From: Escallonia rubra | Taxonomy: Eukaryota > Streptophyta > Magnoliopsida > Escalloniales > Escalloniaceae | Assembly (NCBI GenBank): GCA_033065855.1 | Contig: JAVXUO010001488.1 | Coordinates: 868,001-932,000, forward strand | DNA length: 64,000 nt | Direction of reading: 5' to 3' | In this document: positions 1 through 64,000 of the stretch, piece after piece | How the letters are laid out: each line of letters opens with the position of its first letter | How positions within the stretch are numbered: the first letter of the stretch is position 1 | The notes under the pieces: model-generated | What the model was told of the DNA's origin: nothing | Database searches by the model: none | What the model saw: only the letters and a program-made list of their open reading frames with translations | Program-made: the position numbers and the translations under genes

Positions 1-1752
1 CAGCTCGTGAATTGCCTTTTTCCGATCATTGAGTAGGTTTTCCGGCCAAGTGATGGACTCCATACAAAGTTCTTTTGGACTGGTGTGTGTGTGTGTGTTT
101 TTTTTTTTGCTCTACTTCAGCTCTGTGCTAAGCCAAGTGAGCGCAAAGAGAGGCCTTTTTATGTTGGATTGGAGAAAAGGGATAGGGGGAATGGCAAATG
201 CTGGGAAGATTAAAAGGACCTTGCGGGGAAAGTTCCTTAACCTTTTGTTTATGTACAACCACCACGCGCGTCTTCCTTCCTTCTTTCACAAACATAGGGA
301 GAAAAATCATACTATCGCCGCCCTATTGAGTACTGAAAATGCGAAAGATGCGATAAAAAGTACTCCCTATGTTCTATTAATCTCTCATTCTTTAATATAT
401 TTTTAAATTTTTTTTGAGATAAACTTAGTACATACGACGAGCGTTAAGCTTTCTCGTTGCTGTTCTCCTGTCTTGAACTGTCAAAGAATACTTACTAAAC
501 TATGAGAAACAAAAAGTTGGCTTGAATGGAGATACTTCACATTTGGAACAGGAGCACGGGGTTCCCGTTCGTGGAAAGGCAATATATGTCTTCCAAATCT
601 CTATTCTCTTTTAGTTGTGGGAGTTTCAGTTTTAAATTTCGAACATACGTAAATATTGTTGTGAATCGTTATATTTGCCTAGTTTGACATCCCTAACCAT
701 TGATTTTACTAGTTTAGTTTACTTTTATTGCTTAAGCATTTAAACTTTATCTTTAAAAACTCATGTTTTTTTTAAAGAAATCGCAAATTATCAAAAAAAT
801 AGAGTATGACCGTCGTCGTAACGATTTTTAGGACCATAAAGCGGTTTAGGACAAGTTTTATTAGCAAAGCATTAGCATCGTGCTTTACACGAATGATGAT
901 CCAGCGCGTCAGAGAAAGCTGCTTACGCCAGAGTGACGTTGTTGTGCTATTGTCATGGCTAATTCGTCACTTCCGTGCCACTTGGTACCACGAATAATAA
1001 ATTCCAAGCTTGAATTTTGAATTCACAACTTACACTTATTTTATTTATTTCTTAATGAATGAAATGAAAGCCTAGTAGGAGCATATGACGATAATAACCT
1101 TTTTCAGTGCCATTTCTTTGGACATGATTGGGGGGTATATATGGGTTTCTCAATAATCCAATGCCTTGGTTGTTGTTTTAGTCAAAGCCTTGGAGGCTAA
1201 TCATATCTCAATCTCATATAGTACTTTTTCTTTTTTCTTTTTTCTTTTTTACAAAAAAGGCTACGTTTTAAAAAATACGAACCTTGGTCCTACTGTCTAT
1301 TCACACACAAAAAAATACGTATTCTTTCTACACCTATCGTTGTGGCCTTGTTTGATTTTGTACAGAATAAAAGTAAGTATCGTCCAAAATAGAACGGACA
1401 AACTTATCAGCGATTATTGCGGAGAAGTGACTAGAGTAAAATTTATGATGAGAGAGTATTTGGGGTGAGAAAAAGTCTAAGGAATACGGACTTATTTATA
1501 ATGCATCAAGAGACGCTTATGAGCAGTGCATTTGATGACAGCAACTACACAAGTGCGCCTAAAAGTGCCTTTTCGTCACGAGCCCAACCGAGCACGCACG
1601 CATGTGTGGTGTGGTGTGGTGCACCGCACATGTAATTATTGTTAGCCTTAAAACCTTGTAATGTAATCCATAGAATTTAGGGTCCAATTATTAAAAGATA
1701 CCCATCATACAACACAAGGGCATCGGTTTTTTTTTAGAAGTCCACAGTGAGT
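1..1752. other. Gene-free stretch
   Basis: No coding region with homology, splice structure or codon-like composition is visible on either strand. The sequence is AT-rich with short T and A runs. The open frames here (for example 29-406 plus) look random and resemble no protein I recognise. Confidence 0.6.
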
Positions 1753-2489
1753 AGGGCGTGCAAATGAACGAGTATTCGGCTCACTAAGGCGAGATCGTAC
1801 TTATGTTGAAATTTTTTGAGGAGGTTCAAGCCGGGCTCGTGTTAGTCATGAGCTTTTGTATGAGCTCAAATTTCATGCTCGAGCTCGGGCATTGATTAAG
1901 AAGCCCATTCTTCGAGTTCTTTCTCTGCGGTGGAGATTCCGAGCGTCTGAAATCACCATAAATTGTCTTGTTAACGATACTTGGTGGTTTTGCTCGAATC
2001 CATGCGGCCCTCTTTTATTCGAGTGATTGATTTGGTTTCATATTATCAGTATCAGGTGTAAAATGGAGAAGAGGGGAAATGTATGTACTTTGCAGGTGTA
2101 GAATGAAAAGAGAGGGGAAGAGAAAAGGGTACATAGTATTTTTGTACTCTCTTGGTGATGATTGGCTGTAGGAGCAATTTATATTTTGATTGGGTTTGAG
2201 ATACTCTCTTTCTAGCTAGTTAGAAATTATAAACATGCATTAGGTTTTTGTTATATATATAAATTAAAAAGACGCACGTACATACATACATATATGTATA
2301 GCCCTAACGTTCACGAATGTAAATGAGCTGAGTTTTAGTATGCTCATGTTCGGCTCGTCTTTTAACTATTCAAAATTTCATGCTTAAGTTCGGTTCGCTT
2401 ATGAATAATTGAACGGTCACTAACAAGCTTTGTACGAATGAATACGAGCTTTGCTCATGGCAAGCTTAGTTTGCTTGCAGCCCTTGTAG
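1753..2489. mobile_element. Possible hAT-type non-autonomous element
   Basis: The left end reads TAGGGCGTGCAA and the right end, read on the other strand, resembles it (CAAGGGCTGCAAGC). Both ends lead into runs rich in GAGCTCG and CGGCTC words, a composition known from plant hAT-type MITEs. The interior is AT-rich and non-coding. The expected 8-bp target duplication is only weakly matched (ACAGTGAG against GTAGCGAG), so the borders are approximate and this may be an old copy. Confidence 0.35.
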
Positions 2490-2630
2490 CGAGACATGAA
2501 GGCAAAGTAAAAAAGTTAAGTTGAGCGATGGGGTAACGCAAAGCAGCCAGGCGATCTACTGCACAATCACCTTCTTAACAAATTTAAGTCCAAGAGATAA
2601 TCATTTTCACACACACACACGCGCGGAGTA

Positions 2631-5600
2631 CAATTAAGGAACATTTGTTTTCGGGACATTGGCTTTTAAATGACACGACCGTGTGAACTTGGAATCTAAA
2701 GTTAGTGGATATCCTCAAATTTCAAAGGCATTTATCCACAATAAAGAGAGTCTGTGCAACAATTCACCACATTAATGATTCTGGTAAATGTTGTTTGTTT
2801 TCATTTGTAAGAAGCAACATTGTCTACTAACATGGTATATGATAGGTGAGATGAGTGCCAATAATAGGGAGTGTGTCAGGCCAATAAAGGCTAAGAAAGA
2901 AGAGCACCAGAAGTAAGCAATCTATCAGAATCCCATCTAGGGTGCATGCATCTATATATGCCCAGTTTGGAAGAATCTAAGAGGCTTACGCATGAACCGT
3001 GCAAGGGGAATGAAGATTTTTGTTTATTCGGAACGAAATCAAGTCCAAAGATACCATGCAAGAATCAAGATCGCACTACTGCTTACTTTGTCATACCAAA
3101 CATTGTTTTCATTAAGGTCTGTACTCTTGCAAGACCATCCTACTAAGCACTACTCACCCTCCAAATTAAAACTAGAGCGGTCAATTTGCCGCCATTAGAC
3201 CATAGATAGATATGACCCCTGTTCACAAACCCGGTTGGGACTGACGTCAGAACGAGTCTCAATTTCATCGACCGGTGTTTCATATGGCATGTATTTCATG
3301 AGGATGTGAACATATACATATATGTACATATATATTTTGTACAATTAAGGAACATTTTTTTTCGGGACATTGGCTTTTAAATGACACGACTGTGTGAACT
3401 TGGAATCTGAAGTTAGTGGATATCCTCAAATTTCAAAGGCATTTATCCGCAATAAAGAGACTCTGTGCAACAATTCACCACATTAATGATTCTGGTAGAC
3501 GTTGTTTGTTTTCTCACGTAAGAAGCAACATTGTCTACTAACATGGTATATGATAGGTGAGATGAGTGCCAATAATAGGGAGTGTGTCTGGCCAATAAAG
3601 ACTAAGAAAGAAGAGCACCAGAAGTAAGCAATCTATCAGAATCCCATCTAGGGTTTTTATACACTTAAAATGTGCATGCATCTATATATGCCCAGTTTGG
3701 AAGAATCTAAGAGGCTTACGCATGAACCGTGCAAACCCGAAACCATCTAATCTTAGAAAAGAACATGAAATCCTAGGATTGTTAGTCAGAGATATCGTAA
3801 AGGCAAGGGCAAGGGGAATGAACATATTTCTTTATTCGGAACGAAATCAAGTCCAAAGATACTCTTGCAAGAATCAAGATCGCACTACTACTCACTTTGT
3901 CATACCAAACATTGTTTTCATCAAGGTCGTACTCTTACAAGACCATCCTACTAAGCACTACGTACTAGGGATGGCAATCCAACCCGCAACCGGCGGATCC
4001 CCGTCCCGCCCCGGTCCGATAGGAGCGGGTTATTTTAACTTTGACCGGATCACGGGGCGGGTATGATTTTTTTTTAAAAAATCCACAGCGGGTTAGGGTC
4101 GGGTGTGGTATTTCATCTGGCCCGCCCCGATATCCGCCCCGCGACCCGCACCCGCTATTTTAACCATTATCTTGATTTAATCCTAGCCATCTATCCTTAC
4201 CTATATATACATCATATAAACCCTAAAAGTTTCACCTTCTCTCACTCAGTCCCTCACTCCCTCTGCCGACTGCCGCCCAGCCCAGCTGCTCTCCTCCTTC
4301 TCGGCGACTCCGCCCAACCCAACTGCTCTCCTCCCTCTCGGCGACGCCGCCAAGCTTCCCCACCAGCCGGCGACTCCGCCCAGCCCAGCTGCTCTCCTCC
4401 TTCTCGGCGACTCCGGCGACTCTGCCCAGCCCAGCTGCTCTCCTCCTCTCGGCGACGCCGCCAAGCTTCCCCACCAGCCGCCGCAAGCTTAGCATCACAT
4501 GGGCTGAATCTAGAGGTTAGGGCAGGGCGGAGCGGGGCGGGGATGGGTTTTCTAAAGTATGTTAGGGTCGGATGTGGTATTAAGGTTATAGAACACGGCG
4601 CGGAGCGGGTGCAGGGCGGGGTGGGATTTCAGGGGTAGCGGGGCGGGTTCGGATTGTAGCAGATCCGCATCCACCCGCCCCATTGCCATCCCTACTACGT
4701 ACCCTCCAAAACTAGAGCGGTCAATTTACCGCCATTAGACCGTAGATAGATGTGAGCCTTGCTCGCAAACCCGGTTGCACATACTGACGTCAAAACGAGT
4801 CTCAATTTCATCGACAAATGTTTCATATGGCATGTATTTCATGAGGATGTGAATATATACATATATGTACATATATATGTGATACAATTAAGGAACATTT
4901 ATTTTCGAAACTTTGGCTTTTAAATGACATGGCTCTGCAAACTTGAAATCTGAGATTAGTAGATCCCTCGTAGGTCAAAGGCATTTATCCGAAATTAAAG
5001 AGACACTGTGCAACAGTTCACCAATTCACCAATAAGAAGAAGCAAACGTTGCTTAGTAACAAGGTATGAGGAATCACACGAGTACCATTAACACTGAGTT
5101 TGTCTAGCCAATAAAGGTTAAGATTGAAGAGCAGCAGAAGTGAGCAATCTACAAGGATCCCATACTAGGGTTTTTACACACTCAAAATGTACATGTATAT
5201 ATATGTCCAGTTTGGAAGAATCTAAGAGGCTTACGGAAGAACCGTGCCAAACCAAACCATCTAATTTTAAAAAGGAACGTATATAATCCTTGTACGGTTA
5301 GTCAGAGATCTCATAAAGGCGAGGACAAGGGGAAAGAATAGATTCTTTTATCTGGAACAAAATCAAGTTCAAAGATAATCTTGCAAGAATAAAAAACGTA
5401 CACTTAATTACTTTGTCATACCAAACTTAATTTGTTTTCATTAAAGTCGTACTCTTGCAATACCATCCTACTAACTAAGTACTAATCATCCCCCAAAACT
5501 AGAGCGGTCAATTTACCACCCTTGGACCACGGATAGATCGCTCGCAATCCCGGGTGCGTAAACGGACGGCCGCCAAAACGAGTCTCGGTTTCATCGGTGC
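2631..5600. repeat. Three tandem copies of a ~0.7-0.8 kb unit
   Basis: Units begin at about 2631, 3342 and 4885, each with CAATTAAGGAACATTT followed by CTTTTAAATGACA. Each continues through shared blocks such as GGTTAAG/GGCTAAG, CCAGTTTGGAAGAATCTAAG and AACTAGAGCGGTCAATT. The first two copies are 711 bp apart and nearly identical. The third is more diverged. The second copy is lengthened by the hAT element at 3966-4694 plus its target duplication. No conserved open frame runs through all three copies, so I see no gene in the unit. Confidence 0.85.
3966..4694. mobile_element. hAT-type non-autonomous transposon, copy 1
   Basis: The element starts TAGGGATGGCAAT and ends ATTGCCATCCCTA, perfect 13-bp terminal inverted repeats. 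It is flanked by a perfect 8-bp duplication CTACGTAC (3958-3965 and 4695-4702), the size made by hAT transposases. About 200 bp at each end is GC-rich with GGCGGG and GGGTCGG words. The centre holds a TATA-like CTATATATAC near 4200, then a leader-like CT-rich stretch and a short internal tandem repeat (4274-4498) built on GGCGACTCCGCCCA. No transposase is encoded. It sits inside the second tandem unit; the first unit shows the matching empty site near 3148. Confidence 0.9.
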
Positions 5601-6978
5601 CATGTTTCTTAGGGCGTGTACATGTACTTCATGTGGATGTAACCCCACAGATATTGGAAGTTGCAGGGCAACTTGTTTGGATAAAGCCATGGGGGAGGGG
5701 GGGTTGATGATGAAGTGCAAAAGAGATCAACGTACGTAAGGGGGAGTGACCACAAGAATACTTTTTACTTTTTGGAGGAGGAAATGGATTGCTCCGAGCA
5801 AGGTGGGGGCATGTCTGGACCCAGAGAGCCGTGTTCACACAGAAGAAGATGACAAAGGGCCTCGTTGGGCACGTTGTGGAAATTGTAGGACGTTTCTGTG
5901 TTCACACCACTGTGCGCGACCCCTTTTTCGCTCTCCGCTCACATGGATGGGCAGATGGTTCGCTGTTTCCGTAGCATGCGCGCCTTTAACCAACAATCAA
6001 GAAAAATGAAAGCGCTGATCTTTAGATCAAGCATAATATATATGGCACATAGTATGAACATTGAACGTGCTGCAGGAGTTGTTCACTCTTCAAATATCGA
6101 TTTTTTTAATTAATTGAAAGGATTGATTGATGTTAAGTATGTTCTTTTAATTTCACGAGTAGCCAGATTACTTTTTAAGAAAATCAAGATACATAAAACG
6201 TGAATATCACAGCGATGGTATCAGAGATACAAGTCTTTGAAGCTAACTCTTAGGTAACTAAAACCGAACTTGAACATGTTGACTAAATCGCACACGGCTT
6301 CTAGCAGAGATGTTTGGTTGTCTTTGGAAAAAAAGAATAGGGCTTTTTTTTATTCCCCATGGTTTTTTTGTTGCCAGATCTTTAGATCTTATGTACCTAG
6401 AACTGACCAAATTCTACGAGGAAACTCTTGGATGGTTTTGTGAAAGCAATGTACGTATGTAAGCATACTGAAGCATCCGGTACAATTACTTAGTAGCTAG
6501 CATTCATTAGGCCACATATGTTACATCTGTGGCATTACGTCAGTCTATCCATTGGCTAAGCTTATTGTTATAGACTTAAGGCTATAATGACTTTTGACGG
6601 AGCAACGTAAAAAGCAGATTGAATCAGAAAGTATGTTCACTCAAAAGTTGAAACTGCTTTGGCTTAAGTTGTTACAACTTTGGCACTGAAGTTAGCCTGA
6701 TGTTAGGCTAGGCTGATTGTCACAGATGCAACGAATTTTACTAAAGAGAAGTGTACTAAACTGGAGCACGTGATAAAAGGCACTGAAAAACTGACTTTGG
6801 CAAAAGCTGTTGCAGCATTAACACTTAGGGATAGCCAACCCATTATGCTTTCATAGTCATAATGCCAATAATAAGAGCGCTGGGGGGAGTTCCCCTTGCT
6901 CACAATCTTCGACCAATCATATCTGAAGTTTAGCCTTATTACACCCATCCACGGCTAACTTTTAGAATCAGACACTAC
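5600..6978. other. Gene-free stretch
   Basis: I see no supported gene. Open frames such as 5746-6009 (plus) lack recognisable domains and have no splice or homology support. The sequence changes from mixed composition near 5.6-6.0 kb to AT-rich. Confidence 0.55.
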
Positions 6979-7731
6979 TAGGGATGGCAATAAGACCCGC
7001 AACCGACGGATCCCCGCCCCGCCTCGCTCCCTTAGGAGCGGGTCTTTTTGACTTTGACCGGACCACGGGGCGGGTATGATTTTTCTTAAAAAAATCCGCA
7101 GCGGGTTAGGGGCGGGTATGGTATTTAGTCCAACCGCCCCGCCTCGCGACCCGGTCCTGCCCCGGTATATTAACTCAATTCATCTTTCAATCTTAGCTGT
7201 CCATCCCACACATATATAAGATTTCCTTTCCAATCCATTCATCCCCACTCCCCAACTCTAATTTCCAAATTCCAATCACTCTCACCCTGCCGAAAACAAG
7301 ACCAAGTGCCACGGCGCCGCACGAGCCCTAATCTTCATCTGCCGACAAAGGTGGCGCGCCGTCGACTGACCTGCGACTTTGCACCGTGATGGCGTGATTG
7401 CTACCTTTCTCTCCCTCTCCTTCGCACCTGCAAGTTTGCTACTGAACTTCTCTCCCTTTCCTTCGCACCGTCGCTGCTGTGCTCGCTGCCATCTGAGCAT
7501 ATTGGGCTACCGTGATTGCTGCCGTGATCTACTGCGAATTTCATGGTAAAAACGCAGGTTTGCGAAGTGCCAAAGCGGAGCGGGGCGGGGACGGGTTTTC
7601 TAAAGCATTTTAGGGTCGGATATGGATTTGCAAGTGTATAACCCGGTGCGGGACGGAGTGGAATTTCAAGGGTAGCGGGGCGGGTGCGGATCTTATAAGA
7701 TCCGCATCCGACCCGCCCCATTCCCATCCCT
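6979..7731. mobile_element. hAT-type non-autonomous transposon, copy 2
   Basis: The left end TAGGGATGGCAAT is identical to copy 1. The right end ATTCCCATCCCT differs by one base in the repeat. Flanks GACACTAC (6971-6978) and CACACTAC (7732-7739) match at 7 of 8 positions, as an aged 8-bp duplication. The outer ~200 bp resemble copy 1 closely, with ACTTTGACCGGA-CACGGGGCGGG and GATCCGCATCC blocks. The middle is different: it has an ATATATAAG TATA-like site near 7215, then a CT-rich leader-like stretch. It is non-coding as far as can be seen. Confidence 0.85.
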
Positions 7732-7739
7732 CACACTAC

Positions 7740-9971
7740 TCTAATTTCTATAGAGCAGCTCACAGGAATAACGATGGCATGTGAATAGACCTTACCCTTT
7801 GATGAATATGACATTAACCAACGCAGACAATTAGAAAAAAAGAAAGTATTGAGCATTCTTCACATCTCACCCCACTGTCGACTACCAATAATCACCATGC
7901 CAAAATCGAACCCATCATCCACATATTGAGCCTAATTATCTCATTTTTTACTCTTTCGCTAACGTATTTAACTACCCTAGTCACCACTGACCAGCCACTG
8001 CCACACTACTATTGACCTCAAGTCTGCCATGGCCACCCTCAAGATCTGATCACAGGATTCCGCCGCGACCATCATGACCATATCATGATTTCCACTTTGT
8101 CTCACCAGAAAGCCCATTTTGAAATCCGTCACCGTCCTCCATTCATCTTCACCATATCCAACCTCACCGTTATGTACCCCCACCAGAACACAACCACCAC
8201 CTCATACCCACCCATTAATGCAGCATATCCATTGTTGTCACCATTGTCGCCGCCTGCCCACTACCACCATACCTGCCGCCCTATCAATCACACTACAGCA
8301 GCACCGGTAACACGCCATCATCACCCCACCGCCAATCCTCGTACCCCAACCTCATCTTTAGACTTTCCAAACCTTCATCAGAACCTAGAAACTTCTTCAA
8401 ACTCTGAACCCAATTTATATCTTCAACATTTTACTTACGTATTATCGGCATCCAAGGACAGAAGGGGTCTTTGGGGTAATGGTTTTTGCGATTCTGAAGT
8501 TGCTTTAATACAGATTTGTGTCCTTGAATTGCAGCTATTCGCCATGGTGGTGGTCATGGTTGTTGGCAATGGGTTTGAGAATCTCAATGGTGGTGGTTCG
8601 ATGGTGGAGTGATGTTGGGCTTGAAAAGGCTTTCGCTTCCGGTAACCATCGCTTATGGCCAGGCGTAAAATGTAAAACTATCAAACTACAACATGCAAAG
8701 TGTATTTTCCAGAATTAATTGTAGGAATGAGTAATAAGGACAACCCTCAGTGGTGGCCTGTGTAATTACACCAAGAGATTTAACTCAAGATCCCTTACTG
8801 AATGTGAGCAAGGACGGTGTACCTCTGATGCTTTAAACATTTTTCCTTTCATTTCTCAGAAGTGTAAAGAAGATACACCTGATCTTTACATGTAACTGTT
8901 ATATACGACACATCCCTCTTCCCCGGGAGCGAAAATGAGGGTGAGATTCTGACAACCTGCAAACACCACAAACTATATTTCAGCCAACATGCTCCAGCAC
9001 CTGTTCAACGGCCTTTATGGTGCTCTTTTTTGTCCAACTTATGATCGGCCGGCGTATTCTCGCTTTTGCCTTGAGTTCACCCCATCTTCCCCATCGTGTG
9101 AGTGGATAATTCAGATGTCTCTTGTATATTCTGGATCGCTTCTTTCACATTCAGGAAGTCGGCTTGAGTAACTCGTCTGCGATTTATGGACCAAAATCAA
9201 CTTACCAAATAAGAGGAAAGAACAAAACAAATCAAGAGGATCCAGAAAAGCTGAGAGCTTGCATGGTATTGAAAGAGGAATAAAGATATCGTAGAGTAAT
9301 TCTCATAACTACAGGAAATAACATTTGATTCAGAAAACACGTCTCCGCTATTCCCTAGGAAGGGGGAAGGGGCTTGGAGTGCTACAAGGGCCAATAGTGA
9401 TTATGAAATGGAAAAGGATATTACGCAAAATTATATGTTACAAGTTGTGACATCTCAAGTTTCTTTTTTCTTTTTCATCAGACTGTAACAAGCGATATTA
9501 CTGTGGGACAAGTTATTATCTCCTTGGCTGTAACCTTGGAAAAACGATTTACTAATATGTACATGTGTGCAGAAATGTTTACCATATTCACTAAAAAGTT
9601 GGACTTCCAGAAAGACATAGCAACCTGAAATGCCTAAAATAACTGCTAAAGCTAACAATTTGCTGCAATCATACTAGCACATATAACCCTCAGAACAAAA
9701 TTACTAGTTCTCAAAGATGGGAAGTAGATAATGCAGGGAGCAAAATTCGAAAGCTGTATAAATTCCAAAAAAAGTTATTGCAACATGTGAAAATTATATC
9801 GAAGTTTAAGTCACTTCTTCGTTAGGCAATAGGTATCACATAGATTTATAAAAGTGGACTTACCATTATAGTTTACACCTGAATGTGATGGAGAAGCACA
9901 TCCGGATAAACTCAAGGAAACTGTAGTGGAATCATGTCAGTTCGCAAGGCAAAGATCATACAAGCTAACTG
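7740..9971. other. Gene-free stretch with a CCA-rich block
   Basis: Positions 7860-8330 are rich in CCACCA/ACCACC words, giving long but low-complexity open frames full of His, Pro and Thr. I take these as non-coding. 8.6-9.9 kb shows nothing recognisable; its last few hundred bases probably hold the 3' UTR of the flippase gene that ends at 9972. Confidence 0.5.
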
Positions 9972-12900
9972 CTACCCTGATCTGGTTGGACTACGCCGTT
10001 TTCTAAGAATCTCAGCTTCTCTGGCTATTTGGATATCTGAAGGCCAGAAAGTTTGACGTATAACTTTGAAAATAAAGCGAGGGAGAAGTGCTAAGACTGT
10101 TATAAGCAAAATGGAGAGCCAATACGTAGGAAACTTCGCAAGATGGTAGATTGTCCTGCCAAGATTCAAATTGTATCAGTTCCGGCAAGATTCGATTTGT
10201 ATTAGTTCCATGAATTAGCATATAAGAGCTAGGAATGCAGAATAACATGAGGTCAGTGAAATTCCAAAGTAAAAAGACTAACCCGTAATTCGGGAAATAA
10301 GGTATAGAATCCAATACCACCACACAGGCATATGTAATAATTATAGATCCCCATATTGCAATATGGGTAAATGAGACCCATCTCTGAATGTCCATTGCCA
10401 AATGCACATTGACTAAAACAACAACGGCAATTGTCCACAAGCTGCCCATGCTCCATATGTCCATTGTACTCTCGCTATAAGTAAATACGGGTATATAAAA
10501 GAGAACAAGGCTCTGCCAGAGTGTGTCAATCATCATGATCCAAAAGAGGTACATGTTGTAACTCTCATGCCTATGGCCTGCTCCATAAAGCTTTGGATAT
10601 TTGAGCAGCGTCTTATCGCTTAAGTCCTTGTCCAGAATACCAACAACAATAGTAGGTACTGAAGTATAAATGATAGAATAAAACATACTACTCCAATCTG
10701 TTAGTGCAGAAGTTGTTGAAAAGGCTGTGAACAATATATACCTGGACATGACAAATAGAAAAAAAGCCGTTAACTCAGACATAAAAACCAATCGTCACAT
10801 TATATGTAGATCAGTTATACATGAACTGAGACTAGCAATGACCTGAGAGTAGCAAAACTCGATGAATATGAGTCATCAAATGCAAGAAAAGATTTTGCTC
10901 AGAGAAGATACAAAAATGAAAGACCATCAAACCCGGCCATCCAACCCAGAAAATATGAGCATAGTGTTAAGCCGTTGACTAAAACGTTAAAGTCAAAATC
11001 TTATTGTTTTGTTCCCGAGAAAGTAACGAACCAAAAATGCAAGTCTTTAAGGATAAAAGTCATCGTTGGCAACAAGTATATATTGTTGCTGGGCAATGAG
11101 ACTTTAAACCAATTGCTTTTGTTTTGTTTCTGGTGGATAATTGTAGGGTTTTCTGCTTTCGTATCTAGAGGGATCCTAGTCTTTTGAAGAAAGATTGCTT
11201 AAAAGCTTAAGCATCTCACAGTCTTATTCCAAAAGTAGAAAGTCCTTAACTTTTTCATCTGTCTAACTTGAATAGTACACGTATATTCTACTTTTCACAA
11301 CAGCTTTTCAGCATGTTCTGACCCATAACTCCACCAGAAATAGAACAAAAGCAACCGGTTCAGTCTCATTGCCCAGCAACAACAAACACTTAAATAGCGC
11401 AGTACATGTAAATTCTGCCTTTAGCAACAGCTTTTCAGCATGTTCATCGGCCCACAACTAAAGCAAATGCCCCTTAGCTGCAAGCCTATAACCACTTCAT
11501 ATCCCAAACTGTTTCTCTTGTATGTACTATGAGAATTCTCCATCCAAAACAATCGGGCTATATCTTTTTTCAGTGGTTAATGGCCCATGCCTTCGTAAAC
11601 TCATATCTAAAATTAATGTTATAGCACTCCACAGGCACACAAGCCATCGACTTACATTTACATGAAATTATAAGAGCAAAAGAAAAAAACACTAAATCCA
11701 TCACTAGGAACAGAACAGAAGCATTGGTTTAACGTCTCATTGCCTAGCAACAATACATTTCAATACCGAGTGCACGTCAGTTTTGCATTTAGCAACAGCT
11801 TTGTAGCAGTTTAGCAGACTAGGGTACACTCAGCTCATTGGCCCACAGCTAAATCAAATGCCACACTGTGAATCAAAGGTCCCCTTAGCTTGAGACCACT
11901 CTGTTTCTCTTGTTTATGGGAGATACAAGCAGTCCAGAATAAACAGCCAGTCTCATTGTCAATTACCAAAAACATTCCACCTGATTTCTCAACTCCGTAA
12001 CAGGGAGACACAGTGGGTAGAAAACAGGTCACTTCGACTATTTCCAACTTAGAAAGCGACTCCGATTTGAGACGTTGAACCAGTGCTTTTCACTGCTCAG
12101 CAATAATGTATGCCTAGTAATGACATACGCCCTTGTCTGAAATCTGAATTAACAATCACGAAGGGAGTCTGAGGGAACCTTAGAAATGGTCTAAATTAAC
12201 ACAAAATTATTTTAGATCAAAGGTACGTCCCCGTGCAACAGGAATGGGAAACATGTAACTTGATTACCGCCATCGGTGGCTGGCTTGGGGGGACAGGTCC
12301 ACTAACGAAGTTTATTCCAAGTTGAAAGATACTTGAATCAAAGATTTATGGAACACCCAAAATACTCTTTGAATTTCAAGGTGAAGCAATTAAATATGAG
12401 GTTAGCATTCACTTCTCTCAAACAGTCTTTCCAAATATATTCCGTGTCTATAAAACAGTGCAATGCTTAACTCTCAACAACAGAGCAGCAACTAACATGA
12501 TCTTGAGTAAAGACCTTAAGAAACCAGGATCTCCTCCGCAGTTCAACATCTACGTCACTTATAGCTCTCCTAATAATACGTTCATATCTTCATCGTATTT
12601 ACTAAGCATAAAAGTCACCACAACCTTCAGACAAAAAACACCTCTCTTTTCACTGACATACGTATTGACATTTCTAGCCCCTAGCACTTGCTGCTCATGC
12701 AAATGAAATTTTGCTAGAATAACTTAGTAAGTTTATCCAGCAAATAGCATTACAATGGACATTGAAAAACAGGGGTTAGCTTGGAAAACAATAAACCAAA
12801 TTAGGTATTCAAATATCAAACGGATGCACACAGAAAAATGATAGAAGATATATAAAGTATGAACACAGAAAAATGATGGAAGTTATATGAAGTATGAACA

Positions 12901-15900
12901 TTACTAAAGACTGCAAGAGAGAATTAAGAAAAGGAACCGTGCATACCAGAAAAGCATCAATACAAAAACAGCATTCCGGTAGAAATTGTAAAGGACCAGA
13001 TAACCAACTCGCTGATAATTCAAATGCCCATGTACCAAGAGTAATCTTTTCAAAAATCGAAACTGTCCCATAGCAAAGTCTGATGCCATAACTGCTTGAC
13101 GCCCTTCCTGACCACATATCCCGACACCAACATCCGCCATTTGGATCATTGAAACATCATTAGCCCCTGCAGAAGTGTTGTCAATCAAAGGCATGCGAGG
13201 ACAACTAAACTGTTCGTTCAATCAAGTATTGCACGAAGGGAAACACATACACAATGCTTTTGTAACAAATAGCTCAATCAAAATCTAATGTAGACCTCGA
13301 CTCAACAAGTACAAGATAGTTTGCAACTTCCCCCCTCCCCAGCAGCAAAAGATAATATCAGGATAATCAACTCACCATCACCTATAGCTAGTGTCATATC
13401 ATCAGTGCGGCTCTTTATTAAGTCAACAATTCCAGCTTTTTGCAAGGGTGCAACACGACAGCAAAGCACAACCCTACATGAAGTTGCAAGATCGAACAGC
13501 TGGAAATAAAATATTACCGTGTTAGACATTTCACAAGTGAAGACAAGAATTTTATGCAAAGGCTACTAAAAGAGACAAGTGTTCACAGATAGTCTATCTC
13601 TGAAGTTAAGATACCCAACAAATAAAAAAAATGCAAAGCAACACTCCAAAATACATCTAATTATCAAACTGAAGCTTTTAATTAACAGATGAAAGGAACT
13701 CATGCCTCAGATTCCAGATCTTTCTCCAAGATGTACACCAGACTGTTCCCATCAATTATTAGTGCTAGTGGCGCGCTAAAAGTTCCTTCTTCCTTTCCAG
13801 CATACCAATGTGGCAACTTGTCCAACTTCTTGTCGACGAGAACGTCATCACTATCACTTTCAGCATTCTTCTCTGCTTTCATGTTAATGTTCCTGCAATT
13901 TGCCACTGTCACACTATATCTGGCCTTAGCATCAGACAAGAGTTTTTTGCATTCATCCTCCGAATTGCCATTAATGACAATCTGATGCATATCAGCGGTC
14001 AGCAGTTTGCAAGAAAGACCAATCGAAATTGCTGTCTCCTGCTTATCGCCGGTTAGAACCCAAACTTTGATTCCTGCTTGCCGAAGGGCCTCAATGGCTT
14101 CTGGTACACCATCTTGTAGCTTGTCCTCAATTCCAGTAGCCCCAAGCAGACGCAAGTTGCATTCAATAAGAGCTGCTGTTTGACGTAATCTTATAGATCT
14201 GTCGGTCAAAGAAGTGCTTGCTTCTTCATACATACATTGCCACTCCTCAAGTTCTTCACCTGTAAGATCCTTAGCAGCAACTACAAGTGTGCGCAAACCT
14301 TCAGATGAATACTCATTCAAATGGCTTCGAGTAGCATGCTCTACATGATCATCCCTGGCAGAATCTTTGTTTATAATGTTGAGCATTGAAGTATCAGCAC
14401 CTTTGACGAGCACCTTAACATCATTGCTAGGAAATCTGATAACCACGGACATCCTTTTGCGGACACTATCAAACTCGTGCAGACCCAAAACTTCCAACCT
14501 ATATAGACAGAACAAAATGGTTGAGAAAGATAATCAAACCGAGTAATATAAAATAACTGATTCCAGGTGAAGGAACTGAAGTAAGAGAGCTTCTACCTTA
14601 GTTTCTCACCATTGACATCAACCACAATATGCCCAGACGTCCTCTCAAAAAGCGTGTACCCATAAGCCGAGGCGGCAGCAACCAGCGCTTGTTCATCAGG
14701 AGACTCACCCTGATAAGCAATTGCAACCATATCGTCATGTAGTTCACTCCCCTCGACACTTGAAGATGGACTTTGAGTAAGCATAGGAATAACAGTGTTA
14801 CACGCAGCCAATGCAAGAAAAAACTCATGCAAGGCAATCCTTTCATCTCCAGCTAAGTCTTTATGCAACATATCCATGAGATCAGAATCAATGGCAATTT
14901 TAGATTGAAGCTTCCATCTCCTCCTACCAACAGGGGCTCCTTTTGTTGCTACGTGCAGACATTCATAAAATTAGACTATAAAAAAATCGAAATCAAATAC
15001 ATGTGGAACAACAATAAACTAAATGGACTTTTCACTCAGTAAAGAGGACCCAAAAAGACATAAATGCACTGCCCAATACATACTACCTAGGCCAAGAGAC
15101 AAAACAGAGCAAAGCGAAAACAAAAAAAGGCAAAAGTTTAGGACTGTGATAGTTGTCCTCCTGGATAGATTCTGAGTGTCTTCTTAATCTTGGTATTGAT
15201 TGCTAATAAAGGCAAACAATGCATTACTTTCTCAAGTCTTAAATATAACTGTTAATTTGTCTTTTTATGTATAAAATGATATTTTCCAACACGAAGAGAG
15301 TTCCTGCATTGTGGCAAGGTACCATTAAACTGTTGCATAAGTCACACTTCAGTTCACTTTACATCGATTTTGTTGTTAGGCTCAACCCTGGTCGACAGTA
15401 AACCCTGTCCCACACACGAGTTTGGGCTGGTTCTTTGTAGGTAGACATAGCTGGGTCATTAAGGCACTTCTTCTATCTCCAGGCAAAAAGAAAACTGCAT
15501 ACTTGCTATGCTTTAATGCTTAATATACAGTAAGAAATTATTTTGTTGTTGTGTATCGGTACTCATAAAAAGGAGGAGAAAAACCGAAATGTTAAGATAT
15601 AAAAGCTTAAACCATATAAGTTCATCAAACAACACATAATAAGAGATCAAGAAAAATGGGCACCAACATACGACCTTAAGTAACCGAACCAGATTATGCA
15701 TTATTTTGCTTATTGTTGTCCTTTCCAGAGGGCAAGCTCCTTATGGTAATACTTAAAGTAGCGTCCCATATTATGGGCAAACAAGGCTTACAGGCCATAA
15801 CTATTGTACTACAGTGAAAACAGGAAAAGACCGTGTCAAAGTAAAGCAAATCTACAATCGTACCTGCAGTGTCTGAATCCTGCAAGATGCCCCCCATCAG

Positions 15901-17709
15901 CAGGGAGCTTCCATAATTCTTCCCATACACACTAGCTCTTTGGAACTCCATTTTGTTTTCAGTAAGTGTTCCTGTCTTATCGGAAAATACGTAGCGTATT
16001 TGACCCAAATCTTCATTTATATTCAAGGATCTGCACTGAAACCTTGAATCAGTACTACTGTCATACATATTTGCATCTCCAATCATGAAGTATGATTGTC
16101 CCAACCGAACTAACTCCATCGTGATGTATAGAGAAATCGGTATCATGATCTGGAACACTATAATAGAACTCAAAAAGGAGAAGAAGGTCTCCATGGGAAT
16201 CCCGTAAAATTTGTACGGCTTGCCAGGAAATTTTCCTTTTCCAACATAACTTTTCTTGTAATAAGGTATTGTATCCAAATGGTCCTTGTGGCTCTTTAGC
16301 CATAATAGCATCCCAAGTGCCACCACCAGGCACATGATGAAAAGAAAAACAGACAACCAAAGGGTTTCCCTATTCATGTAGGTCTCCAGTCTGCTTCTTT
16401 TCGATGGAGATGCAGCACTGTTCAGCATTGCCTTCGTCTCCTGTCCAGCATAAACTACTACACCAACAACCCACTCCGTGTTCTTCAGCTGACAACCACG
16501 CAAGACGATGTTTGACTGGCTGAGGGAAAATCTCTGCCCTTTCAACTCCATGTTTGCTGTAAACTCATATATATTCCTATTGGGCTGCTCACATCGGATT
16601 ACCCCGGAAATTGTCCCTCCTTCGAATACCATTGAAGTTGTTTCTTGCCTAGCATACCTTGTCTTCAAGTTCGACTCACCATCCAAATTCATCGTCTGTA
16701 TATAAGCAAGGCCGCTAGGATCACTTGTCCCTAAGAGCACCATGTCACATGGAATTGTCTCATCAGCACAGATCTTCAAGACCTCACCAGCCTGTATCTT
16801 CTTCCATTTCTTCAAAAGGAACTTGCCAGATTGGAGCACTAGCGCCTCCTTATTATTTTCATTCCGGTCAGACCTATGTCTTCGCCAATCCTCATAACCA
16901 TCTTTTATAGCAGTAACACAAAGCACAAAAAGAAGAGGAAATAAAGACACTGTTCTTCCAAAGACTGCCAGAGGTGGAAGCTGGTTGAGAGCAGCAATAG
17001 CTAAGAAATATAAATAAGCAACCCGATGGAACTGAATGAAGATATTCTTGGGCAAGAAATTGATGAATGTGTACTTGCTTGTCCGGATCTCATTCCCCGT
17101 AAACTCATACTTGTCATTAGTCCTCTTCGGGTCACTAATATGGATCAACCTAGGGTTATCTTCATGTGATAAATTATCGTCGAACTGCATACTTTTGTGA
17201 AAAACCCTCTGAGATTTGCTCAACTTATCCTGTGCCTGAGACGAAGCCCTAGATACTTCGAACTGGGCCCTAGATGAAGCCGCCCGAGATGAAGTCACCC
17301 GAGAAGATGCCACCCGAGATGAAGTCACCCGAGAAGATGCCACCCGAGACGAAGCCCTAGAAGCAACTTCAAAGTTCGTGGAATTGTGCTGAAGATCCAG
17401 AGCACCACCCCATGATACCATCCGCTTCCTCTCCAGCAGAGGGCATTCCGACGGCAACTGAATATTCAACCGACTATCAGACAAATTGAACTCCTTAGAC
17501 TTGGCAATCGAAGCAGAATGTTCAAGGGATTTCTCCGACAGATCGTCGTCCTCTTCCTTCGTGCTTAATGAAGTGTCGTCGAAAACCGACGAAGATAACG
17601 ATTCGCTACGACAGAGACAACCAAACGAGCTGATTCTCGTAGGGTGAAGATTCAAATTGGGAGCGGACAGAGGTTCATATGTTGACAGCAACGGCTTGCC
17701 GGAAGTCAT
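9972..17709 (-). CDS. ALA1: P4-type ATPase, phospholipid flippase (ALA1-like)
   Basis: Moves phospholipids from the outer to the cytosolic leaflet at ATP cost. Family knowledge places ALA1 at plasma or endomembranes with an ALIS beta subunit. Seven exons, 5' to 3': 17709-15864, 14948-14597, 14498-13706, 13499-13376, 13166-12947, 10741-10283, 10155-9972. They sum to 3978 nt and 1325 residues, somewhat longer than the ~1160-1240 usual for ALA1. Seen motifs: actuator [10 protein letters not shown]; the P4 signature [12 protein letters not shown]; the phosphorylation loop DKTGT with Asp577; nucleotide-binding KGADTSM; hinge [11 protein letters not shown] spanning exons 4-5; and hydrophobic C-terminal segments ending IAREAE. 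The longer open frame to 17766 begins with TTG, so the first ATG at 17709 is chosen. Residues 116-157 are a serine-arginine repeat. Intron 3 uses a GC donor. Confidence 0.93.
11071..11930. repeat. Direct and inverted repeats in ALA1 intron 5
   Basis: The 2.2-kb intron between exons 5 and 6 contains three related blocks. 11331-11530 and 11702-11930 are direct copies sharing TCTCATTGCC(C/T)AGCAACAA, TTTAGCAACAGCTTT and a conserved tail CCCCTTAGCT...CTGTTTCTCTTGT. 11071-11137 is an inverted partial copy with TTGTTGCTGGGCAATGAGA. They could be a degenerate mobile element or local duplications. A long intronic hairpin is possible in the pre-mRNA. Confidence 0.75.
17239..17364 (-). repeat. In-frame 5-residue repeat in ALA1 N-terminus
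   Basis: Within ALA1 exon 1, about residues 116-157, units of [10 protein letters not shown] repeat with few changes; at DNA level the unit is 15 bp, arranged as 30-bp pairs. The stretch lies before the first membrane segment in the predicted disordered cytosolic N-tail. It accounts for part of this protein's extra length. Confidence 0.9.
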
Positions 17710-17747
17710 AAAGAATCCTCCAATGGATACACATTGGAGAACAGCAT
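17706..17747 (-). promoter_or_regulatory. Short upstream ORF overlapping the ALA1 start codon
   Basis: On the minus strand an ATG at 17747 opens a 13-codon frame ([13 protein letters not shown]) whose TGA shares the bases ATGA with the main ALA1 ATG. A second upstream ATG at 17734 is out of frame and runs past the main start. If the 5' UTR includes this stretch, both would affect initiation. The leader may instead be spliced just upstream, removing them. Confidence 0.45.
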
Positions 17748-18850
17748 CGCTACGCCCCCAGCACAAAAACTCTTCTAGAACCTATAACCGACACCAAACA
17801 TTGACCGCCCAAAGGTAGATTTCATCGTCTGCTGCCCAAGGAACTCGGCTCCGGGTTGCAATTAGAACCATATCCCTTCCTCAAACAAACGAACCCGATG
17901 GACAGCCAACATAATCATTCTCAATGAACCATTGTAATCAAATACGATGCAATGCAGACATTTTTTTCTCCTTGTCCCGTAAACACTGACCTCTTTCTCC
18001 TGCACGGAGGCAGACAAAGGTTCACGGATGGCTCCAATTCACGCTCCACACCAAAAACACAGCTATCTACGGGTTCATCACGAAATGCCAAAACTGCAAA
18101 CCAAAAACAGGACACGGCAAAAAACAAAATCCAATCAATGTCAATTGCGATAAAAGCAACAGGAATCGATCTCGATTGCGTCTTTTCACGCACGATCGCG
18201 GATCGATCCAAATCGACAAAAGATTTCAAAAATGTACCTCAAGATACATCAATGTACCTCATAATTAGAAACCAGAACACACGTGAAAATATTTACCTCC
18301 GGTAATCGCAAAAGCCCTAAAGAGACAAAAAAACAAAATGGAGCTGCGTTATCGCGCCTGGGAATTGGTGAAACAAGGATCGGTTTCGGCCTTGAATGCA
18401 CTGAATACGAAATGATGGCGAAAATACAGATCTGGGGCGTATTAACGCCGATAGCCTGGCAAAACAGCCTTTTCTGCGTGACGTTAAAGGCCAATCTTGT
18501 TATAAAAATGTGCAAATACAGAGAATTAATTAGGGATTGTATTTAGTAGTGGGGGATTGGCTTCGATTTCTCTTTTTCGCTGATAGGGATTGAGATCGAC
18601 GGGGCAGGCAGGCGGCACAAGGACCGAGAGAGAGTGCGTGCGTGCGTGTGTGTGAGAGAGAGAAGGGAGATGAGCGGTGGAGCACGAATATTGGCTTTTT
18701 GCTGCTGTGATTTGTCTTTTGGTTTGGGGGCGGTGAGTGAGTCGTCGGAATTGCCCCAAACGGGAAAGGATCGTTGCCGTTAATTATGGCGTTCACCAGA
18801 AGGCAAAAAGCTATATATAGTGTGTGTGAGCGCGCGCCTAAAACGAGGGG
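17710..18850 (-). promoter_or_regulatory. Inferred ALA1 leader and promoter with TATA box
   Basis: On the minus strand a CTATATATAG box lies at 18811-18820. It is followed by a CT- and CA-rich stretch (about 18800-18550) typical of plant 5' UTRs, including a (CT)n/(CA)n microsatellite near 18627-18665. The ATG is over 1 kb downstream, so a leader intron is likely, but I did not fix its borders. Confidence 0.45.
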
Positions 18851-19529
18851 TAGGTTGTCAAAAGCCGTTTCGCCTTTCTTTGGTTAAAATGTCTTCACTG
18901 CCCCCCCACCGATTTCTACGGACACTGGATCCTGTTCTTTTAAGTTCCTTTTAATTACTTCTTTTTTTTGGGGTGCTATCGGAAAAAAGTGTCGCTAAAT
19001 GACAGTTAGCATTCCGAAGATGATCTTCTATTCAAATTGGTAATAAGACAAAATGCTGTCGCATAAATCACAAAATTCATACCGGTTGAATTTCGTTTTG
19101 GTGAAGCCGATTGCAAAATACGATGCTTTTTTTTATGTTGAGTCTCGTTATATGATTGTTTTCTTTATTACATATCTCAAACTAATAGCGAGAACTTTAA
19201 GAGCTTTTAGAGCCATATACTTGCACTTACCGGAGCCAATGACTCCCGAGATTCTATACACTGAAACATTTTTGAACTTATGGCCCGAAAAAACTTCATA
19301 TAGGGTCTCCAGAAAAAAAGTATATATTATAGGCCACCAAAGCAAGTGAAGATGGACTAGCAGAGATCTTCCGAGTTAATCCTAGAGAGTTGGACAAGTT
19401 GAACTCAATACGTATGGACCAAAGCTGAGCTCAAAGCTGTTGGAAACAATCACCAATATGAACTAAGTTGTCACTAAATCTGGTTGTGACGCAGCTCGTA
19501 AGCACCTAAATTAATATCTTGGACTTTCA
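18851..19529. other. Gene-free stretch
   Basis: Nothing recognisable as a gene or named element. The sequence is AT-rich and leads into the LINE remnant. Confidence 0.5.
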
Positions 19530-20046
19530 ATGAAGATTGACATTGATGGTTGTGCTAAAAGGAACCTGGGTGGTGGATATGGCGGCCTAATCAGAGACAA
19601 CAAATGCGATTGGCTAGGAGGCTTTTATGGCTGCTCCCGCTTTGCGATGCACTTGAAGCTGAATTGTATGGGATCTTAAAAGGACTGCAGGTGGTAAGAG
19701 ACAAGAAGATGAACGAGGCCGTGGTTGAGACAGATTCCAAAACAGCAAGAGATTTGATCCGAACTGAAGATAACGAGCTTCATCCCTTGATAAATATCAA
19801 TCAAAGGATTGCAAATTTCTTATGAGAACTGCAAGTTCATCCAGCTTGCACGTGTAGAAAGGGGGCAACCAATGCGCGGACCAACCCGTGAAGATGGGAA
19901 TGCAGCAGGGTCTGCTTTTGTGTATTTCATGCAACCACCGCCACTGGAGGTCATCCCACTAGTTGCTGATGCCGCAAGAGTTGCCCATAGTAGTGCCTAC
20001 TTAGTTTTAATTTATTTCTGTTGTACCTAAAGGAAAAAGAAAAAAA
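19530..20046 (+). pseudogene. LINE-type RNase H domain remnant
   Basis: Plus-strand frames read IDIDGCAK...GGYGGLIRDN, then after a frame change CDALEAELYGILKGLQ and AVVETDSKTARDLI. A second change follows near 19860, then NQCADQPVKMG. This is the order of the RNase H-like domain (RVT_3 type) at the end of plant non-LTR retrotransposons: a first Asp, a Glu in EAE, and an Asp in ETDSK. At least two frameshifts and stops make it a pseudogene. An A-rich run (20029-20046) directly after it may be what is left of the LINE poly(A) tail. Confidence 0.75.
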
Positions 20047-20610
20047 GCCTCCAGATTCCAACTTCTTCCTTGACTTCCCAGTTCCCAGTCTTGCTCTTTT
20101 AGCAGTGGCTTGAGCTTGAACAGGCTCTAGTCTCTACAATGCTACTCCCCATCCTTTCCCAGTTTCTGCACATCAGTTCAAAGCAGAAACACAAAAAGAA
20201 CAATTCTCTAAATGCAAAGTCAGATGCAGTAGAGTACAAATCCCAACTTGCTCAAAGCTTCATGCCCCCTCTATTTTATACGCTTGTCCAAAGCTTCATA
20301 TGCCCCCAATTCACAACATAAGCAGTGGGTAACAAGTAGATGCAACCAGCTGCTCATGAGCAACAACTGATCCTTGGAGTTCTCCAAATTCTCATCTACC
20401 AAGGCCTGGGATGATCAAATGTAGTGCAACAATAACACTTTGACTAAAAGAAACATCATGGGAATTCTGCGAAAGCAATTACTGATTGTTTTAACACTAC
20501 ACGCGTATACAATGAGGTATTATAGCAAGATATTTCAACCCTTTTCTACTTTACAAAGGAAAAGTTGATTAACAGCACCAAGAAAGATCAAGCAACACCC
20601 AAACCACTTC
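20047..20610. other. Intergenic, probable 3' UTR of coiled-coil gene
   Basis: No separate gene is seen. The part nearest 20611 should be 3' UTR of the minus-strand gene ending there. Confidence 0.4.
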
Positions 20611-21458
20611 TCATCTCTCTGTATCAAGTTCCGAACTCGGACTCTGGGATGTGCTTTCTTCTGTCCGTTCCTCTTCCATGCACTCGCCTTTCACAGTCTA
20701 AACAATCCAAGAACACACTATTTTATCAATTTCCTAGACTAGGTTTTCTTGAGAAACATAGAAGCAGACAGATTGAATCAGTAAAACAACACGTAATTAC
20801 CTGCAACTGATCGCCCCTCATCTTTTTTTCGCCTTCCTTATCTCTCAGGGATCGAGGAGAAATTCTCTAAGTCAAGCCAATGAGTAAATCAATCAGAATA
20901 ATAAGAGATCTAAACGAACTAAAGTTAATTCATTGAAGCTTGTTTTGGCGGTGTGGAGATCAAGAAAATCAAACATTTACTCAGTAACCAAAAGATAGCT
21001 AAATTTCAATCTGTTTTTGTCTCTCTCACCATGCATGAAGATCTGAGCTCCTTTAGTCGATACAGCCGATCCACCTCGATCTCCAGCACCTTCTGCACTT
21101 CCCCCCGCTTCTCCAGCTCCTTGATATGCAAGTTTAGCATAACATGTCTCTGTCTAAGCATCTCCTCTGTCTTCTCTCTGTCTCGCCTCAACCGCTCCAT
21201 CTTCTCGCGGATCGCGCTAAGCTCCTCAGCCAGCGATGCATCCAGCGACTCGATCTTCGTAGGAGTAGCACAGGCAGGATAATTCTCCTTGTCGGCGTCA
21301 TTCGCTAGCGAAAACTCGATCCAATCAGGTTTCGATTTTGGTTTCACATGATGGTTACCGACAAGATTTGCTGGGGAATTGATGGATTGGAGCGGCTTCC
21401 GGCCTGATTTAGGCCGCGGGATCGTCGTTCCGGAGAGGGGAGAACGTGCCGAAAGCAT
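20611..21458 (-). CDS. Small coiled-coil protein of unknown function
   Basis: Three exons: 21458-21030, 20866-20801 and 20697-20611, all phase-0 junctions with GT-AG borders, giving 193 residues. The first exon alone runs on to a stop at 21006, but a GT donor directly after SSCM opens into an exon coding RISPRSLRDKEGEKK, which fits better. The N-terminus is basic and Ser/Pro-rich with KPDWIEFSLAND. Residues ~70-135 form a charged coiled coil (SAIREKMERLRRDREKTEE, HIKELEKRGEVQKVLEIEV). The C-tail is acidic and ends SSELDTER. No catalytic motif, signal peptide or membrane segment is visible. It has the look of a conserved plant family of unknown role; I cannot name it. ATG at 21458 is the first in frame. 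Confidence 0.78.
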
Positions 21459-22388
21459 TTGCAGTTGAATGAGAGATCAGGTGGAGCTCTGTTTGATAGC
21501 ACTGTGTGAATGTAAAAGATCGGATTTTAATTTGAATTTGAATTTGAAAGGGAGCAGGCGGACTAACGGCTACTACTTATAAATGTGTTTGGTCGGTGAT
21601 GTGGTCTGACCAGAAAGCGTTCAAATTTGCTGGCGCTTTTCTACATACCGAGGCATGAGAGATTCTCCCCTGAAGCTACAAACACTGACATCACTTCAAC
21701 AACATTCTATTTTCTATTCTTTTGATTGATTTTGGACGGGAGTGGAGAGAGATTCACGTTTTGAAAACTCTTGAAATATGCTTTGGCGCAGTGAGGGGAG
21801 CGAGTATCGTATGATTTCGGATCGTTAACTCAGATATAATTGAAGAAGGAATCAAAGAAAACAACAATATAAATTTAAAACACTAACGTGAAACTTGCGT
21901 CTCAATTGACATTAAAAGACAACACTTCACATTCGGTGCGTATTTTTAAGACCCATATTAGGTTGGTACCGAGGGAAAGAAAAATAGTGAACTCGATGCC
22001 CATCAGATAGAATGCAAAACGGTTATATCGGGTTCATTGTCCGCCGCCGTTATACCACCTATCAGATAGAATGCAAAACGGAAACGTTGTAGGGCCATGT
22101 TACTCCTCTAACTTGCACACTATGGTTATATCGGGTTCATTGTCCGCAGCCGTTAGACCGGACCTTCTTTTGTGTGTGTGGGTACTTCTTATGACGGTAA
22201 ATCTTCTCTCCCTTGCTGTCTTTAGATTTGTATGTGCTGATATCAAGTCAGGGGTCAAAAGTAGGAAACAATATGGCTTTTGCCAGGTCGTTATTGCCTT
22301 TAATTTAACAACAGGACCACTGTTCGTCCAACTGTATTTTGCCAATTCCCACCGTCTTGTAAAATTCTTCTTATCAATCGAACACGAA
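21459..22388. other. Intergenic with interleaved short direct repeats
   Basis: This is the upstream region of the coiled-coil gene. Two short direct repeats interleave: TCAGATAGAATGCAAAACGG at 22003-22022 and 22062-22081, and a ~37-bp block starting GGTTATATCGGGTTCATTGT at 22021-22057 and 22124-22159. No gene is seen. Confidence 0.6.
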
Positions 22389-22462
22389 GGCCTATTAGCT
22401 CAGCTGGTTAGAGCGTCGTGCTAATAACGCGAAGGTCGCAGGTTCGAGACCTGCATGGGCCA
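22389..22462 (+). tRNA. trnI-AAT: tRNA-Ile (AAT)
   Basis: A 74-nt cloverleaf with acceptor arms GGCCTAT and ATGGGCC, A-box TAGCTCAGCTGGTTAGAGC, and anticodon loop CTAATAA carrying AAT. The T arm is GCAGG-TTCGAGA-CCTGC and the discriminator is A. CCA is not encoded, as in eukaryotic nuclear genes. There is no intron. A T7 run at 22463-22469 directly follows. Confidence 0.95.
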
Positions 22463-22469
22463 TTTTTTT
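22463..22469 (+). terminator. RNA polymerase III T-run terminator
   Basis: Seven T residues start at the base after the tRNA discriminator, the standard pol III stop signal. Confidence 0.85.
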
Positions 22470-22994
22470 GTGCCCCTGATTGATGTTTTGACATGCCTGC
22501 ATTTCCCGCAGCAGATGTAGCATTGAGACTTGTTGAGTTGGCCCACGACCTACCAATTTTGCGCACCGTATCGGCGTCAGTTGTGGATCTGGGCTTGGAT
22601 TGAAGTGTTTCGATCAGTACTGAGGGTACTTGTCTGCTGAAATCAAGATTTGTCAGCGTCTTGACTTATAACCTGTAGTGAGGCATCTTCCTTCGAGTGG
22701 AAAAAATGGCAGGAAATAGAATGATCATCGAACCATTTTGTGCACTACCTGTTGTCCAATACTGTATGTTAAGTCCTATATTTAGCATCTCAGTTATAGT
22801 CTTCTGGGAAGCATTTGCATTTCTACCCATCCTTTCTTACTTCTTTCACACTTGCTTATTATTTAGTGTACAAGAGGGGAAGAAACTCCAAGGTCAACAA
22901 AAGAGGAAGCAAATACGTGGAATTCACTAAAGGATGGAAAGCATTCCATCTGTGGTGTTATTATATACGAAAGAAGAAGCATCGCCCTTGCAAG
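22470..22994. other. Intergenic, probable 3' UTR of PRC-barrel gene
   Basis: No gene is recognised between the tRNA and the stop codon of the minus-strand PRC-barrel gene at 22995. Confidence 0.5.
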
Positions 22995-25900
22995 TCATAA
23001 ATAATCCATAGGAAGTTCCCAATCATCCGGGACGTCTCTCGTTTTTGGGCGAGAATTTCGCCCTGAGGAGCGCCTCTGCTTGACCCGACCATAATTCCCT
23101 TCAAGAGGTTGTTTTTCCAGGTCAGGGTATTCTTCAAGTTCATAACTGGAGTTCCTAACCTTCTGGGCATCCCAAAATCCCTGGGATAAGCAATGACAAA
23201 AATCTTTAGTTAATGCGGAACCGGTATAAGAGTAATAGAGTTCATGAGCTAGCATGAAACATAGTTCTTCACCTATATGTAGTACCAAATTACTTGTAAA
23301 AAAGAAATAGGCCTATTTGCACTCTAAACCCTGTGTTTTCCAAAAAGTTGCAGTTAAAACCCCAACGTTTACTAATTAGCGGCAAAAATGCTAAGGGTAG
23401 CCACGTCTTCCTATCGCTGGAATTTACTAACGGGAGTCGATGAACCCATTAGTTATAAAGGGTAAGCTGGTCAATTTGTCATCTTCTTCTTTGTTCCTTC
23501 ACTGCCCACCCCAGCCCACCTAACACCACCTAACATACATTCCATAATCCCACCTATGCATCAATATACTTGAACCTTGGAGATTACCATCACAAACTCA
23601 AGCACTGAAGAGGGGGGGGGGGGAAAAATGAGGCAGAATCGTGGATAGTGATATGGGCTTGATGGAGGCGGTGGCTTTGGATGGTTCTTCATCTCGATCT
23701 GTGAATCGATGGTGTTGGTCGTCAACGAAAAATCATAGTTATTGTAGTAAATCAGAGAGAGGAAGAAAAATCGGGAAAGGTGGGGTGGGTGAGGTGGTGC
23801 AGGCAGCGGATCTGGTGGTGGTGTTATCGATCGACGAGTGAGTGTGGTGGTCGGTAACAGCAGCGCCCTTATGGTGGTGGTGGTTGGTCGTTGGGTTTTG
23901 CGGTAATGATCTGTCTTTGGAATTTATAATGTCGGTTAGTGGGTGTTGTAGTGGTGGGGAGGTGAAGATCTGGGACCTATGGTGGTGATACGGTGGGAGG
24001 TTGTGGTCGTGGCAAAGAAGAAAGACTTGTGGTTGGTGATGATTGATGGTAGTTACTGGCGCTCGTGGTGGTTGTTTGTGATGTTCAGTAACGGTTGTGG
24101 TTGTGCAAACGTTGATGGTGGTGTTGAGCTGTGGCAGGAAGTATTAAAATGAAGAAGAAACCCAGAAACGATAAGAGCTAATAAATTGACCATCCTAACC
24201 TTCTCTCTAACCTCTGCGATCACACGTATTTCGATCTCACCCGTCAAAACTGGTTGACAAAAGTTAATTATTGAATAAAGATGGAAAGGGATCTCAAAAG
24301 ACAGTATACCCTTATTAACTGACGGATTAATTTACTCCCCTCAGTAAATTCTAGAGATCGCAAGACATGGCAAACCTTAGGGTTTTCGCTGCTAAATAAT
24401 AAACGTTAAGGTTTTAGCTGCAAATCTTTGGAAAAGATAAGAGTTCTGGATGCAATTAAGCCAAGGAAATATTTACCAAAGAGTTGTATACCCCTCCCCA
24501 CCCCCCCAAAACAGCAGCACCACCAAAACCCCACCCACTCCGGCACCCTCTCTCCTTCCCCTCCTTTTAATTTATTGAGCAAGACAGAGATCACTTTCTC
24601 TTTCACAAGAGAAATAATAACAATAATAAGGTCGTGCAGACTGAATATTAGATGGGAGTAAGGAGAAATCAGTTAGAGGTCCTTGTGCATACTTCCTTTA
24701 TGGTTTGATGTGTTCAGGCATGGTGCATCCTGCAATCTTGTGAACTTAGTCATCTAAAAAAGAGTGTCTGTCTAGATTAGGCTTCAAGTACATGAGCAAT
24801 AGAATCGATGTGCAGATAAAAGGGTACCTTTGTTAGTCTCTGTACACGTGAGGCCGCAGCTTCGTGCACTACAACTGTGTCAGCAACAACTTCAAGCACA
24901 TCTTCAACAAACAAACCATATGTGCTTACCTGGGGGCAAAACAAGTAAATTTTGTCAAGAACTCTTCAATGGACTCCATTTTAACGACAAGATTGCATAT
25001 ATCTTTGTGGAGTGTATACTGAGGAATTAGTTATGACCATGGACTCTTGAAGTAGGTAAAGTGCAACAAGCAAGTTACATCTCCTCAGCATTCTTTAAAG
25101 AGAACCATCCACATACCAGACTTGATGGAATGATGGAGATTCCAAAAGAATCGAGCTCAAGTAGTTCTACTGCCCCTGAGTTGATATTAAAAGTATAACC
25201 CCGCACCTACATGCAGAGAATTATGAGATGATTGTTATAAAGATATAAGAAAACAGTTTCAGTGCTTGTGTGGAGATGTAGCTGCCTAGAACATCGCTCA
25301 CCTTTCCAATATTTCTTCTTCCTGGAGTTACGACATTGTATCCTACCTAACAAAGTGCGCTGGTTAAAATCTCACCAGAAAAGAAAGAAAAAACGAAAGA
25401 AAAACAGCATATATAAGATGCCGAAGAAACAATTAAGGACTATCGGTTACTCTTAATGTAAAAGCCTGGTGGCCAATCCAAAAGCATGCTCAAGAGGAGG
25501 ATGAGCCCACCAAGTATAATAGTTGAACCAATCCCAATGTATAGCCGATGTGCGACTTTAACACACACCCCGCATATAGTGGATTATTAGGTAATCCCAT
25601 GCCTTGATCCGAATGAACCGGACTATATGAAGGTGCGACTTGAAGACCATGGGGCACGGGCAGGGCCTAGCTCTTATACCATGTTAAGCTACCATTTATT
25701 CTAAAAGCTTAAGCTTTTAAAGAATGAACCAAACAATGTTATCAAGCTTAACACGCCCCCTCCCGTGCAAGCTCCCGATATAAATCAAGGTGCATTACCA
25801 CCAAGTGCACAGATAAACAGATTGCAAACTGTACAACCATAAAGGGGGACTAAACATGCAAGCGGAAAAAACCCAAGACCTTGCGCAATGAGAGCTTTGA

Positions 25901-28608
25901 TACCATGACATGTCTAGTTAACCTAGACAAGGCAGGCAGAATATAAACAGTCATCTCTAGTAATGCAGTCATATCTCACTGTTAGCATGTTAGCATGCCC
26001 ACCTACAAGAGCATCATGCATATCTAAGCCCTACACTAATTAGAGGATGAAAGGAACGGATAGACAATTTCATGAAAGGTAGACATGTTTCATAACCTCA
26101 TATAAATCGTCAAAGTATGATCTCGCTACAATCATATCTCTTCAAGACTTGAGCTTACTAAGGATTATAAGAGGTTTTGGGGTTGCTCTCTATTAAAGCA
26201 AGCTTGATGAACCTCCTCATAGAAAATGGAAGAAGAATGAAAAGGAAAAGGAAGAAGATGTAATTCACGTAGCTTTTCGTCAAAATTCAGAAAGCAGTTT
26301 AACCACGTGTGAAGGAAAGAAAACATATTTTTGTGTGTTAATCAACTTTCAGGAAAACAGTAAAGACACATATGAGACCAATTTCAGATCTTCGTGTATT
26401 TAATAATTAATCATATAACAGTACGGGGAATTCTCAGTATTGCTACATACAAAACATTACTATCATTGCATAATAGAAATGTCATCTGAAAACAACCAGA
26501 GATGTTGTCCATCACTGGGAGTGATACTCTGTGCTATGATTTACAAACATCACAAAACAATTGATATCATGATAGCATGAATATATACGAGTTCAGACCA
26601 CAAGATATAAGGTTTATATAACTGAGTAAACTAACAGCTTGGCAGGACCCAGTGTCATTGGAGGTTTCTTATGAAGGATCTATTGGGCAGTCCGCTCACT
26701 TCCTCTTTTTTCCCTTGGGAACATTTATTGGCATTTTATTGATAAAGAACTTGAAATAGCTAAACATACCAATGTCTCCAGTCCAACCATTTTAAAGCCA
26801 TTTTCCATCATGCTCTCATCCTGGATGAGCACGACATCACCAACCTGTGAAACAATCAAATAGTTCAGCTATTGGAAAAACAATGATGATATTATTATGA
26901 GAACAAAGCGCAAAGAAGAATAAATGGATTAATATTGACATAATAGAAGTAAGTGGATCGATCAAGTATCCAAATTCTAAAGAAAAATCATTATTGATGA
27001 TCCAAGACCATAGATATTGATAGATAGAACTGCTATTTATTTGCTGAATAGACAGATTGATTGAAAAAATCATGACTATACTTAACAATAAAACACTCTG
27101 AAAAGCCCACATACGACGAAGATTTTTTGTTGCCGTCGGAAAAAAAAGAAGTCCCACCCCTATTAACATGGGAACTGGAAGTGGAAGGACAGGTATTATC
27201 CACGCATATTGATATGTCTGTTCCATAAAAAAATAAATAAAAAATTTGTATTCTGAATTAATTGTTTCCGATTTACCGGATCTTACCTCTTTCGAAAGGA
27301 GTCAATAAAAAAAATCAAGATATGCACTAATTAAAATATAATTTTCGAATTTTCTATTCTTATTTATTCTCTTATTCTGACTCTTTCCAAAATACTTCCA
27401 GTATTCAAATCAAGAAGTTTCAATTGGTTAAACGAACATGTATATTATTTGAGCGTGCATACAAAGCATGTAAAGGTGTACACACACTCAAGCAGATAGA
27501 GAGCTACCTGGCTAATATCCTCCAGAAGCAACCTTTCTAATTCGCCCGAAAGTAAGTTTGGCCTCACCTCTACAACCATTACCGTCCACTGCATAGATAA
27601 GAAATGAAATAAGACCTACTGGCAAAAGGTTTATCTCATCATTGCTAATAAGGTTCTCCGAATTATCATTCTAGGATGTAAAAGTAATGCTGAAAATTGC
27701 CCTGCCCCTACCCTCTAGAAAACTACGAAATTCCTCAAAAATTGTAAAACACGCTACTATAAAACAGCCAGTCATAAGACGTGCCAAACTTTCAACTCAT
27801 ACTTAAGAGAAAAAAATGACAAAATGTGGTGCTTTAAAGCCCTTGCACAGCAAGGATACAGTATACCCTAAAATGAACAGAACTAAGACATGAAACACCA
27901 AAAGTACTAAAAGCAATGACCAGAATTTACATGTTGTGTGCCTCATAACTTACATTTAACTACTATCACCACAGGGGCCAAGTTTGACAGTGCTTGTACT
28001 TCTACATATGATTGTAGCAATGACACCAAAATCCAAAGTGCATATGAATAAAGTCCACTCACTGAGTTGGTATCCACCCAAAGCTGTGAAATGAAACCCA
28101 AGCTTAGAGCAGACTGGATGCTGATCACTTGCTTTGCCATCATGCTCGACCTATTCGTCAATTGCCTTCCTTTCCTCAAAACCTGCCCCGCATTTTTCTT
28201 CTCCAATTCCTCCATCTTAGTACCAAAACCATCACCGGAAACCCCACTACTACTAACCAAATTATCGTCTCTGCATTTCTCATCAAATTCAAGAAAAGCC
28301 ACGTCCGAAGAACCCGGATTTTCTACTCTATCTCTCAATCTCGAATTCGTCTTCGTTTCTTCCGCGACATTTCCTCCTGCTTCCAGCTCAATCCCTTTTT
28401 CTTGATGCTTCTTCATAAAACCTAATTCATCGTAAAAGTCGTGCTCGGCCAACCTTGATGGTCCTGGGTCTTTCCTAGCCTTGGTCGAAGTCCTGAAGAT
28501 CACTCCTACTGGAAAAGATTTGGGTTTCCAGTTGAAGCTGGAAAATCTTGATTGACGTGTTCTGATGCAAGAATGAGGGATGAAGGTTGATGGAAGGCAA
28601 TCAGACAT
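22995..28608 (-). CDS. Plastid-type PRC-barrel domain protein
   Basis: Seven exons: 28608-28063, 27588-27508, 26844-26770, 25346-25302, 25206-25117, 24929-24828 and 23180-22995. All junctions are phase 0 with GT-AG introns, giving 374 residues. The Ser/Arg-rich N-terminus looks like a plastid transit peptide, followed by a variable acidic region. Two beta-rich PRC-barrel units follow: one from [14 protein letters not shown] to [11 protein letters not shown] (about residues 163-220), the second from [17 protein letters not shown] to [12 protein letters not shown]. The C-terminus ends [13 protein letters not shown]-barrels are named after a photosynthetic reaction-centre subunit domain and also occur in RNA-metabolism proteins; the exact role here is not known. 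The open frame to 28659 starts with TTG, so the first ATG at 28608 is used. Introns carry three separate mobile or organellar insertions. Confidence 0.9.
23310..24462. mobile_element. Mutator-like MITE in PRC-barrel intron 6
   Basis: The ends form long imperfect inverted repeats of about 100 bp. The left end starts GGCCTATTTGCA and includes TTTTCCAAAAAGTTGCAG; the right end on the other strand starts GGCTTAATTGCA and includes TTTTCCAAAGATTTGCAG. Flanks AAAGAAATA (23301-23309) and AAGGAAATA (24463-24471) match at 8 of 9 positions, the 9-bp duplication of Mutator-like elements. The interior is GGTGGTGG-rich and has no transposase. Host exons on both sides are intact. Confidence 0.85.
25440..25930 (-). 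mobile_element. Degenerate LTR-retrotransposon remnant in intron
   Basis: Read on the minus strand, TTAAAGTCGCACATCGGCTA resembles a common motif in plant LTRs. Further on are CATGGTATAAGAGCTAGG and CATGGTATCAAAGCTC, close to the initiator-Met primer site TGGTATCAGAGC. No open frame survives. It lies in the 1.4-kb intron 3 of the PRC-barrel gene and its ends are uncertain. Confidence 0.4.
26927..27430 (-). pseudogene. ndhF: Nuclear plastid DNA insertion: 5' end of ndhF
   Basis: Minus-strand ATG at 27226 opens about 100 codons matching the N-terminus of plastid NADH dehydrogenase-like subunit 5 ([18 protein letters not shown] and [19 protein letters not shown]). Homology stops after [11 protein letters not shown] at about 26927, where an unrelated tail begins. 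Upstream, 27227-27430 looks like the AT-rich plastid sequence before ndhF. This is a ~0.5-kb plastid fragment (NUPT) inside intron 2 of the PRC-barrel gene, in the same orientation as the host. The frame is still open, which suggests a fairly recent transfer. It is not functional: the gene is truncated to about one seventh. Confidence 0.9.
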
Positions 28609-28773
28609 GTTGGTTGGATGGGGTAATTTGGTGGAGAGTGTTAAGCTAGTTATGTACAAAGGGCAGTCATGAGCTCAAGCTTCGAATTTGCTGAGCTGAG
28701 AGAACTCCTCTCTGTTTGTGGAACAGAGGCAAAGAGAAGGAAAGTTGAGCACTTATATTGGAAATATCTCATC

Positions 28774-29296
28774 TGGGTTTGAGCATTTAAACCGTTCAAA
28801 CCAATTCAACCAGTCAAATCGAACCGATCAAACCGACAGATCACAAACCGATTTAAAGAAACAATTGGTTTGGTTTTTTTTTTACCAAACCGATGTTCGG
28901 TTCGGTTGGTTCGGTTTGGTTTTTTCGAAACCGTTCTAAACCGAACCGAACCGAACCTATATATATCTAATTAAAAATTTATAAATCTTTATCTAGTCCT
29001 AGTCATTATTTAATTTTTGCTATACTTATGATCTAACCACCACATATATGTGTAAACTCTACCTAATTTCAATAGGTAGGCTCTAAAAAACTAGTTATTA
29101 TGTGTATAAATAATCAATATTTAGGCCCAAAAAAATCCAAAAATTAATTACTAACCCAAACCGGTCAATCCGTCCAAACCGTTGAAACCGAACCGTTCAA
29201 CTACAGTTTGGTTTTTTTTCTTCCAAACCGATGGTGGTCTGTTCGGTTTGGTATTCAGCCTTCAAACCGAACCAACCGAACCGTGCTCACCCCTAC
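28774..29296. mobile_element. hAT-like MITE rich in AACCG/CGGTT
   Basis: Just upstream of the PRC-barrel gene, both ends are dense in AAACCGAACCG or CGGTTTGGTT words. The terminal sequences TGGGTTTGAGCA and, inverted, AGGGGTGAGCACGG are related. A shared ATCTCATC flanks both sides (28766-28773 and 29297-29304), an 8-bp duplication. The middle is AT-rich and non-coding. It resembles plant hAT-type MITEs that begin CAGGGGTGAGCACGGTT. It could supply or disturb promoter sequence of the neighbouring gene. Confidence 0.65.
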
Positions 29297-29304
29297 ATCT
29301 CATC

Positions 29305-29878
29305 TCATCCTTAAATTCACAAACTATTTTAGAATTACGGCAACCATAATTTCCCATCGGGTTAATTACACTAATATTCCTTAAATTTCGATATAATTAG
29401 AGATAAAAACGTTAGGTATGAAAAATATTACATATCTTCCGTGACCAAACGGAATATTTGTTGACCTAACGATTTGAGTAAAATGACTTAGATGTTTTTG
29501 CTTTCTACTGAGAAATATCTTAAATGCTCCGAACGAGAAGATGTCTGATAAGGAAGCTTTGTGATTCATTGTTGAACATAATTTTTCGGCAACAACTGCC
29601 TCCCAATGCTAACGAATAACCTCATCCATCATGTCCCGCCTAACCTTGCTCATTTTAATGCGGCAAAGGCATAATAGCCCAGACAACCACCATCCATCAC
29701 TCATCCTCGCACCACCACCACCATCGCTCATCAACCTTTTTTACTCCACCTCTGGGCTTCCTGACAACTAATACTAGCTCAACAAATTATCTTCCATGTG
29801 TACAAATACCGTTAAAAAGCACACTAGTACATCGATTTTCAGCCATCACTACACAAATATCAATCCATGAAAATTAGA
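29305..29878. other. Gene-free stretch
   Basis: No gene or recognisable element is seen. Confidence 0.5.
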
Positions 29879-31669
29879 AACCCCTGATACTCAGCCAGAG
29901 GCTATGAACATGATGACGATCGACTAGTCTGGCCAAGAAGTGAATGCCCAAAATTACCTATTCTTCATTGTTTGTTCGTTGCGACATCTTCATTATATAT
30001 CACCCGTGGTCAATTACAAGCACCTAGCGCTTGGATGATTAGATTTGAGTTTCGCGGGTCTCAATTTGCAGTTGGTGGAAGGGTGATGTGATGGTGGCGA
30101 TGATAGCGTGCTTTGCTGCAATGGCAAAATAAACAGACATGACTAGTGACCAATGAAATGGTGGCGCATAGTTGTTTTGTGTTATTTATGGTTATATTAT
30201 GACCTTAAGGTTCTCCAATAAGGGTGATTGTGTTATCATCGTCTTTATTTAAGTGTTTATGTGTTTTCAACAAGCAAAACATAATGCATCAGCCTTGCAA
30301 CACTGATTCATCTACAGGGGATTAAACATGCCATGTCATCAAGGACGTACAAGTCTCCACTCAAGGCCGGTTTATCTAATCAAACTGTCAAATAAGGGTA
30401 ACAATGGCTACACGACATGTGGCCATATTTGAGCAAAGGAATAGCACGCGGCCTCTTTCACAGGGCAAGTTTTAACTGTACAGCGTGTCATCAAGAGAAG
30501 AGTCGTAAAAAACATGGTGGAGACGGGATGAAGACTAGCCATAACGTAAAACGAGGCAGTATTCAGCATCAACACATGGAGAAATTAAATCAATCAAGTA
30601 AATTTAGCATGAATAGGAAAGCAAATAGGCATGCTGGTACACGTGACAACTTTAGATTGGATCGACCAAAGGCTAAATGATTACAGCTAATCTATAAAGG
30701 GCATAAATGTTGTCTCGATTAATCCTCTTCAGCACCAAACACCAAAAGCTCCTAGTTTACATTATTACAGCCTATGTTTACCTTAAGTAAACGGATTTAT
30801 CTTGAGACCATCAAAACAGTTGTGTGACTCACTCAGACAATTGTAAAAAGTGTATTCAGTATTGCAATTAACGCTTCTGTACAGTAAGAATGTCATCATT
30901 TTATAGAAGTCGTTCACTGCAAATGCAAATGCAAATACTATGAATGTAAGCTGCCTTTTATTTATTGTCTTTTATACTTGGTTTGATTATGATTATGAGT
31001 AACTTAAGTAGGAATAGCGGTAAATTAAATAATATTAAAAAAAGTCCTAAAGCTGTAGGCGAAAAGAACTCTTGGGATATTCCAAAATCCTCATAAATCG
31101 TTTGAAAGAAGTCAGAAGAGGCACACTCCCCTACAAGCCAGATTGTTTAATTATTTAAAAATTATGTTTCACACGCAATCGTCTTAGGACTTGGCATGCC
31201 CATGCACCACAAAAATATTAATTTTTACCCAACGGACGTGCCTCAGCATATCACGAGCAAATGGTATGCTTGTTCGTTTTGGTTGATTTGGCAACGGTGG
31301 AGAATTACCGATGGTGGTGGAAGATGGTTGACCAGAATTTAAGTAACAATTTTCCCATTTCTTAAGATGAGTGATTGACTTATTACCAATTTCTTAAGTT
31401 TAAACCCCATTCAGTTTCTCATTTTGAATCGCGTATATATATTATGAAACCTAATAAATTCAAGAGAGCACTAATCGCACTCCTTATATGGTTACTTATC
31501 ATTTATGTTGGCCTGTAGAGTTTAAAATAAGTTACACAAAAACAGCTATACATAAAAACTTAAAATTTACTTGACCATGAACTAAAGTCTACTTATATCC
31601 TTTCCTAAATATGTTTAAATAAGTTGTGACCTCTACTTTTGCGAATCACTTGTGCATAAAATCTTAAAC
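29879..31669. repeat. Direct repeat block, left copy
   Basis: This block recurs at about 42058-43685, in the same order and orientation, starting at ACTCAGCCAGA. Strongly shared stretches include AGCACCTAGCGCTTGGATGA, GCCATATTTGAGCAAAGGAA and CACCAAAAGCTCCTAGTTTA. The left copy has ~200 extra bases (about 30150-30340). A TATA-like CTATAAAGG near 30693 precedes a leader-like stretch, so the pair may be LTRs of an older element; a segmental duplication is also possible. No conserved open frame is seen. Confidence 0.8.
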
Positions 31670-32097
31670 TTTAATTTGGTGTGATATTCCTCATTATTAA
31701 CTGACACACTCTAATTTTTTTCTCGTCTTGTTATTTTTAATTTGGCAAATTTGTAACTTCCACCCCTAATCCACTCGGCATCCACATCAGTTTATTCACG
31801 TCACTCAAACCAACGGACCACCATCACTTGACCACCGAACATGCCGCAAGTGACACCACTGGACCCACCAAACGTACAACTAGGCCCATTACTGCCGTAC
31901 ATATAAGCACTTAACCCCCCAAAATCGCCACCACCGAACCCACTATAACCTTAATTGCGAGTAGCTCCATCAAGTTGCCACCCCCCCCCCCCCGCCCCAA
32001 ACAACAAAACCATCGTCAACACCACTTCCATGACATCAATAATAGTACCAACATCACCGCTAAACACCAAATCTGTAACCACTGCCATTATTACCTA
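31670..32097. other. CCA-rich sequence left of the retrotransposon
   Basis: Rich in CCACCA and ACCACC, with a poly-C run at 31981-31993. It appears to continue at 41254 (ATCACCGTCGCCACCATC), so this is one sequence split by the insertion. No gene is seen. Confidence 0.5.
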
Positions 32098-32426
32098 ACA
32101 TCTGATGCCAAGGAAAGTGGGTTCGTACTTACGTGGAGGTGCCATAAAGGCTGCAGTCCGAGTCAGCTTCCAAGTATGTTGATGTGAGACACAGCAAGGG
32201 TGGAACAAGGGCAGAGACCAAGGGCTTCCCAGACAGAACTCGAGGGTGGTAGTGCTGCGAGGGCGATAGCGCGAGATGAATACACGATGACAGTCACAGT
32301 CCGATGCTTAGGTCCAGAGTCAGGGTACTGTATGTTTCTCTCTCTAGAATTCTAGAGTGAGAAAGTGAAATATGTTCTGAAAATGTCCAACCTCTATCCC
32401 CTTGTCCAAATGAATTCTCAAGACCT

Positions 32427-32436
32427 CTATTTATAG
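32427..32436 (-). promoter_or_regulatory. LTR TATA box (3' LTR)
   Basis: CTATAAATAG on the minus strand, at the same place in both LTRs, about 330 bp from the LTR 3' end. This would put the R-U5 part at roughly 0.3 kb and leave a U3 of about 2.1 kb. Confidence 0.65.
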
Positions 32437-32833
32437 AGATTGAGATGATGATGTCATTAACCGACACGTGGCGCTCCCCGGGAGTGACACGTCACCGGGG
32501 GGTCCACGGATGTCGGTGCTCCACGGACTGTCGGATCGCATATTCACCCGGCCTGCTCCTCACAGCGTCGCTCCGTTTGTCAGGAAAGACTGGCTCCCAC
32601 CGCGTTGGTGTGGCCAGAGAACCCCTTGATCTAGCCTCCAATCTAAGCCCTTGCGGAGTCCCACAGGCCTGGCAGCGGTGGGGAAGACCCGACGCCCAAC
32701 TGCCAGGTGAACTAGGCGCGATGCCCTCCGAAGACCTGCTCCCGTCTCGGAGTGACCCGGGGGTCATAGTCCCTAGAGGTGCCGACGCAAGCCTCCAGTG
32801 CCGGAGCACGTAGGCCAGTCACGCAGGCACCCT

Positions 32834-33520
32834 GACGGAGATAGTGTCCCGGAGGAGTCGCCTATTCCGCAGGCCGAGGTAGCATCCCGGAGGAGCCGTC
32901 TACCTGGTCGGCCAAGGTAGCATCCCGGAGGAGCCGTCTACCTGGCGGAAGGGGAGTTGAAGAGCTCCCTGGCAGAGATAGTGTCCCGGAGGAGTCGCCT
33001 ATCCCCGCGGGTGAGTCCTTGTGCCGGAGCACTCGGAGCGAGTCAAGGTAGCATCCCGGAGGAGCCGTCTACCCGACTGGCCGAGGTAGCATCCCGGAGG
33101 AGCCGTCTACCTGGCGGAAGGGGAGTTGAAGAGCTCCCTGGCAGAGATAGTGTCCCGGAGGAGTCGCCTATCCCCGCGGGTGAGTCCTTGTGCCGGAGCA
33201 CTCGGAGCGAGTCAAGGTAGCATCCCGGAGGAGCCGTCTACCCGACTGGCCGAGGTAGCATCCCGGAGGAGCCGTCTACCTGGCGGAAGGGGAGTTGAAG
33301 AGCTCCCTGGCAGAGATAATGTCCCGGAGGAGTCGCCTATCCCCGCGGGTGAGTCCTTATGTCGGAGCACTCGGAGCATGTCAAGGTAGCATCCCGGAGG
33401 AGCCGTCTACCCGACTGGCCGAGGTAGCATCCCGGAGGAGCCGTCTACCTGACGGAAGGGGAGTTGAAGAGCTCCCTGGCAGAGATAGTGTCCCGGAGGA
33501 GTTGCCTATCCCTGCGGGTG
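32834..33520. repeat. 169-bp tandem array in 3' LTR
   Basis: The phrase GGGGAGTTGAAGAGCTCC recurs four times at 169-bp steps, with AGCATCCCGGAGGAGCCGTC and AGTGTCCCGGAGGAGTCGCC inside each unit. Each unit itself contains repeats of a ~40-bp sub-unit around CCCGGAGGAG. In the other LTR (39531-40177) the first step is 131 bp instead of 169, a 38-bp sub-unit loss or gain. Confidence 0.9.
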
Positions 33521-33924
33521 ATGTACACTTCGGAGAGGGGGTTGAAGCATGTTCCATGACCAAGGCAAAGTGCGCATGGTGTGATGAATGAGTGTGGTGC
33601 CCGAGGGCATGATGACATGATTGTGGCGCATGGGCGCGATGAAGTGAGTAAGGTGTCGGGGGCACGTCTATATCAATGGCGCGGCGCATGGGCGCGACGG
33701 AGTGCGTAAGGTGCCGGGGGCATGTTTGTGTCAATGTTGGCGCATGGGTGCGAGAGAATGCGTAAGGTGCCGGGGGCACGTTGGTGTCAATGGTGGCACA
33801 TGGGCGCGACATAGTGCGTATAGTGTCGGGGGCACGGTAGTGTGACAGAGAGCCTAGGGGCACGGCTGTATCAGCGGCGCGGCGCACGGGCGCGGCGAAG
33901 TGTTGGAGCGTGACGCCAGGACGT

Positions 33925-34215
33925 CGGGCGACGGGGTCGCGGAGTGACGCCCGGGCGACTGGGGTCGCAAAGTGAAGTCTGGGCGACGTGGTCGCGGAGA
34001 TGATGTCCGGACGACGGGCGACTGGGGTCGCAAAGTGAAGTCTGGGCGACGTGGTCGCGGAGATGATGTCCGGACGACGGGCGACGGGGGTCGCGGAGAT
34101 GACGTCCGGACGACGGGGGTCGCGGAGTTGACGTCCGGATGACGGGGTCGCGGAGTTGACGTCCGGACGATGGGGGTCGCGGAGTTGACGTCCGGACGAC
34201 GGGCGTCGCGGAGGA
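33925..34215. repeat. GACGTCCGG minisatellite in 3' LTR
   Basis: Short units of ~30-45 bp built on GTCGCGGAGTTGACGTCCGG and ACGACGGGCGACGGGG, very rich in CpG. The matching array in the 5' LTR is at 40579-40925 with a different unit order. Confidence 0.9.
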
Positions 34216-34543
34216 TGCAAGGCCTCTTGAAGAGAAGTGAAAGTGTTAAGTATGGAGACCAAAGGCCAACCCTTCGGGGAAGGCCAAGGCCAACCTCATG
34301 GGGAGGCCGAGGCCGACCCCAAGGGGAAGGCCAAGGCCAACTTCCTTGGGCAAGTGTCATGGCGCGTCGACGGGCGACGGGCGAAGTGCGACGATCGAAG
34401 CGTCATGAGGCTTGGTCACGTTCCTTGAGCGTGCATGCTTTGACCGGTTGTGAGCGTTGAAAATGTCTGTTGCTTGTGCGGACGTGTCATGCAAAATGGG
34501 ACCGTAGTGGGCCTTTGGGTACGACCAGAATAGGTTGGGAACA

Positions 34544-35254
34544 TAAGCCCCCTGCGTGTGGTGTGCGCGGAGGGGCAACCCGAGCGGGCACCGCACGCAT
34601 GAATACTTAGCAAGATTTTATGTTGTTTGGCCGGAGCGTTGTTGAGGTCGTCAATGCGTGATGATGAAGAGTAAGTGGCTCGAGCCACCTCATGCACCAC
34701 CTACGAAAGCTTGGAATGCTTGGGGGTTGAGACAAAGGCACGATGATAGGGCGCAGGGGCGCGAGCATGTAAACGGTGCCCGGGCGACGAGTGTCGTGGA
34801 GACGTCACCCGGGCGATGGGCAACAAGCGTCGCGGAGACGGCGCACGGGCGCTGGCGACGAGCATTGGACAATGAATAGGAGTAAGTGGTTCGAGCTATC
34901 TCGCGCACCACCTACCAAGGGCGTTGATGTCGAGGGACATCGTCATGAGGGGCGCGACAAGGGCGCGGTCGGACATCGTGATGCGGGGGCAGTCCACAAC
35001 GAGCGCATGTGCGCGGGCAATGCACGTCGGTCTATATTGCAAATTTTTTTTTTTTTTTTGAATTGCCGGTCTTGGATGTCGATGTTCGGTCATTGGGTGA
35101 GTGTGTGTAGGCCAAAGTTTGGAGGGTAAGCCTTGGTGTGGTATGAAGCCGAAGAGTAGCCTTGGTGATGGAGGCCGCGGTGGGCATGGAGGATGGCCAT
35201 GGGGTAAGGGGGAGAGTAATGTAAGGAAGAGAGAATGATGTTTAACTTTGGGAG
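34544..35254. other. Retrotransposon interior, non-coding part
   Basis: Between the 3' LTR and the purine-rich tract lies GC-rich sequence with ACGAGCGT-like and GCGCGGGCG repeats and a T-run (35046-35060). No convincing protein is seen. Confidence 0.5.
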
Positions 35255-35980
35255 TTAGGAGGAAAGAAAAGAAAAAATACAAGGGTTGATTTGGTGAGGG
35301 GAGTGTAAGGGAAGTGTGGTGTTGTAAGAGAAAATGGAAGAGCGAGAGAGTGGCCTTAGTGGAGGAGGCCGAAGTTGATGGGCTTGATGGTGGCCGAAGT
35401 TGAAGGGAGGGGGATGGGTGGAAGAGGTGGAAGGGGGGAAGAGAGGAAGGGGAAGAAGGGGAAGGGTGGAGATGGGCCGAGGCCGAAGGGGGAGGGGTGG
35501 CCGAGGCCGAGGGGGGCGCGGGTGGGGGGAGGAAGGAAGGGAGAGAGAGAAAGGGGGAAGGGAGGGGGAGGGCCGAGGCCGAGGGGGGTAGGGGGAGGGA
35601 TGGCCGAGGCCGAAGGGGGATGGGGGAGGAAGGGGGAAGGGAGGCGGCGGCGGCCTGCCGCGGGTGGCAAGGGGCGGGGGGAAGAGGAGAGGGAGAGGGA
35701 AGGGAGGAAGGAGGGGGGGCGGGGTTGGCCTAGGGGAGGGGGTGGGGAGGCCGAGGCCGAGGGGGGAGAGGGAGGATGGGCGGGGGAGGAGGGAGGAAGG
35801 AAGGGGAAAGAAGGGGGCGACAACGGCGACGGGGTGCCGCGGCGCGAGGCCGATGGGGGAGGAGAGAAGGGAGGAGAGAGGGAGGTGGGGGCGAGGCCGA
35901 GGGTCGTCGGCGGCGGAAGGGAGAGGCGCGGTATGAGGCCGAAGTGCTTGGCTAAGCCGCAAGGGGGCTGGGCGGCGCAT
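35255..35980 (-). CDS. Proline-rich low-complexity ORF in retrotransposon
   Basis: A true ATG at 35980 opens 241 codons on the minus strand, dominated by Pro, Leu, Ser and Arg with repeated PLGLG, RPRP and PPPPFP runs. This comes from a purine-rich plus strand (AGGGGGAGGG and GGCCGAGGCCGAGG). It lies downstream of gag in the element. It could be an accessory ORF or only the by-product of an expanded purine tract. It has no recognised domain. The plus-strand frame (35375-36013) is Gly/Glu/Arg low complexity and less likely. Confidence 0.3.
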   Translation of the reverse strand: MRRPAPLRLSQALRPHTAPLPSAADDPRPRPHLPLSSLLSSPIGLAPRHPVAVVAPFFPLPSSLLPRPSSLSPLGLGLPTPSPRPTPPPLLPPFPLPLLFPPPLATRGRPPPPPFPLPPPSPFGLGHPSPYPPRPRPSPSLPPFSLSLPSSPHPRPPRPRPPLPLRPRPISTLPLLPLPLFPPSTSSTHPPPFNFGHHQAHQLRPPPLRPLSRSSIFSYNTTLPLHSPHQINPCIFSFLSS

Positions 35981-36013
35981 GAAGAGAAGAGAAAGAGATG
36001 GATTAGGGTTTAG

Positions 36014-36991
36014 AAAATTAGGGTTTGGGAGGGAGAAGAAAGGCGCGGGTCAGGTTTCAGGTAGGGTCGGGTCTCGGGTCGGTCTCAGCACTGAGAGAGA
36101 ATGGGCCCGGGTCGGGGCTCGCAGGTCGGTTCGGGTTCGCGGGTAGGGTTTGATCAGTTTTTTTTGTGAAATTCAAATAATAATAATAATAAAATAATAA
36201 TAAATTTTTTTTTTTTACAGCCCTAAAGAGGGAGCCCCCAAGACTATTTTCACAATGAACAAGATGAGAGTGAGAGAAAAAGGGATGTGAGAAGAATGAA
36301 GCTTTTCCATGAGAAAGAGAGAAGTTGTTTATGAAGTGGGGAAAGGGTGATGGGGTGTTGGATGGTGAGGGAGGAGAGGAAAGTGTGAGAGGGAGAGTGA
36401 TGAGAGCATGAATGTGGGGAGCATGTGGGGAGATGAAAAACTTGAAAAATTTTCTAAGTGTTGAAAAAAAAACAAAATTTGAGTTCGGGCAAGGATGCTA
36501 AGGGGAGGCCGTTGAGGGTGGTGATTGATGACCGGTTGCGAAAAAAATGAAATTTTTTCTAAGTGTTGTGCTGAGACAAGGATGCCGAGGGAGACCACTG
36601 AGGATGATCATCAATGACCGGTTGCGAAAAAAATGAAATTTTTTTTTTTTTTTTAGAAAAGTGAATGCAGGATGATAATGCGACCGTAGCAGCGCGGCTC
36701 GAGCCACCCCGCGCACCACGTACCAAGTCATTGCAATGTGAGGCCGAAGGGATTGGGAAGGGGTGAAGCCCCCAAGGGAGTGGGTGATGGCATGAAGGGT
36801 GATATCAAGAGACTTGTGCAAGAGGAATATAACTTGAAAATTTTCTAAGTCTGGAAAATGGAACTTCATTGATAACGAATGATAGGCAGCATGCCTTGAT
36901 ACATGGGTATGACGTACATGGAAACTTGCAAAATGAACGAAAAAATTACAAGTGTGGAAAATGCACTAAGGCATGCCCTTATGTCCCGTAC
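36014..36991. other. Retrotransposon interior between gag and Pro-rich ORF
   Basis: AT-rich and A-run-rich sequence with a short direct repeat, GATGACCGGTTGCGAAAAAA (near 36525) and CAATGACCGGTTGCGAAAAA (near 36613). There is no reverse transcriptase or integrase motif. Confidence 0.5.
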
Positions 36992-38221
36992 TTAGAGTTT
37001 GAGCTCTCCGGACGCAATCTTGTCAGCGAAGACAAACTTGAGACCCTTGCACCACTTGAGGCCATGACCGACCTTCCGATGATAGGGGCAGTAGTTGTGA
37101 TGGGCTAAGTCTTCCGGGGTAGGTTCATTGTCGACATTGGGCAGGGTTATGGCATTGTCGTCGATCCATGTCTCGAGGAGATTTCTAACAGTGTTTAAGT
37201 CACACGGGTATTCCGGGGCAGGCATCGGCTGCCCTCTCTTGTTAGGACGCCCGTCCCTTCCTTGGGACTGACGCTTGCGGTTGTTGTCGTCGTTACTAGC
37301 TGCTTCTATCGTCGTGACCAAGGCAATATGAGGTGGGGGCTTTGGAGTCTTTGACGGACCGACCGAGTCATAGGTGCGTCGTGCAGCTTCCTTGAGATGT
37401 CTCCAAGACCGAAGCTGGAGGTTTTCAAGGTAGACCCTGTAGGTGTCCTTCATGTTCTTGATGCAAATGGGTACAAGGGTTTCATCTTTGCTGAAGTCAG
37501 TGCACTCCAAGCACTTGTGATGAAATCGCGTAACATAGGTGTTGAGGTCTTCCCCGGGATTCTGGCGGATCCCGGCAATGTCGACGATGGTCACACGTTC
37601 CGTCTCATAGTGAAACTTGTCAAGGAAGAGCTGGACCATGTCGGACCATGGGGGGATAGTACTGTCAGGAATCTGATGATACCAACAGTAGGCGAGGACA
37701 GTCAGTGACTTGTGAAATTCCCGAAGCTTCAAAGTGTCGTCTTCCCCGTAGTGCTCGAGGGAGCCAGCAAAACGGGTGAGATGCTCACGGGCATTGCCTT
37801 CTTTGCCGTTGAACAATGTGAAGGATGGTTGCTTGTACTTGACAGGGTAGGGCTTAGTAGCGAGGCTGCCAAAGTAAGGAGCATGACCTGACAGCTTAGA
37901 GGGGGAGTGGGGTAAGGATGACTGCTTGAGACGGTGAAGGAGGGCATCTAAGTCATGCTTGGTGACGTACGGCGCATGTGAGGGTTTGTGCCCTGTCGTG
38001 ATGATCCGAGCACCAGAGCCCCCAGACGGTACAACCTGAGGCATTGAGGGGATGACGATGGTAGAGAGGGGTTGGTGATGGTGAGCAACTTGTTGGGGCA
38101 TGTTTTGCATATGGGTAGTGTCAGCTGCTGGAGGCCGGTCGTCAGGAAAGGTCGACTGGAGTAAGCCGGGGGAATGACTTGTGTTTAGGTTTCGGCTAGT
38201 TATGTTCGGGTTAGGCTCCAT
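36992..38221 (-). CDS. gag: Ty3/gypsy-type gag polyprotein (409 aa core)
   Basis: Structural capsid-like protein of the retrotransposon. The retrotransposon gag domain reads KQPSFTLFNGKEGNAREHL, then FHKSLTVLAYCWYHQIPDST and VTRFHHKCLECTDF. The C-terminus has a short Cys/His motif, YCPYHRKVGHGLKWC, in place of a full zinc knuckle, and the frame ends ASGELKL with no pol following. The in-frame open stretch begins with TTG at 38245; the first ATG is 38221. The same frame continues upstream to 38677 after a single TGA at 38336-38338, so the original gag was probably longer. Placed just after the primer-binding site in the element's orientation, as expected. Confidence 0.85.
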   Translation of the reverse strand: MEPNPNITSRNLNTSHSPGLLQSTFPDDRPPAADTTHMQNMPQQVAHHHQPLSTIVIPSMPQVVPSGGSGARIITTGHKPSHAPYVTKHDLDALLHRLKQSSLPHSPSKLSGHAPYFGSLATKPYPVKYKQPSFTLFNGKEGNAREHLTRFAGSLEHYGEDDTLKLREFHKSLTVLAYCWYHQIPDSTIPPWSDMVQLFLDKFHYETERVTIVDIAGIRQNPGEDLNTYVTRFHHKCLECTDFSKDETLVPICIKNMKDTYRVYLENLQLRSWRHLKEAARRTYDSVGPSKTPKPPPHIALVTTIEAASNDDNNRKRQSQGRDGRPNKRGQPMPAPEYPCDLNTVRNLLETWIDDNAITLPNVDNEPTPEDLAHHNYCPYHRKVGHGLKWCKGLKFVFADKIASGELKL

Positions 38222-38335
38222 CTCAATTGATTCGTGAGTCTCCAAAGTGCTTCGAGCAAGGGCAATGCGTGGCGCGGGGGGCTGAGGTGCGGGGAGTCCT
38301 ACTGTCGCGGGCCCGGAGGACCAAGGCAGCGGTGG

Positions 38336-38677
38336 TCACGACACTGGGACCTGAGCAGTGTCCAAAACTAGCCCAGGCCCTGAAGGTTGGATATGAGCAG
38401 GAAGGACCAAACATGGAGCTTGGGATAACACGGGGTGAGTAATGGGCACATGGTGCAGAGCTCTAAGGCTTTGGGAAATCGGTGATTGTGAAGTCAAGAC
38501 TTGGATTGATTTTTGCATTTCCACCATGGCTGTCATAAGAGTGGCTATAGTGGGCGAAAACTGCTGGATGGCCGCGTTGACTGCAACTTGTATGTCAGGT
38601 GCGGTAGTTTGTGGCTGGTCTTGGGGACGCACAGCACTGGTCCCCTCTTGTTCACCCGAGTGGTCCTCTTCTTGCAC
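38336..38677 (-). pseudogene. gag: N-terminal part of gag cut off by an in-frame stop
   Basis: This frame is the same as that of the downstream gag core. It codes a Gln- and Ser-rich segment with IQVAVNAAIQQF and LMTAMVEMQKSIQVL, typical of plant gag N-terminal regions. It ends at TGA (38336-38338) in the context TCG TGA CC. A CGA codon at this place would keep the frame open into the core. No ATG stands at the start of this segment, so its own start is unclear. Confidence 0.7.
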
Positions 38678-38777
38678 GGCATGGATAAGGCACTGACTGG
38701 CAGCCCTCGTAACTTTTCATTGTCTAGGCATGGAGACTGAGTGCGGAAGATAGACAGACTGCAGTACGATGCTCACC

Positions 38778-38795
38778 TCCCCAGCAGAGTCGCCA
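38778..38795 (-). other. Retrotransposon primer-binding site
   Basis: On the minus strand TGGCGACTCTGCTGGGGA follows the LTR end (GGCATCA) after a three-base TTT spacer. TGG at the start is the usual complement to a tRNA 3' CCA end. As I recall, this type of site is found in Ogre/Tat elements and assigned to tRNA-Arg. Confidence 0.8.
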
Positions 38796-38798
38796 AAA

Positions 38799-41248
38799 TG
38801 ATGCCAAGGAAAGTGGGTTCGTACTTACGTGGAGGTGCCACAAAGGCCGCAGTCCGAATCAGCTTCCAAGTATGTTGATGTGAGACACAGCATGGGTGGA
38901 ACAAGGGCAGAGACCAAGGGCTTCCCAGACAGAACTCAAGGGTGGCAGTGATGCGAGGGCGATAGCGCGAGATGAATACACGATGACAGTCACAGTCCGA
39001 TGCTTAGGTCCAGAGTCAGGGTACTGTATGTTTCTCTCTCTAGAATTCTAGAGTGAGAAAGTGAAATATGTTCTGAAAATGTCCAACCTCTATCTTCCTG
39101 TCCAAATGAATTCTCAAGACCTCTATTTATAGAGATTGAGATGATGATGTCATTAACCGACACGTGGCGCTCCCCGGGAGTGACACGTCACCGGGGGGTC
39201 CACGGATGCCGGTGCTCCACGGACTGTCGGATCGCATATTCACCCGGCCTGCTCCTCACAGCGTCGCTCCGTCTGTCAGGAAAGACTGGCTCCCACCGCG
39301 TTGGTGTGGCCAGAGAACCCCCTTGATCTAGCCTCCAATCCAAGCCCTTGCGGAGTCCCACAGGCCTGGCAGCGGTGGGGAAGACCTGACGCCCAACTGC
39401 CAGGTGAACTAGGCGCGATGCCCTCCGAAGACCTGCTCCCGTCTCGGAGTGACCCGGGGGTCATAGTCCCTAGAGGTGCCGACGCAAGCCCCCAGTGCCG
39501 GAGCACGTAGGCCAGTCACGCAGGCACCCTGACGGAGATAGTGTCCCGGAGGAGTCGCCTATTCCGCAGGCCGAGGTAGCATCCCGGAGGAGCCGTCTAC
39601 CTGGCCGGCCAATGTAGCATCCCGGAGGAGCCGTCTACCTGGCGGAAGGGGAGTTGAAGAGCTCCATGGCAGAGATAGTGTCCCAGAGGAGTCGCCTATC
39701 CCCGCGGGTGAGTCCTTGTGTCGGAGCACTCGGAGCGAGTCAAGGTAGCATCCCGGAGGAGCCGTCTACCTGGCGGAAGGGGAGTTGAAGAGCTCTCTGG
39801 TAGAGATAGTGTCCGGGAGGAGTCGCCTATCCCCGCGGGTGAGTCCTTGTGCCGGAGCACTTGGAACGAGTCAAGGTAGCATCCCGGAGGAGCCGTCTAC
39901 CCGACTGGCCGAGGTAGCATCCCGGAGGAGCCGTCTACCTGGCGGAAGGGGAGTTGAAGAGCTCCCTGGCAGAGATAGTGTCCCGGAGGAGTCGCCTATC
40001 CCCGCGGGTGAGTCCTTATGCCGGAGCACTCGGAGCATGTCAAGGTAGCATCCCGGAGGAGCCGTCTACCCGACTGGCCGAGGTAGCATCCCGGAGGAGC
40101 CGTCTACCTGGCGGAAGGGGAGTTGAAGAGCTCCCTGGCAGAGATAGTGTCCCGGAGGAGTCGCCTATCCCTGCGGGTGATGTACACTCTGGAGAGTGGG
40201 TTGAAGCATGTTCCATGACCAAGGCAAGGTGCGCATGGTGTGATGAACGAGTGTGGTGCCCGGGGGCATGATGACATGATTGTGGCGCATGGGCGCGATG
40301 AAGTGAGTAAGGTGCCGGGAGCACGTCTATATCAATGGCGCGGCGCATGGGCGCGACGGAGTGCGTAAGGTGCCGGGGGCATGTTTGTGTCAATGGTGGC
40401 GCATGGGTGCGACAGAGTGCGTAAGGTGCCGGGGGCACGTTGGTGTCAATGGTGGCGCATGGGCGCGACATAGTGCGTATAGTGCCGGGGGCACGGTAGT
40501 GTGACAGAGAGCCTAGGGGCACGGCTGTATCAGCGGCGTGGCGCACGGGCGCGGCAAAGTGTTGGAGCGTGACGCCAGGACGTCGGGCGACGGGGTCGCG
40601 GAGTGACGCCGGGCGACTGGGGTCGCAAAGTTAAGTCTGGGCGACGTGGTCGCGGAGATGATGTCCGGACGACGGGCGACGGGGGTCGCGGAGATGACGT
40701 CCGGACGACGGGGGTCGCGGACGATGACGTCCGGACGACGGGCGGCGGAGGTCGCAGAGTTGACATCCGGAGGACGGGCGACGGGGGTCGCGGAGATGAC
40801 GTCCGGGCGACGGGCGTCGCGGAGTTGACGTCCGGACGACGGGCGACGGGGGTCGCGGAGTTGACGTCCGGACGACGGGCGACGGGGGTCGCGGAGTTGA
40901 CGTCCGGACGACGGGCGTCGCGGAGGATGCAAGGCCTCTTGAAGAGAAGTGAAAGTGTTAAGTATGGAGACCAAAGGCCAACCCTTCGGGGAAGGCCAAG
41001 GCCAACCTCAAGGGGAGGCCGAGGCCGACCCCAAGGGGGAGGCCAAGGCCAACCTCCTTGGGCAAGTGTCATGGCGCGCCGACGGGCAAAGTGCGACGGT
41101 CGAAGTGTCATGAGGCTTGGTCACGTTCTTTGAGCGTGCATGCTTTGACCGGTTGTGAGCGTTGAAAATGTCTGTTGCTTGTGCGGACGTGTCATGCAAA
41201 ATGGGACCGTAGTGGGCCTTTGGGTACGACCAGAATAGGTTGGGAACA
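38799..41248 (-). repeat. 5' LTR of the gag-only retrotransposon
   Basis: Upstream LTR in the element's orientation. TATA box CTATAAATAG lies at 39123-39132. It has the same three arrays as its partner: 39531-40177, about 40270-40500, and 40579-40925. Small differences to the other LTR include ACAAAGGCCGC against ATAAAGGCTGC near the left end. Confidence 0.92.
39123..39132 (-). promoter_or_regulatory. LTR TATA box (5' LTR)
   Basis: CTATAAATAG on the minus strand, the likely core promoter for the element's genomic RNA. Confidence 0.65.
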
Positions 41249-41253
41249 ACATC

Positions 41254-42057
41254 GAACGCATAATCACCGTCGCCACCATCAACGACATCACCACCATAAA
41301 CCTTTCCACTGCTTCTACCAAAACCCTAACTATGGAACCCACTTTAGCCATAATTTTGTAGATCCATTGGTCTACCGTACCAACCATCACCACATAACAA
41401 AAGATGGTCCAAGTCCCCAGTTGTAGCCATCGATCCGATCCATCATTTTCAAAGGTTAGAGCCGAAAAGTAGTATATCAAATTACTAGTCGAATTTGTAT
41501 GATTTGGCGAGAACCAAAATTAACGACTCATAGTCTATTTCATGGGTTGGTATATAGATAAATAGTTGGGGTGTGGTGGGGTTACGCGTTTAAGGTTGGT
41601 GAGGATGGAATGTCACTTTTGTGGTGGAAGAGGTGACGGGTGGATGACGATGGTGTTATTATTGAGATTTAAGCTCCTAAAACATTTGCAATTAGCATAA
41701 CAAAAAAAAAGTAGAAAATATAAAATTGTCACACATAAAAATATGAATACGGATATTTAACGTGGTTCGGCTTCTTGCCTACGTCCACATGGAAGACATC
41801 AAGAATGTTGGATTATAAAATGTAGAAGTTATAAAGAAACTTTCACTTGATCACTCATATCTAATTTCCAAATATACCCAACCTCACCTCATTAATTTTC
41901 TCTCAGTGAATAAAACTCTATGTGATTTATCTCACTATCTAGTGCTATTACAAAAATATTTAACGCTCTAACATTTGAACTACAAGCATAAGCTCTACAT
42001 GCTGTATCATTGCATTTAACTCTCAATGGCTAAATGCTTCTCAGTATGGGTGTTTAA
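41254..42057. other. Old LTR-like sequence right of the retrotransposon
   Basis: After a CACCA-rich start continuing the sequence left of the insertion, the stretch ATTTAACGTGGTTCGGC followed by TTGCCTACGTCCAC (about 41755-41790) resembles a motif I know from plant Copia LTRs. No coding region is seen and borders are unclear. Confidence 0.4.
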
Positions 42058-43685
42058 AAAACCTTAATACTCAGCCAGATCGTGCAAACCAAAAGCTATA
42101 TTTGTTGATGCAACTGTGAAGATGATGACAGTCGACTAGTCTGACCATAGAAGCGAATGACCTAAATTACCTAATCTTCATTGTTTGTTCACTGCGACAT
42201 CTTCGCTATACTTCACCCACGGTCAATTGCAAGCACCTAGCGCTTGGATGATTAGATTTGAGTTTCGCGGGTCTCAATTTGCAGTTGGTGGAAGGGTGAT
42301 ATGGTGGTGGCGATGGTAGTGTGTTTTGCTGCAATGGCGAAATAAACAGACATGACTAGCGACATCAAGGAGTTAGAATCGCCTGAGAATAAGTCTCCAC
42401 TCAAGGTCGGTTTATCTAATCAAACTATCAAATCAAGGGTAACAATGGCTAGACGACATGTGGCCATATTTGAGCAAAGGAATAGCACGTGGCCCCTTTC
42501 ACAGGGCAAGTTTTAACTGTATTGCATGTCATCAAAAGAAGAGTTACAAAAAATATGGTAGAGACCGGATGAACATTGACCAATAAGATAAAACGAGACT
42601 TTATCCGGCCTCAACACATGGAAAAGTCAAATCAATCAAGGAGGCTTAGCATGAATAGGAAAGTAAACATGCACGCTTGTACACGTGGCAGCTTCAGATT
42701 GAACCGACCAGAGGCTAAATGATTACAACTAACCTATAAAAGGCATAAATGTTATCTCGATTCATCATCTTCACCATCAAAACACCAAAAGCTCCTAGTT
42801 TACATTCTCACAACCTCTGTTTACCTTAAGTCAACGGATTTATATTGGGACTATCAAATCAAAACAGTTGTTTGACTCACTCAGACAATCGCCAAAAATG
42901 TATTCAATATTGCAATTAATGCTTATGTACACTAAGAGTATCATAATTTTATAGAAGTTGTTCACTGCAAATGCAAATAATAGGAAGGTAAACTGCCTTT
43001 ATTTATTGTCTTTTATACTTGGTTTGATTATGAGTACGAGTAACTTAAATAATATTAAAAAAGTCATAAAACTATAGGCCAAAATAACTCTTAGGATATT
43101 CTGAAATTTTCATAAATCGTTTTGAAAGAAGCCAGAATGCACACTCCCCTACAAAGACAAATCGTTTAATTATTTGAAAATTGTGTTTCACACGTAGTCG
43201 TGTCAAGACTTGGCATGCTCATGAACTGCAAAATACCATTTTTACCCAACAGACGTGCCTCAAAGTTTTCACGACAAATGGTATGCTTGTTCGTTTTGGT
43301 TGATATGGCAATGATGGAGAATTACATATGGTGGTGGAAGATGGTTGACTAGAATTTAAGTAACCCTTTTCCTATTCCTTAAGATGAGTGATTGACTTAT
43401 TACCAATTTCTTAATTTTAAATTCCGATCCAGTTTCTCATTTTGAGTCGCGTATATATAATATGAAACCTAATAAATTCAAAAGCACCGATCGCACTCCA
43501 TATCTGGTTACTTATCATAGATGTTGGCCAGTAGAGTTTAAAATAATTTACACAAATACAACTATACATAATAACTTAAATTTTACTCGACCATGAAACT
43601 AAAGTCTACTTATGTCATTTCCTAAATATGTTTAAATATGTTGTGACCTCTACTTTTATGGATCATTTGTGCACAAAATCTCTTA
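42058..43685. repeat. Direct repeat block, right copy
   Basis: Partner of 29879-31669, about 12.2 kb away, in the same orientation and order of shared blocks. TATA-like CTATAAAAGG lies near 42735. Copies differ by many substitutions and by an indel of ~200 bp, so they are older than the retrotransposon between them. The phrase GGCTAAATGCTTCTC appears just before its start (42028) and again at its end (43688). Confidence 0.8.
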
Positions 43686-44320
43686 ACGGCTAAATGCTTC
43701 TCTGTAAGGTGTTTTTGGTGTCTGATGTGTCTAAAATCTTTTACATACTTATCATTTTATAGGTGTAGATATTATCCGAATCAAACCCTACACCGTCATG
43801 TGAAACCAAGAAACTTTCAAAAGAATAGTTACCACATTCTAACTAATTATTTACTTGTCTTCACCTCCTACATATTTCCTTCATTCAAGGGATATGCGTC
43901 TAATTGTGTGTAAAAGCAATCACACTTTAAGCCTAGTAAACGACGGTGGGCGACTTTCGTCAATTAAAATTCAAGCCAATTCTAACAGTTATTGTAAGGT
44001 TGGGTCGGCTGTGGTCTAATAACAATTTGATCACGGCAACACTAAATCTAAAAAGATTGAGGTTGACACCGGTTGTCGGAGTCTTAGCAGTTATAACCAA
44101 ACTTATTCCCTACTTTGACATCTTTGATATATGACCCATTGATTCAAAACATGGATGGACATTCTTGAATCATTAATTTCCAAAAATGGTAACCCCAGAA
44201 AAAAGAAAAAAGTGCGAGAAAAGAGTTCCTCCCACTTGATCCAAAAAGCATATTCGATTTCAAAGCGGGTCAAACATGTACACTAGCTGTAACTTCTCCG
44301 AACCAGCCACTGTGATATCA
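43686..44320. other. Gene-free stretch
   Basis: AT-rich with no gene seen. The last part is promoter-side sequence of the S6 kinase gene. Confidence 0.5.
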
Positions 44321-44321
44321 C

Positions 44322-44327
44322 CACGTG
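44322..44327. promoter_or_regulatory. G-box CACGTG upstream of S6K leader
   Basis: A palindromic CACGTG in the context CCACGTGTCA, about 130 bp before the inferred leader donor. G-boxes bind bZIP and bHLH factors; use here is inferred. Confidence 0.35.
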
Positions 44328-44359
44328 TCAGTCGTCATATTCGAGGAATCAAAGAAGTG

Positions 44360-46754
44360 GCGACGCGAACGTCTACACTTCTTCTTGGTTACAGAAAGTC
44401 GACGAAAACAGAAACTTCGCTGCCTCGCCTCCCTCTGCTCCCTCGCCAGGTAAAACCAACAAATCCCCAATTCTTCTTCACACGCACACGCGCATAATTT
44501 CACATTCTTGCCCTACTGTTTGTATGAAAACAGGAAGAAAAACTCGAAACTGTTAATGATTTAATTTTCTTTTCTATTTTGTGATGTGATAATTCCAGTC
44601 GTTTCTGTGAATGGATCTGATTTCTTTACTTGTTTTTTTCTTGTGGAACCCATTGGTTTATATTGTGAGTAATTAAACGTCAAATTTTCCTCTCGGGTTC
44701 CTGCATATGTACGGATCTGATTATTCTTACAAGATCAATGTACAAATTCTCGTGGTAGTTTTTCTTAAAAGTTTCCGACTTTAGAACGTCCAAGTTCCTT
44801 ATTTATGAAAATCTGGTCTTTTATTTATTAAAAGACCAATCTTCATCGCAGAATCTATGATCGTAGGATTCATATCTATGTTGGAGAGGATACCACTATA
44901 TTTATGATCATCGTTACTACTTATAGTTTCTTCCTAAAACATACAAAATTGGATTGATGCCTGATGGTTATAGAATGTCAATTATGTGGTTATGGTTACT
45001 ACTCCTAGAATGGTAGATACGTAGAAAAAAGTTTTTTCTGTCTAGCTGCTCTGGTGAAGTAATGTTTCATTACCATGAATGCCTTGTTCTCATGCTGCTT
45101 TAGATGGATCATATCTTTACAGAGTTATAAGCTAAAAGCCGGAACACGCTTACTTCAGCTCGTAATGCTTTTACCTAGACCTGGCAAAGGGGTAAGCCCC
45201 CCGGGTACAGGTCTAACCCGCTTGGGTACGGATAAAACGGGTACATGTAAAAATTACCAGGAAATTTACGGGTAGTCAAATCATGCACCCGCACCCGGCC
45301 CGCCTACTCCGGGTAAACCCGCGGGTAACCCAGCACATTATTGAGTTCTACATTCCTATTTTTTTAAGCCCCTTTAACATCCTGCAATTTTGCTTCTCAC
45401 CAATAACCAATTCAAGACGTCAATTTCTAACAACAGATCCATTCAACTAAACTTGAAAAAACAAAAAACAAAAAGAGATCTATTATTCTACATATGACGA
45501 ATCTGAGCACTTTAATTGCCAAAGAGAAACTATTGCAAAGTTGAGATTACACAAGGACAATAAAGAACTCAAAAAAATGAGGTGAAGAGAGATCTCAGTT
45601 ATTGGAGATAAGGGGGGATCGGAGAGAGAAGATATGCGAGAGGCACGTTGGTGGCTTGCCGCTTCTTCTGCGGCTAGCTTGCCTACTTCTTGATTAAGCA
45701 GGGACAGAGGTTAAACCTTGGGAGACTGTGGCTGAGACTATTGCCTACAGGTTCCATGCTTGTGGGTTGTGTGATATACGTATCATAATGAGAGTGTTGC
45801 CTCCTGAGGGATCTACTCCTATTGGGGAGGAGAGACTGTCCTGTACTTGACGGTAATCCAATGGTGGGGAGAGAAATGACGAATCACGTGGTATGCCCCC
45901 TCTAAGAGTTTGTATATTACCTTGTGCCCAGCGAAGAGCATCTTTTCTTTTGGAATCCGGCATAACTTGCTTCTGAGATCACACTAGAAATGTGATTTGT
46001 GCGGGTGAAACATTTTCTTCTGCTTTGTACTGTTATATTTGACAATTGATAAAGAGCTAGTAGAGTGCCACTGATATATAATTCTAAGCCATACAAGTGA
46101 AGATAGATATTGCGCAAGTAGGACCCTGCACAGCCCTTTGGATCTTTAGCAGTTAGCAATTGCCACTGACCTCTTGCTTCTGTTGTCCGAAAGCTGCTGT
46201 GAATACATTATTAAACCTTATAGATGTGCATCTGGAGTTGACTTGTCTGAGAGTTCATCGTATATGCACGTATACATCCTGCCTTGCATATGTAGCTTCG
46301 TTTTTAACAACCTCATATACATGTATGTTATGTTTATTGAATCTTCTGCAAAGTCTTTAGACGATTGAATTTAAGAATGTTTTCTTTAGCATAATCTTTT
46401 CTGTACAATTACTGAAAAAGTTTAAGAATGCCAGGTCTCACGTTTGTAGTTTGTTACGCTCTCTTACATAACCTGTGTGACAGATTTGACAGCCGGACCT
46501 TCATGAATTCAAGAGTATCTGTTGTATCCGTTGTTTCCTGTAAATTGGGAAACAAGAACGACTTCTTCTGCTGGACGTTGCTCTGCTTACTTTCAAAGTT
46601 CTTCAAGACTCCAACTGCACACGTGAACTTTCATTTGATTAAGGCAATTGGTAGAATTGTCCTGCAAGTGCGCATCTTGGGGTCTTTTGAAGAGATTCAT
46701 CCATAGTAGTGACCCGTAACTCGCCGTCTGCGTCCATTAACTTATATTGGCAGC
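44360..46754 (+). promoter_or_regulatory. Inferred S6K 5' UTR exon and leader intron
   Basis: A CT-rich leader-like stretch ends CTCGCCAG at 44449 with a GTAAAA donor. TTATATTGGCAG at 46753 is an acceptor one base before the S6K ATG. Together they suggest a 2.3-kb leader intron, common in plant signalling genes. The intron includes a stretch at 45171-45335 with GGGTA and CCCGC words like the end of another hAT-type element. Confidence 0.4.
45171..45335. mobile_element. Truncated hAT-like end in S6K leader intron
   Basis: Begins TAGACCTGGCAAAGGGG and continues with CGGGTACAGG, ACCCGCACCCGG and GCGGGTAACCC words, a composition like other plant hAT-type MITE ends. No matching opposite end or target duplication was found, so it is probably truncated. 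Confidence 0.35.
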
Positions 46755-49553
46755 ATGGTTTCTTCTCAGTTAACTGGCCTGACAAAAAGTGGCGTGTGCA
46801 AATCCTTAAACAGGCAGTTACTTTTGCCTACGAGCCCTCCTGATCATGTTTACTCAGATGAGGTCGAGTTAGACTTCTGTGACATCTTTGGTCCTCTCGC
46901 AGTTCAGACTGCAGACGAGTGCAACGGGAATGTTGGAAATTCAAAACCTGCAGCAGATGGGAGTGAGCTTATCTATGATGATCCACTGGTTGTTTATAGC
47001 AGATCACATTCTTTAGTTGGCCCCTCTGCTTGTGTTAGCCATTCTTTGAATCTGTCCAAGCTCACAATACATGAAACTGAAGACTCAATGGAACTTATGG
47101 AGTGTCTCAGTGATGAAACAATTAGAGAAGTGCGGGAGCCTTCTGCTGATGAATCGTCTATTGAGGAGTCTTTCGTGTATTCTGACGATAATTCCATGAA
47201 GGTCCGAAGTGTAGGCCTTGAAGATTTTGAGGTCATGAAGCTTGTTGGGCAGGGTGCATTTGGTAAAGTATTTCAGGTGACAAAGAGGGGTACTTCAGAA
47301 GTATATGCAATGAAGGTTATGAGGAAGGATAAGATTATGGAGAAAAATCATGCTGATTATATGAAAGCTGAAAGGGATATTTTAACGAAGATTGATCATC
47401 CATTTATTGTCCAGCTTAGATATTCATTCCAAGTAAGTTATGCGGCATCATCTATTTTTTCTTTTTTTCATGTGTGGTTCATTTTTCTTTTGGTTCTCGT
47501 CATATACCAATTAATTGACGCAGTTGTTTATAGGTTCCAAAAGCTAGATATTCGGAATCTGCGAACTTTACATTGGCAATATGTTTACACTAATGTAAAT
47601 GTTATTCCGACTTGCAGACTAAGTATAGGCTTTACCTTGTGCTGGACTTCGTGAACGGCGGGCATCTTTTTTTCCAGCTCTACCACCATGGACTTTTTAG
47701 GTACCATACACATCTATTTTCTTTAGGTTTTATTAAACTACTGGAGGTTTTAAGTTGATTAGTACTTGCCAATGTGTTTCAGAGAAGATCTGGCACGAAT
47801 ATACACTGCCGAGATTATTTCTGCAGTTTCTCATCTTCATGCAAACGGCATTATGCATAGGGATCTTAAACCAGAGAATATCCTACTGGATGCTGATGGC
47901 CATGTACTCTATCCATCTTTCTCTGTCTCTGTGTCTCTGTGTCTCTGTGTGTGTGTGTGTAAGTGTATATATTGCATAACTTAACATTCTCATTGTAAAT
48001 TTAGGCGCTATTGACTGACTTTGGCCTCGCGAAGCAATTTGAAGAGAATACCAGATCAAACTCTTTGTGTGGAACAGTAGAGTACATGTCACCGGAAATT
48101 GTACTTGGGAAGGGCCATGATAAGGCTGCAGACTGGTGGAGTGTTGGAATCTTATTGTTTGAGATGGTTACAGGGAAGGTTGGCATTTTTCATGAAAATT
48201 TGCCCATGATTTATCTTGGTGTCTATGTTTTGGGCCTATTACTCTTATTATACCATGCCATATACTGTCAATTCTTCCGTTTGGGCTATATAGCTTCCAT
48301 GGTGCTTCTGGTAGGAGTCAAGGAACCCAAAAGCTACATATTCTTGATGAATTGGATTAACTTTTCCAAGTTCTATATCTGTTGTCTGGAACTCTATTGA
48401 AGTTAGGAATGAATACGCTGATGACATGTCATTTTATACTGGTTTCAATTTCCATGGCAACGAATTTACCTTAAGAAACTTTTGGCATTCGGCGTTTCCA
48501 GAACCTATTGTCTTATGAGGTGCTTTAGTTGTGGAATGTTAATAGAAAATAGTGATTATGGGAAAGTCAATATCCTTGAGATCTTGTAATTAACTAGTGA
48601 ACCTGGGTTTGGACAGAGTTCTTGTTCCAATTAAGCTGAATTTTAGAACTTTAGGCCTTAAATCGTCTAAAGTTTAAATCATTTAGCAATAGGCTATTGA
48701 ATTGATTACTTGTCTGTTTTCTGATGTGCAGCCTCCTTTTGTTGGTGGGAACCGGCAGAAAATTCAGCAAAAGATAATGAAGGATAAAGTCAAGCTTCCA
48801 GCTTTTTTGTCTAGTGATGCTCATTCCTTGTTAAAAGGGGTAAATTGCACATCCTGTGGAATTTTTTTTTAAATTTGAGATTGCCATGGAAGCCTTTTCT
48901 GGTAATCAGTGTTGCGTGAACATTTTCGGCTATATGCAATCCAATTGAATGCGAGCTGGGGTCCAAGTGTTTTGCATATCTTAGATTGCCATGGAAGCCT
49001 TTCCTGGTAATCAGTGTTGCGTGAACATTTTCAGCTGTATGCAATCAAATTGAATGCAAATGAGGTCCAATACCTGGACGTTTGTGGTGGAACTGTAATC
49101 CTTTTAGGATGCCTGAAAATGTTCATATAACTGATGGATTTTAAAAGAAAAATCAAGAGAATGTACGTCTTATTGAACATGAACTGGAAACTTTTAACAT
49201 ATCTTGTATGTCTATACGAGTAAACTGAGACTCTGTTTTTAATAATTTAGTTGCTGCAAAAAGACCCAAGCAAGAGGCTCGGCAGTGGACCTACCGGGAG
49301 TGATGAAGTGAAGCACCATAAGTGGTTCAAGCCTATCAACTGGAAAAAATTGGAAGCAAGAGAAGTTTTGCCAAGTTTTGTTCCCGAAGTTGCTGGAAGT
49401 CATTGCATTGCAAACTTCGATAAGCGCTGGACAGACATGCCCTTGTTGGACTCTCCAGTTTCCAGTCCAAAAACCGGCGGGAACCTCTTCCAGGGCTTTA
49501 CTTATGTGAAGCCTGCAGCCTCTTTCCTCCAAAGGAATAGCCCCGTCTACTAG
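46755..49553 (+). CDS. S6K: Ribosomal protein S6 kinase (AGC kinase)
   Basis: Ser/Thr kinase of the TOR pathway that phosphorylates ribosomal protein S6 and promotes translation and growth. Six coding exons: 46755-47432, 47618-47700, 47783-47903, 48005-48178, 48732-48839, 49251-49553; 1467 nt, 488 residues, close to the plant S6K norm (~465-480). Kinase domain from [16 protein letters not shown] (residue 158); catalytic Lys187 in [13 protein letters not shown] with Asp281; DFG with Asp299; activation loop SNSLCGT with Ser314, the expected PDK1 site. The AGC tail ends with hydrophobic motif FQGFTY around Thr472, the expected TOR site. The N-terminal acidic stretch [10 protein letters not shown] is a feature of plant S6Ks. 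Introns are GT-AG. The STN8 gene follows 570 bp downstream on the same strand. Confidence 0.95.
47918..47960. repeat. TC/TG microsatellite in S6K intron 3
   Basis: CTCTGTCTCTGTGTCTCTG leading into (GT)n, placed shortly after the donor of exon 3. Confidence 0.85.
48879..49070. repeat. 104-bp tandem duplication in S6K intron 5
   Basis: AGATTGCCATGGAAGCCTTT recurs at 48879 and 48983, followed by CTGGTAATCAGTGTTGCGTG and a similar AT-rich tail. Two units with few differences lie in the intron between exons 5 and 6. Confidence 0.9.
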
Positions 49554-50123
49554 TATGGCTTTTTCTGGAAGTCATTTGCTTTATATTCCCTTTGTGGAAC
49601 TGTAGTTTTAGTTTTTATCTTTCAGATATGCCCAGATACTGGGTAAGACTTACCTTCAGAAATAAGGTCGTCTTGGCTGTTGGATTTGTTGCACTTGAAT
49701 GTACTCTTTTTACATTTTTCTCCAAGGTTTGATATGTCAAATGAAGATTGAGAATTCCGTATCACTAGCTCAGTCGAGTCGCAAGAATGCTCAAAATTTT
49801 TAAAGATTGCAACAATAAAACCAGAGGAATAAACAGGGAAAAGGTGTAAAAATTATGAAAATTAGGATTTCCTATTACCAATTTGTTGACTATGAAGTAT
49901 CAAACAACTCTAAGAGAGGTAAAAGTTGCTTTTACAATTTACAATAAATCAGTAAAACTCTTCGACTACTTGGGAATTGCTGTTTTTCCACTCTCCACAC
50001 ATTCCTGACTAATCGGATAAACCTAGGATTGACATGTGGCAAAAGTCCCGCCTGTGCTGACACTTCCTTGGTTAAAGTTCACCACAGCACTTTTAAGCTT
50101 GTTCTTCTTCTAGCTGAGCATTC
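49554..50123. other. Short S6K-STN8 intergenic region
   Basis: 570 bp between two same-strand genes. It must hold the S6K 3' UTR and the STN8 promoter and leader. No further gene. Confidence 0.6.
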
Positions 50124-53100
50124 ATGGCTTCTCTGCTCTGCCAAACTGCAACTACCCTTCAACAGAACCCTAAGTTTGTTTGCTTGTCTCCTTCAACTTC
50201 AAGACCCACCTCACAAAACCTTATCTGGTCCTTCCCAAACCATTCTAGGAGACACTCACTGAGGTGCAATGCATTCTTGGATGACATTTCTGACAGCTTG
50301 TTACGAACCACTCTGGAATATCCTGTTTTTCGATCAGGGTATGCACAGTTTCAGAGAGTTAGTGAGGAATTGCCAGAGATGGAGAAGTGGGGGATTCTGG
50401 TCTTTGCTGGGGTCGTCTGGATTTACTTAACTGCGAGGCCAGGTGTTCTAATTGGCGCCATTGATGCATATCTTCTAGCTCCCCTGCAAATGCTTTTTGA
50501 CAGTTTGGCTGGGAAGAGGAGCTTGAAGAGGACCGATTTCTTGGTTGGGGATAGATTGGGAGAGGGGTCATTTGGTATTGTTTATTCTGGTGTGGTTGTT
50601 CCCAAGAATGTAACTGTCGAAGAACGAGCTAGGAAGACTGGGAGTAGAAGGAAAACACTCGAGAAGGACCCAAGGTTCAAAGAGAAGGTTATTCTTAAAA
50701 AGGTAAATTATTTTGCGCAAGAATGCCTAAGTTTACTGCTGGTGATGCTTTTAAAATGAACGATTCTTAGTGAAGGCGTTTTGGTTTATGCAAGCTGTTA
50801 ATTCACCTGACTGGTCGTCATTCAATGCCTTGCTTCGATGAATGCCTATGAACTTAAGTATTATTCGGGCCTGAAAGGCATCTTCATTTCCATTCACTTC
50901 CTTAACATCTGTTGCTTTCACGAACCTGCCAATGAAGAAATTGGCTGGGAATTCTTGCTGTTTGAAGCTGTTAGTTGCTCATAATTTCACTTTAATTTAC
51001 ATCTCCATCCCACGTTATTGAACACTAAAGAGTGCATTTGCGTAGGCTAGTTGCATCAAGTGTCTGCCTGCCTTATTTCATATAGTATCAGTCTCTTCCT
51101 CTTCTTCTAGCTATGTGATGGGCTAGACCTCATTTCATGAGGATATCATCATTAACACTTTCAGTGTTGTAAATCATTTAGGTCAAGATTGGAGTTCGAG
51201 GTGCAGCAGAATGTGGTGATTTCGAGGAGTGGTTTAATTACAGGCTGGCAAGAGCAGCTCCTGAGACATGTGCTGAGTTCCTCGGGAGTTTTGTCGCTGA
51301 CAAAACAAATTCACAGTTCATTAAGGGAGAAAAGTGGCTTGTTTGGAAATTTGAGGTACCTGTGCTTCATTTGAGGTTATGCATTTTTTTTTCTTTTTTC
51401 ATATTTTATCTAATCGGTAACTTGTATGGCTCAGCTTCCATTCGTTTCTTGTTAGTGCATAATTAATTTTATGTACTTATTGGATCCGTTGGTACTGACA
51501 GGCACATAACACATTTTATCATTACTAAACATTGCTAACGAAGCCTGTCTGAAAGATATCAACATCGAAGGCAAAAGAACCACCTTGCAAGGCATGAGAG
51601 TGGTGAGCCCATAGGTGACCCTAAGTGCGAGAACAGCATCTTGCGTCCCTGGATATTTGGATACTTCATGATTGCTAGGTTGTATCCAAATTCACTTTTC
51701 ACCAAGGCCTTGAAGCTATCACCCTGTTTATCAAGAAACCATCAACAGATCTGAGTATTATGTTCTTCATCCTGAACATATATATCCTTTTATACTTGCA
51801 TCCTAAGCTTTCGGTCCTGTTTGGGTAGACTTTTCCATGTGTGCTGCATGTCTGAGGAAACCATTTCCAGTCCGTTTTGAAAAAGTAGCAGCGACATGCC
51901 ATTCTGCGCCCGTAGGTGAAACTTGGTGATTTAGAACTCGGCCAACCTGTATGCATATGCTTCGCATATATCTGAGAAAAGTGCTGTTTATGAGGTTCAG
52001 TTTTTTGTCAGTTGCCGCTTGGTATTAGCATGTCCTTCCAGTTGCTAGGCAGGAATGACATTAACCAAGCTCTTTCAATTAATACATTGTCAAGCCTTTA
52101 TTTCCACTGCTGGGAGAACATATATATCTTACCTAATCAGGCGCAAGCTGCAGAAGTAGACCTGTGACTTTGTTAGACATACAAGGATGGATATTATAGA
52201 AGTTTTGATGTAATCACAGCACGTGACATCGTGTATTTAGCCTTTGGCTTTAACTCTTGTTTAAGTTCACTTGACTGAATGATAACCGCTTTGAGTGTAG
52301 CAAACTTTCGGCTTGTTGCGTCTACTTTAACTTTGGGGACTTTGTATGGCAGGGAGATCGAGACCTTGGCGATTACATGAAAGATCGTATCTTCCCTTTG
52401 AACTTGGAATCAGTCATGTTTGGCCGTGTCTTACAAGGATTAGACTCTACTGAGCGCAATGCATTAATCATTAAGCAAATACTGCGCCAGATTATTACTT
52501 CACTCAAGAAAATCCACGACAACGGTATTGTTCACCGGGATGTTAAGCCATCCAACTTAGTGGTGACAAAGAAGGGACAGATCAAGCTCATTGATTTTGG
52601 GGCAGCAACGGACCTTAGGATTGGCAAGAACTACGTACCCAACCGTGGTCTTCTTGACCCCGATTATTGCCCCCCCGAACTATATGTGCTCCCTGAGGAA
52701 ACACCGACCCCACCTCCAGAGCCAGTTGCAGCTATTCTTTCCCCTATTCTGTGGCAGGTACTATACCTCTCTAATTTCTCTGTATGGAGCTGAACCCATC
52801 ACTTTCTGGTGTTCTTGAATACATGAGCTAAAAATTGATTGTGGTTGTTAACGTAATTAGAGAGCTTAGCCCTTAGGTAAGTCTCCCTCATATTTATACC
52901 ATTAACATGAAAAAAGCAGATTACAAAAGTACCCTAAACACTCTCCCCCAAGCTGGAGCAATATATATCATACATATATAGTCAACACGATTACCTCCCA
53001 AAGCCTTGGTGAATGCCAATTGATCCTCGGATTTGAAACTGATAATCGCATCTTCCAAAAGTTTCTAACAAACAAAATGGCAGTGATTTCAATGTGCTTT

Positions 53101-54437
53101 CTCCTTTTATGAACCTTAACTGTGCCTGGGTATCACATACCTGGTCCATCGGCTCTAAATGTTGAAAACCGAGTTCTTCTAACAAAAGCTTCAACCAAAC
53201 TAACTCCAAGTAGTATGTGCCATCTCTCTGTATTCGGACTTGGCGCTTGCACAAGTTATAACAATCCGCTTCTTGCTTTTCAAGGATACCAAGTTACCAA
53301 CGAACAAAGACACAATAGCCAGTGGTAGATCTTCAGTCAGATGGAGAACCTTCCCAATGGGCATCTTATACTCTTTGATATGTGTATCACCATTATTCTG
53401 ATAGAGAATACTACAATAGGCGTCCTTCAAATATGTTAAGATGTGCAAAACTGCATCCCAAGGAGTGGTTCACGGCTTATCTTGGAACTGACTGACTACA
53501 GTCACAGCATTTGCAATATCCAGTTTAGTAACTGTCGGACGATTTCACTTTTCGATTAATCTCCAGTATTGTTCTGGATTGGTCAACAGCTCTCCTTTAT
53601 CACCAACAAATTTAGTTCTGGGATCCATGGGATTCTCTGTGTTTGCATCCAACCGTTTCCATCCCAGGCAATAAATCATTACATATTTGTTTTGAGACAG
53701 TGAAATACCTCAATACCCAATAAGTACCTCAATTGCCCCAAATCTTTAGTTTGAAATGACCCAGAAACAAGACCGTAGTATTTATAGCACTAACATTTCA
53801 AAAGCAGATTACAAAGATACCTTTTAACAGTGAGTAGAGAAATTGATGAAAGCAAAGTCTACATCGGTACCAAAGAAACAAACAAAAAAAGAAGGAAAAA
53901 AAAAAAGGAAAGTCTACACAAACTAAAATGAAAATCAAAAGCCAGGATTTTGATTTAATTCAAATAGGGTTAGTGTAATTTTAGTTGTTTGGTATAAAAA
54001 TTGAGAATCTAGAGATGAATTTGGATCAACTCCTAGAGACAACATTCTAGTTTGAGTGCTGAAGTGGATTCTTTTAATCATTCTTGCAGCTAAATAGTCC
54101 TGATCTATTTGATATGTATTCTGCCGGGATAGTACTGTTGCAAATGGCAATTCCAACATTAAGGTCTACCGCAGGGTTGAAGAATTTCAATTTAGAGATA
54201 AAGACAGTTGGATATGACCTGAAAAAGTGGAGGGACAACACCAGGTTGAGGCCTGACCTGAGTATTCTCGACCTTGATTCGGGAAGAGGGTGGGACTTGG
54301 CCACAAAGCTTATTTCCGAAAGAGGTTTCCTTGGAAGGGGGAGATTATCAGCTGCAGCTGCTCTAAGGCATCCATATTTCTTGTTGGGTGGTGACCAAGC
54401 GGCCGCTGTTCTATCCAAGTTTAGCTTAACGAAATAG
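50124..54437 (+). CDS. STN8: Thylakoid protein kinase STN8, chloroplastic
   Basis: Light-dependent thylakoid kinase that phosphorylates photosystem II core proteins (family knowledge). Four exons: 50124-50702, 51182-51355, 52353-52757, 54090-54437; 1506 nt, 501 residues, all phase-0 GT-AG junctions. The first ~48 residues are Ser/Thr/Arg-rich, a plastid transit peptide. A single hydrophobic span, WGILVFAGVVWIYLTA (residues 89-104), fits the thylakoid anchor. Kinase P-loop GDRLGEGSFGIVYSG (143-156), HRDVKPSN with Asp314, and LIDFGAATD with Asp332. The end ALRHPYFLLGGDQAAAV closes the kinase domain without the long C-tail of STN7, which favours STN8. Intron 3 holds a Copia remnant. Confidence 0.9.
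52880..53830 (-). pseudogene. Ty1/Copia pol 3'-end remnant in STN8 intron 3
   Basis: Read on the minus strand, broken frames give TVVSQFQDKPW, ILTYLKDAYCSILYQNNGDT, SAKSEYREMAHTT and LVWLKLLLEELGFQHLEPMD, the RNase H end of Copia pol. Frameshifts and stops break it. Similar stretches around AAAAGCAGATTACAAA flank it (about 52892-52936 and 53778-53820) and may be LTR leftovers. It lies antisense to the host gene. Confidence 0.8.
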
Positions 54438-55678
54438 GGATTTCGGTTAGTAATCTGATGCATGCATTTCATTCTCTAGTTGTTTTTTATATTCTCTTTC
54501 GTTTCCCTTTCATTTATCTTCGTTTGGTCCATATTGTTATGGGGAATCAATTGACCCCGTGGACATGATTCGGCAGGAGACCAATGTATCTTTGGCTGGC
54601 AGGAGGGTTGTAGAAGTTTGGGAGTTGAATCGATCAATCATGTTGGTTTTGAATGATGGGTCTCCTCATCCTGTGATGGATCAATGGGAGTAGAATTCAT
54701 CAACAATTTAGTACTTCTACTCCCTAAGCCAGCTCCATTGACCTCTGTCAGGCTTTTCTCCAGTGTTGATTCCCTGTTCTAAATTTCATTCGAGGGACTT
54801 AAGTGCTACATTTATTTATAAGGTTGGGGATATAATTCAAGCTGCTAAACAGTCTTCGATGCAGTAACAAGAAAAGTGGCCTGGAGCAGATACAGATGTC
54901 TATCTTGCTCGTGTACGTTAATAAGCCGGCTTTCTCTTGCATCTAGTAACAGGTACTTGACTTCTTCATGGAAGGTAACTATTCTTTCCGCTTTTCTTTT
55001 GCTGCTTCTAGAAAAGTGGACCCGGTTTTCCCAGTGTCTGCCATGTCTTCCTCTCTTCATAACTCGTTCTTGCGAGTTTTCTCACTGCATCAGTCCATGA
55101 TACAGTGAGTTGAAGAAATTTTTACTACACAATTTGGTTAGAAATTTTACCGAGGAGTTATATCAAATGATTACAGTGCCTTTTATCTTTGTCTTGTATA
55201 ATTTGTGCATAAATCAATACAATATATTTGAAGCACTACATAATCCTTTGTTACCAGTTCATTTACTTTTTATCCTGTTGTCAGTTTGTTGGTTGTAATA
55301 TCGTTCTCGTTGTCATCGCACCGGAAATCTTATAGCTTTGCAAGAATCGATGCTGTGGAGGCATTAAGTCCAGCATTAATCTTAAGCAATGCTGACAAAG
55401 GTATCAGCTGGAGTGAGGGTGACTAGTAAAAATTCTTAACATGGTATCCCCGCCATAAATACTACCAATTACGAGGCTAGAATTCAAGAGCACTACGAAA
55501 AATGTGAAAGTGATCGATCATACGCTTCCTCAGTTTCAGTGATGGGATAAGGCGAATGTAGTCAATATTAATGAGCATCGTCATGCAAATTCAGACAAGT
55601 ATACGGTCATATGTACTTTGCAAGGGAATGCTCCCATATATAAGCAATGTAAATAGGAGAAATTTCTTTGTACACTGT
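54438..55678. other. Intergenic between convergent STN8 and mannanase
   Basis: Both genes end into this region, so it holds two 3' UTRs. No other coding region is recognised. Confidence 0.5.
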
Positions 55679-56147
55679 TTAAAGCTCGTCCTGATGGGGA
55701 CTCATCTCCAAGCCATGCTTCTTCTTGCAACCCCAACGGCATCTCCACGAGCACAAGGAGTTGAAGGTCACAAGCCTTTTGGAGTGAAGAGATATGATGT
55801 TTGATGTTGAAAGTGACTTTGAAAGAACAACTGCGTAACCATCATTCATATAGTCTGTTCCTTCAGGAAACAGCTGCCACAAAAGGCTCCCACCCCCACT
55901 CCCTCCTTTCTTCATGGAGTCCAAGAGGGTCTTGTACACTGTGCTAATGAGGGTGTCGCGAAATGATGAATTGTAGCCAGGGTCTTTTGCCGATACGCCA
56001 AACTCGGCAAACACGACCGGCATGTTGAGAAAATTTTCAGCATCCTCAATGTGGGCTTGCATCCATGACTTGGTGAATTCAATATGAGCATTGGAAATCG
56101 ATTGTGAAACCCTTCATCACAGTTCAAAACTTCATCAGAAGATGCAC

Positions 56148-56192
<45 letters not shown>

Positions 56193-57901
56193 TGGTTTTC
56201 TGACGTCCACTGTTGGACGACTGTAATTGGACAAAGCTTTCTTAAAGTGGAGAAATTTACTATTACGTACCAAGTGTCTGCATAAATATGAACGGATGCA
56301 AAATCGATGCCAAGAACCTGATGGTTCCTGATAAAATCAGTCCCAACTTGTTGAGCATATGTATTTGGGTTGAACTGAGTCTTGTTTGGCGTCGAGATAC
56401 CATAAAATCCTTCCAATCCGATCTCCACCAAGTGCTTTGGGTCAATTCTCTTCACATACACTGCCATTTCTTCTATCCACTCCTAAAGAGAGATACTATC
56501 ATATAACTTCTTCAGAACACGACTGCAAAGTAACAAAACTTATTCTTGGTACAAGCACTAGGCGTGTATACCTAGCACATTATACCATTTTTGGCACCTA
56601 TATGTATACCAAGAAGACGAAGACCAACCTGCAACTTATCCCCAGAAGGATCTGAATTACAACGTGGCTCGTTCATCAATTCCCAAGCAAAGATTGTCGG
56701 ATCATCCTTGTAAGTTATGTTGCTTACTGTATTTACTCGATTTAACACCGTCTTCATAGTCCAAACATTGGAAGGGATAGAATTAGGTTTCAGAGATGGA
56801 TTGGAGGTTAATAACATGAAAATGGTGATGTTACAATGAAGACACTTGCCTTAACGTGGGCCTTGTAATAGCTTCTAAGAGTCGGATGAGAGAAGAAGTC
56901 ATCATCAGAAGTCAAGTTCAGGCCAGCAGCTTCACCCCATTTGACGTATTGTGATTTTCCGCCATATGCATCCCAGTTATTTGTCAAGGACAATATGAGT
57001 CTGATCTTGTACTTCTTTGCTTCACTTACAACAAAATCCAATGCCTGTAACTCAAGACAAGGATCCACGATTTAAGTTTTACCACGAAATTTGCTTCAAA
57101 CTTGAGCACAAGCCGGTTAGCAAGAAAGACGTGGAAACGTTAATCAGGTAAACATGTTTTTTGAGAGTAGACAGGGTAACTGAGAACGGGGAGAAGGGTG
57201 AGGGGTGGGATGGGGCTGTGGGGGAGGTCTCCTTATGGAACTTGAGTTATGCTACTAAGGGCAATAAGATGTTAGTCAAAGTGGTTGCTTGCTGATAAGC
57301 ACAGTAATAAGCCAGAGGCACCAAGGAGTGACCTATATATACAAATTAAAAACAAGAAAACTGAGACAATAAAAGAGAGCACCTTGAAAACATCTTCATC
57401 ATAAACAGATGGCGATTTCTGAAGAGCACGATACTGGCCATCGTTAAAAGCCCATGTCCGACATACCGTTAGACCTACAGAAGAAGCCTGCAAGAACACC
57501 TCACTGACCTTTCCTCTTGTAGACTGATCAGCAGCAAATACCATCAACCAGTATGTGTTGAACCCATTAACATAAAATGTTTGGTCGTTAATCACGAATT
57601 GGTTTCCTTTTTTCTGAACCAGAGTCCAAGCATCATCTTCCATGTCACCCACTTCAGAAATCCTGCACGCGGATGCATATATAACAGAACAAAACACAGA
57701 GAAACATATCTAAAAGTAATAAGTAACAGATTTTTTATGATACCAATGACTTGTGCTAGAATGTGTTAAATGGTTATCTGACCTTTCCATCATAAGTTCA
57801 GAACTCTCAAGTAGGTCCGACTTTGAATTTGTGACAAGAATCATAACAATAACCACCAGTAAAGTGGGCTTGACTTTAAGTACTCTCTCTAATGTGTCCA
57901 T
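55679..57901 (-). CDS. MAN: Mannan endo-1,4-beta-mannosidase (GH5)
   Basis: Cuts beta-1,4 links in mannan chains of the cell wall. Six exons: 57901-57783, 57662-57383, 57044-56850, 56751-56629, 56482-56271, 56111-55679; 1362 nt, 453 residues. The N-terminus has a hydrophobic signal segment ([11 protein letters not shown]). GH5 landmarks: [20 protein letters not shown], the acid/base Glu226 in MNEPRC, HIYADTW, the nucleophile Glu346 in VVFAEFG, and [16 protein letters not shown]. Exon 3 ends with a GC donor (AAG|GCAAGT), matched by an acceptor ATGAAG before TVLNRVN. This junction alone joins AHVK to TVLN as in the family. The C-terminus ends PHQDEL, resembling an ER-retrieval signal, which is odd for a secreted wall enzyme. 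It is convergent with STN8. Confidence 0.92.
56148..56190. repeat. (GT)7(GA)14 microsatellite in mannanase intron 5
   Basis: A GT run (56148-56161) directly joins a GA run (56162-56190), in the intron between exons 5 and 6. A compound dinucleotide repeat of this size is likely to vary in length. Confidence 0.9.
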
Positions 57902-60515
57902 GTTTTGAATATGATAAGCACATTCTGAAAATTTTCAAAAACAGCTTATAAATACATGAATGCCAAAGGTCTTGGGATTTCCCCTGTTCCCATCAATACG
58001 CGTGAGAGAAGTGTTGAGGAGGATATCAATCTGCTACCTTCGAAGCAAAGATGATGTTTTCCTGAATTAGAGATACGGATGGACAAGGTGGTTGGTATAC
58101 TTTATCCCCCATCCCCATTAACATTCTCATCTTGGTAATTCAGGTTAAATGCTACTACTTTTTCGCAAACCTATACATATAACCGCAATGGCGGAGACTA
58201 GTTAATCTAGTTCTAGACTCTAAGAACCATAGCAATGGAAGCTCTGATAAGCAAAGTGTAATTTCCCTGCAATGTCTTAAACTGTGAATGTTTCTTCTTA
58301 AGCCTTAGTTCAAACGTCTTTATCAGTCCCCACCTTGTGTTAGAGTGAAAGGTGAGCCTTAAATTCATCGTGGGTGCATTTAATTAAGGTTGAAACTCGT
58401 GTACATCTCTCTTTTGACAGCCATAAATGAGTACCTAACGCGATGATAAATCGTTGGTAACATTTTTTGTCGTTCTATGACAATATACGAAATTAGAGTT
58501 GTCGTTTGATATGGGCAAAAGATCTTGCTTCCTCGTCAATGTAAGTGATAAATCATTGTTAACTTTCTGATTGTGGTTAAACTTTTTGATGGAAACTTGT
58601 AGGGAAAATGATCACATTCAGTAGCAGCACTGGTGGGGTTGCAAAACGATTGCAGCAACCATGGTTTCAAGGGAAAACTTCTAAAGAAAACTTCGTAAAA
58701 CATCCTCCTATTACATTAAACAGAGCTTGAGATCTTTAACATCTAATCCAATACTGATGTAGCAATGGAAAAAGAAAAATAGAAAGACGGAAACTGATGA
58801 AGGTGTCAGTCCGGGTACCTGAGAGGAGTGTCAATTAAGCACCATAGGCTGATCAAAAGCTGTAAGAAAATAAAAAATTGGAAAGGAGAAACAGGAGTCT
58901 CATAATTCACATCATTGATGGGGAAGAGTAAAGTTATTTGCAGAATTTGCAGATCATAAAAGTAAGGGGAAGGAGTAGTTTGGAAAGCAAATGATGTAGA
59001 GGCAAGAGCTTGACAACTCACAGAAGAAAAGCACAGATGGAAGGCGCCCAGGCCCCATGCCCCCCACCCATTTGAATTTACCTCCATCCTGCCTGACAAG
59101 AGAAAAATAACCCAATTCTCTCCAGTTCATAAATTTGTCTGTTTAACCTACTGAATGGGACTTGAAATGTAATATGTAAAATATCGTACTCGTAATATAT
59201 TCTCGTTTTTTGTTATTTCAGATTGTCGAGACTATTGATCTCCTTGACACAGTGATCCCTATCCTATTTGATTTTTGCTCTATGATGTCAAACTTCAAAT
59301 CCTTTTGTGTAGATAAAACTTCACATGAGCAACCAAAGGAAAACCACCTACTAGTTACTTTTAATTTTAGTGCCCGTACACGGGTTTATCAGGTTTGGGT
59401 ATAAAACGGTATTTTGACAAACCTTTGAATACCTTTTGTACAAGCTTGTATGTGTGTATATAATTTGTGAGTCTTGGATGCGTCATCACCTTTCATATAA
59501 TTGCGACTATAATATAAACTATGACGTAACTGCGACTGTTTATGCTTAATGTCACTCTTAATTACAAAAAAAAAAAAAACCTTTTACCAAAATTTCAAAC
59601 AATATTTTAATAACTACACATTGAAATTTTCAATTGGTATAGAAATCACAGTTAAAATAACTATTGGTTGGCAAGTCAAAATAAGGCAATGAGAACGAGT
59701 AAAGCCGGTGCCTAAACATTAATCTATTATTGGAAGGTGGGAATCAAAACTATTAATTAGTTGATTGCATTCCAGTAATCAATCGGATCAATTTTGTGAA
59801 TGGTGCTTACTTGGTAAGCATTTAAGAAAAAGCTTTCCAAATTTATTGATACATCACTCACTAGTCACTACCTAAACTCTGAATCACCCTTGACAAGATT
59901 GTAATGACTACCTCGATTCTGAGAGGTGCCATGTTTACCTCTAATTTGCTCGATCATTTTGTGAAACATAGGGTCTCAGATGCTTTAACCACCTCATCTT
60001 ATACGAATTATAAACTTTATCGAATATTTTGACCAACTTAACCGTAAATCTTGGCTCCGCGATCACATATGGTTCGTTTAAAATGGATACATCTACTTCG
60101 CTCAAAATATGGAGAAGCTCCGGCGAGGAGCAGGTTTTCTGGTTTGCCTTCCCAATTTATAGTCATGAAAACCTGTGGTCTTTCTTGGATATCAAATGTA
60201 AAGTTGAATCATCTCATTACCCAAACTATAGCCATTTTACGGTACATTTTGCTATTCATGACATGGCAGGCTGTGTACAAATTTAAGAGGCTGTGTACTT
60301 TTGGCATGTACTAGCCTTCATTTAATTTCGGTAATGCACTGCGAGCTCTTCTATGCTTTCTTAATGAAGTTCTACTCTAAATTAAATACAAAATCTTCAA
60401 ACTAGGGGGTGTGGGGGTGTTAGTTTCGATAGCACCTAGCAATTGAAACCATATGATCTACACCTAATAAATCTCAATTTAGTAGTACTTCATAATCTAA
60501 TATTCACTTCAAGAA
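57902..60515. other. 2.6-kb intergenic region
   Basis: Upstream sequence of the mannanase gene on one side and the 3' UTR of eIF2 beta on the other. No gene, tRNA or clear mobile element is seen. Open frames such as 58806-59099 (minus) lack homology and splice support. There is an A-run at 59566-59578. Confidence 0.5.
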
Positions 60516-63500
60516 TCATGTTCCAGCCTTTCGACGCCCAACCCTAGCAACAAAACCAGTCTTTATAGGAGCTACAGACCTCCCAGAACCACACTGCAAA
60601 GGAACGAAAGGAATACATCAACAAAGTAAGAATGAACACCAGTCACAACATCTTATCAAACAATAATTAAAGAAAGAAACCTGAATAGTATTAACAAAGA
60701 AGACGCCCATGAACTAACACATCATCACACACGGGGTTCTAAACACCAGAGAAGAGTGGGCAAAATCAGGCCAGGCAATCGCACATAACATTTGATGATA
60801 GACTGAAAATCTGCTTATTTGGGCCGGTGCAGGTTGTTAATCTTTTACCCGGGGAATGCTTATTTGAGCGGATGCAGGTTGCTTATTTGAAATTTGTTTA
60901 TCTTTTACCCGGGGATTGATGGGTTGTATCCAAATGGGATAATACTCTTTGGGGGGTGGGGGGGGGGGGGGGGGGTTTGAGGAAGGGATCTATCCAAACT
61001 GGATGAGATGAAAAAACGAGCTCCCGCTTCTTCTCTGCTCTCTTCCCCTCTTCTTCTCTTTCCATAGAAACCTACCACCGTCGTCCAACTCCGTCCTGCC
61101 ATCCAACATCGCCACCATCGATACACCTCCACATCACCGTCTGCCACCTCCATCACCTGCTGGTACCGTTCACAAGCTCCACCACCCTGCTGCCACTGTC
61201 CAAAAGCTCAACATCCACCCTCATCACATTCCACAACCTACACCTTCATACAGAATCCGCAATTAAACCCACCACCTCCACTCGCTCTCGATCTGCTTTT
61301 GTGATGATTCAGTTTCGTGAATGGTGACCATGGTAATAGGATTAAACCATATGCTCCCTTACCCGAATGAAAAACAAATCCTCTTTTATCTCATACTTTT
61401 AGCCTATCCTATCCAGTTTTGAAAACACAGCCTTTGGGTTAATGAAAAAGGCAGTGCAGTGTTTTTGTCAAAAAATTTCTCTTCGGAGTATTGTTATGGA
61501 GACTTCCCCCTTCTCAAATTGGGGTTTTCTATTTCATTCTAGTTTGTTAAATTCCATTATTTATGTTTGTGTGTAACAGTACATTAAACTCCTCAGAATA
61601 TGCTAAAAAATCTGAGCCTTGTTGCAATTTCTTCCAAAGGACATCTAGATGTCAACTTAAATCGAATAAAAGATTACCTGCTCACATCTGAGAAAGAAAA
61701 GGCGATTCTCTTTTGAAAGTATTGTGTCCGGACTTCTGCAGCCATTGCATATGACATATTCATCTGCATTACATCACATTCCAATAGCGGAAAGAACTGT
61801 AAGAAGTATGATAACTTAAGGCACCAACTTTTTAGAAGATTGAAAAGCATATATTCAGCACATCTAGTTACAGTCTTACAGACTATCACTTTGTGTCGTG
61901 TTGCAAGACAGAGAGGCCCAATTCATAGTAGTAATGGCATTTTCATTGCACACCAAGTATTATTACTATCAGTGTGGGTCAGGCAGAAATAATGGTGGAG
62001 GCAAATAGTAAAAGCGAGTGGAACACCTGTAGTTTGGTTTCGAGGCTATATATTTGTCTTTACCAGGGTAACTTGTGTGTGCTCAAAGATTTAACTGGTT
62101 TCAACTTCAGGATGGAATGACACGTACTCTCACTATCATTTTCTTTTTTCGGTAAATTAGCATGCTTTTACATTCGATTGGATTTTGAATAAACCCAAGC
62201 TTAAATATCGTATAAATGATTGTGTGGGTGCCACATAAGGTTATTGGTGGCAGCATTTAGAATGTTCTACAGAGTGCATTACATAGCATGACAGACAAAA
62301 TTGTTCTGCGGAGCCGCAGATGTGGCAGCCCCAGATTCATTCTTCCGGGAAAGCGGAACCTAACTAGACAACCTTAAGCCCAATATGCTTTTACGAATTG
62401 ACAGGTGGGAAGTGCCCATTTGCAACCATTAACATACAAAAGGCATATGGTATTTTTCCAATTCTCTCAGTGAAAGACAACTCAAGGGTTATGAATTTTC
62501 AGGCAACTCAAGCTGACCAACATATTTTTTGTAATGCTACAGAACAATGTACTTTGAAACAAATACTTTATGATCTTACTTATGTATCTCCGTAGAATCC
62601 CTTCAAAATTTTTAGGAGCAAATCTACCCTTCACAACCAATCTCTGTTGCCCATCTAAAGAACCGCTTGTGCCCATTTCAGCCAGTAAGAAATTCATTAC
62701 ATGCTCTGGCTGCCTATGCATCCTGAAAATGAAAATATAAAGAAATGAAACAGCAAGGATAAGAAAAGACTTAGTCCGTATATATCCGATGGAAGCCCAA
62801 AAAACCAGCAACTGGGAACAGGAAAAGTGCTACAACACATTAGAATAGAAAGAATGTGCTCGCTCAAAAGAAGGATGATAGAGACAACAAGATGACAGAA
62901 ATAGGGCGATGACATCAAGATGACAAAAAGTGGATAACAGACAGACGAAAAAGTGCAGAAGAATGCTCAATTGTAAAACACTAAATCTTCTGCTTTTCAG
63001 CAGCCCAAACAAAAGAGCAATGCAGGAACAACAAAATTTTACACACGTCTTGCAGAGATCCATAAAATTCACAAAGACTGTCTTTTTCGTGCCTTCTCGA
63101 AGAACTTGCGGTGGCCTCATGACTGTTCTACGTCTATCTCCAGCAAGTTCTGGGTTATTCTCCCGGAGGATATGGAACACTCTACCTAGGAGCTGCATTA
63201 TAAGCAGCTAGCCATTACAATCTTGTTAAGATGGGTAGCAATAGTCAAGAAGGTGCAGAAACACACCTCTTCGTATACATAGTCACGATTACTTCCTTCC
63301 CATGGATACTGGGGCTCCAGGACATGTCCTTCCCCTTCTTCATCCTCGCTTATGTGACCTAGAAATATATAGTCAAATAATACATCTTTATCATAATGGT
63401 TTGACAATTTCTAGTAAGATATGCTGCTATACATCCATTGGTAAAAGTAGGTCCCCAATAACAGGAGCAAGAGTTGTACCATCAATATCCTCGTCCGTAT

Positions 63501-64000
63501 GAACACCCCCATCACTCAAGGGATCTGTTTTGACCTACAAGGAAAAGAAAATTTGTATGGTGAAAATGTGTGTTTTATGCGATTAAGTGCGCAAGCTTCA
63601 TAACTTACTGGTTTCTTCTTCTTCTTTTTCAAACCAACAAAGGTGCTTTCTACTCCCTCTGAAACTGCAGAAAGCCAAATAAGTTCGATATTACAAGCAA
63701 TGCAATACGTTAAGTGGCAAACAAGTATTTCATAAGAAATTCAACACAGGCAGAGAGATATAGAGACGGTGAGTGAGAGAGAGAGAGAGAGCAAAGCTAA
63801 AAATGAACCAAAAGAGGTCCCCAGAAAACGTAGCATAAAAATTTGGGGTCTATACTTGATATGTTTTCTGTCCTCTCTGACAACTGATTGGCAGCATCAT
63901 CTCCAAGATCCTGGAGTACAACCTTCTTTTTCTTCTTCTTCTTAGAAGGATCAAATGGGACAATCTGCAATAGAGTAATTTGTCCGCAAACATAGAGCAC
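60516..64000 (-). CDS. eIF2beta: Translation initiation factor eIF2 subunit beta (5' end outside)
   Basis: Part of the eIF2 complex that brings initiator tRNA to the 40S subunit. Eight exons lie in the window: 63964-63856, 63664-63609, 63534-63480, 63358-63267, 63192-63047, 62722-62580, 61763-61678, 60593-60516, giving 254 residues. The first exon, coding perhaps 15 residues, is beyond 64000. Seen: lysine blocks PSKKKKKKK and LKKKKKKP (eIF5/eIF2B-contact K-boxes); the core [19 protein letters not shown] and [20 protein letters not shown]; a C2-C2 zinc finger, CNGC in exon 7 and CEQCG across exons 7-8; ending RVGRRKAGT. All junctions close in frame. Exon 3 is taken to end before GTACAACTC, because only this joins it in phase to GHISEDEE. 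Confidence 0.93.
60940..61440. mobile_element. Possible MITE in last eIF2 beta intron
   Basis: The left part has ATCTATCCAAACTGGATGAGAT and the right part, inverted, has TTTTCAAAACTGGATAGGAT, possible inverted ends around a CCACC-rich middle. A 16-G run (60958-60973 area) marks the left side. No target duplication was confirmed. Confidence 0.3.
60951..60974. repeat. Poly-G tract in eIF2 beta intron
   Basis: GGGGGGT followed by an unbroken G run of about 17. Read on the gene strand it is a poly-C tract. Confidence 0.9.

Follow-up and report, generated by a model that had tools for sequence, protein, structure and literature searches.

Structure of the element

A structurally complete LTR retrotransposon lies on the minus strand at positions 32103-41248 of the window, the 64,000-nt stretch of the Escallonia rubra genome analysed here (GCA_033065855.1, contig JAVXUO010001488.1, 868,001-932,000 of the forward strand), to which all coordinates refer (Table 1). 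As the original prediction had it, ACATC duplications flank the element, both boundaries of which are confirmed to the base, the two LTRs of about 2.4 kb contain tandem arrays, and a primer-binding site follows directly on the 5' LTR. The purine tract that was also proposed exists, but it is short, merely AGGGGG; its junction with the 3' LTR is identical in 31 of 35 rows compared, some of which represent the same place. Both LTRs have TG...CA ends which, with the target-site duplication, agree with the structure of a TR-GAG element. The LTR alignment suggested earlier shows 97.1% identity over 2395 aligned positions (K2P 0.0295). Large, array-rich LTRs are not the distinguishing mark they were taken for, as tandem arrays are also present in the LTR of the one pol-carrying relative tested. 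We note a palindromic motif upstream of the 3' LTR that recurs among the copies. An Rfam scan of positions 30000-44000 gives no match at the gathering score.

Table 1. Features of the retrotransposon, in window coordinates.
Feature	Position	Strand	Remarks
Target-site duplication, element 5' side	41249..41253		ACATC (+ strand)
5' LTR	38799..41248	-	2450 bp, TG...CA
Tandem arrays of the 5' LTR	within 38799..41248	-	units of 169, 56 and about 29-36 bp
TATA-box-like TATAAATA in 5' LTR	39124..39131	-	putative promoter, role inferred
Primer-binding site TGGCGACTCTGCTGGGGA	38778..38795	-	directly adjoins 5' LTR
gag reading frame	36992..38731	-	580 codons including stop; disrupted
Premature stop, codon 5	38717..38719		
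Premature stop, codon 132	38336..38338		
Retrotrans_gag (capsid) domain	37475..37702	-	Pfam, E 5.8e-8
Non-coding interior	34554..36991	-	where relatives would have pol; no Pfam match in ORFs scanned
Purine tract AGGGGG	34548..34553	-	short; 4 bases upstream of 3' LTR
3' LTR	32103..34543	-	2441 bp
Target-site duplication, element 3' side	32098..32102		ACATC (+ strand)

The 4255-bp interior lacks pol, as had been claimed. When it is searched by tblastn with a pol-carrying relative divided into seven pieces, the gag piece alone matches at E 0.01, whereas all seven pieces match the pol-carrying locus L059 used as a positive control; neither reverse transcriptase nor integrase, either of which had been named as a result that would count against a gag-only element, appears in the interior. 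A Pfam scan of six ORFs, five from the interior and one from the 3' LTR and covering the short ones in part, gives no match, and further coding content in the interior is rejected. A weak RNase H match within the LTR (31% over 45 aa), comparable to weak hits in five of six further copies, is taken as chance because it is short and situated in repeats. Gag is the sole coding domain found in the element, which agrees with the Inpactor definition of TR-GAG elements, given as GAG alone or GAG plus AP (PMC6022998).

The gag frame is present, with a recognizable capsid domain, but the description of the element as intact is wrong because the frame has two premature stops (Table 1), and this copy is therefore unable to make full-length Gag itself. 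The stop at codon 132 (codon 114 in a shorter frame) is found in none of 16 other copies, and that at codon 5 in none of the 13 copies covering the position, one of which is interrupted separately by a stop at codon 3; the stretch is missing from L043, and two copies end before reaching it. A structure prediction for a 417-aa Gag fragment, run without an alignment, is unusable (pLDDT 33), and a search of solved structures with the Gag sequence finds none at E 1.

The gag-only family and its transposition

The absence of pol is the standing structure of a whole family and not a one-off deletion. Gag can be read to its end in 14 copies. In every one it terminates at a common stop that is followed, small indels aside, by a common non-coding interior. 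None continues into pol, the reverse of the outcome, pol at the same place in all other copies, that the original prediction had named as counting against it, and its description of a gag-only, non-autonomous, TR-GAG-like element applies to the family as a whole. A first look at the genome gives 1003 gag candidates, and the 40 that were scored, the window copy included, show 97-100% identity; many of the family copies were picked as best matches rather than at random. The three copies read at both ends (window, L041 and L042) all have different 5-bp target duplications, and K2P between LTRs ranges across copies from 0.0053 (L044, with a partial LTR) to 0.0304. The differing duplications, together with the common junction, show that the pol-less form has transposed repeatedly.

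Seven of the 14 copies in which the end of gag can be read lack both stops and indels from codon 19 onward; three of these are open across the full frame, three are open as far as read, and the remaining one is interrupted by a stop at codon 3. The other seven, including the window copy, are disrupted. The open gag frame of a TR-GAG element is thus found in the family, but not in the window copy.

Within the family, gag evolves under purifying selection. There is an excess of third-position changes, and dN/dS is 0.348 (bootstrap 0.27-0.45), falling to 0.19 in codons 251-420, whereas the shifted sense frames give 1.14 and 0.86; the maximum-likelihood omega is 0.507. A second gag-only family, represented by L061, has the gag stop and the non-coding continuation in common with the window family, and two family copies compared with L061 give a dN/dS of 0.25-0.27 at a dS of about 0.8. 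At such a distance, a dN/dS of about 0.25 may reflect a pol-less lineage that kept a working capsid gene for a long time.

Primer-site relatives and the proposed mode of mobilization

The 20-mer made up of TGGCGACTCTGCTGGGGA and the two preceding T's occurs exactly 256 times in the genome, compared with no occurrences of a reversed control. The complementary stretch, lacking CCA, is present at ten genome places; three of them were examined with ARAGORN, and none holds a tRNA. A primer-binding site complementary to tRNA-Arg is reported for the Medicago families Mtr57/Ogre1 and Mtr70 (PMC2533021).

Twenty-two primer-site loci were examined, with 1.5-2.3 kb read after the primer site of each. Six (L047, L050, L063, L064, L053 and L055) have the gag type of pol carriers; in four of these (L063 and L064, and L047 and L050 once extended as L059 and L060) protease or pol follows, and L053 and L055 are assigned by gag alone. 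Ten other loci are gag-less within the sequence read; the window element shares a segment 3' of its gag (element positions 4377-4740) with gag-less families, and we found no reason to label this segment a packaging signal. Among the matches listed, ten reverse transcriptase places lie 2.6-3.1 kb downstream of an exact primer site.

The pol-carrying relatives are roughly 15 kb or longer and contain the 20-base primer-site stretch without change, so that the identical primer-binding site of an autonomous and non-autonomous pair is present in the window family and the pol carriers. L060 has gag, protease, RVT_1, RT_RNaseH, RVT_3 and integrase domains. In both L060 and L059, RVT_3, which we take to be the aRH of the Ogre description, lies between RNase H and integrase. 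An antisense ORF of L060 matches the plant mobile domain above the cut-off (E 1.4e-11), and the corresponding match in L059 (E 6.2e-7) is below the curated cut-off. Judged by their sequences, these relatives are of the Tat/Ogre type. The pol frames of L059 and L060 are broken; open frames 2000 aa or more in length are seen at 15 of 94 scored reverse transcriptase places, 13 of which have one or two stops within the match.

The pol-carrying partner that had been predicted is found in so far as relatives have an identical primer site, but none of the 22 loci, over the 1.5-2.3 kb read after the primer site, is seen to be a pol carrier with the LTR of the window element. The LTRs of four pol-carrier loci resemble the window LTR over roughly its last 680 bp only (66-68%), and its last 93-153 bp are 71-75% identical in the five pol-type loci in which that piece matches. 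The bases preceding the primer stretch are AACA in all six pol-type loci and CATCAT in the window element. The gags of the window family and L060 are 58% identical over 376 columns, in an alignment that reaches the end of L060 gag.

The most likely scenario, to which we give a probability of roughly 0.8, is that this is a non-autonomous gag-only retrotransposon of a plant Tat/Ogre-type system, in which the family, semi-autonomous and of TR-GAG type, provides its own Gag and takes reverse transcriptase, RNase H and integrase from pol-carrying relatives. The RNA would start in the 5' LTR, be primed at the site common to the relatives and be packaged in particles of Gag from open copies of the same family; the enzymes would come from the relatives sharing that primer site, which measure about 15 kb or longer. 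The prediction that the element could assemble its own particle does not hold for the window copy; for the family, we infer both packaging by its own Gag and the borrowing of enzymes, as we do the identity of the lending relative. Counted against this reading are the seven of 14 disrupted gags, the limited LTR similarity, the different bases before the primer site, the broken pol frames of L059 and L060, the stops at 13 of the 15 long-frame places, and the picking of copies as best matches.

It is unlikely that gag is retained chiefly to benefit other elements, as proposed for RLG_Quinta, which would provide GAG and in return use RT and INT made by its partner (PMC11302176). Gag-only copies are abundant, and the genome also has pol carriers with long open frames, but such a donor Gag would need to function across the 58% identity gap. 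Somewhat less likely still is that the RNA is a passenger packaged by the Gag of autonomous relatives, with its own Gag a functionless relic. Gag is not strictly necessary for spread, because the ten loci above have the same primer site but no gag in the sequence read, and half of the readable gags are disrupted from codon 19 onward, but the third-position excess and the low dN/dS, both within the family (0.35, and 0.19 in codons 251-420) and relative to L061, argue against a relic. Very improbable, and largely refuted by the common junction, is that the insertion is a dead remnant of one autonomous copy that lost pol by internal deletion: deletion is the likely route of pol loss at some point and the window gag is broken, but the identical junction in 14 of 14 copies, their differing duplications and LTR divergences, the many gag candidates and the constraint on gag all speak for a lineage of its own.

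Returning to a family that provides its own Gag, a possible reading, of less than even odds, places it in an old gag-only clade within the Ogre-type system, which would have long kept its capsid gene, diverged into families distinguished by their LTRs, and come to carry gag-less hitchhikers that would use the same primer site and share part of its non-coding interior.

Comparison with known systems

The arrangement of a gag-only family beside pol carriers is already known in other plants. The window element resembles TR-GAG elements in its LTRs, primer-binding site, gag domain and lack of pol, and differs in its Tat/Ogre-type kin and its broken gag; at 9.1 kb it is also longer than the third quartile of 8054 bp reported for TR-GAG elements in PlantLTRdb (PMC10025401). 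Transposition has been reported for a TR-GAG of Arabidopsis whose Gag has 562 aa (PMC8704663).

In wheat, RLG_Quinta is likewise described as a gag-only family beside a pol-carrying partner, RLG_Cereba, with an identical primer-binding site (PMC11302176). That pair is centromeric, with a CR domain in the integrase and an extra domain of unknown function encoded by Quinta, and its LTR termini are identical (PMC11302176), whereas here the LTRs differ greatly and the bases before the primer site differ. RLG_Sabrina, RLG_WHAM and RLG_Wilma likewise form autonomous, semi-autonomous (GAG) and non-autonomous tiers in one genome, but Sabrina_SA and WHAM are reported to encode GAG and protease (PMC9744471), and the window element stops at the end of gag. 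Gag-only Athila families of Arabidopsis are likewise pol-less with gag under purifying selection; they belong to the Athila lineage, some with env (PMC2410132), whereas the kin of the window element have a second RNase H domain, a Tat mark.

The likeness to Ogre (Tat) is in those kin, with the second RNase H between RNase H and integrase and the antisense plant-mobile-domain ORF (PMC6317226), the latter reported in 57% of Ogre elements. The window element itself lacks pol and the second RNase H, and its scanned ORFs give no Pfam match to the plant mobile domain. The family adds a Tat/Ogre-type case to the gag-only families that retain gag under selection, and gag-only, pol-carrying and gag-less tiers are all found within one genome. 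Both the packaging partners and the retention of a shell gene by a parasite can therefore be approached from a single genome sequence.

A gag-only element without pol

The original prediction described an intact TR-GAG-like retrotransposon with ACATC duplications, array-bearing 2.4-kb LTRs, a primer-binding site, a purine tract and gag, but no pol. The element is indeed bounded by ACATC on both sides, and its LTRs (2450 and 2441 bp) start with TGTTCC, end with GGCATCA and contain arrays whose tandem units measure 169, 56 and about 29-36 bp. The primer-binding site lies directly after the 5' LTR; a purine tract is present but consists only of AGGGGG, at a junction that is identical in 31 of 35 matched rows, some of which represent one place. 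The two LTRs align over 2395 positions at 97.1% identity, differing by 53 transitions and 16 transversions (K2P 0.0295), and chance is excluded for repeats of such length, identity and order. No match was found when the remainder of the window was searched for similar sequence at E 1e-5.

Features of the window element and its surroundings
Feature	Window position	Strand	Remarks
LTR retrotransposon	32103-41248	minus	paired LTRs and flanking ACATC
gag frame	ATG at 38731, stop at 36994-36992	minus	580 codons
Paired motif	34660-34916	minus	precedes the 3' LTR
tRNA-Ile (aat) gene	22389-22462		
Long ORF	13700-17766		flanks the element
Long ORF	46755-47654		flanks the element
Long ORF	50124-50759		flanks the element

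The long ORFs on either side presumably resemble protein kinases and a P4-type ATPase. A pair of related motif copies precedes the 3' LTR, one of them built around GTGGCTCGAGCCAC, a perfect palindrome of 14 bp; at least one of the pair is seen again in many fetched copies, and a similar stretch is also present downstream of gag.

The predicted absence of pol was borne out: of seven pieces of a pol carrier searched against the interior, the gag piece alone matched, and all seven matched the second pol-carrying relative, which served as the positive control. A Pfam scan of six open frames in the interior and 3' LTR gave no match. A weak RNase H match within the LTR (31% over 45 aa, E 8e-4) was taken as chance.

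In the 566-Mb genome, a first look gave 2728 candidate places with the LTR start as query, 1493 with the interior end and 1003 with gag, all of them rough sizes; 40 matches of each query were scored, and those to gag, window copy included, are 97-100% identical. All 14 copies that could be read to the end of gag (the window copy, L042-L046, L066, L068, L069 and L071-L075; L041, deleted there, and L051 and L054, which are cut, were left out) share the gag stop, lack pol, and continue past the stop with the same non-coding sequence, small indels aside. The target duplications of L041 (ATATG) and L042 (AATAT) each differ from ACATC, and LTR K2P is 0.0163 in L041, 0.0304 in L042 and 0.0053 in L044, the last for part of the LTR. 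It follows that the pol-less form has transposed more than once, and the gag-only element is a family, not a remnant.

State of gag and selection

The gag frame contains a Retrotrans_gag domain and is broken in the window copy by two premature stops, one at codon 5 and the other at codon 132, such that the element is not intact as had been proposed. The comparison included 17 copies, the window copy and 16 fetched, a non-random set in which five of the 16 (L071-L075) and several more were picked as close matches. None of the 16 has the stop at codon 132, and the codon 5 stop is absent from the 13 that cover it (L043 lacks that stretch and two further copies end short of it), one of which is instead interrupted at codon 3. 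From codon 19 onward, seven of the 14 copies readable to the gag end are free of stops and indels and seven, including the window copy, are broken; three of the open copies are open from end to end, another three are open up to where their sequence was read, and one has the stop at codon 3.

Across the 17 copies, pairwise dN/dS comes to 0.348, with a codon bootstrap range of 0.27-0.45; the mean over 136 pairs is 0.336, and the maximum likelihood codon omega is 0.507. Values corrected for mutation spectrum are 0.50 for shared variants and 0.65 for singletons, a non-significant difference (p 0.34). Regionally, dN/dS ranges from 0.56 (0.34-1.04) at codons 1-130 of the aligned frame to 0.19 at codons 251-420, a region that contains the capsid domain. 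Of the control frames, +1 gives 1.14 and +2 gives 0.86, and the antisense frames give 0.37, 1.17 and 0.92; the value of 0.37 is taken to reflect third positions that match up with those of gag. Because every readable copy is pol-less, the loss of pol most likely predates the gag variation.

Relatives sharing the primer site

The exact 20-base primer stretch (the primer-binding site and two preceding T's) occurs 256 times in the genome, and its reversed control not at all. We classed the first 22 loci by contig order, reading 1.5 kb past the site at 12 and 2.3 kb at 10. Five belong to the window element's family (L051, L054, L066, L068 and L069, with L051 and L054, cut within gag, placed by LTR and gag identity), and one, L061, represents a second gag-only family. 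Six have the pol-carrier gag type: L047 and L050 (extended as L059 and L060), L063 and L064, which extend into protease, and L053 and L055, classed by gag type alone. At 10 loci no gag was found in the 1.5-2.3 kb past the site, and no pol was found in the stretch read at the 11 loci with the closest LTR end (at least 80% over the matched part). The segment directly after gag is common to six of the 10 gag-less loci at 82-88% identity. These six (L049, L056, L057, L058, L065 and L067) carry it with the common primer site, and most of their LTR ends differ from that of the window element (76-90% identity), a pattern that resembles an exchange of LTRs and interiors.

The pol-carrying relatives L059 and L060 both contain RT, RNase H, RVT_3 and integrase, with gag and protease identified in L060 by Pfam and in L059 by tblastn with L060 pieces; both are broken by frameshifts or stops. 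A plant mobile domain matches antisense in both, exceeding the cut-off in L060 alone. An additional RNase H located between the first one and integrase fits Ogre and Retand, and 57% of Ogre elements are reported to have the plant mobile domain (PMC6317226), so we name these relatives Ogre-type. Their interiors exceed 10 kb, with no LTR match within the 10 kb fetched past the primer site, and LTR-array matches repeat at 13.4-15.6 kb spacing on five contigs; the elements are thus about 15 kb or more. RT lies in open frames of at least 2000 aa at 15 of 94 places scored, 13 of which have one or two stops within the match, possibly the boundary between two frames. At least 10 RT places lie 2.6-3.1 kb downstream of an exact primer site, among the first 100 of the 256 sites. 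L060 gag is 58% identical to that of the window element in an alignment that reaches exactly the latter's stop, and LTR similarity is confined to about the last 680 bp (66-68% at four loci). The LTR of one pol-carrying relative (L047:1-707) is likewise array-bearing, its tandem repeats having periods of about 32 to 131 bp.

A proposed mechanism and known systems

The probable scenario is that open family copies would supply Gag, that family RNA would be primed at the common primer site and packaged with this Gag, and that enzymes of the pol-carrying relatives would copy and insert it. The constraint on gag suggests either a preference of the family's Gag for family RNA or a dependence of the family on the Gag that it encodes. 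The gag of L061 ends at the same codon as in the window family, and the adjoining non-coding sequence is homologous (77.6% over 371 bp). Against two family copies it gives dN 0.20-0.22, dS 0.79-0.80 and dN/dS 0.25-0.27, with one stop within the matched piece and codons tabulated in two pieces. The gag tree including L061 is unrooted and does not itself fix L061 and the window family as one clade.

Among the titles and opening lines of abstracts listed, none shows a gag-only Ogre-type family, and we do not claim its absence from the literature. A Retand survey of 2025 reports non-autonomous members (PMC11963269). A TR-GAG that transposes has been published (PMC8704663), as have complexes with three tiers (PMC9744471), a gag-only partner with a common PBS in RLG_Quinta (PMC11302176) and gag-only families with constrained gag in Athila (PMC2410132).
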